This document shows positions 1 to 64,000 of a stretch of DNA of 64,000 nucleotides, piece by piece. The DNA comes from Phycisphaerae bacterium. GTDB lineage: Bacteria > Planctomycetota > Phycisphaerae > Sedimentisphaerales > Anaerobacaceae. The notes beneath the pieces are model-generated. The model ran no database searches and was not told where the DNA came from. It was given only the letters and a program-made list of their open reading frames with translations. Within the stretch, counting starts at the first letter, position 1. Each line of letters starts with the position of its first letter. A program made the translations under genes and the position numbers. The stretch is from assembly GCA_028714855.1 (NCBI GenBank), contig JAQTLP010000001.1:250572-314571 (forward strand). The letters run 5' to 3'.

Positions 1-1
1 C

Positions 2-112
2 TATTTACGATTCAGCGGCTACTGGCTGATTGTGCTGTTGCTGCTTATCTTCTCATATATCCGCAGCTGCCGCTGGGCAAAGACCATTCTTCGCCGGCTT
101 GAGGTAATATAG
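2..112 (+). CDS. C-terminal end of a membrane protein (partial)
   Basis: The window opens inside this frame. The 36 visible residues give a hydrophobic run of about 11 residues (WLIVLLLLIFSYI) followed by a short basic tail and a TAG stop at 110-112. This is the usual look of a last transmembrane helix with a positively charged cytoplasmic end. It would be convergent with the peptidase gene, whose stop lies 18 bp away. No family can be named from so short a piece. The other two forward frames give less protein-like translations. Confidence 0.45.
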   Translation, partial: YLRFSGYWLIVLLLLIFSYIRSCRWAKTILRRLEVI

Positions 113-130
113 AGGCGGGGAGCGAGAATA

Positions 131-1483
131 TTATTGCTGTTGCCGGTGCGCAGATTTTTGGGGTGAGGCCGTATTGCTGACGCTGTTGGCATCGGCTTTA
201 GTGTTTTTTTCGGATTTGACACGGTTTGCGTCAGCAGTTGTTGTAGATGCGAGGTATTTTCTCGCGTAATCGGCGCTGGTCTTCATATCTTCCTTTTCCC
301 AGTTGCATTTCAGAAACTTCTCATACCAGCACTTGGCGTTTTTCGGGTCTTTCAGGTGATAGTAACAGTTTCCAATATGGTAGGCCGTTCGATGTTTGTA
401 TTCGTAATAATCTGCGTATTCCCATGCTTTGTTGTAATACTCAATCGCTTTTTGGTAGTCCTTCTCGTTATAATATATGTTAGCCATCAGGCCGGCTGCC
501 TGCGGATACTCAACGCTTTCCGGGTCTTCGAGAATTGGCTTGAGATTCTCCCTGCATTTTTCGTAATCCTTGCTTCGGTAATAACATTCAGCTAATTCCA
601 GCCGGGCTGCGGGATAATCCGGTTTCAATTCGAGGGCACTTGAAAATGCCTGAATCTTTTGGGCCTGGTCACTAGCTTGCTGGCCGTCCTTCAAATATGC
701 CCCGGCATAACAATTCGTTTCGATGAACTTTTTAAGCTCTATATTTATCTTTCCATAAGTGGCGCCCACTGTTTCTTCGAGGACCGGAAGCTCATAACCT
801 TTTTCCTGGACGGCTTTTAAGTATTGCTCGATCTGGCCCGTTTCGTGCAGCCAGTAAAAAAGCGCTCTTGCAAAATGACAGCCCAAATTCCACTCATTAA
901 ATTGTTCTGTTGAGGATGCGAACAGGCGTTTTATATTGGGCCTGCGTCCCTCCTCCATTTCTTTTCTCAATATTTGTTCCCGCCATGGGTTCGGCCTGCC
1001 GACGTTTAGTTTGCCTTTGACGATTCGATTCTGTTCGCCCAAAAAACAGGCAAGCCCTTCATTAAACCACGTGGGAGAGTTTCGATAATTCAGCCGAATG
1101 AAGTGATGCGCGATTTCGTGAAAAAGCGTGCCCCAGCCGCTAAGCTCTCCGTCGTTCATATACCGATGCGTGTATATCGCCGGCATATCGGGGTCATAGA
1201 AGCCGTAATCGACTTCCGTCTTCTTGCCGTTTTTGTCGAGGAGATGCTGAGTGTCGGACTGTGTTTTGGAGTAGTAGATTGTCAGAGGTTTCTGCCAGCC
1301 CGTTTGAAAATACTGTCCCAGCAGATTCTCGTAATACGCATCGGCGTTTACCTGGACAAATTCCACGAAACAGGGGTCTAAATCGCTGGAGATTATAAAG
1401 TGGTCGCTTTTGTAATCTTCAGCAAAAGTATTTGCAGGAAACAGAAATGCGCAGCATAGATACAAGAATATTTGTTTCTTCAT
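131..1483 (-). CDS. Secreted DUF1570-like zinc metallopeptidase with TPR repeats
   Basis: About 450 residues. An N-terminal signal peptide (MKKQIFLYLCC, cut after a TFA motif) predicts export. The middle carries a gluzincin-type zinc site: HEIAHH supplies two His ligands, and WFNEGLA about 20 residues later supplies the Glu, as in the peptidase-MA/DUF1570 group common in planctomycetes. The C-terminal third contains tetratricopeptide-type helices (repeated YYxxKDYxKA patterns) and ends in a polar, Lys-rich tail. The ATG at 1483 is preferred over a TTG three codons upstream. The tmRNA gene lies upstream on the same strand. Substrate unknown; the repeats suggest a protein partner. Confidence 0.75.
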   Translation of the reverse strand: MKKQIFLYLCCAFLFPANTFAEDYKSDHFIISSDLDPCFVEFVQVNADAYYENLLGQYFQTGWQKPLTIYYSKTQSDTQHLLDKNGKKTEVDYGFYDPDMPAIYTHRYMNDGELSGWGTLFHEIAHHFIRLNYRNSPTWFNEGLACFLGEQNRIVKGKLNVGRPNPWREQILRKEMEEGRRPNIKRLFASSTEQFNEWNLGCHFARALFYWLHETGQIEQYLKAVQEKGYELPVLEETVGATYGKINIELKKFIETNCYAGAYLKDGQQASDQAQKIQAFSSALELKPDYPAARLELAECYYRSKDYEKCRENLKPILEDPESVEYPQAAGLMANIYYNEKDYQKAIEYYNKAWEYADYYEYKHRTAYHIGNCYYHLKDPKNAKCWYEKFLKCNWEKEDMKTSADYARKYLASTTTADANRVKSEKNTKADANSVSNTASPQKSAHRQQQ

Positions 1484-1556
1484 CTTTTGCAAAATTCCCG
1501 TAATGTGTTAATAAAAAGTCCGACTTCATCCCACTTAGGGACTATGCCGTGACACC

Positions 1557-1585
1557 CTTCGTCCGCCGACAAGCGGCGAACGAAG
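1557..1585 (-). terminator. Hairpin just 3' of tmRNA
   Basis: The arms CTTCGT and ACGAAG, with an inner GCCG/CGGC stem, form a hairpin beginning 2 bp beyond the 3' end of the tmRNA. There is no U-run after it on the minus strand, so it may be a processing or weak termination structure, not a classic rho-independent terminator. Confidence 0.4.
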
Positions 1586-1587
1586 AC

Positions 1588-1943
1588 TGGAGGCGGGGGG
1601 ATTCGAACCCCCGTCCCGAGATGCTTCAAGACAAGCATCTACATGTTTAGTCGCTTTATTTACTATTTTCGCCTTATTAAGCGCCAAACGACAGGCTCAA
1701 AATTCAGCTATTTCGGGATTAAGTCTCACCGCACCGGCCCGAAAAACCGACTTGGCCAGCCTGCTTTTTTACGCCCTTGCCTAACCCACAGGCAAAGTCA
1801 GACAGGACGAGCCGCTAAATTAAGCAGCCATTTGCAACTGGTAGTTGCCAATTAAAGTTGTTGCCGGAATGATTAGCCAGGCCAACCGGCGTCCTGGACA
1901 TGCGTCTTGGCTCTCCGTCATCCGGTCGAAGCCTTTCGCCCCC
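1588..1943 (-). ncRNA. ssrA: tmRNA (transfer-messenger RNA)
   Basis: The 3' end reads as a tRNA-like half: a T arm with GGTTCGAATC loop context and acceptor strand CGCCTCC followed by discriminator A; the CCA is not encoded. The 5' end GGGGGCG pairs with it over 7 bp. The third pair is G-U, the alanine identity element expected for tmRNA. The internal frame starting at GCA (1864-1862) encodes ATTLIGNYQLQMAA and a TAA stop, ending in the AA expected of a proteolysis tag. The length of 356 nt is typical. It rescues stalled ribosomes with SmpB. A good promoter lies 60 bp upstream. Confidence 0.93.
1820..1864 (-). other. tmRNA proteolysis-tag reading frame
   Basis: The frame GCA ... GCT GCT TAA inside ssrA would add ATTLIGNYQLQMAA to stalled proteins. 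It was chosen because it ends in MAA then stop, like known tags ending in LAA, VAA or MAA, and contains an NYxL core. The other frame that opens with Asn-Asn-Phe ends in GCLI and lacks the AA end. The resume codon is inferred. Confidence 0.65.
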
Positions 1944-2004
1944 GTATTAACTTTTCAAAAATTCCGCTTTGTGGTTCGATGGCGCATCCGCAATCGTACG
2001 ATGT

Positions 2005-2033
2005 ATTATATCGTTTATTGCTGTGATTTGCAA
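2005..2033 (-). promoter_or_regulatory. Sigma70-type promoter of ssrA
   Basis: On the minus strand TTGCAA is separated by exactly 17 bp from a perfect TATAAT. Transcription would start near 1998, giving about 55 nt of 5' leader to be removed by RNase P before the mature tmRNA end at 1943. It sits in the 96 bp between ssrA and the stop of the GH116-like gene. Confidence 0.7.
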
Positions 2034-2039
2034 GACAGG

Positions 2040-4634
2040 TTACTGTTTAAATAAGCCGGCGAGGAAAGATTTCAACTGCGGAGAGTCTATGGTTGTAGAA
2101 CCAGTCTTTTGCTGAAGCTCTTTAATATACATCATTGCCAGTTGCGAGAATATCGCGCCGGGCCTGGTATAGCCGCATACGATATAATGCGGCCCCGGCT
2201 TCGATTCGCCGGCTTCCTTCTCAAACGTCGGCCTGACGCTTTCAGGGGTAATAAGGGAATTGGCGTGCTGGAACACGACCTTGTCCATTACCTTATAGAC
2301 TTCTTTGCTCTCTTTGACTAATCCGTAATAATCGAGAAGCTGGGCGAGCACATAATTCGACGCTACCCAGACGTCCTTCCCCTGGTCCGATTCAACGGGT
2401 TTGCCGGTTTGTGTCCGGGCGGTGGCCCAGCCGAGAGGATTGCGGTTATTTGTGTAAATCGTTTTCAGAATCACTCTTGCCTTCTCGGCGGGGATAAACG
2501 GCTCTTCCCCGATTAGTATCAAATACCACAAGCCATCGAGCTGGTTAGTCCAGACGTCCGCGTTTGTCTTTCCCGTGGCAAAGTCAACACAGGTAGCGTA
2601 ATACTGCATCCGCTTGCCTTTAACTTTCTTGTCTATCCACAACTTCTCGTAAACGGCAAAGCTCTTTTCGAAAATCTCTTCGTATTCCTTTTTGGCTTTT
2701 TTGTCTCCCATCATATCCGCCATCTTGCTCATTGCCTTGCAGACAGCTAAAAAACCATTTGTGCAGTAGGAGTCTATCCCGAACAAAGTGATATTATCGA
2801 AGGTGTTCTTTACCTCATCGGGATTACCTTCGGGGATGCCGTCACCGTCCAGGTCGAGCTTTTCTAAATATTCGAATCCGAATTTAAGCGTCTCCCAGTT
2901 CTTCTTAAGGAAATCCGTATCGCCTGTGTATTTAACGTTGCGCAGCACCCGCAGCGCGATTTTGGGAAACAGGTCTATCCAGTAATTTGTGTTATACCAG
3001 GTGTATTCGCTTTTATTCCGCATCGGATTGCCGAAGGTCAAAGCGGTCAAATCGTGATACAGACTGCCCTTTATTTTCGTAGGCGCTTTTACGTGGGTCA
3101 GCGATGTGCCTTCGTACTCATCCGGATGATCCGTGAAATGCTGCCGGGCCTCGGCGAAAGATGCGTGGGTATGATAGAACCGCTCCGTAAGATTTTCGTC
3201 CAGTATCGAGTCGACGAACTGCTGGCAGATTTCCCTCTCAACATCCGGGAACAGCATCAGCAGTATCATCGAAAACCAGTCAACGTCCTGCGAGTTGACA
3301 TAAGGATAATCGAAACATTCAAGGAATCTTGCCACGTCGTTGCCGTCCTTATCCACAATCCACGCCGCCGCGTTCGACAGCGGGAAATGGAATTCGTTGA
3401 CAATCAGTCTCAGCAGCATTAACGCGCCCTTGGCGTCTCCTTTATAGGAAGGACTCTGCTGTATCAGCTCTAACATCTTGTTTTGAATTGCGATTGTCTT
3501 GCTTAGCCATTCGGGATATTTATCGAGCGCTAATTTGGCCATATCCTGCGCTCTGGTGTCTGCGTTCTTGAAGCTTTTGACGTATTTGCGGTCAAATGCC
3601 GTCCCGTCCGCATACCACTGCTGCGGGAAGTCGAAAACGATTGCGACCGGTATCTTCTTTGTCTCTTTCGGCTTTAACGTGAAGGTAATGCTGACCGCTG
3701 CGCCGTAATCGTGATTGACTTTAGGCCCGAACTTTTCATAAAAGCCGCCGTCGCCCTTCAGTAGCAAATCCTGCCTTAAGCTGTTTAATCTGAAATACGG
3801 TTGCGTGTCTATCGTTACCCCGTCCATCTCTGGCACCGCTATAACCATTTTCTCCGGACTCGGCCCAGCTTGTTTAGAATCGAAACACGAGCTTTCCGTA
3901 CTGCCCATTATCACGCCTCTTACCCCGGCAGAGCTGAAATCCTCGTGGACGTGGCCTTTCAATTGCGCCGAGCATATAAAGGCGGTGTCCTGGTCAATCG
4001 GCCGGTATTTCTTCTCCTGCAGGTTTGCCAAACTCGGCCGCGGTATCACTAACGTAATCTGCTGTGCCTGCTTCGAAGTGTTCTCGACCTCATACTCTTC
4101 GACGCCGATAGGCATCAGAGTTTGTTCGTTGCCGGAAAGGAATGGGCTGATTAATCTTCTCGTAACTGTGGCCTTGCCCAATTTGTAAGACATATCCGTC
4201 ATTGGCGTTGCCAGAGAAATCGTAACACACTTTACATCTACCGGAGCATAATAATAGCGTTCCGATACGGGTATATCATCGTGGCTTTCCGATACCTGCG
4301 GCTTTTTTGTCGTGAGCATTACCGGCTTCTCGTCGTTTGGCGGAAGGCAGCCCGCGGCGGAAATGCGGACAATCGGAGCGGAAGCGAACTGCATCGCCTT
4401 TTGATTTATATATACCAGCCGTCCCGCGTCATTGATGCGGTTGTATAAACCATCGGGAGATATGCCTGCCGAGCAGGTTGGAGCGCCTTGAAGAAAAATA
4501 GTCAGAGGGAAGTCCATTGTCTTTGACATTCCCTGAAAATGCACCGACATCTTGTTTTTAACGTAAATCGCGGGTATCTGTGCCCCCGATATTGTGAACA
4601 AATCGCTCATCTTTAAGCTGCTCGCTTTAGCCAT
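2040..4634 (-). CDS. GH116-like glycoside hydrolase
   Basis: 864 residues, without a signal peptide, so probably cytoplasmic. It resembles family GH116 (GBA2-type beta-glucosidases, beta-xylosidases and glucosylceramidases). A beta-rich N-terminal half is followed by an (alpha/alpha)6-barrel with FLECFDYPY..NSQDVDW (about 439-453), DGDGIPEG (596-603) and TNQLDGLWY (696-704). In characterised members the last motif is [D]Qxx-G-x-W, with the Asp acting as general acid/base; here the matching residue appears to be Asn697. It might therefore use a different mechanism or be catalytically altered. ACAGGAG precedes the ATG, and it has its own promoter. Likely substrate: a small beta-glucoside or xyloside. 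Confidence 0.72.
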   Translation of the reverse strand: MAKASSLKMSDLFTISGAQIPAIYVKNKMSVHFQGMSKTMDFPLTIFLQGAPTCSAGISPDGLYNRINDAGRLVYINQKAMQFASAPIVRISAAGCLPPNDEKPVMLTTKKPQVSESHDDIPVSERYYYAPVDVKCVTISLATPMTDMSYKLGKATVTRRLISPFLSGNEQTLMPIGVEEYEVENTSKQAQQITLVIPRPSLANLQEKKYRPIDQDTAFICSAQLKGHVHEDFSSAGVRGVIMGSTESSCFDSKQAGPSPEKMVIAVPEMDGVTIDTQPYFRLNSLRQDLLLKGDGGFYEKFGPKVNHDYGAAVSITFTLKPKETKKIPVAIVFDFPQQWYADGTAFDRKYVKSFKNADTRAQDMAKLALDKYPEWLSKTIAIQNKMLELIQQSPSYKGDAKGALMLLRLIVNEFHFPLSNAAAWIVDKDGNDVARFLECFDYPYVNSQDVDWFSMILLMLFPDVEREICQQFVDSILDENLTERFYHTHASFAEARQHFTDHPDEYEGTSLTHVKAPTKIKGSLYHDLTALTFGNPMRNKSEYTWYNTNYWIDLFPKIALRVLRNVKYTGDTDFLKKNWETLKFGFEYLEKLDLDGDGIPEGNPDEVKNTFDNITLFGIDSYCTNGFLAVCKAMSKMADMMGDKKAKKEYEEIFEKSFAVYEKLWIDKKVKGKRMQYYATCVDFATGKTNADVWTNQLDGLWYLILIGEEPFIPAEKARVILKTIYTNNRNPLGWATARTQTGKPVESDQGKDVWVASNYVLAQLLDYYGLVKESKEVYKVMDKVVFQHANSLITPESVRPTFEKEAGESKPGPHYIVCGYTRPGAIFSQLAMMYIKELQQKTGSTTIDSPQLKSFLAGLFKQ

Positions 4635-4706
4635 TTAACGTCTCCTGTTAGGTTTAATTTCCGCGGTTTCCGCATTTTTAGCGGTTAAACAGCGGTAAAA
4701 CACAAA

Positions 4707-4735
4707 ATAATACCATATACCACCCTGCCTTTCAA
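4707..4735 (-). promoter_or_regulatory. Promoter of the GH116-like gene
   Basis: TTGAAA, a 17 bp spacer and TATTAT on the minus strand, about 70 bp upstream of the ATG at 4634. Both boxes differ from consensus at one position each. Confidence 0.65.
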
Positions 4736-4763
4736 GCGTTTTTTGACGCGGATAAACAGGGCC

Positions 4764-4792
4764 TTGACAGTTAAGCACATTGGAGAGAAAAT
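4764..4792 (+). promoter_or_regulatory. Possible promoter of the DUF3313 lipoprotein gene
   Basis: A perfect TTGACA is followed after 17 bp by GAAAAT, a 4 of 6 match to the -10 box. It is divergent from the GH116 promoter, about 45 bp from the start codon at 4837. The -10 box is weak. Confidence 0.4.
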
Positions 4793-4836
4793 AGAGTGAG
4801 GTTGTCTATATCTGTTTTTAATGGGAGCAAGATAAT

Positions 4837-5595
4837 ATGGCAAAGGCGCTTATAACGAATATATGTCTTTTCGCAGGGCTCTTTATTTTAACTGGCTGCA
4901 AAGCAGGCGAGGTGCCCGACTCCGGCTTCAATCCTAACCCCGAACGGATGTCCAAAGATGCCAATGTGCCCTTCCAGCGCACCTACTGGAACGACAAATT
5001 CGACCCCAGGGCCTACCATAAAATCTTCATCGCCCCTGTTAATACTGACCACGTTATGGCCCAGAAATTCTGGGAGCAGATGAACCTCGCCAACCTCGAT
5101 AAGGAAAGGCTTCAAGAAGACGTCACGTCGATGGCAGACTATACGCAGCACTCATTCACGCGGGCTTTCATGAAAGACCCGAGCCGTCGCTTCATAGTAG
5201 TAAATGTCGCCGGTCCCGATACGCTGATACTCGAGATGGCCCTCGTGCAGTTGGTGCCGTCAAGGGCGGTATTTGCCGCCGTCGGCTGTGTTTTTCCAAG
5301 TATCCCGGCAGTGGTCGGCATGACCAGCGGTGTGGCATCGAAATCACAGGACGTCGGCAAAGGCGTGGTCGCTATCGAAGGCCGCTTCAGGGACGGCAAG
5401 ACCGGCGAAATCATCGGCATGTTCGCCGACTGCGAGCACCCGAAATCGGCTATTCTCGATTTGAAGGCCCTCAACTGGTGGGCCCCCGCCAAAGTAATCA
5501 TCGACGACTGGAGTAAGCAGTTAGTCGAGGCCGCCAATGCGCAGCCCGGCGCCACGGTGAAGGATTCCCCCGCCTTTGAGCTCCTCGTGTGGTAA
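4837..5595 (+). CDS. DUF3313-type lipoprotein
   Basis: 252 residues. The N-terminus ends in a lipobox (ILTGC, Cys at about 21), so it is a lipid-anchored envelope protein. The mature part matches the general layout of DUF3313: an opening SGFNPNPERMSKD segment, a middle with YHKIFIAPV and a C-terminal half with GVVAIEGRFRDGKTGEIIGMFAD. No catalytic motif is visible. A GGGAG ribosome site sits 9 bp before the ATG. It is divergent from the GH116 gene and followed by a non-coding repeat region, so it is probably monocistronic. Function unknown. Confidence 0.65.
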   Translation: MAKALITNICLFAGLFILTGCKAGEVPDSGFNPNPERMSKDANVPFQRTYWNDKFDPRAYHKIFIAPVNTDHVMAQKFWEQMNLANLDKERLQEDVTSMADYTQHSFTRAFMKDPSRRFIVVNVAGPDTLILEMALVQLVPSRAVFAAVGCVFPSIPAVVGMTSGVASKSQDVGKGVVAIEGRFRDGKTGEIIGMFADCEHPKSAILDLKALNWWAPAKVIIDDWSKQLVEAANAQPGATVKDSPAFELLVW

Positions 5596-5620
5596 ATTAC
5601 GCAGATTCACCCTGCGGCTG

Positions 5621-5780
5621 AAAAAATCAATCAAAATCGTTGGTAGTTGCACACCTAAAATCCATTTTTTCAAAAAGTTTTTATCCCTTTAATGGCAACG
5701 ACTTAGCATAAATCGCACCATCCAAAACCCTGTATTTTTCGCATCAAACGCGCATGTCCCTCCAATTACGAAGGGATGTA
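5621..5780 (+). repeat. Dispersed ~150 bp repeat, copy 1
   Basis: Shares an ordered set of blocks with 7344-7502 (same orientation) and 43395-43550 (opposite). The blocks are AATCAATCAAA, AAATCCATTTT then TTTTTATCCCTTT, AACGACTTAGCA, TTTTCGCATCAA and GCGCATGT followed by TCCAATT. It lies just downstream of the lipoprotein gene and forms the left edge of the two-gene accessory segment. Non-coding; function unknown. Confidence 0.6.
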
Positions 5781-5789
5781 TTCCCGTAG

Positions 5790-5828
5790 CCCCCGTCGTT
5801 TTGCTTCGCTTTTGCGAAGCAGCGGGGG
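5790..5828. other. GC-rich hairpin
   Basis: An outer CCCCCG / CGGGGG stem encloses a perfect GCTTCGC-TTTT-GCGAAGC hairpin. The two sides are unequal, leaving a bulge. There is no T-run on either side, so it may be a repeat end or RNA structure, not a terminator. It follows directly on repeat copy 1. Confidence 0.5.
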
Positions 5829-6160
5829 TAGAGAGAAAGCCTGCCCTGTGGGATGCGCCTTTTGCTATCCCATCGGGATTTTCTCTTGAAATGAAAACCC
5901 TTTAAGGGATTAACTAAAAACTCAAAACTAAGTGGAGCTTATCATGGCAACTGACGCCAAAATCCTCTAATAATTTAAAACAAAAAATTCTACCCTGAAC
6001 AAAGTCGTAGGGTCAAAATCAAAAACCACCGCCACTGCTTACTCAATTTTACCCCATTTCAGGCCCAGCAAAGGCCGAAAAGACTGATTTTTGCAGCAGG
6101 ATGCTCTGGTATTATATTTGCCATACGCATAATAGGCCAAAAAAAACAGGTTTTTCCCTA
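5829..6160. other. Non-coding stretch before accessory genes
   Basis: About 330 bp, AT-rich toward its end. It includes a short inverted repeat ATCCC-ATC-GGGAT near 5872 and an eight-codon ATG frame at 5944 with GGAG before it, too short to call. I see no gene here. Confidence 0.4.
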
Positions 6161-6189
6161 TTTACAAATTTATGCACTAACTATATAAT
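6161..6189 (+). promoter_or_regulatory. Strong promoter of the two-gene accessory unit
   Basis: TTTACA, 17 bp, then a perfect TATAAT ending at 6189. Transcription would begin near 6196. This rules out a TTG at 6189 as start of the following gene and points to the ATG at 6252. Confidence 0.7.
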
Positions 6190-6251
6190 TGCCGAAGAGT
6201 GGATATAGTCGATCTAAGAAGCCGGATCATAGAGGAAAAATAGACAGAACG

Positions 6252-6656
6252 ATGTCGAAAAAGAAAACTTCGTCTGAATTGAAAGCGGAAAACCGGTTAC
6301 TTCGTCAGTTCAATATATCGAGCGTAGTTGCTTCTGTACTCAACAATCTTATGAAGTATGGAACTGTATGTTTCGTGTTCTGGATGCTTTACTGTTGCGT
6401 TGACTCTCTTTCAGGGAAGATAACTGACGCCAATATCCTTGTGAAATTCTTCGGAAGCCTAAAGGCAAATAACGGTGTTGCTTATATTTTTGGTGGTTGT
6501 GGTCTTCTTTATGGCATGGGTGAACGAAGATTACGAAAAAGAACGATAGGACGGCTGGAAGGAAGAATTCAAAAATACGAACAACAGCTCGATCCCAATC
6601 GTAGTTCAAGTAAACTTGGAGCAGATGGAGACACAAATCCAAAAGACCGCTCTTAA
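6252..6656 (+). CDS. Small membrane protein of unknown function (first of a pair)
   Basis: 134 residues from the ATG at 6252. A charged N-terminus (MSKKKTSSELKAENR) precedes a hydrophobic helix (TVCFVFWMLYCCV) and a second one (NNGVAYIFGGCGLLYGM). A basic, probably coiled-coil tail follows (RRLRKRTIGRLEGRIQKYEQQL), with a polar end. Two membrane spans with both ends in the cytoplasm would fit. I do not recognise the family. It sits 11 bp upstream of the next gene, behind one promoter, and the pair lies between direct copies of a dispersed repeat. An upstream in-frame TTG overlaps the -10 box and is rejected. Confidence 0.6.
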   Translation: MSKKKTSSELKAENRLLRQFNISSVVASVLNNLMKYGTVCFVFWMLYCCVDSLSGKITDANILVKFFGSLKANNGVAYIFGGCGLLYGMGERRLRKRTIGRLEGRIQKYEQQLDPNRSSSKLGADGDTNPKDRS

Positions 6657-6667
6657 GAGGTGATAAG

Positions 6668-7216
6668 ATGACAAATGATACATTATTTAATGCCGCCTGG
6701 AGTTTGTTGGCTATTATGGCAATAGCATATATTGTGTTTTGGCGGTATAGGGCATATAAGCTAGACGCTTTTCGACAAGACATCTTTGATTTGCGAGATG
6801 CGCTGTTCGACGAGGCCCAAGAAGGACTGATATCATTTAACCACCCGGCTTATGGAATGCTTCGAGAGTTTATGAATGGTTTCATTAGATTCGGTCATCA
6901 ATTATCTCTTTGGCAGATTCTAATATTTTTATTCTTAGCACGAAAAGAAGACTTTGCTACCAAATCTTCCTTTGAGGAGAAATGGAAAAAAGTGACTAGC
7001 GACCTTATGCCATCTGTGAAGGAGCAGTTAGATAGTTATCGCTTAAAAGCGCACTTTGCCATTTTCAAACATCTTATTGCCACAGCGCCTGGACTGATTT
7101 TGACTATTGTGGTGCCATTGCTGCTTTTGTTATTTATGAAGATTATTGTAGAACGATTGAAAAACTTTACTAATCCACCTATTGATTCTGCGGCACTAAC
7201 ACTAGGGCAGGCGTAA
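6668..7216 (+). CDS. Membrane protein of unknown function (second of a pair)
   Basis: 182 residues. One transmembrane segment near the N-terminus (WSLLAIMAIAYIVFW), a middle amphipathic part with RAYKLDAFRQDIFDLRDALFDEA and HPAYGMLREFMNGFIRFGH, and a strong hydrophobic segment near the C-terminus (LILTIVVPLLLLLFM). The ribosome site AAGAGGTGATAAG before the ATG is among the best in the window. It is co-transcribed with the upstream small membrane protein. The middle segment looks conserved and may be cytoplasmic. No enzymatic motif; function unknown. The arrangement would suit a toxin/immunity or phage-defence pair, but nothing in the sequence proves that. Confidence 0.65.
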   Translation: MTNDTLFNAAWSLLAIMAIAYIVFWRYRAYKLDAFRQDIFDLRDALFDEAQEGLISFNHPAYGMLREFMNGFIRFGHQLSLWQILIFLFLARKEDFATKSSFEEKWKKVTSDLMPSVKEQLDSYRLKAHFAIFKHLIATAPGLILTIVVPLLLLLFMKIIVERLKNFTNPPIDSAALTLGQA

Positions 7217-7343
7217 CCTACGGAATGTCTTTTTTCTTTCAGTGTGCAGTGTGATTATACGGCAATTTCAACCCCTTTTGCCTCATTTTTACCACTCGTC
7301 AATGTCCAAAAAAACTATCAATTTAGGCAATCTATGGCTTGCA

Positions 7344-7502
7344 GAATTTTCAATCAAAAGCGCAGGTAGCCAGCGGCAAATCCTGAGATTTTGTAAGTTT
7401 TTTTTAATTCTTTAAGCGCAACGGGTTAGCAAAAATCTCTCCTCCGAAAATATCAGAATTTTCGCATCAATCGCGCATGTTCGTTCAATTATAGGGGGGA
7501 TA
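7344..7502 (+). repeat. Dispersed ~150 bp repeat, copy 2
   Basis: Same order of blocks as copy 1: TCAATCAAAAGCGCAGG, TTAATTCTTTAAGCGCAACG, GGTTAGCAAAAATC, CCTCC, GAATTTTCGCATCAA, GCGCATGTTC and TTCAATTATAGGGGGG. It is a direct repeat of copy 1 and ends 30 bp before the methyltransferase gene. The rest of the 7217-7532 gap holds no visible gene. Confidence 0.6.
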
Positions 7503-7532
7503 TTGGGCCATACTATTTAACGGAGGTTATGA

Positions 7533-8462
7533 ATGACATATCCAATGTTAGCTGAAATAAGAGAAGAAATTGTACCTGACAACATTTGGACGCTCGACGA
7601 CAAACTTGAAGAGATACTGAAGCGACAAATTAGCTCTTTGCCATCTCCCAGTAGTTCATCCGAAGCTGAATGCACATATCCCATAGACAAACCAAGCTTA
7701 CGCGGTTTTCTTGACAGGCTTTTCGCAAGGCACTTCTTTCAAATTCAAAATGCTATCTTACAGCAAGACACTTTTGAAAGGCTTGTCTCTGCGGTGCAAC
7801 GTAGAAATATTACTATAGCTGACATCGGTTGTGGCCCTGCTGTGGCCAGCACAGCAGTCCTTAATATTGTGTCGAAGGTATGTTGCAAGCTTAATAAAAA
7901 CATTTGCGTCAATATAGCCTTAAATGACATATGTATTGAAGCTTTAGCCGTTGGAAGGAAAATGCTGGAGACTTACGCAAAACATTTATACGGCATAAAC
8001 AGGTTAAATGTTTTGGCGTTAGATACACCATTTCCAGGCAGCATGGTTCAGCTTCGCAGAATATCAAGGATGCTTGGCCCGTATGACATATGCTTTTTGC
8101 CATATGTGCTTGACCACGTAAAGGAAGATTATTCCTATGAAAACATATGCCAACAGCTTGAACTACTCGCAGGGCTTTGCAAGCCAACAGGTTTCATTCT
8201 AAATCTTCAGGATAAGTTCAGAGAAAGCTTCGCTCGTCGCATTGGATGTTTATTAAAAACTTCTGTTAATAAACTTAATTTGCGCCAGAAAGTTTATGAC
8301 AGCACTAATTCCTGCGATGAATATTCTTACGATTATTTCAGAATGGCAATTTTCCCCAACCAGAAATGTTACGGCGTTGAGAGCAGGTTCTGTTTGCAGA
8401 GGCATGCTTTCATTCCGAAGCTGTCGCAGATTTCGAGGAACGGCTTAACAATATGTTCTTGA
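7533..8462 (+). CDS. Class I SAM-dependent methyltransferase-like protein
   Basis: 309 residues. A Rossmann motif I (IADIGCGPA, about residues 95-103), an acidic motif II region (IALNDICIEAL) and a motif IV/V-like GPYDICFLPYVLDHV support a SAM methyltransferase fold; the N-terminal 90 residues are unassigned. CGGAGG 6 bp before the ATG decides the start. The last 94 bp run antisense into the coding end of the radical SAM gene, and the final residues (FCLQRHAFIPKLSQ) look like chance translation. The original end may have been lost in a rearrangement. Substrate unknown. Confidence 0.6.
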   Translation: MTYPMLAEIREEIVPDNIWTLDDKLEEILKRQISSLPSPSSSSEAECTYPIDKPSLRGFLDRLFARHFFQIQNAILQQDTFERLVSAVQRRNITIADIGCGPAVASTAVLNIVSKVCCKLNKNICVNIALNDICIEALAVGRKMLETYAKHLYGINRLNVLALDTPFPGSMVQLRRISRMLGPYDICFLPYVLDHVKEDYSYENICQQLELLAGLCKPTGFILNLQDKFRESFARRIGCLLKTSVNKLNLRQKVYDSTNSCDEYSYDYFRMAIFPNQKCYGVESRFCLQRHAFIPKLSQISRNGLTICS

Positions 8463-9499
8463 GCGATATTGTCCGGCAGCCGCCAGGCGCCGCTGCGGAA
8501 AGTGAGTTTATCAGGGGCAGCGGCATACTCATAAACCTGTTTAAGCCGCTGTATTGCTTCGGTCATCGGTTTGTATCTTGGGGCGACAATTTTTGCGACG
8601 GAATAAACGATATGCAGCACGCCGGTGTCCGCGGCAAAGCTTATAAGTTTTTCCATATCCGCCAGACTTTGCGCATCCGGCAGTTGGAAATCGGCCAGGA
8701 ATTTACCGCCCGGCAGCGGATTACGCGGCAGCAGCGGGTCAATACGCAGCACGACAGGTATATCGTTTTGTCGAAGTCTCTTTATCGCGGCTACTCTCTG
8801 TTCAACAGCAGGTGCGCCGGGGTCGTAAAACTTTGCGCTATCCTCATCCCAAAAAGCGAGCGAGACCTCTACGCGCAAGGCGGGGATTGCTTCGCTATTA
8901 AACAGGTCTTTCCGCGGGTGGTCCGCCGGCAAAGACGCAAGCTGCTTGAGCGATTCGAGATATTCAGGCTCTGTAAGTACCGCTGGATTTTTTGTCAGGA
9001 TGGTAATGCTGGTAAAGTATCGGCGGTATTGCCGCAATTGCTGAAGAGTATAAAGCGCGAATCTTTGCCGCAGTTCGAGGGGCTGAAACGCGTCTGTGCT
9101 GTTGGACAAATGCAGCGGAGCGGGCGGCAGGTTAAACTCTTCGATATCGGCAAGGTCTTTGAGCAATTTCTTTTTGAAGTCGTCTTTGCACCTGGCCTGG
9201 CTTGGCTCGTAGCCCTGCGCGTAGCAGTATTTGCACCCGTGGCTGCAGCCGGCGTAAACATTGATGCAATAGCGATGGCCGCTGGGGAAATCTTTCTGGT
9301 CGGCGAATGGACAGTACCATTTGACAACGCCGGGCCTTGTAACGTCGACGACCTGCTTATTCGACTTGTGCGGCAGGAAATACCGCGCCAAAGCCGCTCG
9401 CTGTGCCGGCGGAAGCTTATCGAACACGGGTTTGTATTTCGTGTTGACTTTTTCGGCGATTTCCAGTCCCTCTGCGAGATCGGTACTGAATAATCTCAT
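8369..9499 (-). CDS. Spore photoproduct lyase-family radical SAM protein
   Basis: 376 residues from the ATG at 9499. The radical SAM signature C-x3-C-x2-C (CSHGCKYC, Cys85, 89, 92) binds the 4Fe-4S cluster. The context WYCPFADQKDFPSGHRYCINVYAGC and the tail FGMKACLCKQN match the SPL-like group. In a non-sporulating planctomycete this is more likely a DNA-repair or modification relative than a true SplB. An in-frame ATG 16 codons upstream gives an unlikely leader (SVLTITQHIRYH). Its 3' end overlaps the convergent methyltransferase gene by 94 bp; the conserved tail says this is the genuine coding strand there. Confidence 0.78.
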   Translation of the reverse strand: MRLFSTDLAEGLEIAEKVNTKYKPVFDKLPPAQRAALARYFLPHKSNKQVVDVTRPGVVKWYCPFADQKDFPSGHRYCINVYAGCSHGCKYCYAQGYEPSQARCKDDFKKKLLKDLADIEEFNLPPAPLHLSNSTDAFQPLELRQRFALYTLQQLRQYRRYFTSITILTKNPAVLTEPEYLESLKQLASLPADHPRKDLFNSEAIPALRVEVSLAFWDEDSAKFYDPGAPAVEQRVAAIKRLRQNDIPVVLRIDPLLPRNPLPGGKFLADFQLPDAQSLADMEKLISFAADTGVLHIVYSVAKIVAPRYKPMTEAIQRLKQVYEYAAAPDKLTFRSGAWRLPDNIAQEHIVKPFLEICDSFGMKACLCKQNLLSTP

Positions 9500-9548
9500 A
9501 ATGGTATGATACCGTATGTGTTGTGTAATTGTCAAAACTGAAAACAAA

Positions 9549-9579
9549 ACCGCCGATGCTGTTTTTCAGCATCGGCGGT
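9549..9579 (-). terminator. Rho-independent terminator of the xylan operon
   Basis: A perfect 13 bp stem (ACCGCCGATGCTG and its complement) with a 5 nt loop, followed on the minus strand by TTTTGTTTTC. It begins 27 bp after the stop of the GH3 gene. Confidence 0.85.
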
Positions 9580-9606
9580 AATTTAAGTTATCTGTTTAAT
9601 TCGCTA

Positions 9607-11430
9607 TCAGCAATAAGACAGGCCGACAGGCGCTTTCTTCGGCGGGGCCGATACGGCTGATTCTTTCTGGCCGACGAGCTTGATGGGGAGCTTAGTCTTC
9701 GGGTTTTGTTTAATCTTGCCGAAGAGCATTCCAACGGCGGCTTTTATGGAATCGGGCGTGCCGGAGAAGTTGCAGACGACGGCGTCGGCCTCGGCGGTCG
9801 TGCCTTCCACGTACGGGAAGTTGGTCATAACGACCACTTTCTTGCCCATTTCCTTGAGCTTCTTGACAAGCAGCCGGTTATTGCCCGTCTTTACGATTCG
9901 AGCGTAATAGTTGGTCATAACAACGGTGTCAACCTGCTCGGCCAATTTGAGGCATTCGGCGAATTCTTCTTCATCGGCCGCGAAGCCGGTATCGACCAGA
10001 ATCATATTCTGCGTGTATTCAATCATATCCTCGCAGAACATATGCTGATGCATATAGGGGTCTTTGCCGCAGAACTCGTAAGGAATACGCTGTTCGATTA
10101 CGAGCAGTTTCTCTTTGGGGCTCAAGGGCAGTATCCTGTTGTTGTTTCGCATTGTCATCAGGGCTTTCTTGGATACGTCCCAGCAGAAATCGACGACGGG
10201 CTTGCTCATAGCGAATTTCTGAGCTTTGTCGGGGTTTTTCTTGCCAGCCGATTCAAACAGGCCCTGTTCATATTTCATTCTAAGAAGATGCGTAACGGCC
10301 TCATCGAGTCGCTCCATAGAGAGGAAGCCTGTTTCAACGGCCTGCTTGATTCCGAAGAAGCACTGCGAGCGGGACTCGTCGTCTGCTTTGAGAAGGATTG
10401 TGTCGCAGCCGGCCTTTATTGCCATTGCGCAGGCCTGCGGAAGCGGCCATTGCTTGAGGATTGCGGCCATTCCGATAGCGTCGGAAACAATGACGCCATC
10501 GAAGCCAAGCTCTTTTCTCAGGAGGCCTGTGAGCAGTTTTTCCGACAGTGTCGTCGGGTATTTATCGTCGAAGGCGGGATAAACCGAATGGCCTGTCATA
10601 ATTGCCATTACACCCGCTTCGATAGCGGCTTTGAAGGGGACAAGCTCTACTTCCCACATTCTCTTTTTCTCAGCCCTGATGATATCGAGGACATCGTGAG
10701 CGTCGGTCGCGGAGTCGCCTCTTCCGGGGAAGTGCTTTGCTGTCGCGGCGATTCCGCCATCCTGCAGACCTTTTACGAATGCGACGGCGTGTTTAGCGCA
10801 AACCTCCGGGTCGTCGCCGAAAGACCTGACGCCGATTTCCGGGTTCTTGGGATTGATGTTCACGTCGCAGACGGGCGAATACATCTGTGTCACGCCGATA
10901 TTGCTGAGCTGCTTGGCGATGGTGTTATTGATTTTGTAAGTCATTTTGGGGTCACCGATAGCTGCCATACCCATCGGAGGCGGGAACTGCCTTATTCCGC
11001 CGGACATATAATCGTTCTTGAAGTCGCCTTCGAAATCGATGGTCATATGAAGAGGAATTTTGGACGACCTTCCCAAGGCGATTTTCTGCAGTTTGTTGAG
11101 GTCCTTGGTGTAATCGCCGGGCGTTATGCTGATGCCGAAGTTTTTGCCGGCGAAATAGGTGCTCGATATTTTGAAATAACCTTTCGGGGGTTTAAAGGTC
11201 TTGTCAACCTGAGAATTGCCCCAGTAGAGGTTTTTGCAGGTCTCGACCGCGTATGGTTCGAGGCAAAGTCCGCCGCATTGCAGTCTTGTGATTTGCTCGA
11301 TACCGCTGGGGGTGAGCATTGCGCCTCGCCGGGTAAAGGTCAGAAGCTGGCCGACTTTTTCGTCCAGCGTCATCTTTGCCAATTTTTTACTGACAAATGC
11401 ATCTCTTTTTGCATTGCTTTTCTTCGCCAT
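9607..11430 (-). CDS. GH3 glycoside hydrolase, NagZ-like
   Basis: 607 residues without signal peptide, so probably intracellular. The N-terminal 350 residues form a GH3 TIM barrel: KHFPGRGDSATDAH (232-245) matches the KH(F/S)PGxG...D-x-H loop of NagZ-type enzymes, whose His acts as acid/base, and SDAIGM (316-321) holds the nucleophile Asp317. A C-terminal alpha/beta sandwich-like domain follows (about 400-570). In this operon the natural role would be release of a sugar from imported xylan fragments, although the NagZ loop favours N-acetylglucosaminides. It is 27 bp from the kinase gene and ends the operon. A recycled peptidoglycan substrate is the alternative. Confidence 0.82.
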   Translation of the reverse strand: MAKKSNAKRDAFVSKKLAKMTLDEKVGQLLTFTRRGAMLTPSGIEQITRLQCGGLCLEPYAVETCKNLYWGNSQVDKTFKPPKGYFKISSTYFAGKNFGISITPGDYTKDLNKLQKIALGRSSKIPLHMTIDFEGDFKNDYMSGGIRQFPPPMGMAAIGDPKMTYKINNTIAKQLSNIGVTQMYSPVCDVNINPKNPEIGVRSFGDDPEVCAKHAVAFVKGLQDGGIAATAKHFPGRGDSATDAHDVLDIIRAEKKRMWEVELVPFKAAIEAGVMAIMTGHSVYPAFDDKYPTTLSEKLLTGLLRKELGFDGVIVSDAIGMAAILKQWPLPQACAMAIKAGCDTILLKADDESRSQCFFGIKQAVETGFLSMERLDEAVTHLLRMKYEQGLFESAGKKNPDKAQKFAMSKPVVDFCWDVSKKALMTMRNNNRILPLSPKEKLLVIEQRIPYEFCGKDPYMHQHMFCEDMIEYTQNMILVDTGFAADEEEFAECLKLAEQVDTVVMTNYYARIVKTGNNRLLVKKLKEMGKKVVVMTNFPYVEGTTAEADAVVCNFSGTPDSIKAAVGMLFGKIKQNPKTKLPIKLVGQKESAVSAPPKKAPVGLSYC

Positions 11431-11457
11431 TTTTCATCTCCTGTTTTATGCTACGGT

Positions 11458-12672
11458 TTATTCCCATTTACCTTTATTATCAGGCCCGACCCAGAATTCA
11501 CGCTCTTTTTTCCAGCCGGCCTCGTCAATTTTCAAATCTTTTGTTTTCCATCCCGCCTTAATCCGTTTTGTCAGCTCATTGAATCCCTTATTCCACGATA
11601 ACCCGTCTGGCACGGTAACATTCATACTGCCCGCGGCGTTCGCGTATCGTAAGCAATCCTCGATTGAAAGCCCGCGGACGAAAGCCGAAAGGAATCCGGC
11701 AATTGCCGAATCGCCTGAGCCAAGCGCTCCGACGAATTTGTCTTCCTGATAAACCGGGAACCACAGCTCGCGGTTCGCCCAGTTGTCGAGGTCCTTGCAG
11801 CCGGCCGCGCCCAATCTCTTGAGCAGGTTTTTGTCGCCTGTCCTGATGTATAAGCCCCTGTGGCCGCATTTGACCATAGCGATGGGCGTTCCCATATTAA
11901 TCATATCTTTGCCCAGGTTGGAAATTTCTTTAACGGTCATATGGTCAAGAACGCTCTCTTTGGGGCCGAGTTTAGCTTTTTTCTGCAGGAAAATGTCCTT
12001 ATGGAGGAAGTAGAGTATCTCTTCTGCGCTCGGCACCATAATATCAGAAAGCGGAATCCAGTCCTTTAGGATCGCCTTCCAGTCAACCTGGCCCGCGTAG
12101 CTATTAACATCGGGAAGTGACAGGTCGAGCGCGGTTGTTGTTCCTAATTCCTTGGTCTTTTTGAGGATTTTTGTCAGTTCCGCGCCGGTGTTTTCGTAAA
12201 TCTTTCTCATCCACGGCGGATAGCCGAAAAGCATCAGTTTGGAGCGTTCCACAATGTCCCAGTCCATATCATCATAGATGAATGTATCGTTTGCCCCGCA
12301 ATGATGCAGATAAAAACGGTCTATGCCTGGGATGCAAATAGCGATTGTATATGAGGTTGATTCGCCTTTAACCTGATGGATGCCTTTGAAGTGCCCCTCG
12401 TGCTCCTCATACCATTGCATAATCTGGTTGCCGAAGTCGTCGTCGCCGACCTTGCCGATAAGCTCTGTTTTTACGCCCAATCGGCGAATGGATACGCCGG
12501 CATTTGTTACCGGCCCGCCACCCACAACGACGCAATTGCCCATATTAATCATTTTGCCGGGCACAAGGACGTCGGTCATTTTGTCAACTTTACCATCAAT
12601 TGTAAAAGCCGGTATCAGGTCAAGGCAGGTATGTCCTGCGGCCACGATGTCAATATCTTTATTTTTTGCCAC
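11458..12672 (-). CDS. PfkB-family carbohydrate kinase
   Basis: 404 residues. The N-terminal GGGPVTNAGVSIRRLG and VGDDDFG motifs and the C-terminal GALGSGDSAIAGF (Asp321 the catalytic base, anion hole GSGD) define the ribokinase/PfkB fold. It transfers phosphate from ATP to a sugar or nucleoside; placed between the GH3 and GH10-GH43 genes, it probably phosphorylates a product of xylan breakdown such as a pentose. It is longer than usual (about 300-330) because of insertions around 150-260. It starts on GTG with AAGGAG upstream. The 173 bp before it hold no gene and no clear terminator. Confidence 0.85.
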   Translation of the reverse strand: MAKNKDIDIVAAGHTCLDLIPAFTIDGKVDKMTDVLVPGKMINMGNCVVVGGGPVTNAGVSIRRLGVKTELIGKVGDDDFGNQIMQWYEEHEGHFKGIHQVKGESTSYTIAICIPGIDRFYLHHCGANDTFIYDDMDWDIVERSKLMLFGYPPWMRKIYENTGAELTKILKKTKELGTTTALDLSLPDVNSYAGQVDWKAILKDWIPLSDIMVPSAEEILYFLHKDIFLQKKAKLGPKESVLDHMTVKEISNLGKDMINMGTPIAMVKCGHRGLYIRTGDKNLLKRLGAAGCKDLDNWANRELWFPVYQEDKFVGALGSGDSAIAGFLSAFVRGLSIEDCLRYANAAGSMNVTVPDGLSWNKGFNELTKRIKAGWKTKDLKIDEAGWKKEREFWVGPDNKGKWE

Positions 12673-12845
12673 TTTTTGAGCTCCTTACAAAAAAAACAAG
12701 AAAGGGAAATATACCTTATAATTTCTCTATGTCAAGAAAAATTGATAAAGCGAAGTATCACCCTGATTTATCAATATGCCCTAATCGAGGCCGGCCGGAG
12801 ATTCGTGTTTTGCGTATCTGCGGCTTTAATCCTCTTAATTGGCCT

Positions 12846-15683
12846 TCACTTTGTATCTAGGCTGTACTCGAACCAGTCGAAATCGGCCGGTTTTGTGCAT
12901 TTTTGACCGTTGCCGGCGGCATACATACCGAAATACACGCCGGTGAAGCACATCCCATAGTCAAAACCTATCGTTTCGACGGACAAGTCTTTCGTCGGGG
13001 CTGTGCCGAGACTTACGGATTTTCCGTCTTTTGGTTGATAGAAAAATTCATACGTCAGCGGCATTGCTTTGACCGATAATATGACCGGTCCAGGCTGAAT
13101 ATCCACGTATTTGACTGGTTCGACCAATTTGCCGCCGACGGTTTTTCTGAGAAGAACCTTGCGCGAACCATCCTTCGTCGTTACCGCGATTTCGTAATGA
13201 TGCCTGTCATCCTGCCGGGCCACAAGGCCGGCCTCTTCGTTTTCACTGGCAGGGTCGAATTCAATCAGGGTTGAGGCGACACAATTGAAGTCAGTTTGCC
13301 TTTGTCCCACGAAGGTCGGCGTATCCTTATCGCTCATAGTAACGCCGGAACCGTGAAGACGCAGGAATCCCTGCCGTTCAGTAAGGGAATAATTACTCTC
13401 AACAGGATTTCTGAGATAATTCCATTTCAGCGCAAGTTGTTTACTATCGAAGTTGTCCCTTGCAGGGTCTTTCGGCCAGGTATGCTGCTTTAGTTTCGGC
13501 GCCGACATTACTAAACTAATCGTTCCGGTTTTATTGACGACGGGCCAGCCGTCTTCGAAGGCGACGGGCGCGAGGAAAGTTTCTCTTCCGATGTGATGAT
13601 AGTAGCCACCTTTGGGCCTGATGGCCAGGCAAACCAGCCACCAGCCATCGGGCGTATTAACAAGGTCTGCGTGTCCGACGGCGCGGATTGGATTGCCATC
13701 GAGATTACGATGAGTAAGGATAGGATTGTTTGGATTCGATTCGAACGGTCCCCATGGCGAATCGCTTCGGGCGATGGTTACACAGTGACCATAGCTTGTT
13801 CCGCCTTCTGAAACCATCAGGTAGTATTTGCCGTTAATTTTATACATATGCGGCCCTTCGGCCCAGATGCCGCCGGTGCCGCCCCATATTTTTTTCAACG
13901 GGCCTTCGAGTTTGCCTGCTTTGAGGTCAATCGTGGTTTGACCGATGTAGCCATCGGCCTGACCTTCGTGGCGGATGTAATAAACCTTGCCGTCATCATC
14001 GAAGAATAGTGACGGGTCCATTCCCTGATTGTCGAGCCAGACCGGCTCAGACCATGGGCCTGCGGGGTTTTTGGCGGTGACGTAGAAATTGCCGCCGGCA
14101 TCGACGTTGGTCGTTATCATATAGAACGTGCCGTTATGATAGCGAATCGTGGGGGCATAAATACCGCCGGAAGCCCTCATCTTGTCAAGCGGGAGCTGGC
14201 CTTTGCGCGTAAGGCAATATCCGATTAGCTGCCAGTGAACGAGGTCTTTGCTGTGCATAACCGGGACGCCCGGGAAGTACTCGAACGTGCTGTGCACGGT
14301 GTAATAATCATCGCCTACCCGGCAGATGCTCGGGTCGGGAAAGAATCCCGGAATAACAGGATTCTGGAATGTTTTGGCCTGCTGCTTAGGCATTAAAACG
14401 GATAATAAAGTGTCTGCGGTTGAGAGTAAAGTATCTGCTGCAAAACGACCAGATTTCAAAGCTGCGGAATATAAAGTGTTTGTTACAAAACAGCCGGATT
14501 CCAAAACTGTGGAGAATAAATTGCGCACTATACAATCCCGCTTTTTGCCCGTGGCAGTTTTAATAACGGCGAAAAATGCCGGCTTGGGTTTGTAGTTGCG
14601 GTCGAACAGAAGCGGGTAGTTGGTGCGTCCCCTTACAGGCCAGTTGTTGAGCCAGCTTGTTTTATCGTAAACGCCCCAGAGAGTTACCCTGCTGATTTTG
14701 TCGGCGTGTTTAAGGTAAAGCGAGAAAAGCTCGGCATAACGGTCCGCAAGCTTTTTCTGCATATCTTCGGGCAGGCCGTCGGGATAAGGATTAAGCTTTT
14801 TATGTAATTCTGTATGTGAACCGATGTCTGCACCCCTTTGGTCAAGGGCCGCCGGCAGGACGTCAATACACATCTCTGTTACCATAATCTTTACGCCGGT
14901 TGCTGAGACGGCATTGATAAAATCCTCAACGTTTTCGAGCGAAGGGTAATCAGGAGGCAGTCGCCAGGCCTGAGCCTGTATGCCAACGCCGTTGATGGGG
15001 ACGCCTTTTGCCTTGAGGTCTTTTACGAGTCGCACGCAGCCGTCACGTTTAGCCGGCAGTTCAAGGGAGAAATCATTGTAATACAGCTCGGCGTTGGGGT
15101 CGGCTTCGTGAGCGTATTCGAATGCCTTGGCGATGAAGTCTTCACCGATGATTTCCAGCCATTTGCTCTTTCGCAACTGTCCGTTATCATCGAGCGCCTC
15201 GTTGACGACATCCCAGCCGTTGACTTTGCCTTTGTAATGGCCGACAACGGTAAAGATGTGCTCTTTCATACGCGCAAGCAATACATCACGCGTCACCGGC
15301 TTGTTGGCGTCGTCCACAAACACCCATTTGGGTGTCTGCCAGTGCCAGACCAGCGTATGGCCGATGATGAACATATTGTTTTTGAGGCCGAAGTCCACGA
15401 AGCGGTCGGAAGCCGAGAAGTCGTATCTGTTCGGCTCCGGGTGGATATGCATCCACTTCATAGTGTTTTCAGCCGTGATGGTGCTGAATTGTTTCGCGGC
15501 GATGGCGGCGGCTTTTGGGTCTTTGCCGTTGACCACGTCATCATTCAATGCGCCGCCGATGAAAAAATCATTCTTGAATGCATCTTTCAAGGCGGGCTGC
15601 TGAGTGCTGCAGCCCGCAACAGAAGCAAATATCAATACAGCCAAACATGCTGCGACGTTTATTGCCGGTCTCTGTAACTTCAC
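12846..15683 (-). CDS. GH10 xylanase - GH43 fusion lipoprotein
   Basis: 945 residues. A lipoprotein signal (SVAGC, Cys25) anchors it at the envelope. Residues about 30-375 are a GH10 endo-xylanase with acid/base Glu162 (WDVVNEAL) and nucleophile Glu270 (VTEMCIDV). About 440-700 is a five-bladed GH43 domain with base Asp450 (FPDPS), Asp556 (GMDPS) and acid Glu609 (WAEGPH), probably beta-xylosidase or arabinofuranosidase. The last 200 residues are a beta-sandwich typical of GH43 C-terminal modules. The linker (385-435) contains a degenerate repeat of L-x-S-G-x-F and DTLLS units. One polypeptide can cut the xylan backbone and trim the ends. It lies 2 bp after the symporter gene. Confidence 0.9.
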   Translation of the reverse strand: MKLQRPAINVAACLAVLIFASVAGCSTQQPALKDAFKNDFFIGGALNDDVVNGKDPKAAAIAAKQFSTITAENTMKWMHIHPEPNRYDFSASDRFVDFGLKNNMFIIGHTLVWHWQTPKWVFVDDANKPVTRDVLLARMKEHIFTVVGHYKGKVNGWDVVNEALDDNGQLRKSKWLEIIGEDFIAKAFEYAHEADPNAELYYNDFSLELPAKRDGCVRLVKDLKAKGVPINGVGIQAQAWRLPPDYPSLENVEDFINAVSATGVKIMVTEMCIDVLPAALDQRGADIGSHTELHKKLNPYPDGLPEDMQKKLADRYAELFSLYLKHADKISRVTLWGVYDKTSWLNNWPVRGRTNYPLLFDRNYKPKPAFFAVIKTATGKKRDCIVRNLFSTVLESGCFVTNTLYSAALKSGRFAADTLLSTADTLLSVLMPKQQAKTFQNPVIPGFFPDPSICRVGDDYYTVHSTFEYFPGVPVMHSKDLVHWQLIGYCLTRKGQLPLDKMRASGGIYAPTIRYHNGTFYMITTNVDAGGNFYVTAKNPAGPWSEPVWLDNQGMDPSLFFDDDGKVYYIRHEGQADGYIGQTTIDLKAGKLEGPLKKIWGGTGGIWAEGPHMYKINGKYYLMVSEGGTSYGHCVTIARSDSPWGPFESNPNNPILTHRNLDGNPIRAVGHADLVNTPDGWWLVCLAIRPKGGYYHHIGRETFLAPVAFEDGWPVVNKTGTISLVMSAPKLKQHTWPKDPARDNFDSKQLALKWNYLRNPVESNYSLTERQGFLRLHGSGVTMSDKDTPTFVGQRQTDFNCVASTLIEFDPASENEEAGLVARQDDRHHYEIAVTTKDGSRKVLLRKTVGGKLVEPVKYVDIQPGPVILSVKAMPLTYEFFYQPKDGKSVSLGTAPTKDLSVETIGFDYGMCFTGVYFGMYAAGNGQKCTKPADFDWFEYSLDTK

Positions 15684-15685
15684 GC

Positions 15686-17059
15686 TTATGCTCCTTGGGT
15701 TTCGGGTTCGTAATGCTTGCGGCGTTCGATTAGCTCCTGCGTCATCTGCAGTTCCGTATGTTTTGTAATTTTATAGAAGAGCAGTAAACCAACCCCAATG
15801 AAGAACGGTATCGCCGGATAAATACTCATCATCCAGCGAATTCCCTTAAGGGCAAACTCCGTTTGCTCCTGGTTCGGAATGTATCCATAGTAGGACAGCA
15901 GCCATCCTGTTATCGCCCCGCCTAAAGCAAGACCCATTTTCAGCCCGAAGGTCGTCGCTGAGAAAGTCATACCCGTGGCCCGACGTCCTGTCTTCCATTC
16001 GCCGTAATCGGCCACGTCAGCCATCATCGCCCACAGCATCGGTATTGTCGGGGCATAAAAGGCCGAATACAAAATATTGAAAACGAACATAAGAACAATC
16101 GCGTCCCGCGGCAGGAAGATGAATGCGGCAGCGAAAACAGCCGTAAGAAATAGACACACAAGAAAGGTATTGCGCTTCCCGAATCGAATCGAAAGAGGCT
16201 TGGCTAAAAGGATGCATGCGAGCGTGACAATCATACCAAGCATATTAAACCAGCCCAGAAGGTCTTCCCGTTTTACGTAATATTTAAAATAATAAGGTAT
16301 CATTGCTCCTCGCAACGCAAGGGTAATAAATATAGAAACAGTCAAAAATGCTATAGCAAGCCACGCTGGATTTAAAGCAAGGTCTTTGATATCCATTTTC
16401 AGGGAAGTTTTCTGTTTGGGGTCCGGCTTGACGCGTTCCTTGGTTGTAAAGAATGTGATTATGAAGAATAACACTGCAAATGAGCAGAAAACCGTCATTG
16501 TCATCTGGAACCCTTTGGCCTGATTGCCGTTACCGAAAAATTTGACCAGGTCCAGCGCAAAACTCTGCACAACAAGTGTTGCCAGCATTGCGAAAATGAA
16601 GCGATATTGCGACAATCCCGTCCGTTCTACCGAGTCGCCGGTAAGAACGCCGGTCATTGCGCAGTACGGGACGTTGTTGATAGTGTACATTATCATCATA
16701 AGGTTATATGTTATGAAAGCGTATATGACTTTGCCCGTCGGGCTGAAATCCGGCGCCGTAAACATAAGAACGCCGATTATTCCGAAGGGAATCGCGGTAA
16801 TTAATACCCAAGGCCTAAACTTGCCCCAGCGGGTTTTTGTCCTGTCGGCTATTGCCCCCATCATCGGGTCGTTGACTGCGTCGAAAATTCTTGTTGCCAG
16901 AAATATCCAACCGGCAGCTACCCCTGATATTCCAAGCACGTCAGTGTAGAATATCATCAAAAACATCATCACCGTCTGGAAGATGAAATTGGCGGCGCTG
17001 TCGCCGAGACTGTAGCCTATTTTCTCCACTATGGAGAGTTTTTGCGTTCCTTCCTGCAT
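15686..17059 (-). CDS. GPH-family sugar:cation symporter
   Basis: 457 residues with about 12 hydrophobic helices. Typical glycoside-pentoside-hexuronide features: GYSLGDSAANF near the start, DAVNDPMMGAIADRTKTRWGKFRPW in the first cytoplasmic loop with the Asp residues of the cation/sugar site, and DYGEWKTGRRATGM in the second half. It is the first gene of the xylan operon, with AGAAGGAG 6 bp before the ATG and the GH10-GH43 gene 2 bp downstream. It probably imports xylo-oligosaccharides or uronic-acid-bearing fragments together with Na+ or H+. Confidence 0.88.
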   Translation of the reverse strand: MQEGTQKLSIVEKIGYSLGDSAANFIFQTVMMFLMIFYTDVLGISGVAAGWIFLATRIFDAVNDPMMGAIADRTKTRWGKFRPWVLITAIPFGIIGVLMFTAPDFSPTGKVIYAFITYNLMMIMYTINNVPYCAMTGVLTGDSVERTGLSQYRFIFAMLATLVVQSFALDLVKFFGNGNQAKGFQMTMTVFCSFAVLFFIITFFTTKERVKPDPKQKTSLKMDIKDLALNPAWLAIAFLTVSIFITLALRGAMIPYYFKYYVKREDLLGWFNMLGMIVTLACILLAKPLSIRFGKRNTFLVCLFLTAVFAAAFIFLPRDAIVLMFVFNILYSAFYAPTIPMLWAMMADVADYGEWKTGRRATGMTFSATTFGLKMGLALGGAITGWLLSYYGYIPNQEQTEFALKGIRWMMSIYPAIPFFIGVGLLLFYKITKHTELQMTQELIERRKHYEPETQGA

Positions 17060-17095
17060 AAATGGCTCCTTCTATTTAAGTTGAAGTTTACCCCG

Positions 17096-17117
17096 CAGGG
17101 CAGTTTGTTCTGCCCTG
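17096..17117 (-). promoter_or_regulatory. Leader hairpin upstream of the symporter gene
   Basis: Perfect 8 bp inverted repeat (CAGGGCAG / CTGCCCTG) with a 6 nt loop, 37-58 bp upstream of the symporter start. It has no U-run, so it is more likely an operator or mRNA leader structure than a terminator. Confidence 0.4.
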
Positions 17118-17178
17118 AATGGCCTTATTGCCGACCCATAATAACTGTGACATTATGAGCTTTTCCATTAGGAAGACA

Positions 17179-17207
17179 GATATACAGCAAAGACAGGGTT
17201 CACGCAA
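17179..17207 (-). promoter_or_regulatory. Possible promoter of the symporter operon
   Basis: TTGCGT, 17 bp, TATATC on the minus strand, about 120 bp upstream of the symporter ATG. Both boxes match at 4 of 6 positions. No terminator was seen after the GH10 gene, so read-through from the GH30 operon is also possible. Confidence 0.35.
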
Positions 17208-17273
17208 CCTTTTTTTCTGCAGATTATGTCCGGTTACGCAGTGATATTGGCAGCGGTTTTTATATATTTTATC

Positions 17274-19418
17274 CTACCAGTTCGGCGTACAGTTCGGGTC
17301 TGTCGGGTCGTTGCACATCATCCACTGCACGGCAAAGTCGGTGAAGTCGAACAGGTCAACTATGCCGTCCGTCGGCTCAAAATCTGCGCCTTCACAGTTG
17401 CCCGGCTCGATGCAATTGGTATCCAGCCAGTGGTCGGCTATGATTTTGAGGTCCGCATAATTGACATGGCAATCGCTGCTTATGTCCGAGGTCAGGCCGT
17501 AGTCGGCGGCAAGGACGTTACCGCAGTTTGAAAGAATGAACTCGTTTGCCGGGGCCTTGACCACAAATCCGATGGCTGTCTGGTGGGTGTTGCTGGTAAG
17601 ATTTGTGAAGCTTGGTATTTCACTGGCCCCATTCGCTTGTTTATAACCCTCCACAGCACGGCTGCTGGTAAATGTGAAATCGAGAGCTTCGGTAAAAGCG
17701 TTATTTGTTGTATATGCGCCTGTACCGCTGGAGGTCGCAGCGTCGATAACCATATCTCCGGCGCTCGTGGCGAGCATCGGAGTTGTCAGCATATAGCCGG
17801 TTGTTATTTCATCGCCGGCTGTCGCTCCGGTAAGAGATGACTGATTTACATTTTGAAGGAATGCACTGCCGTATGCAGTATATGTAGGTGTGCCGCTCCA
17901 CGTGGGTACAAAGGTAGTATTGCTTGCGGCGATAATGTTCGCATCGTTAAGGATAAATGCCGCGGTGTATATTCGCGGATTGCTTGCGCTTGATGTGATT
18001 TTTTCAACGACTTTCGTCATCGCTCTTCCGCCATAAGTTACAGAGTTCAAACTTGTAGCGGAAGTGGAATTATGCCTGGCGTGCGCAATAAAGACCAGGG
18101 CGCGGTTGGTGCCTGACTCTTTCGTATGGCTTGTGCCTGATACCCATGAGCCGAGGATTCCGACGTCTGAAGCATATCTTTTGAGCACGAATTGCGCAGG
18201 CGTCTGGCCCGGTTCCAGCTCTATTGTGTATATTTCGGTGGGCTGGCCGGTTTTGGAAAGCGTTATCTGATAAGTGCCGTGAAATCCTCTGAAAGATACC
18301 TTGCCTGATGCGTCTGTGGTGTCGGAGTCATTTGTTGTCCATTCGTCCATCAGGTCCTCGTATCTTTCGCCCCTTACGGTGAGGTTCCAGCTAGCATCTA
18401 CAAGGTACGCGTCGGCGCGCCACATTGAACCCTCCAAGAAGCCCCACATTATTATGCCTTCAACGGAAGGATGGCTGAAGCATATACGGAAGTAGTTCTC
18501 GATATTGTCGGCCGATATATTTTCGTCGGTGTGCCTGGCGTCGAATTCAGTGGCCCATATAGGCAGGTCCAGCGCCGCCAGCGGCTGGAGGACATCACTG
18601 TAATATAATGCGGGGTCAAAGGTTAAATTTGCCCCTAAGTGGCCCTGAATGCCGAGAGCATCTATCGGCGCTCCCATCCCAATCAGGCTGGTGGCGCGGG
18701 CCGCATAAGGGGTGGAGTTATAGCCGCCGAATGAATTGCCGTTATATTCGTTCATAAACATTAAGCAGTTAGGGTCTCTCAGCTTGGCCCGCTCATACAT
18801 ATGGACCCTTCCCCCCTCGCCGAGGCGGTCGTAGAATGAGTCGGTAAGCATTTCGTTATCAACGTCCCAGTGACGGAATTTATTTTTGTATTTGTTTACC
18901 GCGCTGTCAATCCGCTCGTCAACTTCGCCAAGCAGGTCGCTCGGAGTCGGATATGTTGCGTATCCCAGAAGCTGTACCCAATCCTGCACCTTACTTGGCT
19001 GTTCCCAGAAAAGACAATGACCCCGGAAATTGAGTCCGTTGGAGTTAGCCCATTGGTAGATATTATCTGCGTATGTATATGTTTCGCTGTCCCGCGATGG
19101 CTCATTGTCAGGCCATTTTGTCTCATTTTCGCACACCGCCCACTCGAAATGGTCCAGAATGAAATCCTTATAGCTGGCGTCTGTCATTTTCGTGTTGGTG
19201 ATGCACGTGCCGAATGCGAAGCGATGTCCAATCTGCTCTATTTGCACGTTAATGCCGGGTACTGGTGCACCTAATGAGTCGACCACCGTAATCTCTGCGT
19301 TCCTCTTGCGTATCTGCTCAATTCTGGCATTTGCATCGGATTCCCAGTCGCCGTAACAGGGCGACCAGCCGAGGACTGCAATAAAAACTAAATACAGCCA
19401 ATAATGCTTAACAGCCAT
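17274..19418 (-). CDS. Secreted GH10 xylanase with dockerin-like tail
   Basis: 714 residues. Signal peptide of about 23 residues (LVFIAVLGWSPCYG). GH10 barrel at about 60-375 with acid/base Glu189 (HWDVDNEML) and nucleophile Glu291 (WATEFDAR). Then a short Ig-like segment (ASGKVSFRGFHGTYQITL), a beta-rich domain of unknown type (about 420-630), and a dockerin-like end with two calcium-loop-like stretches (DISSDCHVNYADLKIIADHW and ADFEPTDGIVDLFDFTDF) finishing in Asn-Trp. It hydrolyses xylan outside the cell. AAGAAGGAG stands before the ATG. It is the last of four co-oriented secreted hydrolases. Confidence 0.9.
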   Translation of the reverse strand: MAVKHYWLYLVFIAVLGWSPCYGDWESDANARIEQIRKRNAEITVVDSLGAPVPGINVQIEQIGHRFAFGTCITNTKMTDASYKDFILDHFEWAVCENETKWPDNEPSRDSETYTYADNIYQWANSNGLNFRGHCLFWEQPSKVQDWVQLLGYATYPTPSDLLGEVDERIDSAVNKYKNKFRHWDVDNEMLTDSFYDRLGEGGRVHMYERAKLRDPNCLMFMNEYNGNSFGGYNSTPYAARATSLIGMGAPIDALGIQGHLGANLTFDPALYYSDVLQPLAALDLPIWATEFDARHTDENISADNIENYFRICFSHPSVEGIIMWGFLEGSMWRADAYLVDASWNLTVRGERYEDLMDEWTTNDSDTTDASGKVSFRGFHGTYQITLSKTGQPTEIYTIELEPGQTPAQFVLKRYASDVGILGSWVSGTSHTKESGTNRALVFIAHARHNSTSATSLNSVTYGGRAMTKVVEKITSSASNPRIYTAAFILNDANIIAASNTTFVPTWSGTPTYTAYGSAFLQNVNQSSLTGATAGDEITTGYMLTTPMLATSAGDMVIDAATSSGTGAYTTNNAFTEALDFTFTSSRAVEGYKQANGASEIPSFTNLTSNTHQTAIGFVVKAPANEFILSNCGNVLAADYGLTSDISSDCHVNYADLKIIADHWLDTNCIEPGNCEGADFEPTDGIVDLFDFTDFAVQWMMCNDPTDPNCTPNW

Positions 19419-19441
19419 CTCTATACTCCTTCTTAATTGGT

Positions 19442-19461
19442 GTAAAACACTCAGGTTTTAC
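19442..19461 (-). other. Intercistronic hairpin before the GH10 gene
   Basis: GTAAAAC and GTTTTAC arms with a 6 nt loop; the arm nearer GH30 overlaps the end and stop codon of that gene. Equivalent hairpins occur before two of the GH30 genes (29635-29657 and, weaker, 22730-22749), each just ahead of the ribosome site. Confidence 0.45.
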
Positions 19462-22400
19462 CAATTTTCCATACATCCCGCATCTTCGGGGTCATTGCAC
19501 AGCAGCCACTGTTCGGCAAAACGGGCGAAATCAAAGAAATTAACATTACCGTCCGTCGGCGTAAAGTCAGCACCTTCGCAGTTTTCCTCCTCGGCGCAAT
19601 CGATACGCAGCCAATTATCGGACATAATTTTAAGGTCTTCATAATCAACATGGCAATCACCGCTGATGTCCGAGGTCAGGCCATAGCCTGCAGACAGAAC
19701 GTCAGCGCAGTTGGAGATGATGGTGCCAACGAAAGTGTTTATGCTGTTCCCAGCCAAAAAATTAATACGGCCTACAGCGCTCATGTTATCTACGTTATTA
19801 CTGCTTGAGGTTACATACTTTGTATAACTATCCACGCTGCCCCCAGAGAGCGAAAAAGTCACGGTCTGGGAAGAGGAGTTCTGATTTACAGCAACAATAA
19901 CCACAGTGTCGTCGCTTTTATACGCAGTTATATAAACACCAGAAGCGGGGTTGGCTGTCGCACTTACCCTGACGTATCCCGGCCGGACGAATTTAGCGAA
20001 ATGGCTCATACAGTAACCGCGCTTGGTGATATTTCCGCCATTTTCTTCCATTAAGCCGTAGTATCTTTTTATATACCACCATATGTATGCATTCATGTTA
20101 GCAGCCATACAATCATGAATCTCTTTGCCCACACCCAAAGCAAGGGGCCACTCGTCCGCATCATGTGCACTCTCAGTATAATGCTCGGTCATCCATATCT
20201 CTTTACCTTTGCTTCTTGCCAAAGGATAATCAGCGAGGCCTCCTCCATAAATATGGCCGGCGATGATATCTGTCTGCGCTTCGGCAGATGGGTCGTTTAG
20301 TATCGGGTCAGTAAAACTACGAGCGAAACGATACGACTCAGCAACCATCACCCGGGTTGGAATTACTGACGCATTATTTACAAGAAAATTTCTCATTTGT
20401 GTCGACGTCCAGTCACATGACTCGTAGCTTACAGTGACATCGGGCTCGTTTTGAAGGGAGACGGCATACAGAGGGGCATTATTATCTGACATATAATCAG
20501 CAAAATCACTTAAATAAGTAGCATAAGCACCATATGAACCTGTACTCAATTGACCTCCGACGAGATTATTGTTAGTTTTCATAGATGCCGGGGGTGACCA
20601 TGGTGATGCGAACACAATCGCCCCGTGGGTGTTTATAGCTCTATATGGAGCCCAAACTTGGCCGCTCCAGTCGGTATCGTTCGGTGGAACATCGATGCGC
20701 ATAATGGTCATGCCGATTTGTCCGGGACCGTTGCCAAAAGCCGTATCAACATCGGCATCATTTAATAAACCATGGCTCCATCTGGGAAAATGCATGCCGC
20801 CAAAGCCCCTGATAGTCTGGTGCGTAGTGTTTAAATCAATGTTTACGGTTTTTGGCTCAACCGTCACCACCTCTGTATCAAGTGTTATATCATCAAGATA
20901 CACCGTGCCTGTGTCTCCGGGGCGGCCATCACCGAAGCCGATAGTAATGCTCGCAATGTTGGCCAGGTTCACATCATTAAATTTCGTTAGCGCTATATTC
21001 CACCCATTCCATTGTTCATATTTGGCATAGTTGATATTGTCGTACACGGTCTTGGTCCCCGCGGGGTTGTCACCGTCTGTCAGTCTCACATACATCTGCT
21101 CACCAATCGGGTTGGTCATCTGCCCATGGAGGTTCAGTACCAATGCATTCGCGCCCAGGCCGAGCCAGTCGTGGTTGTTTATCCCCAAATCAGCGATATC
21201 CGCGTAGACCTCAGAATAATAGGGCGGCAGATTGTTGTCATACGAGTACTTCATTGAGTTGCCGTCGATAGAAATGGTTGTCTCAACGGAAATCTCAGCT
21301 GCGGTACTGTCAGTATCCCATACTGCTTCTAATTCTGAATCATCACCATAAGAATCAAAATCCTCCATTACGAAGTACGATGATGTCGTAAAGCTCCAGA
21401 CTTCGCCTTTAAAGATTGTGTAGTCGGGCGCGTCATTGACCTCATCGATACGCCAGTAGTAGGTTGTATTCAAGTTAAGAAGGCCGAGCGAGTCATAACT
21501 CGTAGTTGAATGGTCTTGACTGACCAGTACGCCCAGCGTATTACTCCTGTTAGCATCAGTTACTGCGGTTTCATTTGTTCCGAAGTATATATCGTGTGTT
21601 TCAGCAAGTCCGCCCTGTAACCAGCTAAGGACAGCATCTATCGGTGCGTCTTCCGCTCCGTTAAACGGCACCGGACGCTGGGCATATGGTGTCTCGGCAA
21701 ATGCTATCGATGCGTTCGGCTCCACCTGTATGGCGTTGACAAAGGCAAAAGGCTGGTTTTCTGGACTGCTTGGGCCCCTTTCGCTCGTCAGGATAATCCT
21801 GCCAAAATCATCTGATGTGGCTCTTCCGCTAAAGGCCCACTTCCAGAAATCATTAGAGGAGCTGGAAGAATAGTTATCAGGCAGAGGCTGATTTATCACT
21901 CCGCCGATGAAATCGGCATCAAAAAGATGTGTGCCGTTGGCATACCATTTAGCGACCCGATTGACATCTCCGGTGACTCGGGCGTCCCAAGCCCATATGG
22001 TTATGTTGCAGTCCCGGTTGGTCCCAAGTCCCCACAGCGTGATAGTAACTCCGCTTGGGCTTACCCCATAGACAAAATCACGATAAATCCTCTCGCCTGC
22101 CCGCTGGGAATAATAGCATGGGTCGCCAGGCATCACGGGAGTGCCGGCGTATCTCGACCATGAACCGCAAGGGTCGTCGCGTCTGACTGTGTTAATGCTG
22201 CCGCTTAGGTCAATTATAATACCATTTACCTCGCTGCCGGTGTTTGTAGTGCTAAACTGAACAAAACTGGTCTGTGTGTTTGGTTCGTTATTGTCTTGCG
22301 AGTAGTTAAGGTCCAGCCGCAGTACTGGTGGTGTAGTTACAGCATCGGTGGTTGCCGAGCGAGCAAGCGCCCAGCTGGTCTGATTCAAAGCGCTGTCACG

Positions 22401-22706
22401 TGCCCTGACCCTGAATGTGTACACAGTACTCTCAGTAAGGCCTGTAGCAATGTAATTGGTGTCTGTTTGCCATGTGCTGCTGGCTGAGGGGATATTGGAG
22501 CACTCAAACAAGTACTGTATGGGAACACTACCGGCTTGATCCAAAGCAGTTACTGCAGCCATCTGAATTGAGTTTGGCCCAAGTGTTATCGGGACAATCC
22601 GCCACTTCGCCGGGCTCGGCCTTGGAGCAGTGGTATCGCCGTAACAGGGTGATAAAGCAAGGGCTGAAATAAAAAGTAAATACAAGGAAAAATGCTTAGC
22701 AGTCAT
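19458..22706 (-). CDS. Secreted multidomain GH30_8-type glucuronoxylanase
   Basis: 1082 residues. Signal peptide (ending SPCYG); a fibronectin-III-like module (about 25-125); a beta module opening VLRLDLN (128-340); a second FnIII-like module (350-440); a jelly-roll CBM-like module (447-612); a GH30 catalytic domain (about 620-990); and a dockerin-like tail. Acid/base Glu754 (SLQNEPD) and nucleophile Glu841 (WMTEHYT) are 87 residues apart. The segment IWWYIKRYYG...TKRGYCMSHFAKFV resembles GH30_8 XynC, whose Arg in this loop recognises methylglucuronic acid. It probably cuts glucuronoxylan next to uronic-acid branches. AAGGAGG lies 10 bp before the ATG. Its N-terminal half is near-identical to its two neighbours. 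Confidence 0.88.
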   Translation of the reverse strand: MTAKHFSLYLLFISALALSPCYGDTTAPRPSPAKWRIVPITLGPNSIQMAAVTALDQAGSVPIQYLFECSNIPSASSTWQTDTNYIATGLTESTVYTFRVRARDSALNQTSWALARSATTDAVTTPPVLRLDLNYSQDNNEPNTQTSFVQFSTTNTGSEVNGIIIDLSGSINTVRRDDPCGSWSRYAGTPVMPGDPCYYSQRAGERIYRDFVYGVSPSGVTITLWGLGTNRDCNITIWAWDARVTGDVNRVAKWYANGTHLFDADFIGGVINQPLPDNYSSSSSNDFWKWAFSGRATSDDFGRIILTSERGPSSPENQPFAFVNAIQVEPNASIAFAETPYAQRPVPFNGAEDAPIDAVLSWLQGGLAETHDIYFGTNETAVTDANRSNTLGVLVSQDHSTTSYDSLGLLNLNTTYYWRIDEVNDAPDYTIFKGEVWSFTTSSYFVMEDFDSYGDDSELEAVWDTDSTAAEISVETTISIDGNSMKYSYDNNLPPYYSEVYADIADLGINNHDWLGLGANALVLNLHGQMTNPIGEQMYVRLTDGDNPAGTKTVYDNINYAKYEQWNGWNIALTKFNDVNLANIASITIGFGDGRPGDTGTVYLDDITLDTEVVTVEPKTVNIDLNTTHQTIRGFGGMHFPRWSHGLLNDADVDTAFGNGPGQIGMTIMRIDVPPNDTDWSGQVWAPYRAINTHGAIVFASPWSPPASMKTNNNLVGGQLSTGSYGAYATYLSDFADYMSDNNAPLYAVSLQNEPDVTVSYESCDWTSTQMRNFLVNNASVIPTRVMVAESYRFARSFTDPILNDPSAEAQTDIIAGHIYGGGLADYPLARSKGKEIWMTEHYTESAHDADEWPLALGVGKEIHDCMAANMNAYIWWYIKRYYGLMEENGGNITKRGYCMSHFAKFVRPGYVRVSATANPASGVYITAYKSDDTVVIVAVNQNSSSQTVTFSLSGGSVDSYTKYVTSSSNNVDNMSAVGRINFLAGNSINTFVGTIISNCADVLSAGYGLTSDISGDCHVDYEDLKIMSDNWLRIDCAEEENCEGADFTPTDGNVNFFDFARFAEQWLLCNDPEDAGCMENW

Positions 22707-22745
22707 TTTTTGTATTCCTCCTTATCTTAGTAAACTATTTAAGCT

Positions 22746-25700
22746 TTACCAATTTTCCATACAACCCGTGTCCTCCGGGTCATTACACAGCAGCCACTGC
22801 TCAGCAAAACGGGCGAAATCGAAGAGGTCAACATTGCCGTCCGTCGGCGTAAAGTCAGCACCTTCGCAGTTTTCCTCCTCGGCGCAATCGGTATGCAGCC
22901 AGTTGTCGGCTATGATTTTGAGGTCTTCGTAGTTAACGTAGCAATCACCGCTGATGTCCGAGGTCAGGCCATAGCCTGCGTCCAGGATTGCGTCGCAATC
23001 AGGCGAGGTTGTGCCCGTCAGGTGGATGGTGGTGATTGAATACGCCGGCAGCGTCAACCCGGGACTGTACGGTCCGAGATATAACCAATGTTCCGTCTCG
23101 CTGCTTCGGTAAATCTCCGAACTGCTCGGTATAAATCCCTTCAGCGTAAACATCAAGTCTGCACCGGCTGCGGATGTGTTGAGCATCACTATCGTCAATT
23201 GGTCGTTCTCAGGGCTCTTAAAGGCGGTTATTCGCAGGTCGTCCGAACCTGTCCCCTCAAGAAATACATCAACCATATACCAGCCGGGGTCGGTAAAGTA
23301 TGCGTAATGCTTGAAGAACCAGTAGAGGTCACGAACTATATACGTAGAAGGGTTGGTAATATTAATCATACCGCCTTCGCCCCAGCCTCTGAACAAGGAC
23401 CAGTGATAATACGAAGTTACACCTTCATATACCAGGCAATTGTAAATGTGCTGTGCGAGCAATACGGCATCGCCGAATGATGGAACCGCGTCGGCGGAAT
23501 ATTCCGTTTGGAACAACGGCTTATAGCCATAGAGGGCGTTATAATTTAGCATTCCCTGAATCATGCCGTCAGGGCTGTAGTAGCTGCCGTCGCTGTAAAG
23601 ATGGTGTGAGAATCCATAGACGTGGTCTATCTGACCTCTATTGACTAACGCATTGATATATGCCCGCGAACTGCCGAAGCCCATTGCTTCCGGGGCGAGC
23701 ATCTTCGGCATAGGCGAAACGCTTCCATTTAGCCTGTTATAGACCGCCTCAAACGCCTGGTCGTAGCCGGCGTAGTTTGCATCTTCTACCGGGTTGAATC
23801 TACAGACCTGATCCTGCTGCCCCCAATCCGGCTCGTTTTGAATACTTATGTAATCGGGGTAAATACCGACGCTGTTCCAGCCGTATAAACCTGTCAAACT
23901 GTTGAGCCACCACGTCGCATAGTCGGCATACACATAATTACTTGGACCGCCTGCGAGGGTTGAGTTCAGTGTTCCTAAATCTCCGCTGCTTTTAAGATAA
24001 GCCGCGGGCGACCAGGGAACCAGTAGAAGCTTTAAATTCGGGTTACGCGTCGCCTGCCTTGCTGCTGCGACGATTTGCCCTGTGGCGTTTATTTCGTAGT
24101 AATTGATTTCATATGTGTTTTTTATCCTTAAAACGTCGAGACCGAGGTCTCTGAACAGAAGGTCGTAAACTGCTTCCCTGCTCGAGTAGTTTGCAAGAGT
24201 TCCTGATTCATAGCAAGCGGAACCGCCGAAACCTTCGAGCTGCTGATAAACGATGTTAACATTCGCCTCACCTCTAATCTCAGGCAATTCCTCGGCTTCT
24301 ATACTATCCAGCATGATGTCTTCGAAGTACACGGTATCTGCATCTCCTGGGTTGCCGTCGCCGAAGCCGATGGTAATCTTCGCAACATTGGCAAGGTTCG
24401 CATCGGCGAATTCTGTCAGCGAAATGCTCCACTCGTTCCATTGTTTCAGCCAGACAGTGTTCATATTGCTGTATATTACAGTCGCGGTATGCGGAGGGCT
24501 GTCACCGTCGGTCAGCTTCACGTACAGTTGTTCACTAAAAGGATTATTTGGTTCAACGTGGAATCGCACTACCAGTGCTTTAGCACCGGTGCCGAGCCAG
24601 TCAGGGTCGTCCATTCCCAAATCAGCGATGTCTGCGCAGACCTCGGAGTAGTATGGCGGGAGGTTATTTTTATAAAGATACCTCATTGAGTTACCATTGC
24701 GAACGATAGCAGTCTCGACAGAAACTTCCGCGCTGGTGCCGCTGTTTTGCCATACATTCCGCAGGGCAGAGTTATCCTCATACGAGTCAAAATCTTCCAC
24801 AACAAAATCCGGTAATGTTCTAAAGCTCCAGGTTTCGCTTTTGAAGATTGTGTAGTCAGGCGCAGCATTGACTTCGTCAACCCGCCAATAGTAGGTTGTG
24901 TTTAATTTGAGAAGACCCGCAGCGCCATAAGGGTCATAAGTGTTGGATTCCTGGCCTTGACTAACCAGTACGCCCAGCGTATTACTCCTGTTAGCGTCAG
25001 TTACTGCGGTTTCATTTGTTCCGAAGTATATATCGTGTGTTTCAGCAAGTCCGCCCTGTAACCAGCTAAGGACAGCATCTATCGGTGCGTCTTCCGCTCC
25101 GTTAAACGGCACCGGACGCTGGGCATATGGTGTCTCGGCAAATGCTATCGATGCGTTCGGCTCCACCTGTATGGCGTTGACAAAGGCAAAAGGCTGGTTT
25201 TCTGGACTGCTTGGGCCCCTTTCGCTCGTCAGGATAATTCTGCCAAAATCATCCGATGTGGCTCTTGCGCTAAAGGCCCACTTCCAGAAATCATTAGAGG
25301 AGCTGGAAGAATAGTTATCAGGCAGAGGCTGATTTATCACTCCGCCGATGAAATCGGCATCAAAAAGATGTGTGCCGTTGGCATACCATTGAGCGACTCG
25401 ATTGACATCTGTGACTTGACTGTCCCATGACCATATGGTTATGTTGCAGTCCCGGTTGGTGCCAAGTCCCCATAGCGTGATTGTAACTCCGCTCGGATTA
25501 ACACCGTAGACAAAATCGCGATAAATCCTCTCGCCTGCCCGCGGGGAATAATAGCATGGGTCGCCCGGGAGCAAGGGTGTGCCGGCATATCTCGCCCATC
25601 CTCCGCAAGGGTCGTCGCGTCTGGCTGAGTTAATGGTGCCGCTGAGGTCAATTATAATACCATTTACTTCACTGCCGCTGGTTGCAATGCTAAGCGGCAT

Positions 25701-26147
25701 AAAGCCGGCCTGAGTATTGGGTTCATCATTGTTTATTGTGTGGTTAAGGTCCAGCCGCAGTACTGGTGGTGTAGTTACAGCATCGGTGGTTGCCGAGCGA
25801 GCAAGCGCCCAGCTGGTCATATTCAAAGCGCTGTCACGTGCCCTGACCCTGAATGTGTACACAGTACTCTCAGTAAGGCCTGTAGCAATGTAATTGGTGT
25901 CTGTTTGCCATGTGCTGCTGGCTGAGGGGATATTGGAGCACTCAAACAAGTACTGTATGGGAACACTACCGGCTTGATCCAAAGCAGTTACTGCAGCCAT
26001 CTGAATTGAGTTTGGCCCAAGTGTTATCGGGACAATCCGCCACTTTGCCGGGACCGGCCTTGGAGCAGTGGTATCTGCGCCGTAACAGGGTGATAAAACA
26101 AGGGCTGAAATCAAAAGCAAATACAGGGGAAAATATTTAACAGACAT
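22746..26147 (-). CDS. Secreted multidomain GH30 glycoside hydrolase
   Basis: About 1133 residues, with the same module order as its neighbours: signal peptide, FnIII-like, VLRLDLN beta module, FnIII-like, CBM-like jelly roll, GH30, dockerin-like. The catalytic part (about 625-1055) carries acid/base Glu774 and nucleophile Glu884 (counted from the upstream ATG) in SIQNEPD and FQTEYS. It lacks the WWYIKR loop of the downstream paralogue, so its GH30 subfamily and specificity probably differ; a (glucurono)xylanase is the likely type. AAGGAGG is 9 bp from the second ATG (26147) but only 3 bp from an upstream ATG at 26153, so the second is preferred. Secreted. Confidence 0.86.
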   Translation of the reverse strand: MSVKYFPLYLLLISALVLSPCYGADTTAPRPVPAKWRIVPITLGPNSIQMAAVTALDQAGSVPIQYLFECSNIPSASSTWQTDTNYIATGLTESTVYTFRVRARDSALNMTSWALARSATTDAVTTPPVLRLDLNHTINNDEPNTQAGFMPLSIATSGSEVNGIIIDLSGTINSARRDDPCGGWARYAGTPLLPGDPCYYSPRAGERIYRDFVYGVNPSGVTITLWGLGTNRDCNITIWSWDSQVTDVNRVAQWYANGTHLFDADFIGGVINQPLPDNYSSSSSNDFWKWAFSARATSDDFGRIILTSERGPSSPENQPFAFVNAIQVEPNASIAFAETPYAQRPVPFNGAEDAPIDAVLSWLQGGLAETHDIYFGTNETAVTDANRSNTLGVLVSQGQESNTYDPYGAAGLLKLNTTYYWRVDEVNAAPDYTIFKSETWSFRTLPDFVVEDFDSYEDNSALRNVWQNSGTSAEVSVETAIVRNGNSMRYLYKNNLPPYYSEVCADIADLGMDDPDWLGTGAKALVVRFHVEPNNPFSEQLYVKLTDGDSPPHTATVIYSNMNTVWLKQWNEWSISLTEFADANLANVAKITIGFGDGNPGDADTVYFEDIMLDSIEAEELPEIRGEANVNIVYQQLEGFGGSACYESGTLANYSSREAVYDLLFRDLGLDVLRIKNTYEINYYEINATGQIVAAARQATRNPNLKLLLVPWSPAAYLKSSGDLGTLNSTLAGGPSNYVYADYATWWLNSLTGLYGWNSVGIYPDYISIQNEPDWGQQDQVCRFNPVEDANYAGYDQAFEAVYNRLNGSVSPMPKMLAPEAMGFGSSRAYINALVNRGQIDHVYGFSHHLYSDGSYYSPDGMIQGMLNYNALYGYKPLFQTEYSADAVPSFGDAVLLAQHIYNCLVYEGVTSYYHWSLFRGWGEGGMINITNPSTYIVRDLYWFFKHYAYFTDPGWYMVDVFLEGTGSDDLRITAFKSPENDQLTIVMLNTSAAGADLMFTLKGFIPSSSEIYRSSETEHWLYLGPYSPGLTLPAYSITTIHLTGTTSPDCDAILDAGYGLTSDISGDCYVNYEDLKIIADNWLHTDCAEEENCEGADFTPTDGNVDLFDFARFAEQWLLCNDPEDTGCMENW

Positions 26148-26181
26148 CTTCATGTTCCTCCTTAAGAGCGTATTTGGAATT

Positions 26182-29100
26182 TTACCAGTTTTCTATACAG
26201 GCCGTGTCAGCAGGATCGTTACACAGCAGCCACTGCTCGGCGAAACGTGCTAAGTCAAAAAAGTTAACATAGCCGTCCGTTGGTGCAAAATCAGCACCTT
26301 CACAGTTTTCCGGCTCGGTGCAGTCGTCCAGCCAGTTATCGGTTATTATTTCAAGGTCTTCGTAATTAACGTAGCAATCACCGCTGATGTCTGAGGTCAG
26401 GCCATGGCCTGCAGCGAGGACACTATCACAGTTTGAGCAAGAGGCATTGCTTATAGTGGTGATTGACCGCCTCGGTAGAATCAGCACACTGTTTTCATCG
26501 AAAGGACCGATATATACGGTATTCTCTGTTTCGCTGGTGCGGTATATTCCGGAATTATTTAGCGGGAAACCATTCAAATTAAGCGTTAAGCCCATATTGT
26601 CATAGGAGAGGTTTATCAGCACAATAGATAGCTGCTGGCCATCTGGGCTTTTGTAGGCTGAAATACGTAAGTCGCCCCGGTCGCCCAAATCAGTCCAGGT
26701 TCTGACGCGATGCCATCCTGGGTCGGTAAATGCCGCATATTGCTTGAAGGCATAATAAATAGGATTAGGGGCGAAGGTAGCTCCTCCCGTGGGGCTTCCC
26801 ACGTAATTTATGAGGCCTTTAGGCGGTGTCCAGAATAGCTCCCAATAAACATACGCCGATGCGTTCTCGAAAACCAGGGTATTGTGCATCAGCTGTGCCA
26901 GGTTCATTGCCTCAGGGAAAGTAGTTACATCTCCGTCGTCGTCACCCTTCGAGAACTCTGTCATCATCCGTGGCTTATTATTGTAATAATCGCGGTAATA
27001 TTGCATAGAGGTGATGTAGCCGTCGGGGTTGTAGTAGCTGCCGCCGCCGTTGTAAAGGTGGTGAGCATAACCGTAAACATGACTCAGATTTGCAAGACTA
27101 TCGATATATTGGTAGAGTCTATAAAAACCGGCGGTTTCGGGAGCAAGCATCTTCGGCATATTCGGTCCCATTCGCGAATACAGCTCTTCGTAAACTTTTT
27201 CGAAGGCCTGACGATAACCGGCAAAGTCCGCGTTTTCTGAAGGTTCGAATCTGCAGGATGCCCAGCTTGCTACATAGTCAAGTTCGTTTTGTATATTTAT
27301 ATAGTCGGCAACTACGCCTTGATTGCCCCATTCTTCCAGACTGTCCGCCCACCATTCTGCAAACCTTTTGTATATATAATAGTGGGGGGCGCTGTTATTG
27401 GGGTCAGTAGCGTCTTTTATAAGGGTGCCGCCGTTTTCCAATATGCCGTTACTTTTGAAAGAGGTCGGCGGTGACCATGAGGAAATCATAACCTTTAACG
27501 ATGGATTACGTGCCTTCCCGCCTGCGATGATTTGGGCCGAACGGTTTAGGTAACCACTGTCGTAACCGTAACTATTCCGTACTCTGTAAATGTCAAGACC
27601 AAGCTCATCAAACACAGCATCATAGAGCTTCTCTCTCTCGGTCTGGGACAGAGTATCCAGTACCTCGTATTCATGCCAGCTGGCGGCGGCTCCGAAACCT
27701 TCGAGTTCCTGGTAAACGGTGTTAGCATATACCTCGCCAGCAGCACTCTGGTATCTATCGAATCTACTATCCAGCGTGATATCTTCGAAGTACACGGTCC
27801 CTGCATCTCCGGGGCTGCCGTTGCCGAAGCCGATGGTAATCTTCGCAACATTTGACAGATTTACGCCGGTAAATTCCGTCAACTCAATGCTCCAGTTGTT
27901 CCATTGTTTCAGCCTGACATCGTTCATATTGCTGTATGTTACGGTTGCGGTATGCGGAGGATTGTCACCGTCGGTCAGCTTAACATACATCTGCTCATCT
28001 ATGGGGTTGGATGGTTTGCCGTAGAAATACAACACTAATGTGTTAGCGCCGAGGCCAAGCCAGTTGGGGTCATTTATTCCCAAATCAGCAACATCCGTGC
28101 TAACTTCGGAATAGTATGGCGGGAGATTATTATTATAAAGATACCTCATCGAGTTGCCGCTGCGGGCGATAGAAGTCTTGACAGAAACTTCCGCGCCGGT
28201 GCCGCTGTTTTGCCATATGTTCCGCAGGGCTGCGTGGTCCTCATACGAATCAAAATCCTCCACAACGGCAGTCGGCGATGTCCTAAAACTCCAGGTTTCG
28301 CCTTTAAAGATTGTGTTGTCTGGTGCGGAATTGACCTCATCAATACGCCAGTAGTAGGTTGTGTTTAATTGGAAAAAACCCGCAGCGCCATAAGGATCAT
28401 AAGTATTAGGTTCCTGGTCTTGACTAACCAGTACGCCCAGCGGATTACTTCTGTTAGCGTTGGTTACTGCTGTTTCATTTGTTCCGAAATATACATCGTG
28501 TGTTTCAGCAAGTCCGCCCTTTAACCAGTTAAGGGCCGCATCTATTGGTGCGTCTTCTGCTTCGTTAAACGGCACCGGACGCTGGGCATATTTTGTAGGG
28601 ATGAACGGTATCAGGGCGTTCGGCTCTACCTGTAAGGCGTTGACAAAAGCAAAGGGCTGGTCTTCCGGACTGCTTGGGCCCCTTTCGCTCGTCAGGATAA
28701 TTCTGCCTAAATCATCCGATGTGGCTCTTCCGCTAAAGGCCCACTTCCAGAAATCATTAGAGGAGCTGGAAGAATAGTTGTCCTGCAGAGGCTGATTTGC
28801 CGCTCCGCCGATGAAATCGGCATCAAAAAGATGTGTGCCGTTGGCATACCATTCAGCGACCCGATTGGCATCTCCGGTGCTTTGGCTGTCCCATGACCAT
28901 ATGGTTATGTTGCAGTCCCGGTTGATGCCAAGTCCCCATAGCGTGATTGTAACTCCGCTCGGATTAACACCGTAGACAAAATCGCGATATATTTTTTCGC
29001 CTGCCCGCGGGGAATAATAGCACGGGTCGCCAGGCATCACGGGAGTGCCGGCGTATCTCGACCATCCGCCGCAGGGGTCATCACGTCTGACTGTGTTAAT

Positions 29101-29613
29101 GCTGCCGCTTAGGTCAATTATAATACCATTTACCTCGCTGCCGGTGTTTGTAGTGCTAAACTGAACAAAACTGGTCTGTGTGTTTGGTTCGTTATTGTCT
29201 TGGGAGTAGTTAAGGTCCAGCCGCAGTACTGGTGGTGTAGTTACAGCGTCGGTGGTTGCGGAGCGAGCAAGCGCCCAGCTGGTCATATTCAAAGCGCTAT
29301 CACGTGCCCTAACCCTGAATGTATGCACAGTACTCGGGGTAAGGCCTGTAGCAATGTAATTGGTGTCTGTTTGCCATGTGCTGCTGGCTGCGGGGTTATC
29401 GGAGCACTCAAACAAGTACTGTATGGGAACACTACCGGCTTGATCCAGAGCAGTTATTGCAGCCATCTGAATTGAATTTGGCCCAAGTGTTATCGGGACA
29501 ATCCGCCACTTCGCCGGGACCGGCCTTGGAGCAGTGGTATCTGCGCCGTAACAGGGTGATAAAACAAGGGCTGAAATCAAAAGCAAATACAGGGGAAAAT
29601 ATCTAACAGACAT
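26182..29613 (-). CDS. Secreted multidomain GH30 glycoside hydrolase
   Basis: About 1143 residues, first gene of the four-hydrolase operon and built like the next two. The catalytic domain (about 630-1065) has acid/base Glu779 and nucleophile Glu888 (counted from the upstream ATG) in NIQNELD and MMTEFS; the usual NEP is NEL here. It is closer to the 22746-26147 paralogue than to the XynC-like one. The dockerin-like tail starts near DISGDCYVNYEDLEII and ends in Asn-Trp. The ATG at 29613 is 9 bp after AAGGAGG; the ATG two codons earlier is too close. A strong promoter lies 157 bp upstream. Predicted secreted xylanase or glucuronoxylanase. Confidence 0.86.
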   Translation of the reverse strand: MSVRYFPLYLLLISALVLSPCYGADTTAPRPVPAKWRIVPITLGPNSIQMAAITALDQAGSVPIQYLFECSDNPAASSTWQTDTNYIATGLTPSTVHTFRVRARDSALNMTSWALARSATTDAVTTPPVLRLDLNYSQDNNEPNTQTSFVQFSTTNTGSEVNGIIIDLSGSINTVRRDDPCGGWSRYAGTPVMPGDPCYYSPRAGEKIYRDFVYGVNPSGVTITLWGLGINRDCNITIWSWDSQSTGDANRVAEWYANGTHLFDADFIGGAANQPLQDNYSSSSSNDFWKWAFSGRATSDDLGRIILTSERGPSSPEDQPFAFVNALQVEPNALIPFIPTKYAQRPVPFNEAEDAPIDAALNWLKGGLAETHDVYFGTNETAVTNANRSNPLGVLVSQDQEPNTYDPYGAAGFFQLNTTYYWRIDEVNSAPDNTIFKGETWSFRTSPTAVVEDFDSYEDHAALRNIWQNSGTGAEVSVKTSIARSGNSMRYLYNNNLPPYYSEVSTDVADLGINDPNWLGLGANTLVLYFYGKPSNPIDEQMYVKLTDGDNPPHTATVTYSNMNDVRLKQWNNWSIELTEFTGVNLSNVAKITIGFGNGSPGDAGTVYFEDITLDSRFDRYQSAAGEVYANTVYQELEGFGAAASWHEYEVLDTLSQTEREKLYDAVFDELGLDIYRVRNSYGYDSGYLNRSAQIIAGGKARNPSLKVMISSWSPPTSFKSNGILENGGTLIKDATDPNNSAPHYYIYKRFAEWWADSLEEWGNQGVVADYINIQNELDYVASWASCRFEPSENADFAGYRQAFEKVYEELYSRMGPNMPKMLAPETAGFYRLYQYIDSLANLSHVYGYAHHLYNGGGSYYNPDGYITSMQYYRDYYNNKPRMMTEFSKGDDDGDVTTFPEAMNLAQLMHNTLVFENASAYVYWELFWTPPKGLINYVGSPTGGATFAPNPIYYAFKQYAAFTDPGWHRVRTWTDLGDRGDLRISAYKSPDGQQLSIVLINLSYDNMGLTLNLNGFPLNNSGIYRTSETENTVYIGPFDENSVLILPRRSITTISNASCSNCDSVLAAGHGLTSDISGDCYVNYEDLEIITDNWLDDCTEPENCEGADFAPTDGYVNFFDLARFAEQWLLCNDPADTACIENW

Positions 29614-29634
29614 CTTCATACGCCTCCTTATCAG

Positions 29635-29657
29635 GGTAAAACTCTGAGGGTTTTACC
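29635..29657 (-). promoter_or_regulatory. Leader hairpin of the GH30 operon
   Basis: Perfect 8 bp stem (GGTAAAAC / GTTTTACC) with a 7 nt loop, in the 5' leader just before the ribosome site of the first GH30 gene. No U-run follows. Similar hairpins precede other genes of the operon, so it could tune translation or mRNA stability. Confidence 0.45.
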
Positions 29658-29769
29658 GGTTCTAATCATCCTCGCCCTCTTACTCTGCCAGGAGCAAACC
29701 GCCCAAGCCCAATGAATCGTACCTTGAAACAATGGGTATATTTTAAGCGCAAAATTCCAATTTCTTCCA

Positions 29770-29798
29770 ATTATACCACATTTGCTTCGGATTTTCAA
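29770..29798 (-). promoter_or_regulatory. Promoter of the GH30/GH10 operon
   Basis: TTGAAA, exactly 17 bp, then perfect TATAAT on the minus strand; predicted start near 29763 and leader of about 150 nt. The rest of the 29614-29889 gap holds no gene. Confidence 0.75.
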
Positions 29799-29889
29799 CC
29801 AATTTTCGCCCTTTTTGGGGATTAAAATAGGCATTTTGGCTCTCCAAAGGCGGATTTTCGTGATAAAGGTTGGAAAACACCGCCAAAAG

Positions 29890-30603
29890 TTATTTTGCTG
29901 CCTTTATCGCATCCGCGAGGCTTAGCGTGCCTTCGTATAAAGCCCTGCCGATTATTACAGCTTTAACCCCCGTTTCGGATAGTTTTCTGATATCGCTTAT
30001 CGTGCTTACCCCGCCCGAAGCTATAACGGCAACCCCAACCGCCGCAGCCACCGCTTCTGTTCGTTCAAAATTAGGACCTTCCATCATACCGTCTTTGGCA
30101 ATGTCGGTATATATTATCGCCGCTATTGGTAATTTCGCCGCCTTGGCCGCAAACTCCAATAACGGTTCGGAAGCATTTTTTGTCCAGCCATCAGTGGCTA
30201 CCTTATCGTCCCGCGCATCGAGGCCGAGCACAATTTTACCACTGAATTTTTCAGCCATTTCACTAAACCACTCGAAATCGCTTACGGCTTTAGTGCCTGT
30301 TATTACCCGCCCTACTCCCATATCGAGCAGTTGTTTTATGGATACCTCATCGCGCAATCCGCCGCCGACCTCGATTTTCAGTTTCCCCAGAGCTGCTATG
30401 GCTGATATTGTATCGGTATTGACGGGCTTGCCTGCTTTGGCTCCGTCCAAATCGACGATATGCAGCCACTCTGCTCCGGCCGAGATGAACTCCTCGGCCT
30501 GCTTGACGGGGTCATCGTTGTAGGTTATCTGTCGGCGGTACTGACCTTGGATAAGTCTGACGCATTTGCCGTCTCGTAAATCAATAGCCGGTATGATATA
30601 CAT
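29890..30603 (-). CDS. hisA: Phosphoribosyl-formimino-AICAR-P isomerase HisA
   Basis: 237 residues, the normal length. MYIIPAIDLRDGKCVRL at the start holds the catalytic Asp8, and IVDLDGAKAG (about 49-58), EVGGGLR (78-84), ITGTKAV and VIASGGVS mark the duplicated half-barrel phosphate sites of HisA. It isomerises ProFAR to PRFAR in histidine synthesis, in the cytoplasm. No other his gene is in the window, so the pathway genes are dispersed. It has its own promoter. Confidence 0.95.
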   Translation of the reverse strand: MYIIPAIDLRDGKCVRLIQGQYRRQITYNDDPVKQAEEFISAGAEWLHIVDLDGAKAGKPVNTDTISAIAALGKLKIEVGGGLRDEVSIKQLLDMGVGRVITGTKAVSDFEWFSEMAEKFSGKIVLGLDARDDKVATDGWTKNASEPLLEFAAKAAKLPIAAIIYTDIAKDGMMEGPNFERTEAVAAAVGVAVIASGGVSTISDIRKLSETGVKAVIIGRALYEGTLSLADAIKAAK

Positions 30604-30628
30604 TTTTAAACCCTTAATATGTGCCCGG

Positions 30629-30657
30629 ATTTTAAGCGTGTATACCGAACTTGTAAA
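30629..30657 (-). promoter_or_regulatory. Promoter of hisA
   Basis: TTTACA, 17 bp, TAAAAT on the minus strand, about 25 bp before the hisA start codon. Confidence 0.65.
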
Positions 30658-30732
30658 GAAAAGATTTGGCGCTGCGGCCTTTGGGAACAGGACGCTCTGC
30701 CAAAAAATAAATATGCCGGATTATTCGAAAGC

Positions 30733-30761
30733 TTGCAATTTCGGTTTTTTGAGTGTATAGG
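30733..30761 (+). promoter_or_regulatory. Promoter of tRNA-Ser
   Basis: TTGCAA, 17 bp, TATAGG; transcription would start about 10 bp before the mature tRNA 5' end. The -10 box matches at 4 of 6 positions. Confidence 0.5.
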
Positions 30762-30777
30762 ATAGAAAAGTCGTTAC

Positions 30778-30866
30778 GGAGAGGTGTCGGAGCGGCTGAT
30801 CGAGCCGGTTTCGAAAACCGGTGTGCTCTTTATTGAGTACCGCGGGTTCGAATCCCGCCCTCTCCG
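30778..30866 (+). tRNA. tRNA-Ser (anticodon CGA)
   Basis: The acceptor stem GGAGAGG pairs with CCTCTCC, discriminator G. The anticodon arm CCGGT-TTCGAAA-ACCGG gives anticodon CGA, reading UCG. A long variable arm (about 30813-30840) is typical of serine tRNAs, and the T arm is GCGGG-TTCGAAT-CCCGC. The CCA end is not encoded. Confidence 0.95.
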
Positions 30867-30945
30867 TTATGTTGCTTACTTTGGGGCAGGCTGGATTCGA
30901 ACCCTAAAAGAGAGAGTAAAACTATACGCTGAAAGGGAGAGATAT

Positions 30946-31422
30946 ATGAGTGACAAAAGCGCAGAATGCTGCCCCGAATTTGCCCCCGTACCATGGGATG
31001 ATAAGATTTTTTATTGGGAGAATAAAAGATTCATTAAAGACAAAGTTTTTACTCTGTTCTACATACCAATGAATTTTGGTTCGGTCATGAGAAGGCTCGA
31101 CGAAAAAGTAAAAAAAGCCGGAGCTCGGATGCCGGGTTCGCTGGCCCTGTCGGATCATACCTCCAGGTGGAATATGGATATTTATTTGGCAGTGGACGGA
31201 GAAATTCCGGATTCGGAAAATGTTACGCTTTCCGGCAAGTTTTTCAGCAAAGTTTATGAGGGAAATTTTAAAGAGACAGGAAAGTGGTGCAAAGATTTTG
31301 AGGGCCTCGCCAAAAGCAAGGGACTGGAAATAAAAAAGTGGTATATGTGGTATACCACTTGTCCAAAGTGCGCTAAAAAGTACGGGAAGAATTACGTTGT
31401 GATTATCGACCAGGTTGCGTGA
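30946..31422 (+). CDS. Conserved small cytoplasmic protein (often labelled hydrolase)
   Basis: 158 residues from the ATG at 30946, which has AAGGGAGAG just before it; a longer in-frame version would run into the tRNA gene. The sequence (PVPWDDKIFYWENKRF, MNFGSVMRRLDEKV, LSDHTSRWNMDIY, GKFFSKVYEG, KKWYMWYTTCPKCAKKYG) is that of a conserved bacterial family often annotated as hydrolase without evidence. A late CPKC pair might bind metal. No signal peptide. It may belong to the GyrI-like small-molecule-binding fold, which I infer only from length and alternating secondary structure. Confidence 0.75.
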   Translation: MSDKSAECCPEFAPVPWDDKIFYWENKRFIKDKVFTLFYIPMNFGSVMRRLDEKVKKAGARMPGSLALSDHTSRWNMDIYLAVDGEIPDSENVTLSGKFFSKVYEGNFKETGKWCKDFEGLAKSKGLEIKKWYMWYTTCPKCAKKYGKNYVVIIDQVA

Positions 31423-31613
31423 AGGTAATTTGCCGATAAAAAGGTAAGTCAGTTTGGATTTTTCGAATACACGCCGTCCTTAGTTTTGCTATATCAGATA
31501 AAGACAATATAAGCTCTTGCATCTCAATAGAACTTTCAGACAATAGCGGGGGTATAATAATTTGTTATAATTATAAGGAAACCTGCTATAGCTGTTAAAA
31601 AGCGAGGCCCAGA

Positions 31614-32585
31614 TTGAAAGTTCAGTGCGAGCTATGCCCGAAAAGCTGTCTGATTGAGCCCGGCCAGAGCGGCGAGTGCCGGGTCAGAATTAATATCGAC
31701 GGCGTATTACGGACGGTAGTATACGGCTACCCGTGCTCAGCGCACGTTGACCCTGTCGAGAAGAAACCATTTTTCCATTTCCTGCCCGGCAGCAAAACGT
31801 TTTCACTTGCGACCGTCGGCTGCAACCTTCACTGCAAAAACTGCCAGAACTGGGAAATATCACAGGCCAATCCCGAAGACAGCGTTGCGTCATTATGCCC
31901 GCCTGAAAAACTTGTCGAGCTGACCAGAAGCTATGATTGCCAGTCGCTGGCATATACCTATACAGACCCGGTTGTTTATTACGAATATACTTATGATTCT
32001 GCCGAGCTTGCGAGGGTAAATGGAATACGAAATCTGCTGATAACGGCCGGCTATATAAACCGCCAGCCGTGGCAGCGGTTACTGAACGTTGTGGATGCCG
32101 CCAGAATTGATTTGAAGTCAATGTCGGATGATTTTTATCGGGATGTTTGCTCCGCGACACTAAAGCCGGTGCAAGATGCCATCATTCAGACAAGAGCAAG
32201 CGGCGTTCATCTTGAAGTGATACACCTCGTTATCCCAACGCTGAACGATAAGCCCGAACAATTGCGCGAGCTTTCGCGCTGGGTCAGGGCAAACCTCGGC
32301 AGCGAAATCCCCCTGCATTTTTCAGGATTTTATCCGCAGTACAAGATGCGGCATCTGCCGCCGACATCGGCGGAAACACTGGATATGGCTCGTAACATCG
32401 CTATGGAAGAAGGGCTTGACTTTGCTTATATAGGAAATGTTCAGAGTGAAAATGGCCAGAACACATATTGTCCCGGCTGCAAAAAAGTACTCATCGAACG
32501 TGTTGGTTATACTGTTATCCAAAACCGTTTGAAAGACGGTTCCTGTCCTGATTGCGGCAGGGAAATTTACGGAGTTTGGAAATGA
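31614..32585 (+). CDS. amrS: AmmeMemoRadiSam system radical SAM enzyme
   Basis: 323 residues, starting on TTG. Cys70, Cys74 and Cys77 (GCNLHCKNCQNW) bind the radical SAM cluster. An N-terminal cysteine set (CELCPKSC, plus Cys22) and a C-terminal zinc-ribbon-like pair (CPGC...CPDCGR) frame the barrel, as in the AmrS family related to pyruvate-formate-lyase activases. The family occurs with AMMECR1 and Memo proteins, as it does here; the reaction is unknown. It is first in the operon, and its stop overlaps the next ATG (ATGA). AT-rich DNA with TATAAT-like boxes lies at 31553 and 31566, but no good -35 box was found. Confidence 0.88.
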   Translation: MKVQCELCPKSCLIEPGQSGECRVRINIDGVLRTVVYGYPCSAHVDPVEKKPFFHFLPGSKTFSLATVGCNLHCKNCQNWEISQANPEDSVASLCPPEKLVELTRSYDCQSLAYTYTDPVVYYEYTYDSAELARVNGIRNLLITAGYINRQPWQRLLNVVDAARIDLKSMSDDFYRDVCSATLKPVQDAIIQTRASGVHLEVIHLVIPTLNDKPEQLRELSRWVRANLGSEIPLHFSGFYPQYKMRHLPPTSAETLDMARNIAMEEGLDFAYIGNVQSENGQNTYCPGCKKVLIERVGYTVIQNRLKDGSCPDCGREIYGVWK

Positions 32586-32761
32586 CGCGAAGAAAATTCA
32601 TTCAGCAATTTCTAAAAGCCGGGGCGGCTGTTGCTGTCGGCGTTTACTGGCTGGCAGAAAAAGCTTCACCCCGCAAGTTTATTCGAGCGAGATTTGGGAA
32701 GTATCCCGGCGTCTTAAGGCCCTTAAAGGATATTCACGAACAGGGTAAATGGAGTGGTTAA
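32582..32761 (+). CDS. Small protein with twin-arginine signal
   Basis: 59 residues. The start TRRKFIQQFLKAGAAVAVGVY is a Tat-type signal: Arg-Arg-Lys-Phe followed by a mildly hydrophobic helix. The remainder is a short basic stretch (PRKFIRARFGKYPGVLRPLK). Its ATG overlaps the stop of amrS and its stop is 1 bp before the next ATG, so it is translationally coupled to both. It contains no cysteines, so it is not itself a metal-cluster protein. It may be a membrane-anchored accessory peptide, or the remnant signal of a larger exported redox subunit. Confidence 0.65.
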   Translation: MTRRKFIQQFLKAGAAVAVGVYWLAEKASPRKFIRARFGKYPGVLRPLKDIHEQGKWSG

Positions 32762-32762
32762 T

Positions 32763-34334
32763 ATGGATAGATACTCAAAATTTTTTTTACCGGGTTTTAT
32801 GCTTGGCATATTTTTATTGGGAGGGTGCGATCCAAAACCTGTCGCTCCGGTTAAAGAAATAGCGAGAGCTAAAGCAGATGAACCTGCGGCCCATGCCAAG
32901 GTTGTTTTCAGGTCAACACTTTCGGGTAGCTGGTATTCTGCCGACGCTAAAACACTGAGTGAACAAATCGAGGGGATTTTCGAAAAAGCCGATGTTGAGC
33001 CGATAAATAATGTTATCGCCCTTATCCTTCCGCACGCCGGCTACCAGTACTCCGGCCGGACCGCCGCTTTTGGATTGAAGTCTGCCGGCAGGCAATATAA
33101 AAGGGTGATTGTAATTGGCCCCAGTCATCGTGTCCCTATGGAAGATGTGCTCAGTGTCCCCATGGCGACGCATTACGAAACGCCGCTCGGACAGGTGCCG
33201 CTTGATGTGGAATTTATAAATAAGCTTTTGGAGCATCCGATATTTCAGAACATACCGCAGGCGGACGAATATGAACACAGCACCCAGATAGAGGTGCCGC
33301 TGCTGCAATATGTGCAGAAAGATTTTAAGCTTGTGCTGATTGTGGCCGGCGACTGCTCGGTGGAAACAATTGCACAGGCCGGCGCTATCTTGAAGAGTTT
33401 GGTTGATGATGACACGCTCGTTATTGCAAGCTCCGATTTTACCCATTATGGTCCGAACTATGGCTACGTCCCATTCAGGGAAAAGATACCTGAACAGCTA
33501 AAAAAGCTCGATATGGGTGCGTTCGAGTATATCAAGGCCCTGGATTACAAAGGCTTTTTGGAATATCGTAGTAAAACCGGTGCAACAATATGCGGGTTTG
33601 TGCCGATATCGATATTGCTTTCGATGTTAGACGAAACCGTTGAGACTAAATTGATTAAATATACGACTTCCGGCGAACTGACGGGAGATTTCTCCAACTC
33701 GGTCAGCTACTTTTCGATTGCTTTTTCGGGTAAGTGGGGACACTCTTCCCAAATTAAACCGGAGGCGAATGTCAGTGAATTGAGCAAAGAAGACAAAAAG
33801 CAGCTTTTGACCCTGGCCCGCAAATCGTTGGTTTATTTTTTGCGTAACCGAAAGGTCCCCGATGTATCGGAGCTGAATGTCACGGCCAGTGACGCAATGA
33901 AACTTCGGCGGGCGGCGTTTGTAACGCTTGAAGAAAATTCTCAGCTTAGAGGCTGTATAGGCGATATCTTTCCGCGACAGCCTTTGTATAAATCGGTCAT
34001 CTCCAACGCCATTAACGCCGGCGTCAATGACAGACGTTTCCGCCCGGTAACGGAAGCCGAATGTAACGATATTAAAATCGAGATATCGGCGCTGACAGCG
34101 CCTAAACCAATTGCTTCATCGGATGAAATCAGAATTGGTATAGACGGCGTGGTGCTGAATAAAAATGGTTACGGGGCCGTGTTCCTGCCTCAAGTTGCGC
34201 CCGAACAGGGCTGGAATATAAGCCAGATGCTCACACAGTTGTCTCTCAAAGCGGGGCTGCCCTCAGACGCTTGGAAGGAAGGCGCGAGCTTTCTTGTTTT
34301 TCAGGCGGATGTTTTTGGCGAGGATGAGAAATGA
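32763..34334 (+). CDS. AmrB (Memo)-AmrA (AMMECR1) fusion lipoprotein
   Basis: 523 residues. A lipobox (LLGGC, Cys22) places it on the outer face of a membrane. Residues about 45-325 are the Memo domain, with LPHAGYQYSG (89-98), GPSHRVP (119-125), SSDFTHYG and ICGF (Cys277), matching the His/His/Cys metal pocket of Memo proteins. Residues about 340-520 are AMMECR1 with its LRGCIGD motif (395-401). The two are separate proteins in many genomes; fusion and export are unusual. GGAG 8 bp ahead supports the ATG at 32763 over a GTG three codons earlier. Its stop overlaps the next gene by 4 bp. Confidence 0.87.
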   Translation: MDRYSKFFLPGFMLGIFLLGGCDPKPVAPVKEIARAKADEPAAHAKVVFRSTLSGSWYSADAKTLSEQIEGIFEKADVEPINNVIALILPHAGYQYSGRTAAFGLKSAGRQYKRVIVIGPSHRVPMEDVLSVPMATHYETPLGQVPLDVEFINKLLEHPIFQNIPQADEYEHSTQIEVPLLQYVQKDFKLVLIVAGDCSVETIAQAGAILKSLVDDDTLVIASSDFTHYGPNYGYVPFREKIPEQLKKLDMGAFEYIKALDYKGFLEYRSKTGATICGFVPISILLSMLDETVETKLIKYTTSGELTGDFSNSVSYFSIAFSGKWGHSSQIKPEANVSELSKEDKKQLLTLARKSLVYFLRNRKVPDVSELNVTASDAMKLRRAAFVTLEENSQLRGCIGDIFPRQPLYKSVISNAINAGVNDRRFRPVTEAECNDIKIEISALTAPKPIASSDEIRIGIDGVVLNKNGYGAVFLPQVAPEQGWNISQMLTQLSLKAGLPSDAWKEGASFLVFQADVFGEDEK

Positions 34335-37300
34335 AATCTGCCCGAGGCCTGCTTGTTTTCAGTTACGGGTTGTTTACTATCGCCGCCCAGTCTTTGCTTT
34401 TTCGAGAATTCACAACCGCCTTCGAAGGCAGTGACATAAGCGTCGGTGTATTCTTCAGTTCGTGGTTTTTATGGGTCGGCATGGGGGCGCTGCTCGTATA
34501 TAAAAACACGACCTTTGCCGGCAAGCTCCTTAAAAATATTGAATTCCTGTTTTTATGTTACCTGCCTGCCTTTATCGCGGAGCTTGTTTTGATTATTCAT
34601 GCGCGCCAGCTTGCGGGCATCGCGCCTTATGTGCTGATACCCATAAAGGCAATCGTGCTTTTATCAATCGCTGTTAATGCGCCGGTCAGCATCATTACGG
34701 GAATGCTGTTTCCAATTGCCTGCCGCTGGGTTCGAAGTGAGGATGAGCTCGCCGTTTCACGAGTGTATATTCTCGAAGCGGCGGGAAGTTTTCTCGGCGG
34801 GCTGGGGACAACTTTGCTCTTGGCTTTCGGTGTAAGCTCGGCAAGGATTTTCTTCATACTTGCTTTTATTATTTCTCTTTCATTCTTTTTAGTACGTTTT
34901 GCGAAGTCGAAGAACATGACGTGGGCTTTGGTGCCGGCGTGTATCTTCGTTTGCCTATTCGCCGGTGTTGACAATAAACTGTCACGACAGCTCCAGATTA
35001 TAAAGTGGGAAAAGCTGCTTCCGAAAGATACTCTGCAAGGTTCCTTTCAAACAGCCCAGGCGGAGTATTTATATGGTGTCTATCATGATCAGTGGGTGGC
35101 TGTCCGCGAAGGCAGCACTTGCGAGGTCTTGCCTGACAAAACTAACGCCGGCCGAATAGCGGCCATCGGCCTCTGTCAAAATCCTGATGCTAAAAGGGTT
35201 TTGGTCGTCGGTTCCGGGCTGGGGTTGTGTTACCAGTTTCTGAATTTGAGACAAATAGAAAAAGTGACTTGGGCAAATAGTGACAGCGAATATGTTCAGA
35301 AGGTCAGCGATTTTATACCACTAAAATTTAGAATTGATGACCAGCGGTTAAATCTGCTAAGCGGTGACATTCGCTCGTCGCTTGCCGGAGAGAAACAATA
35401 TTACGACTTGGTGATTCTTAATCTGCCGGATGCGACCAGCTCAGTTCTAAACCGGTATTACACTCTCGAATTTTATCGTCAGATTAAAAATGCGATGCGC
35501 CCAGATGGTGTGCTGGCAGTCCGAATAGCGGGCGGGGAAAACATTATGGGTACCGAGCTGATTAACCTCGGCGCCTCGACGAAATTGACGCTTCAGAAGG
35601 TTTTCTCACAGCTTGTCTTGGCGCCCGGCGATGATACATGGTTTATCGCATCTGACTCCGGAAAACTCACCGGCGACCCCGGCAGCTTACGGGACCGCTT
35701 TGCGGCCATAAAGGGCGGCCCAGATATTTTCCCGCCGCGGGCTCTGCTTTCTGTTTATCTGCCGGATAGGGCCTCAATTGCGATGGAGAATTATTCGGGT
35801 GCGGATTTGCCTGATAGACTGCTTATTAATCGCGATTCCAGACCGCTGACGTATTTATACAGTTTGTTGCTCGCGGCCAAACAATCAGGAGCGCCGGGAA
35901 CAAAATTTATTAAATACCTTGTGCTGGCAGGCTCCCTCGTATTTGTTGTCCCCATCCTGATTTTTATAGTTTTGCGTCTTATTTACATTTTGAAAACAGC
36001 TCAGCGAGGTAGTCCCTCGAGTTTCGATAGTTCGTTTTTGGTTTTCTCAGCCGGCTGGGTCGGCATCGGTGTCGTGATTGTTCTGATGTATTTATATCAA
36101 ACTTACTTCGGTTCGCTTTACCTTTATATCGGTGTTATTTCTTCCTTGTTTATGGCAGGCTTGAGCGTGGGGGCTGTTCTGGTTAGGTATTTACTTTCGG
36201 GCAAATGGAGGTTAAAACCGCAAATCCTGTTATTCGCATCAATATTTGTTTATACGGCAGTTTTGACCGCAATCATCTTTTGGCCGGGGCAGCAATGGAC
36301 GCATCCGTACTTTGCCGTTGCGTTTGTTCTTTGCGGCCTGTGCGCAGGCTGTTTCTTCCCGCTTGCTGCAAGACAGCTTGCTGATTCCGCTTTTGAAACG
36401 GGCGAGATCGGCAGCAAATTGGAAACTGCCGACCACATTGGTGCTTCAGTAGGAGGATTACTGACAAGCCTTGCTCTTGTTCCTGTGCTTGGGACGAAGG
36501 TCACGTTATTTATATTTATTCTGCTCGTTCTGGCTAATATTCCCACTGTCGTCCTGAGACTATATGCGCCGGAAAAAGTTCGCTATTCGGCTGCAGCCGT
36601 TTTTAAGCTGCGCAGGCTCGGCTACATCCTGTTTGGTATTGGACTGTCTGTTACCATCTGCTCGAATCTGCTTAATAAAACAAGTGGTCAGCTAAGGTCA
36701 TCTCTGCCGCAGGATGTTGCCCATGCGCTGGTCGGCCGGGCACACCTTGAACTGGTCTCGGCGACCATCGGCGATAATGCCCGCAAGATTAATTATTTTA
36801 GAGTTTATGATGCTGATGAAAAACTAAACGGCTATATTTTCAGCTCCGCAGATTTGGCGCCGGAGGTTACAGGTTTCGGCGGAAAGATTAATCTGGCCAT
36901 TTACGTGGATACCGCTGGCAGGTTAATTAAGTTCGATATAACATTGTCCAATGAAACTCCTTCGTATCTTGAGCTTCTTACCAATTGGCGGCAGTTTCTC
37001 ACAGGCCGTCAGCTTTTCCAGCCGGGACCTTTCACCGGTATTAATGCGACAACCGGTGCAACCTTTAGCTCTAAGGCGATTCTCTCTGCGTTGGAAAAAT
37101 CCGGTGTCAGGTTCGCCGGCGAAATCCTCGGCAATACCCCGCCCGCGTTGCCGCTTGCGCAACAGGCGAGATGGCCCGGCGCCGCAGGATTATATTTGAT
37201 AACCGCTTTCATCCTCGCCATTATTGTAATCTACCGTGGCGGGTTCTGGGGTCGCCTTACCGTCCTTTGCTTCAATCTTATCGTCGGCGGCATTATCCTG

Positions 37301-38155
37301 AACGCCCAGTATTCAAGCGACCAGATAGTGACACTGTTGTCTTTGCACGTTCCTCCAATAGGATTATCGGGAACCTTTTTGCTGGTTGTGGGAGTCCCGC
37401 TTTTGGTGATAATCTTTGGTAATATCTATTGCGGCTACGTCTGTCCTTTCGGCGCTGCGCAGGAACTGCTCTGTTATATTATTCCTCGCAGATTTAAACC
37501 TGCCCTCTCCGTCGAATCGATACAAAAGGCAGGTTTCGTCAAATATGTTATCCTTTTTGTTTTGATAATGATGTTCTTTGTCTCCAGAAATCGGGCGACG
37601 CTGGCGGCAGACCCGCTTATCGCTGCCTTTTCAGGTAGTTCCATGTTATATACGGCCGTCGCAGGCTTGATAATAGCGATAGCTTTAGTCGGCTCGGTTT
37701 TTTATACCCGCTTCTGGTGCCGGTATTTGTGTCCGGTGGGAGCTTTCCTGTCTCTGCTCAACAAGGTAGCTCTACTGAATCGGTTTTTACCCGTAAAAAG
37801 GTTCGGCAGATGCGAGTTCGGCCTTACTGCAAAAGACACTGATTGTTTATATTGTGACAGGTGCCGCTATCAGACCCAGGAGGTTGCCTCTGCTTCCGGT
37901 TCTGCGTCTTTTCTGTCTCGTTATCTCGTAGTGATTGTTATCGTGGTGGGAATTTTTGTATCAATGGCTTCATTGAATAGATTCCGGGATGTCATTCCCG
38001 CCGGCATCAGCCAGCCTGTTGTTTCAATATCAGGCGCCGGCCAGCCGAGGGATGTCGATTTGCAGCGCGTCCGCACAATGATTCAGCAGAGAAAACTATC
38101 CGACAAAGAAGCTGAATTTTATAAAAAGGCTGAGGATAATCAACGGCGGAAATAA
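34331..38155 (+). CDS. Giant membrane protein: spermidine-synthase-like, FMN-binding and Fe-S modules
   Basis: 1274 residues. Order: about seven helices (1-215); a cytoplasmic Rossmann domain like spermidine synthase (290-470, motif VVGSGLGL, then LPDATSSVLNRYYTLEFY); about six more helices (525-745); an exported FMN-binding domain (about 800-935) with the TTGATFSS motif (907-914), where Thr911 would carry covalent FMN; four to five helices; and NapH/NosR-type cluster motifs Cys1034-x3-Cys1038-Pro, Cys1130-x3-Cys1134-Pro and C-x2-C-x2-C at 1172-1178. It ends with a helix and a charged tail. Electrons probably cross the membrane between flavin and clusters. The role of the synthase-like domain is unknown. 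It overlaps the AmrBA gene by 4 bp. Confidence 0.85.
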   Translation: MKSARGLLVFSYGLFTIAAQSLLFREFTTAFEGSDISVGVFFSSWFLWVGMGALLVYKNTTFAGKLLKNIEFLFLCYLPAFIAELVLIIHARQLAGIAPYVLIPIKAIVLLSIAVNAPVSIITGMLFPIACRWVRSEDELAVSRVYILEAAGSFLGGLGTTLLLAFGVSSARIFFILAFIISLSFFLVRFAKSKNMTWALVPACIFVCLFAGVDNKLSRQLQIIKWEKLLPKDTLQGSFQTAQAEYLYGVYHDQWVAVREGSTCEVLPDKTNAGRIAAIGLCQNPDAKRVLVVGSGLGLCYQFLNLRQIEKVTWANSDSEYVQKVSDFIPLKFRIDDQRLNLLSGDIRSSLAGEKQYYDLVILNLPDATSSVLNRYYTLEFYRQIKNAMRPDGVLAVRIAGGENIMGTELINLGASTKLTLQKVFSQLVLAPGDDTWFIASDSGKLTGDPGSLRDRFAAIKGGPDIFPPRALLSVYLPDRASIAMENYSGADLPDRLLINRDSRPLTYLYSLLLAAKQSGAPGTKFIKYLVLAGSLVFVVPILIFIVLRLIYILKTAQRGSPSSFDSSFLVFSAGWVGIGVVIVLMYLYQTYFGSLYLYIGVISSLFMAGLSVGAVLVRYLLSGKWRLKPQILLFASIFVYTAVLTAIIFWPGQQWTHPYFAVAFVLCGLCAGCFFPLAARQLADSAFETGEIGSKLETADHIGASVGGLLTSLALVPVLGTKVTLFIFILLVLANIPTVVLRLYAPEKVRYSAAAVFKLRRLGYILFGIGLSVTICSNLLNKTSGQLRSSLPQDVAHALVGRAHLELVSATIGDNARKINYFRVYDADEKLNGYIFSSADLAPEVTGFGGKINLAIYVDTAGRLIKFDITLSNETPSYLELLTNWRQFLTGRQLFQPGPFTGINATTGATFSSKAILSALEKSGVRFAGEILGNTPPALPLAQQARWPGAAGLYLITAFILAIIVIYRGGFWGRLTVLCFNLIVGGIILNAQYSSDQIVTLLSLHVPPIGLSGTFLLVVGVPLLVIIFGNIYCGYVCPFGAAQELLCYIIPRRFKPALSVESIQKAGFVKYVILFVLIMMFFVSRNRATLAADPLIAAFSGSSMLYTAVAGLIIAIALVGSVFYTRFWCRYLCPVGAFLSLLNKVALLNRFLPVKRFGRCEFGLTAKDTDCLYCDRCRYQTQEVASASGSASFLSRYLVVIVIVVGIFVSMASLNRFRDVIPAGISQPVVSISGAGQPRDVDLQRVRTMIQQRKLSDKEAEFYKKAEDNQRRK

Positions 38156-38370
38156 TTGATAAGCCATAAAATAACCGTCAGGACAATCGAGATTATTATA
38201 CAACTCGCTATGGGTAGATAAATCCGCCAGTTTTTGCCGCCGAAATCCAAATCGCCGGGCAATTTGAATAATCCCGTCCGGCCTAATATCATTACCACCC
38301 CCCCGGCCAGCGCTATGGTAATTCCCATCAGTATTAGCCATTTACCGATTTGTTGCGGACCAAATTCCAT
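38140..38370 (-). CDS. DUF2905 membrane protein
   Basis: 76 residues with two transmembrane helices (WLILMGITIALAGGVVMIL and IASCIIISIVLTVILWLI) joined by GLFKLPGDLDFGGKNWRIYLP, the hallmark loop of DUF2905. Function unknown; the family is widespread and small. It is convergent with the giant redox protein and overlaps its last 16 bp. Confidence 0.85.
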   Translation of the reverse strand: MEFGPQQIGKWLILMGITIALAGGVVMILGRTGLFKLPGDLDFGGKNWRIYLPIASCIIISIVLTVILWLINYFRR

Positions 38371-38397
38371 TATTCCCCCGCCTTAAAGACCGGCAAA

Positions 38398-39531
38398 TTA
38401 CATTGTTTTCTTTTTATTGCACTTGATACTCAGGGCTGCCGTGATGATTTGCGGAGATGGCTTGCGGGCGTTGACTAAAATATCCTTTAATCGGCTTGTA
38501 TCAGGTGCGCTGTTGAATACGGGGATATTTGTAAATTCTGACAGCTCCCTTATATGCAAAGGAGAGCTTGAGCATATACCCGATATGGCATCGGGCGTTA
38601 AATTGAATTTTTCCTTCAAGGTCCGCAGTCCGCCGATTGCCCCGAACGCGTCATTGGCGCAGAAAATCAGTCTGTGAATCCTCGACGTTACCTCCGGCGA
38701 ACTGAGCAGCATTGCGGTCTCGCGCTGAATGACACCATCAGCAATCTCAACGACCCAGAAATTCTTGGGATTGTTTGCATACTTCAGGTCAAGCTGGTTG
38801 AAAATGCCTAACAGTTCCTCCCTTGTCGTCAGATATGTCGATGGATAACCCAGATGTGTGAAATCGGCATAGCGACTGGCGCCGGCGTCGTTCATATGAA
38901 GAATATCTTTAAGGCTGGCTGTCCCGGTAATCTTGGAGGCCCTTACATTGTAGCCGATGGCTGTCAATGCCCAGCAGCAGGCCGCCGCTGCCATACTTTT
39001 ACCGCTGTTCATCGATGTCCCGCATACTAAAATCATTCGCGACCGAGGCTCTTTTTTTATCGTCTTTCTGGGCTTTATAAGGGGAAAATCCCGCGTGTTT
39101 AAAACATCGCCTTTTTCATCACAAACGTATCCTAAAAGTCTCACTTTTGTCGGGTCTTTTATCATCGAATTTTTGGTTTTGACGACGCCGACCACTCCCG
39201 AGCGGGCAATGAGGTCAACCTCCTCTGTCATCTCGCTAGGCACTAAACCCTCGTAGTAATCGGGGGCATACCTGTTTCCAAACACAAAAATTGCTTTTGT
39301 GCCGTCGTGAATCATATGTATGCGCCCCAAGGCGTTTTCCATGGACGAGTGCTGCCCGATACAGTTGATTATTCCGTAAACGAGGTCTCCTGCCTGCGGC
39401 GGCTTATCAAAAAGCCGGTAGTATTTGATTTGGCTTGGTTTTATCGTGAGCGCAGCGCTTGGGAAAATAAACCCTTTGCTTATTTTCTTAGTCGTTATTT
39501 TGCTCGTCGGTGATATTGTCAAAATTGTCAT
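38398..39531 (-). CDS. P-loop NTPase-like protein (DUF1611-like)
   Basis: 377 residues. The first 170 form a beta-rich domain (KYYRLFDKPPQAGDLVYGII). A Walker A motif GTSMNSGKS lies near 171-179, followed by ASKITGTASLKDILHMNDAGASRYADFTHLG, and VVEIADGVIQRE is a Walker-B-like segment, as in the DUF1611/dethiobiotin-synthetase-like group. It is probably a cytosolic nucleotide-dependent enzyme of unknown substrate. It overlaps the upstream dksA-like gene by 44 bp, so the two are probably co-expressed; no better internal start was found. Confidence 0.6.
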   Translation of the reverse strand: MTILTISPTSKITTKKISKGFIFPSAALTIKPSQIKYYRLFDKPPQAGDLVYGIINCIGQHSSMENALGRIHMIHDGTKAIFVFGNRYAPDYYEGLVPSEMTEEVDLIARSGVVGVVKTKNSMIKDPTKVRLLGYVCDEKGDVLNTRDFPLIKPRKTIKKEPRSRMILVCGTSMNSGKSMAAAACCWALTAIGYNVRASKITGTASLKDILHMNDAGASRYADFTHLGYPSTYLTTREELLGIFNQLDLKYANNPKNFWVVEIADGVIQRETAMLLSSPEVTSRIHRLIFCANDAFGAIGGLRTLKEKFNLTPDAISGICSSSPLHIRELSEFTNIPVFNSAPDTSRLKDILVNARKPSPQIITAALSIKCNKKKTM

Positions 39532-39979
39532 CTTGCTCCTCGCTGATTCGGCCGTAGTCTGAGTCTCGCTGGGGTTCTTCTCTGGCCAGAAGACCTTTTT
39601 CCGACAAACTCGCGCACTTTACGCAGTATCGAGCCCAAGGAATCGCTTTTAATCGAACCTTCGCGATGGGCCCTCCCTCACCCTCACAAATCCCGTATGT
39701 TTTGTTTTCAATCCGATCCAGCGCATCATGAATTTCTTGAAGGAGTTTCCGTTCACTGCCGACAAGCCCTAAAGTGTTTTCCAGCTCGAAAGTGTCACTT
39801 CCTGCGTCGGCCAGGTGAATGGGCATATTTGACAAGTCGCTTCTTTGTTTCCGCAGCGTCTCATCTTCCATATGAGTTACGTTGTTCAGTATTTCGTCTC
39901 GTTTTGCCAGCAGCAGTGCCTTGAATTTTTTTATTTCATCTGGTGTCAGATTGGTTTTGCTTTTTCGTTCTTTGCTCAT
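39488..39979 (-). CDS. DksA/TraR-family regulator with altered zinc finger
   Basis: 163 residues from the ATG at 39979 (a TTG lies six codons upstream). An N-terminal coiled-coil hairpin (KALLLAKRDEILNNV ... RKLLQEIHDALDRIE) and a C-terminal zinc-finger region with KAIPWARYCVKC fit the DksA/TraR group, which enters the RNA polymerase secondary channel. The usual first CxxC is CEGE here (Cys98, Glu101), leaving three cysteines with Cys119 and Cys122. The acidic tail (SEEQDDNFDNITDEQNND) is extra. It could act in ppGpp-linked control of transcription. Confidence 0.75.
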   Translation of the reverse strand: MSKERKSKTNLTPDEIKKFKALLLAKRDEILNNVTHMEDETLRKQRSDLSNMPIHLADAGSDTFELENTLGLVGSERKLLQEIHDALDRIENKTYGICEGEGGPIAKVRLKAIPWARYCVKCASLSEKGLLAREEPQRDSDYGRISEEQDDNFDNITDEQNND

Positions 39980-40236
39980 AGCGGTTTCGCCGTCCAAAAG
40001 TGCGTTGTGTTATTTTTTTTATAGCGTAACTTTCAGATAAAAGTCATCGCACGGGAAATGTCCATAAACTCCTTACAAAAAACTTGTCTTGGCGGCCGAA
40101 TATGCTCCGGGCCGTTGCAGCGTTGATGCTTTTTTCGCTAAAAGCGTCCAAAACAGCCTTTTTCAACTCTTTAAGGGTCATTTTGGCTCTTTTCTGCGAC
40201 CTGCTTTTCCTGGGTTTTCTGTCCTGATTTTCATAG

Positions 40237-40258
40237 GTTTTGACTATTTAGTCAAAAC
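40237..40258. promoter_or_regulatory. Perfect palindrome, probable operator
   Basis: Two 10 bp arms (GTTTTGACTA and its complement) around a TT centre. The GACT...AGTC core recalls IscR-like Rrf2 sites, but the gap between half-sites is 4 instead of 5. It could serve the arginine decarboxylase promoter 25 bp downstream or the divergent dksA-like gene. Confidence 0.55.
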
Positions 40259-40282
40259 AGGACAAATGGTCAAGGAAAAAAA

Positions 40283-40310
40283 TTGACTTTCACTCGGAAA
40301 TTATTATCGT
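40283..40310 (+). promoter_or_regulatory. Possible promoter of the arginine decarboxylase operon
   Basis: TTGACT, 16 bp, TATCGT; close to the upstream palindrome and about 155 bp from the start codon. The -10 box is weak. Confidence 0.35.
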
Positions 40311-40464
40311 TACTTCAGTTCAAACAAAGCTGGTGGCGGATGTTGTAATCGGCCAGCAGATTCCGACGTTTGGATTTAGTATCGGCAAGAGGAGCAATGT
40401 TTGGCAATTGTTTTTTTTTATCAACCATTTTTATAAAGTTAAATTAAAATAGAAGGAGTATTAA

Positions 40465-41016
40465 ATGAACAACCCTGTTCCTACACAGATATTCCTGACC
40501 AAAGGAGTCGGACAGCATAAATACCAGTTGAAGTCCTTCGAGGTGGCGTTAAGACAAGCCGGCGTAGCACAGCAGAATTTAGTGCAGGTATCTTCAATTC
40601 TGCCGCCGAGGTGCAAGGTTATCAGTCTGGAGAACGGATTGAAAAAACTGATTCCGGGACAAATATCCTACTGCGTGCTGGCAAGGGCCGATACCGATGA
40701 GCACGGACGTTTAATAGCTTCTTCGATAGGAGTCGCACTGCCCAAAGATGAAGACCAGTGGGGATACCTCAGCGAGGTGCACGGCCACGGTAAGAACAGC
40801 CAGCAGGCCGGAGACCTCGCTGAAGACTTGGCAGCTGGTATGCTGGGAACAACTTTAGGACTGGAGCTTGACCCTGACCAGGCCTGGTCGGAAAAAGAAC
40901 AGGCTTACAAATCCAGCGGCCTGTTTGTTAAAACCACCAATATTACACAGACCGCAAAAGGACAGGAAGGGCTGTGGACGACAACAGTGGCAATAGCAAT
41001 GTTTTTGTTTGATTAA
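40465..41016 (+). CDS. Pyruvoyl-dependent arginine decarboxylase
   Basis: 183 residues, the normal size of PvlArgDC. The proenzyme cuts itself between Ser43 and Ser44 in QVSSILPP, giving a beta chain and an alpha chain whose Ser44 becomes the pyruvoyl group. GVALPKDEDQWGYLSEVHGHG and the C-terminal FVKTTNITQTA match the family. It converts arginine to agmatine and CO2 in the cytoplasm. AGAAGGAG stands 8 bp before the ATG. It lies 20 bp from the agmatinase gene, forming a two-step putrescine pathway. Confidence 0.93.
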   Translation: MNNPVPTQIFLTKGVGQHKYQLKSFEVALRQAGVAQQNLVQVSSILPPRCKVISLENGLKKLIPGQISYCVLARADTDEHGRLIASSIGVALPKDEDQWGYLSEVHGHGKNSQQAGDLAEDLAAGMLGTTLGLELDPDQAWSEKEQAYKSSGLFVKTTNITQTAKGQEGLWTTTVAIAMFLFD

Positions 41017-41036
41017 ACACGTCGATAGGATTTACT

Positions 41037-41900
41037 ATGAAAGAAGCGATTAACTTCGGGTTTCTGCCTGAAGAACATTCTAATCCGGAAAATGCAGGCA
41101 TTGTTATTATTCCCGTCGCCTACGACGGAACAAGCACCTGGCTCAAAGGCGCAGACGAAGGGCCGGCGGCGATAATGGAAGCCTCTGCCAACATGGAGCT
41201 TTACGATATAGAGACCGATTCGGAGGTTTACAAAAAAGGCATATTTACCGAAGACATTATAGGCGGAGAAATCTCTACTAAGGAGATGGTTGAAGTAGCT
41301 ACGGAAATAACAAAGTATTATCTCGAAAAAGGCAAGTTCACGGTGGTCATAGGCGGGGAGCACTCGGTCAGCATCGGCCCGATTAGAGCCTATGCGGAAC
41401 AATATGATAACTTGACCATCTTGCAGCTGGATGCTCACTCCGATTTAAGAGAGGAATACAACGGCTCAAAATTTAACCACGCCTGCGTTATGGCCCGCGC
41501 CAAAGAGCTTTGCCCGGTTGTTCAGGTTGGTATCAGGAGTATGGATTACTCCGAAAAAAAATCTATGGATACGTCAAAGGTATTTTTTGCAAAGGACATA
41601 TACGACAACACCGACTGGATTAAGAAAGTTATTTCCAAACTCTCCGATAATGTGTACATAACAATCGACCTCGACGTGTTCGATCCTTCCATAATGCCTT
41701 CCACCGGCACCCCTGAGCCGGGCGGATTATTATGGTATGATGTGCTTGCTTTATTGAAGGCAGTTGCCGGCAAGAAAAATATCGTCGGCTTCGATGTCGT
41801 CGAGTTATGCCCCGGCGAAGAGAACAAGGCCCCCGACTTCCTCGCCGCCAAGCTCATCTACAAGCTCCTAAGCTATAAGTTTGAATCTGGTAATAAATAA
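41037..41900 (+). CDS. speB: Agmatinase
   Basis: 287 residues. The ureohydrolase manganese ligands are visible: GGEHS (His109), DAHSDLR (Asp132, His134, Asp136) and DLDVFDP (Asp211, Asp213). It hydrolyses agmatine to putrescine and urea, completing the route opened by the adjacent arginine decarboxylase. Arginase is less likely given that neighbour. Same operon, same strand. Putrescine could feed an unseen spermidine pathway. Confidence 0.93.
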   Translation: MKEAINFGFLPEEHSNPENAGIVIIPVAYDGTSTWLKGADEGPAAIMEASANMELYDIETDSEVYKKGIFTEDIIGGEISTKEMVEVATEITKYYLEKGKFTVVIGGEHSVSIGPIRAYAEQYDNLTILQLDAHSDLREEYNGSKFNHACVMARAKELCPVVQVGIRSMDYSEKKSMDTSKVFFAKDIYDNTDWIKKVISKLSDNVYITIDLDVFDPSIMPSTGTPEPGGLLWYDVLALLKAVAGKKNIVGFDVVELCPGEENKAPDFLAAKLIYKLLSYKFESGNK

Positions 41901-41925
41901 ACTCTTCAACAGCAGGATTTTGTTT

Positions 41926-43017
41926 CTATAGAGATTTTATTGCGGCCCAGCGAAACTTGGCCGATGCGCTGCGGGGATTTGAGTGAATTTCTTCGAATTG
42001 CGGCACTATTGCCTCCTCAGCCGCCGTTTGGTATATGCCGTTTCTGACGCCATCGCGAAACGATTGCTTTACAAGGCGGTCTTCGCCGCTGTGAAAACTT
42101 ATTATCCCGATTCGCCCGCCCGGACGCAGGCAGTATGGCGCAACTCTTAAAAGCTCCCTTAAACAGCCCAGCTCATCATTGACTAATATCCGCAGCGCCT
42201 GAAAGACCAGCGCAGCAGGATGCAGCGAATTGGATTTTGAGCTGCGGCGTTCCTGGCGCCAGATTTTCTTATCAATCCCCTTTGCGTCAAAAATCAAATC
42301 AACTAACTGTGAAGTCTGCGTAATCGCCTGCTCGGCTCGCTGCGTAATTATCTCATGGGCGATTTTCCGATGGTCAGGTTCATCCGCCAGCTTCAAAAAT
42401 GCCTCGGACAAATCCTTTTCTGAAAGACTATTGAGCAAATCCACTCCGGTTCGCTTCAGCCGGTCGTCCATACGCATATCCAGCGGCCCATCGTTCTTAT
42501 AGCTCATCCCACGCTCTGGATTGTCTATTTGCATACTCGAAACCCCAAGGTCGGCAAAGATAATGTCACAGCCGTCGAGATTTTCTTTTTTTAGCACCTT
42601 GCCTATCCCTGCAAAGTTGCTCCGATGGAAACTAACAGGCACGTTCTCTTTGCTTAGCCGGTTGCGGGTGCGCTCCAGTTCGGCGTTATCGACATCCAAG
42701 GCAATCAATTTCCCGCTTTGCCCTATGTGCTTGATAAACTCCGATGTATGCCCCCCGTAGCCGACGGTGCAGTCAACTATTACCTCGCCTCTCTTTGGCT
42801 TCAGGCACGCTATAACTTCTTTTGTCAGGATGGGAATATGACTGCCTGCCGGCGTCCTGCCTTTTGCTCGCAGATACTCCTTTATCTCCGGGTAGGCCGA
42901 GATGTTGTGCTCCTTGTATTTTTCCCCGAAGTTTTTAGGGTGAGTTCCGCTGTATCTCCGCCGCCGTTGATGCTTCTTCGGCGGCGGACCGCCATTACCG
43001 GTTTCGTTAAAACGCAT
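41926..43017 (-). CDS. rsmH: 16S rRNA m4C1402 methyltransferase RsmH
   Basis: 363 residues. SAM motif VDCTVGYGGHTSEFI (about 81-95), FADLGVSSMQIDNPERGMSYKNDGPLDMRMD and the end of the family (RSASAKFRWAA) identify RsmH. It methylates N4 of C1402 in the ribosomal decoding centre. It carries an extra, basic N-terminal stretch of about 55 residues (KKHQRRRRYSG). It is not in a cell-division (mraZ/ftsL) cluster here, in keeping with the scattered dcw genes of planctomycetes. Convergent with speB. Confidence 0.93.
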   Translation of the reverse strand: MRFNETGNGGPPPKKHQRRRRYSGTHPKNFGEKYKEHNISAYPEIKEYLRAKGRTPAGSHIPILTKEVIACLKPKRGEVIVDCTVGYGGHTSEFIKHIGQSGKLIALDVDNAELERTRNRLSKENVPVSFHRSNFAGIGKVLKKENLDGCDIIFADLGVSSMQIDNPERGMSYKNDGPLDMRMDDRLKRTGVDLLNSLSEKDLSEAFLKLADEPDHRKIAHEIITQRAEQAITQTSQLVDLIFDAKGIDKKIWRQERRSSKSNSLHPAALVFQALRILVNDELGCLRELLRVAPYCLRPGGRIGIISFHSGEDRLVKQSFRDGVRNGIYQTAAEEAIVPQFEEIHSNPRSASAKFRWAAIKSL

Positions 43018-43125
43018 TGTCCGTTATCCCTCTTTGCATTATTTTCTAATTGCGCAGGCATTATACGCAATTACAGCCAAATCCCAACAAGTTTGTCCTG
43101 CCGGCCTTGAGTGGGTGAGACTTAT

Positions 43126-43260
43126 GAGATTGGGTTCGTTTGGGTTCGTTTTAAGTAGTTCATAGTTCGTTGTTCGTAGTTGTTAGTTGTTGTGAAAACT
43201 ACAGTTACAATCATTTTAGGCATTTCGTAAATTGGGTTCGTTTTGCATAATTTATTCATT
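43126..43260. repeat. Low-complexity GTTCGT-rich tract
   Basis: Repeated GGGTTCGTTTT and TAGTTCGTTGTTCGTAGTTGTTAGTTGTTG units, imperfect and short. This lies in the 665 bp gap between rsmH and nadE (43018-43682), which otherwise holds only repeat copy 3 and AT-rich DNA; no gene is supported. Confidence 0.5.
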
Positions 43261-43394
43261 TTGATTGATTTTTCCCTTATAAATAGAAAATCTCCGCATC
43301 TGTCTAAGACAGGCAGAGAAAAAAGAAAAACAAATTGTAAGTATTAATTAGTTATTGGGAACCACTCATTAGTTATTCCTTTCAAGAGAGACTG

Positions 43395-43550
43395 CCTCTC
43401 TACAATTGGAAGAACATGCGCTATTGATGCGAAAATTCCAGCGTTTTTGGAGGCAATGAATTTGTAAGTAGTTATACGAAAAGGGATAGAAAAATTTTGA
43501 GAAAATGGATTTTTGTTCATAAACCCCTGCGCATTTGATTGATTTTTACC
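43395..43550 (-). repeat. Dispersed ~150 bp repeat, copy 3 (inverted)
   Basis: Read on the minus strand it gives AATCAATCAAATGCGCAGG, AAATCCATTTTCTCAAAA, CTATCCCTTTT, CCTCCAAAAACG, GAATTTTCGCATCAA, GCGCATGTTC and TCCAATTGTAGAGAGG, in the same order as copies 1 and 2, some 36 kb away. Confidence 0.6.
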
Positions 43551-43682
43551 AATACCCTCCGGCGACACCGCGTAACTCAAAATCGCCCCTAATGAAAAGT
43601 CATTGATAGTACAGAGGACAATTGGTTAAATGGTGGATGGTAATTGGTAATTGCCAATCGGTAGTTTGGAGACATTTATTCG

Positions 43683-45326
43683 GTGCGTATAGCTTTAGGA
43701 CAATTTAACGCGGTGGTTGGGGATTTGGCGGGAAACGCCGAGAAGATGCGCAGTATGTATGCCGAGGCTCTTGCCTCGAATGTGGATTTGCTTATCTTTC
43801 CGGAACTGGCTGTTTGCGGCTATCCGCCGGAGGATTTGCTGCATAAGAAGCATTTTTTAGAAGACTGCCATTCGGCTGTCGAAAAGCTGGCCGCCGACTG
43901 CCCGAAAGGGACCATAATAGTCGGCTTCGCGGATACATACGAAGGCGACTGTTACAATTCCGCCGCTATCCTGCAAAACGGGAAAGTGAGCAAAATTTAT
44001 CGAAAGGTGCTGCTGCCGAATTACGGCATTTTCGATGAGCGAAGGTATTTCCGCGCCGGTACCGAGCCAATGGTAATCGAGGTTGCGGGACTAAATATTG
44101 CGGTCACCATTTGTGCGGACGTGTGGAACATTGATTGGCTGGCCGATTTCCTCGGTGATGCCGGTAAAATCCAAATTGTTCTAAACATCTCGGCATCACC
44201 TTTTTATATGGGCAAGACCGAACAGAGGCAGGCGATTCTCAGCCGGTGCGCAAAAGAATTTAATTGCGCTGCCTGTTACTGCAACCTTGTCGGCGGTCAG
44301 GATGAAATAGTTTTTGACGGCCGGAGTATGTTCGCCGATTCGAGCGGCAAAATTGTTGCCTGCGCTAAGGCATTCGATGAGGATTTGCTGATTGTAGATG
44401 TCACCGCCGCTGGTAAAGCTGTGCAGGTGAAGCCCCAAACGGCCCCCTCGCCTCAGCCGGCTGATTCGATTGATGAGATTTACCGTGCGCTTGTGCTCGG
44501 GGTAAGAGATTATACCCGCAAGAACGATTTTGCGAAGGTCCTGCTGGGCCTTAGCGGAGGAGTAGATTCTTCCGTTACCGCTGCTATTGCCGCAGCCGCG
44601 CTTGGCGCTGAAAATGTTGTCGGCATTACGATGCCGTCGGAATTCAACAGCCTCGAGACAATAGCTGATGCCGGGAAAGTTGCGAAAAATCTGGGCATCG
44701 AGCTTCTGAACATTCCTATTGGGCCGGCGCTGGCACAGTTTGACTTGGCATTAAAACAGGCCCCCGGCTGGGACAGCAAAGGCATTGCTTATGAGAATCT
44801 GCAGGCCAGAATCCGCGGCAGTATCCTGATGTCGCTTAGCAACAGCACCGGCTCATTGGTGCTGACGAGCGGCAACAAAAGCGAAACAGCGGTCGGCTAT
44901 GCCACTTTATATGGTGACACAGCAGGGGGCTTCGCGGTAATAAAAGACGTGCCGAAAACTTTTGTTTACAAGCTGGCCGACCATATAAACAAAATAGCAG
45001 GCCAGCAGGTAATACCAGCCAGCATAATAACCAGGATTCCGAGCGCCGAGCTGAGGCCGGGGCAAAAGGACAGCGATAGTCTGCCTGATTATGATTTGCT
45101 CGATAAGATCCTCAAAGGGTACGTGGAAGAAGATAAGTCCGCTGGCGAACTTATCAAAGGAGGGCTACCGGCCAAGGACGTGCACAGAGTTATTCGTATG
45201 GTTGACCGGAACGAATACAAGAGGAGACAATCGCCGCCGGGGGTAAAAATTACGCCAAAGGCCTTTGGTAAAGACAGAAGACTGCCGATTACGAATCGTT
45301 ACAGCTGCTGTGATGATGCAATGTAG
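43683..45326 (+). CDS. nadE: Glutamine-dependent NAD+ synthase
   Basis: 547 residues in two domains. The N-terminal nitrilase-type glutaminase has catalytic Glu41 (FPELAVCGY), Lys108 (YRKVLLPNYG) and Cys144 (TICADVW). The C-terminal synthetase has the PP-loop LLGLSGGVDSS (about 287-297) and TSGNKSE. It releases ammonia from glutamine and uses it to turn deamido-NAD into NAD at the expense of ATP. It starts on GTG. The gene ends 4 bp from the convergent LABN gene. Confidence 0.95.
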   Translation: MRIALGQFNAVVGDLAGNAEKMRSMYAEALASNVDLLIFPELAVCGYPPEDLLHKKHFLEDCHSAVEKLAADCPKGTIIVGFADTYEGDCYNSAAILQNGKVSKIYRKVLLPNYGIFDERRYFRAGTEPMVIEVAGLNIAVTICADVWNIDWLADFLGDAGKIQIVLNISASPFYMGKTEQRQAILSRCAKEFNCAACYCNLVGGQDEIVFDGRSMFADSSGKIVACAKAFDEDLLIVDVTAAGKAVQVKPQTAPSPQPADSIDEIYRALVLGVRDYTRKNDFAKVLLGLSGGVDSSVTAAIAAAALGAENVVGITMPSEFNSLETIADAGKVAKNLGIELLNIPIGPALAQFDLALKQAPGWDSKGIAYENLQARIRGSILMSLSNSTGSLVLTSGNKSETAVGYATLYGDTAGGFAVIKDVPKTFVYKLADHINKIAGQQVIPASIITRIPSAELRPGQKDSDSLPDYDLLDKILKGYVEEDKSAGELIKGGLPAKDVHRVIRMVDRNEYKRRQSPPGVKITPKAFGKDRRLPITNRYSCCDDAM

Positions 45327-45330
45327 CTAT

Positions 45331-45678
45331 TCAATCCCCATTTTTTTCTACGACGGTTACCACGCCTTTTTTGGAATGGTTATAAATCAAATGAAGATTG
45401 CGGATGTATATTAGGGTATTTAGTGAAAAGCCCAGCATGAATATGGGATTTTTTATGTGGATGGAGTAACTAAGCAGGATGAGACTGCCTACTAGCGATA
45501 CGAACCAGAAAGAGGTCGGCACGTGGGATTTTTTTTTGTATTCGCTGACTATCCACTGAAGTACAAATCTTCCGCCGAACACCACTTGTCCTACCAGGGC
45601 CACGGACGCCCAAACGGGGTCGCCCACGATTTGCTCGGCTATCGCGCTTTTCAAAAATTCAATTACTGAATGTAACAT
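45331..45678 (-). CDS. Lipid-A-biosynthesis N-terminal domain (LABN) membrane protein
   Basis: 115 residues with about three helices. GGRFVLQWIVSEYKKKSHVPTSFW and LSYSIHIKNPIFMLGFSLNTLIYIRNLHLIY are the signature of the LABN domain, otherwise found at the N-terminus of some lipid-A-disaccharide synthases and as stand-alone proteins near glycosyltransferases. Integral membrane protein; exact function unknown. Confidence 0.85.
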   Translation of the reverse strand: MLHSVIEFLKSAIAEQIVGDPVWASVALVGQVVFGGRFVLQWIVSEYKKKSHVPTSFWFVSLVGSLILLSYSIHIKNPIFMLGFSLNTLIYIRNLHLIYNHSKKGVVTVVEKNGD

Positions 45679-45788
45679 AACTTTTCTCCAGTTTTTAATA
45701 AGTTACCAGTTACATCATAAACCAATCTCTGGTAAAATTAAAGAACCAGATGGGTTTTAATTGATATATTGATGATTGATAATTGTAA

Positions 45789-46520
45789 ATGGCTTTAATT
45801 CGTCGACCAAAGCTGACTATAATCTCGCTGCTGCTTTATTGGCCAGGTATTTTTATCCTCGCACATATACCTATTCCGCAAGTGGTTTACAGGGCCGGCG
45901 TGTCCGACAAAAGCCTTCATTTTCTTGTATATCTTATTCTTGTATTTCTACTGTGGTTCGCAATCAGTCCCGACAAAAAAGTGAACTGGCGCAGAGCTGC
46001 TGTTTGGTGGGTGCTTTTTGTGGTGGTTTGGTATGGGGTTGTCGACGAGGTGCTTCAGAAGTATGTCGGACGCAGTTGTGACGTTATGGATTTTATAGCA
46101 GATTTGACGGGCACACTTGCGGGACTGGTCTTGTTTTCATTTTTCACTTTTTGGCCGGTGGCACTTGTAGTAGCGGGCACTACTATCTTTACTGTAACGA
46201 ATTTTACACGGGCGAATCTGGCTGACCTGGTTCCGATTACAAATGCGATGTTTAATCTTTTTGGCTACGGATTTTTTACTATGCTGTGGATTCAAAATAT
46301 ATCTATTTTCCTGCGGATGAAAGCTCCGAAGTTTAAATGGATAATAACAGCGTTAGCCCTGCCCTTATGTTTTTTATTAACGGTGAGATTATTTTCTGTA
46401 ATTTTCGGCAAGGATTTCGGGGTGAAAGATATAATCGTCGCTGTCGCAGGGATAACAGCAGTTGTTGCCACAACTTATCTAATTGCTTTATGCCGTAAAG
46501 GGGTTTCGCGGGCGGCTTAG
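45789..46520 (+). CDS. VanZ-like family membrane protein
   Basis: 243 residues, about seven helices. The segment SDKSLHFLVYLILVFLLW, then WYGVVDEVLQKYVGRSCDVMDFIADLTGTLAG, is the VanZ/phosphotransbutyrylase-like motif (HF...DE..Q.....R.....D...D..G). The second half (140-243) is an added membrane region outside the core family. Function unknown. Its stop overlaps that of the convergent TIGR03790 gene by 4 bp. Confidence 0.82.
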   Translation: MALIRRPKLTIISLLLYWPGIFILAHIPIPQVVYRAGVSDKSLHFLVYLILVFLLWFAISPDKKVNWRRAAVWWVLFVVVWYGVVDEVLQKYVGRSCDVMDFIADLTGTLAGLVLFSFFTFWPVALVVAGTTIFTVTNFTRANLADLVPITNAMFNLFGYGFFTMLWIQNISIFLRMKAPKFKWIITALALPLCFLLTVRLFSVIFGKDFGVKDIIVAVAGITAVVATTYLIALCRKGVSRAA

Positions 46521-47773
46521 CCAGAACGACTTTGGCGGTTTTTGAAAGGTTTGTAGAGGGGGTCGCCTATTAAAACCATTTGCCAGGAATTAAAGGGGTT
46601 TGTGCGATAGTATGCCTCGACAAGACAGCGGCCATTGAATAGCTCCTGGAAAAAATCTTTTGGCGGCGGAAATGTATGAAGATACGGCTCGGCCACCGGT
46701 CCGAGCGTGACGGTTGCTCCGTCTTTGAGCATAGCCGGGCACCATTGGCTGCTGTTCGGGTCGCGAAGGTCAACAGCTTCCCAACTCGAAACGTGATACC
46801 CTATGGCGCCAGGAACGAAGTCGAAAGCGTCAACATACTTGCCCAGGCTATACCAGCCGCAATAAATGGCCGTCTGCGGACATGAATTTGGTTCGAAAAG
46901 TTTTTCTGTTCGCTCCTCTTCAACGGTCATTCCTGTTTGCAGTCTTGTAAGTGCTGCTAAATCCCGCAAAGATTGGTCAAAATGGCCGTACGAATAAGGA
47001 TTTTTGTTATCTTTCCTGCCCCGTGAATCGATGTAAACAATGCCTCTTAAGCCGGTTTTTTCTGCCATTATTGCTTTATCGATAAGGCCTTTTGCAATCT
47101 CGAAACTCGGCCCATCAAGGCGGGAAACCATAAGCGTGTTAGTATAAAGACCAAGCGAATTATCCTTTAGTCTGTTAGGCTGCCAGCGATACAGTTCGTA
47201 ATCGCTGAACAGAACCATTGACAACTCACTATCCACTGACGCATCTGTTTCTTTGCCGATGATATGGTCAATTTCTACTTGCAACTGAGCCAGTTTGAGT
47301 TTGGCATCTTTCATCTTCTTGGGAGTGTCGACTGTGCCATTGTGCTTTAATTGTTCAATCCTGGTTTTTTCCTGCTCAGCCAGATTTTTCAATTGCGTTA
47401 GATTATCCTGCTGGTTCTTTAACTGCCCGCGTTTTCCTACCTTTATTGGCACGCCGTAGGTTGTCAGGAGGCATTTGATTTTAATGGCAAAGTCAAAGTC
47501 AGCTAATTTTTTGCAAATAGGCTCAACAAGCTGTTTTTTATAATTATTTCTGTCGATTGTGTCGTTAAGGGATGCTCCTAAAGGCAAGGTGAGAATATTT
47601 TCTGCCGGTACGCCTCGTTTTGCGCAGTAATATTGGGCAAGCTGTACAGATGCTTCAATGTCGCTGTTTGCTATTACCAGAATCTCATCCGGCTCAAGCG
47701 CAAAAGCCGAAGCACTGCACAGGATATAAACCAAAAACCATCCCGTGATTAGCTTGCGCAGGATGGTTTTCAT
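46517..47773 (-). CDS. TIGR03790 family secreted protein
   Basis: About 418 residues. A signal peptide (MKTILRKLITGWFLVYILCSASAFA) decides the ATG at 47773 over one eight codons upstream. Then EILVIANSDIEASVQLAQYYCAKRGVPAENIL, the typical TIGR03790 start, VLFSDYELYRW, and a C-terminal part (GYHVSSWEAVDLRD...MLKDGATVTLGPVAEPYLHTFP). A coiled-coil insertion (LKNLAEQEKTRIEQL, KLKLAQLQVEIDH) lies at about 130-165. Function unknown. It is the last gene of the minus-strand polysaccharide cluster, possibly co-transcribed with it. Confidence 0.82.
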   Translation of the reverse strand: MKTILRKLITGWFLVYILCSASAFALEPDEILVIANSDIEASVQLAQYYCAKRGVPAENILTLPLGASLNDTIDRNNYKKQLVEPICKKLADFDFAIKIKCLLTTYGVPIKVGKRGQLKNQQDNLTQLKNLAEQEKTRIEQLKHNGTVDTPKKMKDAKLKLAQLQVEIDHIIGKETDASVDSELSMVLFSDYELYRWQPNRLKDNSLGLYTNTLMVSRLDGPSFEIAKGLIDKAIMAEKTGLRGIVYIDSRGRKDNKNPYSYGHFDQSLRDLAALTRLQTGMTVEEERTEKLFEPNSCPQTAIYCGWYSLGKYVDAFDFVPGAIGYHVSSWEAVDLRDPNSSQWCPAMLKDGATVTLGPVAEPYLHTFPPPKDFFQELFNGRCLVEAYYRTNPFNSWQMVLIGDPLYKPFKNRQSRSG

Positions 47774-47801
47774 TTGCTGTGTCAGATATCCTAACATCGG
47801 T

Positions 47802-48446
47802 TTATTTTTTATTCTGCTCTCCTCTTGTAAATTCCGCCTGTGAATATTTTTTTTCGTATATATTCTTTCGACTAAACACCTGTGCGGCAGTTGTGAGAAT
47901 TATCTTTAAGTCGAGCCATAGACCGGCTGTTTCAACATACTTTACATCAAGCTCAAGTTTTTCTTCACGTGTAAGTTCACCCCTGCCGGAAATCTGCGCC
48001 AAGCCTGTCAGTCCTGGTTTGACAAGCAGCCGTTTTTTTTGCCTTTCGTTCCACTCGGCCATCTGTGAAACATACAGCGGTCGAGGTCCAACAATACTCA
48101 TATCTCCTTTTAATACGTTGAACAATTGAGGCAGTTCATCAAGTGAATATTCGCGAAGGAGTTTTCCTGTTTTTGTCAGGCGTGGGTCATCGCCTGCCTT
48201 TGGACTTGGCCCAAACGAGTCGGCATCAACTCTCATCGTGCGAAACTTGTAGAATATAAACGGCTTGCCATTTTTGCCTGCTCTTTCCTGTTTAAAAACA
48301 ACGGGTCCACGGCTATTCAGTTTTATAGCTATTGCTATAACAGCGAAAACCGGCAACAGTAATACTATCGCCGGCAGAGAAATTGATATATCAAGAACCT
48401 GTTTAAAAACTTTCTTCATTAATTCACTTTGTATCTGCTTTAGCAT
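47802..48446 (-). CDS. Initiating sugar-phosphate transferase (PglC/WcaJ type)
   Basis: About 214 residues. A reentrant N-terminal membrane helix (LDISISLPAIVLLLPVFAVIAIAIKL), then GPVVFKQERAGKNGKPFIFYKFRTM and REYSLDELPQLFNVLKGDMSIVGPRPL, with the catalytic Asp-Glu (SLDELPQ), mark a monotopic polyisoprenyl-phosphate sugar-1-phosphate transferase. It places the first sugar phosphate on undecaprenyl phosphate to start repeat-unit assembly. Start uncertain: 48446 or the ATG at 48419. The 111 bp before it hold no gene. Confidence 0.9.
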   Translation of the reverse strand: MLKQIQSELMKKVFKQVLDISISLPAIVLLLPVFAVIAIAIKLNSRGPVVFKQERAGKNGKPFIFYKFRTMRVDADSFGPSPKAGDDPRLTKTGKLLREYSLDELPQLFNVLKGDMSIVGPRPLYVSQMAEWNERQKKRLLVKPGLTGLAQISGRGELTREEKLELDVKYVETAGLWLDLKIILTTAAQVFSRKNIYEKKYSQAEFTRGEQNKK

Positions 48447-48557
48447 CACAAATATTGCTGATAGCCTTGCGATACTCAAATCAACCTGACAGGCCCAAAA
48501 ACACTAATCTTTCAATGTCGGATTTATGTGTTATTAATAAACAGGGCTGTTATGCCT

Positions 48558-49715
48558 TTATGCCTTATCAATTGGCGGCAGGCCCAATTTGTCTAATGCG
48601 CGCTGGATTTTTATCTTTGAAATACCGCAGGTGTCTCCTAATCGTTTCAGTGCTTCTTCCCTGGTTATTTGCCCATCGCGAATCAGGTTGCTTAGCATCG
48701 CCTCTGCATATGTTGCACCGGTCGTTTTCTGGAACATATAATTTTTTATATCAGCAAAGTCGCAATCGGCCTTCCAGGTACCGAGGCTGCCAGGCGGAGG
48801 CTGCCATCCAAGTTTCGATTGAATTGTTTCGATACACTCGGCTTCATTCCATTCAGCGTTAAAAAAGTAATCCACACAATATATGTCATGGTAACGAAGG
48901 CGTAAATAGGGAGTGTGGAGGGTAATGTATAGCAAGGAAACCTTGACGGAAATAGGCAAGTATCTGATAACAGAAGGGCATTTGGAGAGCAAAGATAATC
49001 CCTTTTTGAAAGTTTGCAGCATCTTTAGTAATTGATTCCTAAAGGAATGAGCCTTATCTGTCAGGTCTTCATCACGAAAAGCAGGCAGGATTTGGAGCTC
49101 TTCATATCTGTTGCCGCCGCAGACAATGGATTTGATATTATGCGCCTTTGCGATTCGAAAAACTTCCCTATTCACTAATTTGCAGACTACGCAGGTAAGA
49201 TTAGCTATCTCCGGCAGCGGTTTTTTCTGCCATAAAAGAAAATACTTCTTAGCTACTTTTAAGTGGAGATCCCAAGGAAGTTTGATTTCTACCAGCTTCA
49301 CGTTTAATTGTTTGACAATTCTTCTGACATTTTCTTCAATCACATCTGGGGTAAATGGCGTTCGATAGTAAGTTGCGAGAACTCTCAACTTGTGCTTCTG
49401 TGTTAAGAGGTACATCAGATAGGAGCTGTCTCGCCCGCCGCTTAGACCGACAAGACAATCAAAATCGCTTCCTCGTCCTCGGGCTCGTATATTTTCGATG
49501 ATTTTATTGAGTTCATCTTCGGACGGCTCTGTTTCGCCACTTTTTTGAGCAGATTGTTTGGCGGCAGTGCATACATTGCATACGCCATCTTTGGAAAAAG
49601 TAATAGACTTCAAAGATTGTGGAAGCACGCAAAGGGTGCACCTGTTGCTTTTTCCAAAAAACTGGTTCTCAGAAAAAATATTGGAAGGTTGCTTGAGATT
49701 GGATTCAGAGCACAT
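48558..49715 (-). CDS. N-acetyl sugar amidotransferase (PP-loop)
   Basis: 385 residues. Zinc-type cysteines CTLC (26, 29) and CNVC (46, 49), PP-loop LVGLSGGRDSSY (89-100), and YCVDYFFNAEWNEAECIETIQSKLGW typical of the TIGR03573/WbpG family. With an ammonia-supplying HisH/HisF pair (not seen in the window) such enzymes turn an N-acetyl group of a UDP-sugar into an acetamidino group. This suggests an amidino or amide-modified amino sugar in the polymer. Confidence 0.85.
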   Translation of the reverse strand: MCSESNLKQPSNIFSENQFFGKSNRCTLCVLPQSLKSITFSKDGVCNVCTAAKQSAQKSGETEPSEDELNKIIENIRARGRGSDFDCLVGLSGGRDSSYLMYLLTQKHKLRVLATYYRTPFTPDVIEENVRRIVKQLNVKLVEIKLPWDLHLKVAKKYFLLWQKKPLPEIANLTCVVCKLVNREVFRIAKAHNIKSIVCGGNRYEELQILPAFRDEDLTDKAHSFRNQLLKMLQTFKKGLSLLSKCPSVIRYLPISVKVSLLYITLHTPYLRLRYHDIYCVDYFFNAEWNEAECIETIQSKLGWQPPPGSLGTWKADCDFADIKNYMFQKTTGATYAEAMLSNLIRDGQITREEALKRLGDTCGISKIKIQRALDKLGLPPIDKA

Positions 49716-49836
49716 GATATTTTTCCTTAAATAGGGATATTCTCAAAGAGTTCTCAACCGCAGACAAAAATCTTTTTTAGCCACGCAGATATTACTGCGT
49801 ACGTTGTTATTGTCACTTTGTGCGACAGTCTACAGC

Positions 49837-50868
49837 CTACGTTTTTCGATACGCCGGAGGTTGGCCTGTAATTCCTCTGCGAGGGTTAGGAAACTTGAAT
49901 GGTATCGTTATAATTGCCCATATTGACCCGAGGCCATAAGCTAAATGCAACACGACAAATGACCACAAAACAAGAATGGCGGATGTTTTTGTCTGCCTGG
50001 CGATTTGAATTGTAACTACAGAAGCAGTGGAAAGATACAACATGATGTATCCGAGCAGTATCCAGCCAAGAAACCGCACCCAAAAGGCTCCTATAGCAAA
50101 AGTGATCAGGCCTGAAACAAAAAACATAGGTATTAGATGTCGCAGATTGAATCCTGAGCCGGAGAGCCAGATGGTGTAGGGGATCCATAAACCATTATTA
50201 AAAGCCTGCTGCCAAAGCCCCATATAAGTGGAACGATTGTAATACTTCAGTTTAATTTCGGGGGAGATAATAGTTTTGCCGCCAGCCTTAAGCAGGCGTT
50301 TGTTAAGTTCAAGGTCCTGATTGCGTACCAGTCTTTCATCATAAAGACCGATTTTTTCAAACACTTCTCTGCGATACATTCCGAACGGAACAATATCAAC
50401 TTCCTGTTCGGGTCCTCCGGTTCTAAACGCAGAATTTCCCACCCCAAATCGACAACTGGTGGCCGCGGCGATAGCCGTACCAACCGCCGTATTTTCAGCA
50501 GGACGTGTAATCATATAGCCGCCAACCTGGTCTGCTCCAGTACGTTGAGCCACCTCAAGACATTTATCAATATAATCTGGTGCATATTCAGCGTGACAGC
50601 TAACGACCATTATGAAATCACCTTTTGCCTGTTTTACCCCAAGATTCATAGCAACAGGAGTAATCTTTGCGGTATTTGTTATTAATTTGATTCTATTGTC
50701 ACGAGTTGAATGCTCCTTAATTATCTCAACAGTTCTGTCGGTGCTCATACCGTCGACACACAAAACTTCATGATCTTTTTTGTTTCCCGTCTGGGCGAGA
50801 AAAGAGTCGAGACACTTACCGATGAATTTCTCTTCGTTCCGTGTAGGGATAATGATAGATACAAGCAT
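49837..50868 (-). CDS. Family 2 glycosyltransferase with membrane tail
   Basis: 343 residues. GT-A start MLVSIIIPTRNEEKFIGKCLDSF, VDGMSTDRTVEII, and a QDLELNKRL acceptor motif. Three to four helices after residue 235 anchor it in the membrane, as in ExoA-like enzymes. It transfers a sugar to a lipid-linked intermediate at the cytoplasmic face. Its ATG shares one base with the stop of the upstream glycosyltransferase (TGATG), so it is translationally coupled. Confidence 0.88.
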   Translation of the reverse strand: MLVSIIIPTRNEEKFIGKCLDSFLAQTGNKKDHEVLCVDGMSTDRTVEIIKEHSTRDNRIKLITNTAKITPVAMNLGVKQAKGDFIMVVSCHAEYAPDYIDKCLEVAQRTGADQVGGYMITRPAENTAVGTAIAAATSCRFGVGNSAFRTGGPEQEVDIVPFGMYRREVFEKIGLYDERLVRNQDLELNKRLLKAGGKTIISPEIKLKYYNRSTYMGLWQQAFNNGLWIPYTIWLSGSGFNLRHLIPMFFVSGLITFAIGAFWVRFLGWILLGYIMLYLSTASVVTIQIARQTKTSAILVLWSFVVLHLAYGLGSIWAIITIPFKFPNPRRGITGQPPAYRKT

Positions 50869-52097
50869 CAGCTTATAACCTCACCCTGTTTTGCCGCGAT
50901 TAACAAAACGGCTTTGAGACGGTCGGCTAATTTATCTCGGTCAAACAGCTCCTCGGCGATTAGTCGGGCATTCTGTCCCATTTCAGCTAATCTATTTCTA
51001 TATGATTTAAGATACAACACCTTCTCAACAAATTCATCCACATCACAAAGTTTACATCCGAATCCAGCCTGGTGTTTTTCAATCAGCTCTCTCTGCCAGC
51101 CTGAATAGTTCAGGAGCAGCGGCTTACCTGCTGATAGACCATCGTAAAATTTATTAAGCGAGGCGTGCCTTTCTATAATAGGGAATTTCCCAATCACAGC
51201 CATAATGACGTCCGCTGCCGCTATAATCGGAGGGAGCTGCTGTTTCGGCACAGAAGGTAAAATTTCCACATTTTTCAAACCAAGCTTTTGGACACTGTCT
51301 TGCAGGGCACCTTTTCTAAAGCCGTCTCCTACCAATACAAACAGAATGTCCTGATAACCTCTAAGTTTGTCGGCAGCCTCAATGATAAATTCGAGGCCAG
51401 TAATCTTCCCCATTGCGCCGGCATGTAGCAGTACAAGTTTATCCACCCAACCTTTTTGATGCCGAATTGCGCTGCCATCGATATCGGGTCGGAACAGTTC
51501 TGCGTCACAACTGTTCGGAATCACTGTTATGCTTTTGTTTTGAGTTAGTATATTCCTTATATCTTCGGCCATAGGCACTGATAAAGCCACAATCGCCGAG
51601 CTTTGTTTGTATATGGTCTTTTCAAGCCATAGAAGAATCTTTATGAGAACCCTGTTCTTGATTATGCCCATTTCTATTGGTGTCTCCGGCCACTGGTCAC
51701 GAACTTCAAAAACAAAGGGGACACGTTTCAGACATTTTAGCGCTATAGCGGGAATTCCCACTGTCAGCGGAGTACTCGTTACGTATATTACGTCTATTTT
51801 TTTAATTCTCAGGCCCGTGTAAATACTGAAAAAACAAAAGGACAGAAATGATATTATTCTCCGAAAATACGATTGCTTATTGCTGTACTTGGTTCCAACA
51901 ACGACCACATTTATTCCTTCTATAGTTTGTTTTTGTAAGATTCCCTTCCCCATCTCTAAACCGCCTATATCATAATACCCGGTTATGACTGTAACTTTAT
52001 GCCCGGCTTTAACCCATCGCTTGGCAAATTCATATGAACGGGTACCAGTGGCGCCAAAAGGTGTTGCAAAATACTGGTGAATATAGAGTATGTGCAT
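50868..52097 (-). CDS. Family 4 glycosyltransferase (WbuB-like)
   Basis: 409 residues, GT-B fold. HQYFATPFGATGTRSYEFAKRWVKAGHKVTVIT at the start and LVLLHAGAMGKITGLEFIIEAADKL, then SAGKPLLLNYSGWQRELIE near the C-terminal nucleotide site, follow the WbuB/GT4 pattern. Hydrophobic RRIISFLSFCFFSIYTGLRI suggests membrane contact. It adds a sugar (N-acetylfucosamine in related enzymes) to the growing repeat unit. Confidence 0.88.
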   Translation of the reverse strand: MHILYIHQYFATPFGATGTRSYEFAKRWVKAGHKVTVITGYYDIGGLEMGKGILQKQTIEGINVVVVGTKYSNKQSYFRRIISFLSFCFFSIYTGLRIKKIDVIYVTSTPLTVGIPAIALKCLKRVPFVFEVRDQWPETPIEMGIIKNRVLIKILLWLEKTIYKQSSAIVALSVPMAEDIRNILTQNKSITVIPNSCDAELFRPDIDGSAIRHQKGWVDKLVLLHAGAMGKITGLEFIIEAADKLRGYQDILFVLVGDGFRKGALQDSVQKLGLKNVEILPSVPKQQLPPIIAAADVIMAVIGKFPIIERHASLNKFYDGLSAGKPLLLNYSGWQRELIEKHQAGFGCKLCDVDEFVEKVLYLKSYRNRLAEMGQNARLIAEELFDRDKLADRLKAVLLIAAKQGEVIS

Positions 52098-52100
52098 ATA

Positions 52101-52907
52101 CTATTTTTTCTCTAACTCCCGGATAGCTTCTCTGTAACTTATAAATTCAAATCTGCTGCTTTTCAAATAGTCAACTATCCAAACATACCAATCTTTCCAA
52201 CTTTTGAAGCTGTTATTAAAATATCTGTCGTGAAATAAAACGGTGAAGTACTTTATGCCTTTTGTATAGGCCTCTTCTGTAATTCTTTTTGTTTTATCTT
52301 TAATCTGTCCGAGGTTCTGGTTTTGCCAGCGGCTATTGTTGCAAAACAGATGCCCATCCATAATATGCAGCGGAAACTCCCATAGGTTGCCAACTTTGTA
52401 GGGATTTTCAAGCTTATACAGACTGCTGTCAAATATATACCCGGCCTCATTTAGAAATTTGAGTGTATCTCTGGAATTCCGCAGGTAATGCATTCTTATA
52501 CCGAATTTTTTCAAGCCTGATAAATTTTTAAAAATTTCATGTTCCCTATTTATTCCGTCAAAATTGTCAGATTCTATCCCGTGCACACCTACATCAAATC
52601 CTTTCTCTTTAATCTTTTTTATCCAGTAGTCAGCGTCCTCAAGTGAATAGGAAAGACCTAAACCATTATTTACTCCAACAAAAAAAGCAGAAGACACCTT
52701 GTTTTCCTTGTCAAATCCCATTAATTCCTCCAAATTATGGAACTTGTTTTTTGTGAGTTCCTTGAATCTTAAAAAATACTCCGTAAAATTTATTTTGCCG
52801 ATAACTAATTCTATAGAGTTTCTAATTATGAATTTAGGGACTATTAAGTCCTTTTTGTGCTCCCATGCTGTAATGTGGTCAACATCATGAGATATTATAA
52901 TCTTCAT
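52101..52907 (-). CDS. Polysaccharide deacetylase-like protein
   Basis: 268 residues. MKIIISHDVDHI (the NodB-type Asp-Asp motif as HDVDH), VGVHGIESDNF with the metal-binding His pair context, MHYLRNS, and YFTVLFHDRYF near the C-terminus, consistent with the CE4/NodB fold. Without signal peptide, so it may act on a cytoplasmic or lipid-linked sugar. Likely removes an acetyl group from an N-acetyl sugar. Its start overlaps the stop of the FemAB-like gene by 1 bp and it ends 3 bp before the next gene. Confidence 0.78.
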   Translation of the reverse strand: MKIIISHDVDHITAWEHKKDLIVPKFIIRNSIELVIGKINFTEYFLRFKELTKNKFHNLEELMGFDKENKVSSAFFVGVNNGLGLSYSLEDADYWIKKIKEKGFDVGVHGIESDNFDGINREHEIFKNLSGLKKFGIRMHYLRNSRDTLKFLNEAGYIFDSSLYKLENPYKVGNLWEFPLHIMDGHLFCNNSRWQNQNLGQIKDKTKRITEEAYTKGIKYFTVLFHDRYFNNSFKSWKDWYVWIVDYLKSSRFEFISYREAIRELEKK

Positions 52908-53872
52908 CAGAACAGCTCTCGCTTGAATAACTTTAACAGAATTTCTAAGGGTAATTTTGCCTTGTTTACCCGGTAATATGGTGTCAATTTCCCGCCAAAT
53001 CCTCTAAAGTACCTTTCAATCTGCGGTACCATAGAGCCTTCAAAGTCGAATTGTTTCAATCCTAAGCTTTGAGCATGCTTTATCGCCTCCCACACAGCCA
53101 GAGCACCTGCTCCGTGATGCTTATTTTTATCGTCATAGCCGCCAAGCAGATAGTAAGCGGTCCTGCTGTCGCGGATGCAAAAAGAGACCGCTATGGGAAT
53201 ATTTTCTCTGAAGGCGGCAAAGGCAAAACAGTTATTCTTGTTTGCAAACTCAAAAAGCACCCTGTCCAGATAAACCTCATCAACAGCCAGGTCCTGTCTT
53301 GATAGAGTCTTAAACACCAAAGATTTGACTATCTTAAAGTCATTAACCTGTCTGACGACCAGACCGTCTCGCGAAGCTTTGTTTATATCGTTTCTCCTTT
53401 CGGCAGACATATCACTGCGAATATCGTCGACAGAGCTCTCCAAATCCAGCACATAGGTGTATCCCGGAACCACTTTGAATTTTTTCCACACAAAAGGCTG
53501 AGTATCCACAATCTCTTTACTCAGAGAAACCGAAACAATCGAACAGGGCAGCTTATCCAGAAAATCCGCCAGCAAAGACAAGGTTTCTTTCCAGTAATCC
53601 ATAATCGCCACGGGATTTTTGGCTTTTACCTCAAGAAATGGTCCTATCATGGGTGTAAAAAGCGGGTTACGGGATAGTTTAAAACCCAATCTTCTCTCTG
53701 TATATATATGAAAACCTCCGATTATGCCGCCGTTTTTGTCGTAGATGCCGTATATACGCACCTTATCCGCGAATATCTTCAGCCAATCAAGGCGGCTAAA
53801 AACCGTTCCATGTTTTTCCGCCAGTTCATCGTATCTGGACTTTCCACTATTGCTAAGAAGGTTTATTTCCAT
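52907..53872 (-). CDS. FemAB/GNAT-like acyltransferase
   Basis: 321 residues. RNDINKASRDGLVVRQVNDF, AYYLLGGYDDKNKHHGAGALAVWEAIKHAQSLGLKQFDFEGSM and a C-terminal GGKLTPYYRV are typical of the double-GNAT FemAB-like proteins found in polysaccharide clusters. In peptidoglycan synthesis such proteins add amino acids; here it may acylate or aminoacylate a polymer sugar. It overlaps the upstream glycosyltransferase gene by 20 bp. Confidence 0.78.
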   Translation of the reverse strand: MEINLLSNSGKSRYDELAEKHGTVFSRLDWLKIFADKVRIYGIYDKNGGIIGGFHIYTERRLGFKLSRNPLFTPMIGPFLEVKAKNPVAIMDYWKETLSLLADFLDKLPCSIVSVSLSKEIVDTQPFVWKKFKVVPGYTYVLDLESSVDDIRSDMSAERRNDINKASRDGLVVRQVNDFKIVKSLVFKTLSRQDLAVDEVYLDRVLFEFANKNNCFAFAAFRENIPIAVSFCIRDSRTAYYLLGGYDDKNKHHGAGALAVWEAIKHAQSLGLKQFDFEGSMVPQIERYFRGFGGKLTPYYRVNKAKLPLEILLKLFKRELF

Positions 53873-54971
53873 TAAGAAGGCCTTTGTATAAATCGATTAG
53901 TTTTTGACTTTCTGCTTCCCAATTGTACTCTTCTTCAATTAACTCTCGGCCCTTATCACCTAACTTTTTTGCTTCATTAGAATTGTCCAAAAGATGTAGA
54001 ATCTTTTCCGCAATATCCTTAGCGTCATAAGGATTTACAAACAGGGCGCATTCCCCAAAAAGTTCCTGCCAGTATGGGAAATTCGACATAACCATTGGTA
54101 AGGAGCAAGCCATATATTCAAAAGGTTTGTTAGGCATCGCTCTTTCTTGGTTAGGTACTGGGAAAAAGTTAATCAGTCCTACATCCGCTGTCTTTATCAG
54201 AGAATAATGCTGCCCGTAAGGAATTTGGCCCAAATAAGTGGCATAATTCCATTCTGTGAGATTTTCACATTCCTGCTTAAATTTTTCGCTTTCCCATTCC
54301 CCCAAAAGCCACAAATTCGCTTTATTTTCAATGAAATCCATCGCTTGGATAATTTCTTTAATTCCTCTTATCCTGCTTAATCCTCCGCTATATATAACAG
54401 TTGGCTTATTTTTCTTCCGATTAGAGGGCTTAGCTTTATCTATCAATTCCAAAATAGGTAAATTTCTCAATGTTATGGTTTTATTTTCAGGAAATTTTGC
54501 TGTTATATCAGGTGTTACTGTTGCAACGCCATCAAATATCTTAACAGAGAGTTTTTCAAATATGTTGAAAAGCACGGACATAATTTTCCTGAGTGTATAG
54601 CTGCCAATCCATTCCTTATTCAATATCTGTTCAGGATAGTCCTCGTGTACATCGTAAATAACTTTTCTGCCAAAAAGTTTTAATGCTAATCCAATAGGTA
54701 TAAGCTCAGGGTCGTGAAAGTGATAAATCACCGCTTTCTGCTTCGACGCCAGTCTAAATGATTTCCATACTATTTTTGTCATCCTCTCAAATCTGCTCGT
54801 GGGCATGGGTAACGGAACAATCTCTACGCCATCAATAGTTTCCTTTTTGTTATGCTGGACAATAATAGTGACATTATATCCTGCCCGCGATAAAGTTTTT
54901 GCTTCTTTGTGAAAAACTCTATCATCAAAAGCTGAATGGGCGGAACTGAGATGACAAACTTTAATTTGCAT
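53853..54971 (-). CDS. Family 4 glycosyltransferase
   Basis: About 372 residues from the ATG at 54971 (MQIKVCHLSSAHSAFDDRVF), preferred over one nine codons earlier because it starts at the first Rossmann strand and follows CAGGAT. YSGGLSRIRGIKEIIQAMDFI and PYGQHYSLIKTADVGLINF, NKPFEYMACSLPMVMS mark the GT4 C-terminal domain. It probably adds one sugar of the repeat unit. Confidence 0.87.
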   Translation of the reverse strand: MQIKVCHLSSAHSAFDDRVFHKEAKTLSRAGYNVTIIVQHNKKETIDGVEIVPLPMPTSRFERMTKIVWKSFRLASKQKAVIYHFHDPELIPIGLALKLFGRKVIYDVHEDYPEQILNKEWIGSYTLRKIMSVLFNIFEKLSVKIFDGVATVTPDITAKFPENKTITLRNLPILELIDKAKPSNRKKNKPTVIYSGGLSRIRGIKEIIQAMDFIENKANLWLLGEWESEKFKQECENLTEWNYATYLGQIPYGQHYSLIKTADVGLINFFPVPNQERAMPNKPFEYMACSLPMVMSNFPYWQELFGECALFVNPYDAKDIAEKILHLLDNSNEAKKLGDKGRELIEEEYNWEAESQKLIDLYKGLLNGNKPS

Positions 54972-54998
54972 TTTATCCTGTAAGAACCAACTCGACAT

Positions 54999-55372
54999 TA
55001 TATCGCATAATATTTAAACTGTATGTGGTGTAGCCTTACTATCCGTGTTTCATAAGCAGGCTTTTAAGCAGGAGATTAAGCAGGCTATGAAAAGCCTCTT
55101 TATTTCTCTTGCGTATGATTTGACTAATGACGGTCCCAATATACCCAAGGGTGCCCAGAACAAAACAATGGAAAGTGCACCGCTGTGCCTTTTTGCATGG
55201 GCGGCAAGGCTACTTTCACCCAATGGTCAACCACAAAGGTTCCCATAAGTTCACTTTACCTTACGCTCTAATCTTCACCAAAATTACCTGTTGAATCTCT
55301 ATTTGAAAGTTATCAAGCTTGTTTTGCTAAGGACAACAAGACTTTAGCAAATCTCTCTGTATCAACTTAATC
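54999..55372. other. Intergenic gap in the polysaccharide cluster
   Basis: 374 bp with no convincing gene on either strand. It contains short direct repeats (AAGCAGG three times within 55057-55084). It may hold a promoter for the lower half of the cluster, but I found no clear boxes. Confidence 0.4.
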
Positions 55373-56419
55373 TTAAAATAATATTTTTTTTAAAAACGTA
55401 GGTATTTTTCTAACATCTTTTAATCCGAACTCTTTTGTTTGTCTCCAGTTGGTTAGAAAGACATACTTTGCTTTATCAGTCCAATTGCTTTGATAGCTTT
55501 CAAATTTTTTCGAATATTCCAGAAATTTTTCCTCTCCAGTGATCAAATATAGTGCTCTCAGTTGAGCTATGTGCAGAGAATTATAGCTGGGAGATGCTAA
55601 ATGTTTTCTGGGCCAGCGGGAATACAACGACCAATAGCCGGCATCATACTCATCTACAACGGACAAGAATGTTTTGGCAATTCTGTCACAAAATTGTTTC
55701 GTTTTTGGTTCTTTTGTAACTTTGTGATATTCGTAAACACCGATGTATGCGAATATTGCTCCGTTAAGGATATCAGAAGAGATGGGAGTTGTCGGATATT
55801 CCTGTGGGAAAACATAGCCATCTTGTTTCACAACGCTAATCCCCCCCTCGGAAAGGTCATGGAAAATCGGCTCTATTGCCTTTTTGGCTGCACTTAGATA
55901 CTCTCGCTGTCTCGTTTCACAAAATGCCCTCAATAAAACCGAAACCCCTTCTCCTTGGGCCATAGCGGAGTACCATGGATTTTTATATAATCCACCAGGA
56001 TAGTCAATTTCGAATGTGTATTCCCAATAGAAGAAACCATTTCGTTTGACTAAGTTATCTCTCAACCACGCCGCGCACGTTAGAAAGGCCTGTTTAGCTT
56101 CCTTGTTCCCTGTGTTAAGATAGTAATCGAAAGCCCCCAGGGCATACTGACTGATGTATACCGGATGATAGCAGCCTCTATGTAGCGGCACACCGTTTCT
56201 GTCTAAGGGTATTGTTCCTATCAGGTATTTTCTCTCGCTGAGGTCAATGAAATAACGCCCTAAAGAAGAGTTTTGTAGATGAAATTCTTCATTGAGTGCC
56301 CATGGCTTCGGTATAGGTATACGCTTGATTTCGATGCATAAGACAAGAGCGGTAAAAAGAATTAGAAAAACAAAGGTTGCTAATATTATCCTCTTTAAGA
56401 CACCTTTCCATTTTTTCAT
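55373..56419 (-). CDS. D-glucuronyl C5-epimerase-like protein
   Basis: 348 residues. One N-terminal membrane anchor (IILATFVFLILFTALVLCI), then an (alpha/alpha) domain with NPWYSAMAQGEGVSVLLRAF, EYDAGYWSLYSRW and PSYNSLHIAQLRALYLITGEEKF. These Tyr-rich motifs are those of the C-terminal domain of heparosan/heparan D-glucuronyl C5-epimerases. It would convert glucuronic to iduronic acid within the polymer, on the outer side of the membrane. GGAGG lies 11 bp before the ATG. Neighbouring deacetylase and amino-sugar genes support a glycosaminoglycan-like product. Confidence 0.85.
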   Translation of the reverse strand: MKKWKGVLKRIILATFVFLILFTALVLCIEIKRIPIPKPWALNEEFHLQNSSLGRYFIDLSERKYLIGTIPLDRNGVPLHRGCYHPVYISQYALGAFDYYLNTGNKEAKQAFLTCAAWLRDNLVKRNGFFYWEYTFEIDYPGGLYKNPWYSAMAQGEGVSVLLRAFCETRQREYLSAAKKAIEPIFHDLSEGGISVVKQDGYVFPQEYPTTPISSDILNGAIFAYIGVYEYHKVTKEPKTKQFCDRIAKTFLSVVDEYDAGYWSLYSRWPRKHLASPSYNSLHIAQLRALYLITGEEKFLEYSKKFESYQSNWTDKAKYVFLTNWRQTKEFGLKDVRKIPTFLKKILF

Positions 56420-56495
56420 TCGTCTGATACCTCCATTTCTTTCGTTAAAAAGCCGACCACGGTATGAGATTTGCTAAAGTGTATAGCACCTTATA

Positions 56496-57707
56496 TTACG
56501 CCACTAATGACCACAAGGCCTTTGCAAGTTTCTCCGCATTTTGTTCAGCATCAAAGAGCTTACGTACATAAGCAAGGCCGTTTTGTCCGGATGATAATCG
56601 AAACTCTTTATCAGTAATCATCTTCTCCATTGCCTGCCGAAGCTGACCGGTATCCTTTGCGTCAATAAGCAAACCTGTTTCTCCATCAACCACAGCCTCT
56701 GGAGTACCGCCGACCCGTGTAGCCACAACGGGCAAACCACAGTTCATCGCCTCAAGAACTGATTGGGGCATACCTTCGCTGTGCGATGGGAAAACCATAA
56801 AATCTGATGCTTGCAAATACTTCGGCACCTCCTCCGGCGAAAGCAGTCCCGGGAGTACTACCGCTCCATCTTTGTCTGCCCTTGTCCTAAGCTGAACAAG
56901 TTTTTCCATTGCAGGACCCGCCCCGACACAGACCAATCTGAAATCATGATATTTCTCAAAGAGTCTCCCTGCAACCGTCGTCAATTCGTTTATACCCTTT
57001 GTACGTGCAATAGAACCAACATACACTGCAACAATGTCACCATCTGCCCAACCTAGCTCCTGGCGAAGTTTTCTTTTGTTCTTGGGCGGTGAAAATTTCT
57101 CGCTATCTCTGCTAAGATACACGCATAGTGGCTTTCGCTTACACTTTCCTATTTCGGTCAGTTTTTTGCAAGTTGATTCGCTGACGCCGATAGGCAGATC
57201 AACTCTTTCCAAAATATCCCCGAGCTTCCGCCACAACGCCGGCAACTGTTCCGGATACATCATTATGTCACTGCCAATAGCCAAGCTGACTACCGGTAGA
57301 TTCAATTTCTTGCCGAGAATTACCGCTGCTTCGGCATCTGGTATCATAGAAACACCTAAGATAACATCAAAAGGATTTTGCTTATGCCAGTCTCGGACTG
57401 TAGCTCTTAAAGCTGTGCCCATTGAAAGACCTTCAAATCTGCGAAACCACATCCCTGGTGGCCGGATGTATCCGACCAGCTTGGCCTGGAGTTCTTTTGG
57501 ACCGGATAGCGGATTTGCAGGACCGTATTTTTCCCATCTGGACAAGCGATACAAAGGCCAGGGTATCCAGGGTCTCGGGACTAGGAAGTCACATTCAATA
57601 TTGTATTTAGCCAGTTGCTGGGCCTCGCGACATATAAAGATCCCGTGCTGTTTTAACTGCTGACTCGGAAACATATGACTAATAGTTAATATCCGCAGCT
57701 TCTTCAT
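56496..57707 (-). CDS. Family 4 glycosyltransferase (TuaC-like)
   Basis: 403 residues. ISHMFPSQQLKQHGIFICREAQQLAKY start; VGSIARTKGINELTTVAGRL and PSHSEGMPQSVLEAMNCGLPVVATRVGGTPEAV, with the EX7E motif (E...E), close to the C-terminus. Retaining GT-B enzyme of the polysaccharide cluster. It overlaps the upstream wzy-like gene by 29 bp, which implies co-translation. Confidence 0.9.
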   Translation of the reverse strand: MKKLRILTISHMFPSQQLKQHGIFICREAQQLAKYNIECDFLVPRPWIPWPLYRLSRWEKYGPANPLSGPKELQAKLVGYIRPPGMWFRRFEGLSMGTALRATVRDWHKQNPFDVILGVSMIPDAEAAVILGKKLNLPVVSLAIGSDIMMYPEQLPALWRKLGDILERVDLPIGVSESTCKKLTEIGKCKRKPLCVYLSRDSEKFSPPKNKRKLRQELGWADGDIVAVYVGSIARTKGINELTTVAGRLFEKYHDFRLVCVGAGPAMEKLVQLRTRADKDGAVVLPGLLSPEEVPKYLQASDFMVFPSHSEGMPQSVLEAMNCGLPVVATRVGGTPEAVVDGETGLLIDAKDTGQLRQAMEKMITDKEFRLSSGQNGLAYVRKLFDAEQNAEKLAKALWSLVA

Positions 57708-59118
57708 CTATTTGCTCATCTATATATTTGGTTACATTGCTTTTAAGCCTACTTATATGTTCAATGCCCATAATGATTGCCAGGAATATCCAAAGGTCCT
57801 TCTGGTACAACTGCACCATATCCAAACCCATTACTAACAAAAACGTTAATACCGCTCTGGCATATAGTTTTTCTATTCCAAGCGGCATACGCTTTACAGT
57901 TAGCATCATTATAACTGCAAAAACCGTAAAAAGCATAGCGGCAGGTATTCCATAAATTCCGAGGGCATAAAAGAAATCATTGTGTGGAATGTGATTTTCG
58001 CCCGTTCGTTCAAACCATCCTACACTACCTGTTCCTGTTGGGTATTTTCCAGCAGCTTCAATCGCTTTCTTTATAAGATTGATTCTGTAACCAAGACTTT
58101 GCTCTGCGTATGAAATATCTGTTAATCGGGTAGCAACCGTTGTTTCTAGTCCTTTTTTCTTAATCAGCAGCGACGTAGAGGCGGAAGCTATCAAAATAAT
58201 CACTAATAGTAGTGCCGCCAGTGCAGGCCTGCGCAATACCTGCCTGATGAATAATAGCGGCGACGAAATCGTAAAAACCAGGGAAATTAAACCGCCGCGA
58301 GAACCGGTTCTTATTACCATAATCGGCAGAGATACCAGTGCGATGAGATATATAATTCGCCAGAATATATGTTTGTCACGAATGAGCAGATAGAGCGTAG
58401 CAAAAAAGGCCATGCTAAGCAAGACTGCCATCAGATTCGCACCAATTGCTTCCCCAGCGGTCGCTGAATATCTTCCGCTTTCTTCTTCCATTGCTATCAT
58501 CGCTGCGCCGCTTTTGTATGCTATTATAATCGTGCCTAATGTCCCAACAATGTATGCTCTTAGTGCCCAGTGAAAGGTTTTTTCACCATTTGTTTGTAGT
58601 ATCCAATATACAATAAATACAAGTGTCAGAGACTGGAACTGGGTAAAGGCACGCTGTAATTCCAAGCCAATGTAGGGTGCTGCCAGCGATGAGAAAAATA
58701 TCCAGATTGTGTATATGACTAACACCCATAACGCTTTATTTCGAACATGCAGGGAGGGTTGACTTATCATTAGGTTTAACAAAAAACTAACAGCAAGAGC
58801 TATACCAACTCCTCGGTCAAGACTGAATGTTGTTGCATAACCGACTCCAGCCCCAGTCGGCAGCACCAGCATCATCATACACAGCGCAAACGTGGGCTTT
58901 ATCACCATTCCGATAAAAGTCGGTATCGCTATAATCAATGCTCCCAGCAAAGGACTTTTAGTAAAGTAAATTATCGCGAGCCCGAACAAAGATATTACAG
59001 TCCAAGTCACAAGAAGCAGTGTATTTATTATCGGCGGCAATTGGATATCCGAAGTCCGCTCAGACGGCTCATAAAGCAAGTCTTCTTTGCTTGTTTCGTT
59101 TGTATATGCGGTATACAT
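57679..59118 (-). CDS. O-antigen ligase/polymerase-like membrane protein
   Basis: 479 residues with about 11-12 helices and one long exposed loop (about 330-375: RLTDISYAEQSLGYRINLIKKAIEAAGKYPTGTGSVGWFERTGENHIPHNDFFYALGIYG). The loop's Arg residues and HNDFF motif are typical of Wzy/WaaL (PF04932) proteins. It either polymerises the lipid-linked repeat units or ligates chains. Start MYTAYTNE follows AGAGGTTTGAGG. A diverged copy of its first codons lies at 60070-60118. Confidence 0.87.
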   Translation of the reverse strand: MYTAYTNETSKEDLLYEPSERTSDIQLPPIINTLLLVTWTVISLFGLAIIYFTKSPLLGALIIAIPTFIGMVIKPTFALCMMMLVLPTGAGVGYATTFSLDRGVGIALAVSFLLNLMISQPSLHVRNKALWVLVIYTIWIFFSSLAAPYIGLELQRAFTQFQSLTLVFIVYWILQTNGEKTFHWALRAYIVGTLGTIIIAYKSGAAMIAMEEESGRYSATAGEAIGANLMAVLLSMAFFATLYLLIRDKHIFWRIIYLIALVSLPIMVIRTGSRGGLISLVFTISSPLLFIRQVLRRPALAALLLVIILIASASTSLLIKKKGLETTVATRLTDISYAEQSLGYRINLIKKAIEAAGKYPTGTGSVGWFERTGENHIPHNDFFYALGIYGIPAAMLFTVFAVIMMLTVKRMPLGIEKLYARAVLTFLLVMGLDMVQLYQKDLWIFLAIIMGIEHISRLKSNVTKYIDEQIDEEAADINY

Positions 59119-59267
59119 AATTACCTCAAACCTCTGAATAGATTGCCATTCACCAGTATAAATAATGTCATTATTTAACTTAAGGTTATCTTGAAAAGAA
59201 TTATTTTTCTTTTAACCTTTCAAGGCAAAAGATACAGGACTAGACAAACTTTGGATTAAAAGTTAGT

Positions 59268-60053
59268 TTAATCACATTTGGCCAGCATCATTGCGAAATC
59301 AGTGAAGAATAAAGAGCACAATTTTGGGGATATTTTAAACATGTTCGATGCAATTGTATGCAACAGCTTCATTTTTCTGCTTAACTTATTTTTGTAGTCA
59401 TCTGATTTTAGATAATAGTCGAATACATTTGTAAAGCAGAAATCTGTCACCTGCCCCATATGCTGTTCGATTTGGCATTTAAGCTTGCGAAAGTTGTAAA
59501 AGTTGATATGCCCTGATGAGCTCATTCCTTTTTTCCTTTGTTCGCCTCGTCTGCACAGATTTAATGTTTCAAGGAAAAGATTATTTTCTAAAGGAACTTT
59601 AAACAAAACAAACGCGGAGATCCTCCTTAACTCTTCGAGAGCTTTTTCCGGGTCGAGGACGTGTTCGAGTACGTCAATCATTAGAGTGAGGTCTATTTGT
59701 TTATCATGGAAAGAGGTTTTGTTAATATTTTCATTTAAAGCTTGCTGAAGATCAGGGTTCTCTTTCTTTTGAAGTTCGAGCATACCAGGGCTCAGATCCA
59801 AAGCGAATTTATTAACTTTAATTTGATGCTTTTCTTTAATATACCTTGCAACTGCATTCAGAATTAAGCCTGCTCCCCCTCCCACATCCAGTAAATTAAT
59901 TTCTTTTTTACCAATTGCAGCAGCAAATATATCGATAAAAGGAATAATTTTGCTGACTTTCCAAGAGGAATCCTCTTTGTGAAGCAACGGATTCTTGGCG
60001 ATGTATTCATCTTCTGAATACAAATTACTGATGAGTTTGTTTGTAGGATCCAT
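59268..60053 (-). CDS. Class I SAM-dependent methyltransferase
   Basis: 261 residues. Motif I LLDVGGGAGLILNAVARYI (about 74-92), ALDLSPGML for the ribose-binding acidic residue, and LTLMIDVLEHVLDPEKALEEL for motif IV: a typical methyltransferase of sugar or lipid clusters. The ribosome site AGGAGG is 7 bp before the ATG. Base composition looks AT-richer than neighbouring genes by eye, and the gene is bracketed by two copies of the wzy start, so it may be a later arrival. Likely adds O-methyl to a sugar. Confidence 0.85.
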   Translation of the reverse strand: MDPTNKLISNLYSEDEYIAKNPLLHKEDSSWKVSKIIPFIDIFAAAIGKKEINLLDVGGGAGLILNAVARYIKEKHQIKVNKFALDLSPGMLELQKKENPDLQQALNENINKTSFHDKQIDLTLMIDVLEHVLDPEKALEELRRISAFVLFKVPLENNLFLETLNLCRRGEQRKKGMSSSGHINFYNFRKLKCQIEQHMGQVTDFCFTNVFDYYLKSDDYKNKLSRKMKLLHTIASNMFKISPKLCSLFFTDFAMMLAKCD

Positions 60054-60069
60054 CCCAAAACCTCCTGTC

Positions 60070-60118
60070 GTAAAGCAAGCCCTCTGTGCTTATTTCATTT
60101 GCATATCCGGTATACATA
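60070..60118 (-). pseudogene. Duplicated 5' fragment of the wzy-like gene
   Basis: On the minus strand it reads MYTGYANEISTEGLLYD, against MYTAYTNETSKEDLLYE of the wzy-like gene 1 kb downstream; similarity continues upstream of the ATG (AATCTATT, GAGGTTT). After 17 codons it diverges into the leader of the methyltransferase gene, out of frame with it. Best read as a tandem-duplication or insertion scar. Confidence 0.7.
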
Positions 60119-60126
60119 ATGAGGTT

Positions 60127-61518
60127 TCAACCTCCAAATAGATTACTCTTTTCTCTTGGGTTACTACCCCGCTTGATACAACCATCAAAACAATAGGCCA
60201 ATTGCCCTGTTAAAGCAGAACGCTCATACTTCTTGATAAACTCGGGCAAATTATAACTCTGTAACTCACCGCGCTTATATTGCTCGAAAGCGGCCATAAT
60301 CATCTTTAGAATCTCTTCTTCATTCGAACCATCAACACACCACCCGCCGCACTTGCTCACAAAATCATGTACCGGGCCCTGCGGAACCAGAGCCAAAATA
60401 GGTTTGCCCATACCCGCGTATTCATAAACTTTTGTCGTCATCGCCGCTTTTTCCATACCCGAGCCAACCAAAACCGCAATATGACTTTGGGCAAGTGTCA
60501 TAAATGCATCCTCCTGTGGTATCCTGGGTACAATCTGAACTATATCGTTGATTTCAAGCTTCTCCACTTCCTTTATCAAGTCAGGATTCTGTCCGCCTAT
60601 CAGTTTTATGTTCAACTTTTGCCTTTCTATAACACCACCCTTGACCAGTCGAGCCACAGCACGCAGGAATGGCTTGGCATCGCGCCCGCCGTAAAGAGAG
60701 CCGATACTCGTCATAACCAACGTCTCGGTCGGTGGACGAAGCTTACGGTACGGCGCAACGTCCTGCTCGTCATAGCCGTTGTGAATCGTCAGATACTTGT
60801 CAGGGTTGCCGCCAAACTTATCAATAAAATTTTGGGTACGGACTTCGGTGGTATTGACGACAAATCGAGCATTGCGGACACAGGTGGCGTCGAGTTTTTC
60901 ACCCAGCCAACGATGAAACCGCGTCGGCGGAAACCACTGGGTATTCATCGTCCACTCATCCCGATAATCGGCCACCCACGGCTTATGCGTCAGTTTCTTG
61001 ATTAAAAGCCCCAAAATATGTGCAGAATACGGCACCAAAGAGCTGTAGATAACATCACATTTACGCGCTAGCCACAACGCCTTTGGTAGAGCCAAAAGTA
61101 TCCAGATAGCCTGACCATCAGGCAACAGCAGCCACCGTTGTATATAAGTGGCTATCCCCAAGGTATTTTCTGGCTGCAAGTTGCTTCGAGTAGATATATT
61201 TTTGTCCGCACGTTTACCGCTCTTAAAAAGATGGACATATTTTACCAGAAGATTTCGACATAAGTAAAATGCCGAAGCTAATTTCGATATCACTTCATCT
61301 AAATTGATTCGGATTGTAGGACGTATTTTTACACCCTGATTACCTTCGTATTCTTTTGTCCCTCCCCTGTAAGCGGTTAAGACTTCACTGTGCCATCCAA
61401 ACCGACCTAAGTACTTAACAAACTTCCCCGACCTCAGTGCCCCTACAGTCGGAGCCGGTGGGAGATAATAACAAATCATCAGAACTCTTTTTTGTAGGTA
61501 ATCCCTGTTTTTCTTCAT
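60127..61518 (-). CDS. Family 4 glycosyltransferase
   Basis: 463 residues from the ATG at 61518, which overlaps the flippase stop (ATGA); a longer frame would reach back into the flippase. VLMICYYLPPAPTVGALRSGKFVKYLGRFGWHSEVLTAY, PWVADYRDEW and a C-terminal KVYEYAGMGKPILALVPQGPVHDFV fit GT4 enzymes of cell-surface polysaccharide clusters. The last codons fall in the duplicated wzy leader. Confidence 0.87.
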   Translation of the reverse strand: MKKNRDYLQKRVLMICYYLPPAPTVGALRSGKFVKYLGRFGWHSEVLTAYRGGTKEYEGNQGVKIRPTIRINLDEVISKLASAFYLCRNLLVKYVHLFKSGKRADKNISTRSNLQPENTLGIATYIQRWLLLPDGQAIWILLALPKALWLARKCDVIYSSLVPYSAHILGLLIKKLTHKPWVADYRDEWTMNTQWFPPTRFHRWLGEKLDATCVRNARFVVNTTEVRTQNFIDKFGGNPDKYLTIHNGYDEQDVAPYRKLRPPTETLVMTSIGSLYGGRDAKPFLRAVARLVKGGVIERQKLNIKLIGGQNPDLIKEVEKLEINDIVQIVPRIPQEDAFMTLAQSHIAVLVGSGMEKAAMTTKVYEYAGMGKPILALVPQGPVHDFVSKCGGWCVDGSNEEEILKMIMAAFEQYKRGELQSYNLPEFIKKYERSALTGQLAYCFDGCIKRGSNPREKSNLFGG

Positions 61519-63017
61519 TTTAAAGGTTTTTTTCTGCCTATGGTTTTTCGTATCATAGCCAGTGGCATCCGCAATAGTTCCCATTCGTCCGCGTGGATGC
61601 TTTTCGTCAGCGCTAAAGAAGTAAAAAATAATCCCACATAAATAATAAATCTAATTATAAGCTTAATAAGCAAATTTGACACGGGAACAGGAATCAGCCA
61701 TAAAAGCACGCCGCAAAAAAGGCTTAGCCCAAGTATGCGCCCCAGGTCTTTCCATCGCATTACGTTTCCAAATCCCACATTAATTTTCCTGCGCAAAACA
61801 ACGAGCATAAACAAGACAGCAGCTAAAGAACCGCAAAAAGTGCCAATGCTTGGGCCGATATAGGAAAGAAATCCGTGCCTGCCTGCGAACAGAAGAATTA
61901 CACTAACGAACGCATTCACAATAAAAGATAACAATGCGGCAATAGCAATTGGTTTTGTGTATCCGATTGCCCGAAAAATAGCCCCGTAAATCGCCACTCT
62001 AATCGGCAATCTTGCCAAATAAATCAAAAACGGCCAGGCTGCCTGAGAGTAAGCTTGTGTGTACATTAAAACGATGAAATCGTAGCCGCAGACCAGAAAA
62101 AAAGCAAAGGTCGGGAAAATCAGAAGACTGCTCTTGCGAGTAGCCTCATGCCAAAGATTAAGAGAATTCAGGAGCCGACCCTTTTCTGCTTCCACAACCA
62201 TATTGGGCATAATCGCCGAGCTGAGACTGGCGGTAAACAGTGCAATAAGCGGCAGCTCTAATGCGCCTGTGGAATAAACCGCATAAACTTCTTTTGAGAA
62301 ATAGTATGAAATCAATATACCGTCTAATTTAAGGTTCACAATCCCAATGGTCGTCGTAGCCATCAACGGCCAGCAATAGTTCAACTGTTCAAGCAATAGA
62401 CTCTTATTGATATGCCACTGCCCGAACGGCGAAAAGTATATCATCATCAGGGTACCGATAACCGCAAATATTGCTCCAATCAGTATTTTACTCCAAAGAG
62501 CTTCGGCTATCCCATACCCCAAAGCAAAAATCATAACGACAGTAAGAATCATTAAGATGGAGTTAAACATGCTGTAAAGACCGGAGAATAGCGCTTTATC
62601 CAAACTAATAAGGAAGGAAGGTATCAACTGAACAATTCTATCGAAAAATGGAAAACAGGCAAAAATCTTTATCAGCGGCGCTATCTCAGGATTATTAAAC
62701 TGTTTTGCAAATAGACCTGCTGAAAAGAACATTGCTAGTCCGGTCAACAAAGAAATGATACCTGTTATCAGAAGAGTCTGGGCTACAAGATTTCGCCGCT
62801 TTTCTGGCCCATACTTTGGAAGAAAGTAGTAAAGGCTGCTTTCAATTTGTATGGTTAATATGCCCGTTAGCAGACCATACACAAGCAGTACCTGTCGGTA
62901 ACTTCCGAGCGTTTCCTTGCTGATAAGACGGACAAGAACAATGCCTATTATCAACTGAGTGGCTTGGGTAAGACCCTGAAACAACATTATAAGAATACTG
63001 CGTGTTCTAATTCGCAC
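61515..63017 (-). CDS. Oligosaccharide flippase (Wzx-like)
   Basis: 500 residues with about 14 helices. SILIMLFQGLTQATQLIIGIVLVRLISKETLGSYRQVLL at the start is typical of the MOP/Wzx polysaccharide exporters. It flips undecaprenyl-linked repeat units to the outer face, for Wzy to polymerise. It starts on GTG, 2 bp after the FrhB-like stop, and overlaps the next gene by 4 bp. Confidence 0.9.
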   Translation of the reverse strand: MRIRTRSILIMLFQGLTQATQLIIGIVLVRLISKETLGSYRQVLLVYGLLTGILTIQIESSLYYFLPKYGPEKRRNLVAQTLLITGIISLLTGLAMFFSAGLFAKQFNNPEIAPLIKIFACFPFFDRIVQLIPSFLISLDKALFSGLYSMFNSILMILTVVMIFALGYGIAEALWSKILIGAIFAVIGTLMMIYFSPFGQWHINKSLLLEQLNYCWPLMATTTIGIVNLKLDGILISYYFSKEVYAVYSTGALELPLIALFTASLSSAIMPNMVVEAEKGRLLNSLNLWHEATRKSSLLIFPTFAFFLVCGYDFIVLMYTQAYSQAAWPFLIYLARLPIRVAIYGAIFRAIGYTKPIAIAALLSFIVNAFVSVILLFAGRHGFLSYIGPSIGTFCGSLAAVLFMLVVLRRKINVGFGNVMRWKDLGRILGLSLFCGVLLWLIPVPVSNLLIKLIIRFIIYVGLFFTSLALTKSIHADEWELLRMPLAMIRKTIGRKKPLK

Positions 63018-63019
63018 GT

Positions 63020-64000
63020 TTAATTCAAACCCTCATTTTGAAATTTCGAACAAATTTTTTTCCTTCCCCTCAGCATCCGGTATATCTTCCAAATAGCCCG
63101 TGGAAACAACCGGATAAAGTTACGAAAATGCGATATCCCAAGAGGCAGCCAGAGGGGGACTCTTGGGATTAGTTTGGAACCAAGAGGTTTATCGGTAAAT
63201 AAGGTAAAAGCAAATAAAAAACGGACTTTGAGAGATCTATGATTCTTAAAGGACCGAAATTCTTTGAGCTTGAAATAATTTGGCAAAATAAAGTTACGAC
63301 GTTGCATTTCATTGGCGAAAGAAAATGCTTGGCTTGTGTTCAAATCTAGTCGCTGGCCCCGTATTATTAAATCAGCATCGGCCTTTTCAATGTGAATTTT
63401 ACCAGCTTTCTCTGCTTGCAACAATATTTCATGAGCGGTTTGCGAGCGAACAATAACCGCACTTGGCACAGTTTTGTCGGCAACAAGTCCATAAGGGTCA
63501 CCTACAGACATATCGCTGAGAGCATTTAGTTTATCAAGGCACAAACGGCAATGGATAGGTGTAAAAAATTCTCTTGCACTAGTTCGTCTGTTTCTTGGAA
63601 CATTGAAGATATGACCGGTATTATCTTCTATACGAATATCGCCGGGCCATCCTTTCCATTGCTTGTTTCGATAGTCAAAGGTTTTAACATTTTCGCTGCG
63701 GATTCTTGCGGCTCGAACTAAATAATCGGCGGCCGCATACGTCAAAACACGATCACAAAACAAACCTATTTTCAAAATAATTTTACGGCCAAGCGGTTTG
63801 ATTACTTCTGTCGCGAGTTCGAGTCCCTGCATATGGCAGCCAAGACCTACAAAAACAATAGGGCCTTCAGTTTCGCGGACTTGAGCGATGAGTTGATTTA
63901 CTGGAACAGGACAGTATTTACTTTGCGAGACGTTCATTGCCATCTGAGGTGTTGTAATTATTTGAGCCATCGGCCTCAATGGCTTTTCGGGGTTATCCAA
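63020..64000 (-). CDS. Coenzyme F420 hydrogenase beta-subunit (FrhB)-like protein, partial
   Basis: 326 visible residues; the 5' part lies beyond the window. IVFVGLGCHMQGLEL and FFTPIHCRLCLDKLNALSDMSVGDPYG with its cluster-binding cysteines are typical of FrhB-type flavin/Fe-S proteins. Such proteins are common in polysaccharide clusters, often beside pyruvyl transferases, where their role is not settled. The missing N-terminus would be expected to carry further Fe-S cysteines. It is first among the visible genes of the cluster. Confidence 0.83.
   Translation of the reverse strand: MDNPEKPLRPMAQIITTPQMAMNVSQSKYCPVPVNQLIAQVRETEGPIVFVGLGCHMQGLELATEVIKPLGRKIILKIGLFCDRVLTYAAADYLVRAARIRSENVKTFDYRNKQWKGWPGDIRIEDNTGHIFNVPRNRRTSAREFFTPIHCRLCLDKLNALSDMSVGDPYGLVADKTVPSAVIVRSQTAHEILLQAEKAGKIHIEKADADLIIRGQRLDLNTSQAFSFANEMQRRNFILPNYFKLKEFRSFKNHRSLKVRFLFAFTLFTDKPLGSKLIPRVPLWLPLGISHFRNFIRLFPRAIWKIYRMLRGRKKICSKFQNEGLN

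Follow-up and report, generated by a model that had tools for sequence, protein, structure and literature searches.

Probable module-limited concerted evolution at the front of three tandem GH30-like genes and other secreted proteins in a Phycisphaerae bacterium

The window analysed in this work, a 64,000-nt stretch from the genome of a Phycisphaerae bacterium (G000), contains three tandem genes, designated A, B and C, all on the minus strand, within one contig of more than 314 kb and separated by intergenic distances of 28 and 39 nt. Their neighbourhood is one of xylan-use genes; the other genes on the same strand encode GH116, GH3, a PfkB kinase, a GH10-GH43 fusion, an MFS sugar transporter and GH10. 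The genes of the locus referred to below are as follows:

17274..19418, minus strand: downstream GH10 gene (Pfam GH10), which lacks the front module and ends in a comparable dockerin-like tail (66% alike, query residues 1061-1145)
19458..22706, minus strand: gene A, an ORF of 1082 aa with the same layout as C and a predicted GH30 subfamily-8-like xylanase domain at about 19728-20852
22746..26153, minus strand: gene B, an ORF of 1135 aa with the same layout as C and a GH30-like catalytic domain at about 23019-24269; its orthologue in a genome of the same genus (G002) is designated H
26182..29619, minus strand: gene C, an ORF of 1145 aa with a signal peptide, a compound module, a GH30-like catalytic domain at about 26455-27735 and a dockerin-like tail
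29890..30603, minus strand: intact hisA (Pfam His_biosynth, E 9e-81), the 3' end of which was copied to another locus (D)

The tandem trio had been recognised in a first-pass annotation of this DNA and is real, although the span given there, 19458-29613, stops 6 nt short of the end of C at 29619. The same annotation credited the three genes with about 560 very similar N-terminal residues, which proved to be generous. High amino acid identity, 87-91%, extends over about 400 residues (1-400: A/B 90.7%, A/C 88.9%, B/C 87.0%), whereas identity among A, B and C is only 82-84% over residues 1-560 and 63-76% over residues 401-616 (A/B 63.2%, A/C 63.0%, B/C 75.8%). Based on dS windows, trees, AU tests and identity, the homogenised part was delimited in each gene:

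21516..22706, minus strand: residues 1-397 of A
24954..26153, minus strand: residues 1-400 of B, where a track against H and the paralogues was also used
28420..29619, minus strand: residues 1-400 of C

A switching of the most similar partner along the genes, proposed at first pass from short motifs, was confirmed. Among the nine module proteins checked, NYSQDNNEPNTQTSFVQFST is restricted to A and C, NHTINNDEPNTQAGFMPLSI to B, and NSMRYLY to B and C; DPYGAAG occurs in B and C and also in a copy located elsewhere (E). At A residues 305-398, described earlier as nearly identical between A and B, 93 of 94 residues agree.

The catalytic domains of the trio are strongly diverged, as had been claimed, with amino acid identities of 27-45% (A/B 27%, B/C 45%). 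A has a Pfam GH30 hit, and its catalytic domain aligns nearly full length with the GH30 subfamily 8 glucuronoxylanases 1nof (E 2.2e-105) and 3gtn (E 5e-97). According to these alignments, A is predicted to be a xylanase of this type; its score against the NCBIfam XynC model is 388.6 bits, below the model cut-off of 650. In contrast, B and C are distant from these glucuronoxylanases, and the best PDB match of both is 9ywn (E 2.7e-71 for B and 7e-71 for C). B scores 15.9 bits against Pfam GH30, under the cut-off of 23, and C matches no Pfam family at E up to 0.01. Via the match to 9ywn, both are classified as GH30-like. Considering the low identities within the trio, and since the catalytic part of B is nearest to its G002 counterpart (69-71%), the catalytic domains of A, B and C are old paralogues rather than products of recent diversification. 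No catalytic orthologue of A was found in G002 (best match 30%). Its nearest catalytic paralogue in G000 (63%, contig C6) is without a module-type front end, which suggests that the enzyme of A was joined to the module within this lineage.

The compound module consists of an fn3-like domain, a malectin/CBM35-like β-sandwich, an Ig-like domain and, in most copies, a second β-rich domain. The β-sandwich was assigned by structure prediction:

28594..29229, minus strand: predicted malectin/CBM35-like β-sandwich of C, residues 131-342 (AlphaFold2 pLDDT 82.4; fold matches; no Pfam family)

In its predicted structure this domain resembles part of a Bacteroides glucuronidase, the C-terminal domain of which it matches with Z 13.0 (rmsd 3.0, 142 residues aligned); malectin (Z 10.2), the ectodomains of malectin-type receptors and CBM35 (Z about 9) match as well. 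Sequence identities are roughly 8-15%, and Foldseek TM-scores to the query are mostly 0.55 or lower. At the sequence level, the domain belongs to no Pfam family and has no Pfam CBM match; among 28 relatives, a single one gives a weak CBM26 hit (E 0.058), and a profile of the domain retrieved only short fn3-like fragments from the PDB sequences. A structure of the full module (616 aa, nine sequences) reached a pLDDT of 46 and was not used. Judging from its fold and the company it keeps, the module may bind carbohydrate, with xylan or other glycans as candidate ligands.

The module is a feature larger than the trio and is found in at least six secreted proteins of G000. Three further full copies, all with intact open frames like those of the trio, are located on other contigs: in a CE15-type glucuronoyl esterase with a BACON-CE15 part behind the module (D, contig C4), in a LamG protein (E, contig C2) and in a multidomain protein (F, contig C7). 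In addition, contig C14 ends inside another copy. G002 has three long copies, in a GH30 protein (H), a CE4 polysaccharide deacetylase (I) and a LamG protein (J). In G000 the proteins headed by one and the same module thus include GH30, CE15-like and LamG types, and in G002 a CE4 type as well. A CE15 gene and a second CE4 gene of G002 that seemed to be without the module were dropped, because their contigs stop before or inside the expected module position. In overlapping genome samples, two of 392 genomes drawn from the whole phylum had the domain at residues 131-342; the corresponding figures were 12 of 89 for the family and 20 of 161 for the order, the order-wide copies being mostly distant. 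No copy of this domain was found in plasmids and phages, and residues 1-340 of C alone gave no relative in a search of genome contigs.

For the copy at D, the surrounding DNA retains a trace of its origin:

27782..30041, minus strand: 2260-nt segment (hisA tail, leader and module) with a counterpart at D, the CE15 gene of contig C4 (blastn 85%)

C and D begin to align 422 nt before the start codon and stay alignable as far as about residue 612. At D, the remnant of hisA comprises 50 codons (C4:102402-102551) with 88% amino acid identity over 50 positions, stop included, and the matching intact hisA adjoins C. Since the remnant lies at D and the intact gene beside C, the front end of D was copied from the C locus and joined to the BACON-CE15 part. 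Silent divergence between C and D ranges from 0.00 to 0.72 across windows of residues 1-400, more uneven than a single copying event predicts.

In windows along residues 1-400, silent divergence varies between copies from 0 to more than 0.5, and tracts with no silent difference adjoin diverged ones. For instance, in the window that starts at A residue 311, dS equals 0.00 for A/B and 0.37 for A/C, and in the window from A residue 132 it equals 0.04 for A/C and 0.53 for A/B. Three exact tracts, with limits rounded to codons, were located in A:

21648..21800, minus strand: A/B exact tract of 150 nt (A residues 303-353), with no silent difference to B and an A/C dS of 0.37
22179..22301, minus strand: A/C exact tract of 119 nt (A residues 136-176), with an A/B dS there of 0.53
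22383..22610, minus strand: A/B exact tract of 225 nt (A residues 33-108)

A single tree for the six G000 copies was rejected by two statistics. The PHI value over 242 informative sites was 0.369, as compared with a permuted mean of 0.444 (sd 0.007), which gives p=0.0005, the floor of 2000 permutations; the same p was obtained for third positions alone. The rate-normalised variance of pairwise distance was larger than in all 300 of 300 single-tree simulations, both for all sites and for third positions, and the longest identical run was 236 nt against a maximum of 153 in 300 single-tree simulations. GENECONV-like runs were significant for A/B and A/C when all sites were used; for third positions, the global P was 0.002 for A/B, 0.076 for A/C and 0.70 for B/C. 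Segment trees were in conflict, with AU tests rejecting A+B at A residues 130-180 (p=0.0018) and A+C at residues 253-397 (p=6e-5), both segments having been picked after inspection of the data. At A residues 195-245 and 25-60, segments with little information, A+B was not rejected (p=0.41 and p=0.48, respectively). The number of partner switches among the six copies, 58 as compared with a single-tree mean of 49.5 (sd 6.1, maximum 70; P=0.083, 300 simulations), falls within the single-tree range, so a patchwork judged by eye from such switches is weak evidence alone, and switch counting was dropped as a proof of recombination. Mosaic relations recur among copies on separate contigs.

The comparison with G002, whose assembly is fragmented, is based on two orthologous pairs, B/H and E/J. 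B and H are sisters by catalytic domain (support 99/100), and J adjoins lpxB, as E does. In each pair the module occupies the same place in both species and is therefore older than their split. Over residues 27-400 (B numbering), the six G000 copies nevertheless form one clade (100/100), and AU tests reject both B+H (p=1.7e-147) and E+J (p=7.4e-9). Over residues 457-612, in a tree without F and I, where this segment is missing or split, E+J is recovered at 100/100 and monophyly of the G000 copies is rejected (p=1.35e-4). A similar transition was observed along E itself. In five 90-nt windows that span 360 nt of its leader plus codons 1-30, identity to J is 78-87%; for residues 31-360 it falls to 49-77%, as compared with 80-100% to the best G000 paralogue, and past the module only J matches well. 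Because the module of J is diverged from every other copy (dN 0.43-0.53), the exchange in this pair might have taken place on the side of J; either way, one module would have been exchanged.

As between-genome yardsticks, lpxB (dS 0.47, dN 0.06) and a LeuA-like gene (dS 0.75, dN 0.055) were used. The corresponding values for B/H are dS 0.82 and dN 0.21 in the catalytic part (71% identity) and dS 0.58 and dN 0.29 in the module (60% identity). By these measures the module changes fast between species, yet dS among A, B and C over residues 27-400 is only 0.13-0.22 within G000, as compared with 0.47-0.82 between the genomes. Among the marks of concerted evolution, paralogues closer to each other than to orthologues, silent-site homogenisation and phylogenetic conflict were all observed. 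A tract flanked by orthologous history was found for E; for B, the grouping B+H over residues 457-612 was neither recovered nor rejected (p=0.087).

Taken together, the sequence comparisons are very probably explained by segmental duplication combined with recurrent ectopic gene conversion limited to the module, i.e. by module-limited concerted evolution. The gene conversion and domain shuffling suggested in the first-pass annotation find support in the conflict of segment trees, the silent tracts, the within-genome clustering and the presence of the module on varied enzymes. The module spread at least partly by segmental duplication, one instance being the 2.26 kb from the hisA 3' end through the leader and module of C that reached the CE15 locus. 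Trees, silent sites and tracts show that about the first 400 residues were then overwritten again and again between loci by ectopic recombination, presumably RecA-type gene conversion, with the second β-rich domain and the catalytic domains keeping their own histories. The mechanism is a known one; its setting is unusual, in that the front module alone is affected, in no fewer than six secreted proteins.

If the module had been copied just once from one source per locus after the split from G002, with no later exchange, the within-genome clustering by itself would be expected as well, and the hisA remnant at D records at least one such copying. Duplications alone are nevertheless highly improbable, because the module was already present at the same place in B/H and E/J, and because the mosaic divergence, as between C and D, and the PHI rejection of one tree speak against them. 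False mosaics could also arise in assembly or binning, when near-identical repeats are misjoined or collapsed, and local error has room where contigs end in the module, as C14 does and as contigs of G002 do in or near it. It hardly explains a pattern that extends across contigs and two species: the trio lies inside one long contig with intact frames, and mosaic relations connect copies on different contigs. Moreover, misjoining should swap flanks at identical tracts rather than make such tracts beside diverged ones, and would not be expected to give residues 27-400 and 457-612 differing orthology. We therefore regard an artefact as very unlikely.

Two further scenarios have next to no probability. 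Strong purifying selection alone, without exchange, would keep the module copies alike, and some constraint is visible in dN being lower than dS in every whole-module pair; however, the copies share tracts in which even silent sites are identical, and between species the module differs more than the catalytic domain. Programmed diversification by a diversity-generating retroelement or silent cassettes almost certainly does not operate here. G000 does have a reverse transcriptase gene, a single one on contig C14, but its product obtains its best scores with PADLOC RT models for defence systems. The variation is dominated by transitions, with 170 of 306 biallelic sites being CT or AG (CT 86, AG 84, AC 45, CG 34, AT 32, GT 25) and no adenine-specific targeting, and the 40 matches listed in G000 include no start-less cassette of the whole module. 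Neither a template repeat differing by adenine changes only nor any partial silent copy was seen.

The closest precedents for module-limited concerted evolution are the Caldicellulosiruptor glucan degradation locus and mtrA of methanogens. In the former (CelA to CelF), two reports describe two CBM3b modules more than 99% alike in enzymes with differing catalytic domains and propose recombination after duplication (PMC7142884, PMC6892212). Both systems comprise multimodular fibre-degrading enzymes with near-identical binding modules and differing catalytic domains. However, the Caldicellulosiruptor enzymes belong to one locus, carry the known CBM3 and have GH48 that is also identical, whereas here the copies are dispersed, the module has no Pfam family and exchange was tested with orthologues in a second species. 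For mtrA-1 and mtrA-2, the study reports domain-limited gene conversion, the rest differing by domain shuffling (PMC4632066). Conversion limited to one domain, and paralogues closer mutually than to orthologues, are common to that case and ours; in contrast, it involves two copies of an intracellular archaeal methyltransferase over very long times, whereas in our case the secreted proteins affected number six or more and differ in catalytic parts that are unrelated. A survey of concerted evolution of prokaryotic protein genes treats whole genes, most of them in complexes, and names part-of-gene concerted evolution as future work (PMC6053082). Its test logic, silent-site homogenisation of paralogues as compared with orthologues, is the same as ours, but in the present case part of a gene is concerned. 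For planctomycete enzymes, searches of the open PMC literature turned up no description of module-limited concerted evolution.

Phylogenies built on such modules can be misleading, and so can short-read assemblies that cross them. In at least six secreted proteins, the border near residue 400 separates an overwritten stretch from parts with histories of their own, and the hisA scar gives the direction of copying for one copy, D. Selection may favour uniform modules. A module that evolves faster between species than the enzymes do (B/H dN 0.29 vs 0.21) and yet stays uniform on unrelated cargo inside each genome would be expected if all these proteins had to fit one changing partner. That uniformity itself is selected, with a genome-wide shared part fitting one changing partner, is a doubtful proposition at present; if true, the partner could be, for example, a surface anchor, a matrix glycan or a docking protein, and gene conversion would be the updating mechanism. 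These genes provide a natural system for asking whether fibre-degrading enzymes have their binding or anchoring parts updated jointly.

The module recurs beyond the six full copies, and one contig of the genome, C14, ends within a further one. The features concerned are as follows:

L021 (DNA outside the window), 5150-5287: additional module copy, cut by the end of contig C14
L018 (likewise outside), 3741-7694: gene F, encoding a multidomain protein

Over its first 97 nt, counted from the start region, the C14-end copy matches F at 99% and the LamG gene E at 93%. Because the contig stops inside this copy, the assembly is broken at the module repeat, and the genome carries at least seven copies. 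In F, the second beta-rich domain holds an extra stretch of ~1.8 kb: in the alignment with E, F is covered at nt 104-1531 and then at nt 3351-3706 with 88.7%, as if cargo had been placed inside the module.

Three other observations concern contigs C14, C2 and C4 and the window:

L106, 1210-2313: reverse transcriptase on C14 (367 aa), matching PADLOC RT models (top RT_VI, E 1.2e-65)
L019 (C2:52804-59358) and L022 (C4:38370-48206): two open frames (about 3600 and 3839 aa) in which many repeats resemble the module's first, fn3-like domain at 38-54%
Window 34331-38155: 1274-aa ORF joining spermine-synthase-like, FMN-binding and 4Fe-4S domains

GH30-like genes of an architecture unlike the module-bearing genes also occur in tandem, and this arrangement is kept in both the window's genome and the same-genus genome G002:

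L016, 4504-8133, and L068, 1-4605: other-architecture tandem GH30-like genes

Every unit groups with its counterpart across the two genomes (support 98-100); the pair has therefore not been homogenised and is a useful contrast.

Follow-up and report, generated by a model that had tools for sequence, protein, structure and literature searches.

A four-gene operon of a Phycisphaerae bacterium may encode an AmmeMemoRadiSam system that acts outside the cytoplasm and receives electrons through a membrane protein of its own, a reading for which confidence and doubt are about balanced. The operon is one form of a module present in at least 8 phyla, which combines an exported Memo-AMMECR1 protein, the radical SAM enzyme AmrS and an MFS transporter into which a spermidine-synthase-like (SpeE-like) domain is inserted. 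Conservation of AMMECR1 and MEMO1 extends to humans, and to our knowledge no function has been assigned to the Memo/AMMECR1/AmrS trio. The main new point is that AmrS, judged from the sequences of its relatives, probably works outside the cytoplasm too.

Organization of the operon

The four genes lie on the + strand at positions 31614-38155 of the window, the whole 64-kb stretch of DNA that was analysed:

31614..32585, +, AmrS-type radical SAM enzyme body; TTG start; TIGR04337
32582..32761, +, Tat59, 59-aa ORF with putative Tat signal; ATGA overlap with amrS; read by eye
32763..34334, +, Memo-AMMECR1 fusion with lipoprotein signal (LGGC); 1 bp gap
32916..33725, +, Memo domain, residues 52-321; TIGR04336
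33801..34316, +, AMMECR1 domain, residues 347-518, with LRGCIG core; TIGR04335
34331..38155, +, 1274-residue membrane protein; ATGA overlap; MFS, inserted SpeE-like domain, FMN_bind, NapH/NosR-like Fe-S part and TM-anchored C-terminal tail
34331..34969, +, N-terminal MFS half, about residues 1-213, six TM and one extra hydrophobic helix; model pLDDT 89.7, MFS structures, hydropathy
34994..35845, +, SpeE-like Rossmann domain, about residues 222-505; Asn at the catalytic Asp position
35900..36565, +, extra TM helix and C-terminal MFS half, about residues 524-745; predicted model, structures, hydropathy
36743..37129, +, FMN_bind domain, about residues 805-933; PF04205, 30 bits
37052..37069, +, predicted flavinylation motif TGATFS, residues 908-913; read from sequence, aligned
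37376..37783, +, NapH/NosR-like membrane Fe-S part with two CxxxCP motifs, residues 1016-1151; Fer4_5 53.8 bits, NosR 55.6 bits, alignment
38045..38152, +, C-terminal tail after the last TM helix, with LSDKEAEFYKKAED, motif residues 1258-1267; motif comparison

The original prediction had described four coupled genes, and their order, the ATGA overlaps and the 1 bp gap are as it reported; its domain calls also hold in profile searches. All three AmmeMemoRadiSam proteins exceed their curated NCBIfam cut-offs: AmrS (TIGR04337) with 367.5 bits against 220, Memo (TIGR04336) with 220.5 against 26 and AMMECR1 (TIGR04335) with 163.2 against 99. Their genes stand together in one operon, and this togetherness is kept in relatives. 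The window differs from other AmmeMemoRadiSam systems in that Memo and AMMECR1 are fused and exported, and AmrS belongs to an exported clade and has a separate Tat peptide.

The N-terminal lipobox LGGC strongly supports the assignment of Memo-AMMECR1 as a lipoprotein attached to the cytoplasmic membrane on its outer side. The earlier claim that parts of the system are exported is borne out. The AMMECR1 LRGCIG core is intact. The Memo pocket, on whose survival the original prediction depended, is preserved as well: H91, H122 and C277 align with H49, H81 and C244, the iron ligands of human MEMO1 (PMC11081632).

Probable export of AmrS

The AmrS of the window begins right at the first CxxCPxxC and lacks the N-terminal segment found in canonical copies. 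Its radical SAM CxxxCxxC is intact, and eleven cysteines are invariant across canonical, split and fused-Tat AmrS, the exception being C289 (21 of 23 split rows). Nearly all exported AmrS have changes at the canonical residues T204 and W234, a sequence rule by which annotation can separate the exported subfamily from canonical AmrS. Exported-type AmrS, fused and split, forms one clade with a few unsignalled subfamilies, separate from canonical copies. The trio of the operon is a second copy in its genome, which has an additional scattered, apparently cytosolic AmrS/Memo/AMMECR1 set; the other AmrS groups among the canonical copies, outside the exported-type clade.

The earlier placement of AmrS in the cytosol does not fit its relatives, most of which carry a Tat signal on AmrS itself, nor the tail motif described below, which is that of AmrS. 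An N-terminal Tat signal is part of AmrS in 34 loci, and no free Tat peptide was found in these fused-Tat loci. Where AmrS starts at the first CxxC, the split form, a small Tat or Tat-like gene is next in 21 of 23 cases; the two exceptions are Pontiellaceae, in which Memo lacks a signal as well. Counting against export, L077 has an anchored Memo yet an AmrS without a Tat signal, and the genomes of L075 and L110 combine a Tat-AmrS with a Memo lacking a visible signal. A literature search found no exported radical SAM enzyme. In L095, signal, Memo, AMMECR1 and AmrS form a single chain; with a truncated AMMECR1 part and a single metagenome contig as its source, this locus was not counted as main evidence.

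Tat59 is proposed to be the Tat export partner of AmrS. It has a putative twin-arginine signal, TRRKF (TRRKFIQ and a hydrophobic stretch), in which RR and F are conserved, and scores 13.8 bits with Pfam TAT_signal (PF10518), under the cut-off of 22.7. Its C-terminal tail, YPGxxKPLxxI...GKWxG, is conserved in Planctomycetota, Verrucomicrobiota, Hydrogenedentota and Lentisphaerae. The Tat peptide of L138 ends in the AmrS N-terminal segment (none of 20,000 shuffles as good), and the tail of the L097 peptide resembles that segment more weakly (p 0.014). As a general rule, identity of the Tat59 tail with the lost AmrS N-terminus was dropped, the tail of the window giving no match (p 0.95); because of this dissimilarity, it is L138 and, weakly, L097 that carry the split-subunit argument. 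A Tat59 profile search of the phylum found one more clear case, L154, beside AmrS, the other matches being weak and within longer open frames.

The 1274-residue membrane protein

Residues 1-745 match MFS structures at Z 21-26 in a predicted model, which has a 12-TM MFS fold; by sequence, no MFS family in Pfam matches the protein. The original prediction correctly recognized a SpeE-like Rossmann domain and the other domains, but missed the MFS transporter into which the SpeE-like domain is inserted and the separate conserved tail of the last ~30 residues. Spermine_synth matches residues 276-396, and the modelled SpeE-like domain has a spermidine synthase fold (1uir and 3anx; Foldseek E 8e-11, Z 25). 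The catalytic Asp of the DxxDP loop is replaced by Asn at the aligned position, and TIGR00417 reaches 37.4 of 249.6 bits, below the family cut-off. An MFS fold with a SpeE-like domain (predicted structure) is shared with NF037959 (fused MFS/spermidine synthase) and with the polyamine aminopropyltransferase PRK03612 (NF002956). The protein stays under the cut-offs of NF037959 and NF002956 (23.2 of 40 and 74.3 of 472), two tested relatives being above that of NF037959, and unlike these families it has the Asn substitution and the extra FMN_bind, NapH and tail parts. The two extra helices equal the other helices in hydrophobicity, which would place the SpeE-like domain outside; adjacent charges do not decide. 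Polyamine genes lying downstream were set aside as candidate partners of the SpeE-like domain, having no homologue in the compared loci.

PF04205 matches residues 848-923 of the FMN_bind domain, whose best sequence and fold neighbours are RnfG and NqrC. Structural modelling of the FMN/NapH part was of low confidence (pLDDT 69), and Foldseek gave no match at E <= 0.001, with RnfG and NqrC leading at E 0.01-0.03. The FMN domain called originally is upheld by the PF04205 match and the TGATFS motif, and the model did not show its absence. TGATFS fits the flavinylation motif of ApbE, [S/T]GA[S/T] (PMC8238504), and covalent FMN is predicted. Fer4_5 matches twice within the NosR/NapH part, and a further cysteine cluster follows the CxxxCP motifs. 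ApbE, which the original prediction had proposed to look for, is encoded in the same genome, as is TatC, and adjoins the operon in L036, L065 and L093. The operon resembles the NapH-like flavinylated electron transfer systems (Meheust et al. 2021, PMC8238504), in which a PF12801 Fe-S membrane protein is likewise combined with an FMN-binding domain bearing [S/T]GA[S/T]. The present system differs in its fusion to an MFS/SpeE-like protein and in its partners Memo, AMMECR1 and AmrS; none of the terms AMMECR1, Memo, radical SAM and spermidine appears in the main text of Meheust et al.

Conservation of the module

Neighbouring genes do not vary freely among relatives, which were found by alignment search of genome contigs (a single-protein search with the fusion returned nothing). 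Nine further genomes of the taxonomic order share the succession AmrS, Tat peptide, Memo-AMMECR1, giant protein; one of these loci is cut by a contig end and one lacks FMN/NapH. The same succession also occurs in named members of Planctomycetota, Verrucomicrobiota, Hydrogenedentota and Myxococcota. Because relatives keep this gene order, the arrangement is not chance. The giant protein is found in 11 of 46 genomes of the order, 10 of which also have an exported-type AmrS; in the 11th, G222, the giant gene sits at the contig start. Neither was found in the remaining genomes of the 46. The Fisher values, 7e-11 and 3e-12, ignore relatedness, and the first counts the incomplete G222 as having both genes.

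The FMN_bind and NapH half is present in 16 of 17 split loci versus 0 of 33 fused-Tat loci. Because the split AmrS forms mostly fall into one clade of the tree, this association represents few independent events, maybe one or two. FMN and NapH have been lost in L038, where the tail is retained, and outside the split clade a SpeE-like gene occurs without FMN_bind. The motif [HK]EAxFYxK of the AmrS N-terminus is absent from split AmrS and is found again in the giant protein's C-terminal tail, predicted to lie outside, or in an adjacent small membrane protein; 15 of the 16 best non-AmrS matches, among 1.2 million windows, are in split-type loci.

Proposed mechanism and alternatives

Electrons had originally been thought to serve Memo and AMMECR1, a claim that finds no support in the loci compared, where FMN/NapH follows the split state of AmrS rather than the state of Memo. 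The exported AmrS is more likely to be their user, we infer, because FMN/NapH tracks the AmrS state, most AmrS carry a Tat signal and the tail has the AmrS motif. Tentatively, and with doubt slightly the stronger, we favour a radical SAM enzyme active beyond the cytoplasm, exported through Tat by its own or a detached signal and powered there by the dedicated transmembrane FMN/Fe-S protein on which it docks, with AMMECR1 and Memo on the same side. AmrS would acquire its fold and its Fe-S clusters in the cytoplasm and be carried through Tat by the separately encoded Tat59, by analogy with hydrogenase large subunits. As in the hitchhiker export of NiFe hydrogenases (PMC10924467), one partner has the Tat signal and the adjacent enzyme has none; in contrast to that case, the passenger here would be a radical SAM enzyme, and its co-export is predicted. 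Outside, AmrS may dock on the giant protein's C-terminal tail bearing the AmrS N-terminal motif. The NapH/NosR-like part would pass electrons from quinol or the cytosol to covalent FMN on the outer face, and the FMN would reduce the AmrS cluster in place of cytosolic flavodoxin or ferredoxin. The MFS/SpeE-like half might, more speculatively, move or bind a substrate, perhaps a SAM-type nucleoside needed by an exported radical SAM enzyme, and Memo and AMMECR1 would act on the same substrate at the outer side.

AmrS might instead stay cytosolic and modify the C-terminal part of Tat59 (YPG...GKWxG), which Tat would export for Memo-AMMECR1 to finish outside with electrons from the giant protein. 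The position of Tat59 directly after amrS fits this unlikely alternative, as do the terminal glycines, mostly in [WL]xG, of the small proteins at nine loci (the window, L063, L065, L093, L097, L138, L154, L190 and L202) and the closest relatives of AmrS, glycyl-radical-enzyme activases that act on a glycine near the C-terminus. It is opposed by the 34 loci with Tat-signalled AmrS and no free peptide, and by the AmrS segment within the L138 peptide. It is quite improbable that AmrS is cytosolic or incidental and that transmembrane electrons serve the Memo iron site, or AMMECR1, outside. Memo is exported in fused-Tat loci too, where the FMN/NapH half is missing, and the tail motif is common to AmrS, not Memo; this view draws on the FMN domain and Fe-S part in the same operon and on the intact His/His/Cys site of an exported Memo, like that of iron-binding human MEMO1 (PMC11081632).

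The direction of electron flow, that is, whether FMN donates to AmrS, is itself deduced, and FMN could instead be an acceptor. A respiratory direction, with oxidation of a substrate by the exported enzymes and delivery of electrons to quinone by FMN/NapH, is very doubtful. Radical SAM enzymes need reducing electrons, and no oxidase or cytochrome gene is prominent among the conserved neighbours; in favour of this direction, NapH-like flavinylated modules serve oxidases as well as reductases (PMC8238504). That the exported trio and the fused modules are adjacent in an ordinary operon without joint function is scarcely credible: L038 and the SpeE-like genes without FMN_bind would suit such independence, but order and co-occurrence are conserved across phyla, and ApbE joins the locus in several lineages.

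Significance

If AmrS works outside, radical SAM chemistry could no longer be assumed to be cytosolic, and the question of how SAM reaches the outer side, which counts against the model, would be raised. A version of the trio whose parts share one operon, one side of the membrane and a defined electron path narrows the search for function: the substrate must be reachable from outside, and the reaction probably consumes low-potential electrons. The operon thus opens a protein family that humans share to new functional tests, each link separately.

Operon structure and conserved residues

On the plus strand of the window, four genes follow one another with ATGA overlaps or a gap of 1 bp between them. 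Their overall span and their junctions agree with the original prediction.

31614-32585, plus strand, AmrS (profile search)
32582-32761, plus strand, 59-residue Tat-signal protein (Tat59)
32763-34334, plus strand, Memo-AMMECR1 lipoprotein (profile search)
34331-38155, plus strand, 1274-residue membrane protein, the giant protein (profile search: Spermine_synth, FMN_bind, two Fer4_5 and NosR/NapH similarity)

The profile searches listed here back the domain calls first made by eye. Memo residues H91, H122 and C277 align with H49, H81 and C244, the iron ligands of human MEMO1 (PMC11081632). All three are intact and invariant across 24 Memo-AMMECR1 fusions, as is the AMMECR1 core LRGCIG.

The surroundings include two neighbouring minus-strand genes (22746-26153 and 26182-29619) whose products, 1135 and 1145 residues long, have no Pfam match, and a 377-residue protein (38398-39531), also without one, that has a P-loop-like GTSMNSGKS. 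A pyruvoyl-dependent arginine decarboxylase gene (40465-41016) lies 2.3 kb downstream of the operon on the same strand and is followed by an arginase-family, agmatinase-like gene (41037-41900). The pair makes up a putrescine route near the SpeE-like gene; no homologue of it was found in the compared loci.

Distribution

The genome that holds the window (2.3 Mb, estimated completeness 98%) encodes a second AmrS, Memo and AMMECR1, separately, on three other contigs. Among 46 genomes of the order Sedimentisphaerales searched for the giant protein and operon-type AmrS, 11 have the giant protein and 10 of these also the AmrS; in the eleventh (G222) the giant gene sits at a contig start. Neither was found in the remaining 35. 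One genome (G206, locus L043) has Memo and AMMECR1 as two neighbouring genes without the other two. The four-gene order recurs in loci L033-L040 and L060, the last of which stops at its contig end, and in six named loci (L061, L063, L065, L069, L082 and L093). In L097 and L138 these elements are all present but arranged differently.

Exported Memo-AMMECR1 with AmrS also occurs elsewhere in the class, as well as in Acidobacteriota, deltaproteobacterial lineages, KSB1, Calditrichota and others. Many such loci add a 700-850-residue protein resembling giant protein residues 1-745, without the FMN or NapH part, and some carry a DUF362-type protein. In eight loci whose AmrS has its own Tat signal (L041, L046, L047, L050, L051, L079, L118 and L140), DUF362-type proteins lie between or beside Memo-AMMECR1 and AmrS; one is Pfam-confirmed and several have Tat signals.

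Probable export of AmrS

In 34 AmrS proteins of the fetched loci (fused-Tat AmrS), a linker, in most cases the segment EAxFYEKL, separates an N-terminal twin-arginine signal from the first CxxC; five of the signals, including that of L149, were recognised by eye after a script missed them. The AmrS of the window and of its kin starts right at the CxxC (split AmrS); in 21 of 23 cases it is followed by a small gene of Tat or Tat-like type, spanning Planctomycetota, Verrucomicrobiota, Hydrogenedentota, Lentisphaerae, Myxococcota, Gammaproteobacteria (Sedimenticola), Nitrospirota and Omnitrophota. The two exceptions are from Pontiellaceae, where Memo is signal-less too. Almost every Memo fusion with AmrS as its neighbour carries a signal, an anchor or a lipobox. 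Discordant cases are L077 (Memo anchored, AmrS without Tat) and L075 and L110 (Memo without a visible signal, Tat-AmrS in the genome); in L078 and L122 the start position leaves the signal state ambiguous. These signals suggest that AmrS is probably exported.

A single chain in L095 (4568-6871) joins an N-terminal hydrophobic anchor, Memo, a truncated AMMECR1 and AmrS, which would place AmrS on Memo's side, provided there is no assembly error. A Syntrophaceae genome (L206) has two neighbouring Tat-signal AmrS genes (398-1534 and 1510-2616).

Phylogenetic analysis of 108 AmrS proteins groups every fused-Tat and split form in one clade (SH-aLRT 100) apart from canonical AmrS, and a second tree is similar. 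The clade also includes a few unsignalled subfamilies; split AmrS form one group (support 85) plus L138. All eleven cysteines are retained, with C289 present in 21 of the 23 split rows. Nearly all exported AmrS have lost T204 and W234, which do not vary among 33 canonical AmrS, and N145 is lost in all split AmrS. The separate clade, kept cysteines and changed residues mark this as a subfamily of its own that is apparently active.

The giant protein

In the structure predicted for residues 1-790 (pLDDT 89.7, pTM 0.88), residues 1-745 match MFS transporters (Z 21-26), and the stretch from about 222 to 490 matches spermidine synthases (Z 25; Foldseek E 8e-11). The N-terminal part is therefore modelled as an MFS transporter whose two halves are separated by an inserted SpeE-like domain. 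Aminopropyl transfer by this domain is doubtful, because Asn replaces the catalytic Asp of SpeE in the alignment and the protein falls far below the SpeE family cut-off in the profile search.

Short-loop charges agree with an inside N-terminus in 43 of 44 proteins (K/R: 902 inside, 286 outside). On either side of the SpeE-like domain is an extra hydrophobic helix; if both cross, the domain would lie outside, but adjoining charges are non-decisive. By the same charge counting, the FMN domain and C-terminal tail are predicted to face outwards and the cysteine motifs of NapH inwards, as is expected for proteins of this type. FMN_bind contains TGATFS, and among PDB sequences it is closest to RnfG and a flavinylated FMN domain. 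The model of the FMN/NapH half is weak (pLDDT 69); RnfG and NqrC lead its structural matches, not significantly.

A motif common to AmrS and the giant protein

For the motif search, a matrix of the segment at the N-terminus of non-split AmrS was scanned over 1.2 million windows from all fetched ORFs. Split-type loci hold 15 of the 16 top non-AmrS matches: one lies in the Tat peptide (Tat59 counterpart) of L138, and the others lie in the giant protein tail or in a small single-TM protein directly adjoining (L065, L069 and L097). L138 likewise has such a protein, with a slightly lower score. In the window, the motif occupies giant protein residues 1258-1267, LSDKEAEFYKKAED. L038 keeps the tail despite loss of the FMN and NapH parts. 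Because the tails are related to one another, the motif is one similarity retained in six lineages, not fifteen independent cases. Among Tat peptides, the C-terminal end of L138 (EKKAMFWKRLG) was matched by none of 20,000 shuffles against the AmrS segment, and that of L097 (LREADFYTEHPLAG) gave p 0.014; for the tail of Tat59 (YPG...GKWSG), the shuffle test found no similarity to the segment.

Electron supply and proposed mechanism

FMN_bind occurs in 16 of 17 split-type loci of sufficient length versus 0 of 33 fused-Tat loci; as the split forms are mostly one clade, the association may reflect one or two events. L118 and L124 each encode a NapH-like Fe-S protein but no FMN_bind nearby. These acidobacterial proteins (L118 4887-6842, L124 7743-9449) carry extra Fer4 clusters near the exported trio, that of L118 also having DUF6599. 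ApbE adjoins the operon in L036, L065 and L093 and is near the Memo loci L058, L123 and L134. The window's own genome has a TatC and one ApbE, the flavin transferase that the original prediction proposed looking for; this single gene adjoins one reading as RnfB (L147, contig C7 171000-178500).

What can be read from the genes comprises the families, gene order, Memo export signals, Tat signals on or beside AmrS, intact catalytic residues, a predicted flavinylation motif and the motif common to AmrS and the giant protein. Tat59 may carry AmrS out through hitchhiking, as is known for hydrogenases (PMC10924467). The main rival, which we consider improbable, keeps AmrS cytosolic, where it would modify Tat59; it has to be set against the 34 AmrS with a Tat signal of their own. 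Under hitchhiking, the exported AmrS would dock on the giant protein tail, and FMN would supply its electron as flavodoxin or ferredoxin does for a cytosolic radical SAM enzyme. The MFS/SpeE-like half might, more speculatively, handle SAM, SAM cleavage products or substrate. This whole chain we regard as about as likely as not.

A literature search that covered few subscription journals found only passing mentions of AmmeMemoRadiSam (the AMMECR1/Memo/AmrS trio), no paper joining AMMECR1, MEMO1 and radical SAM, and no exported radical SAM enzyme, which does not prove novelty. Flavinylated proteins of the NapH-like kind have been described as a class of transmembrane electron carriers, supplying electrons to many different oxidoreductases or drawing them off (PMC8238504). 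The parts of the operon are known families, and it is their assembly that is new.
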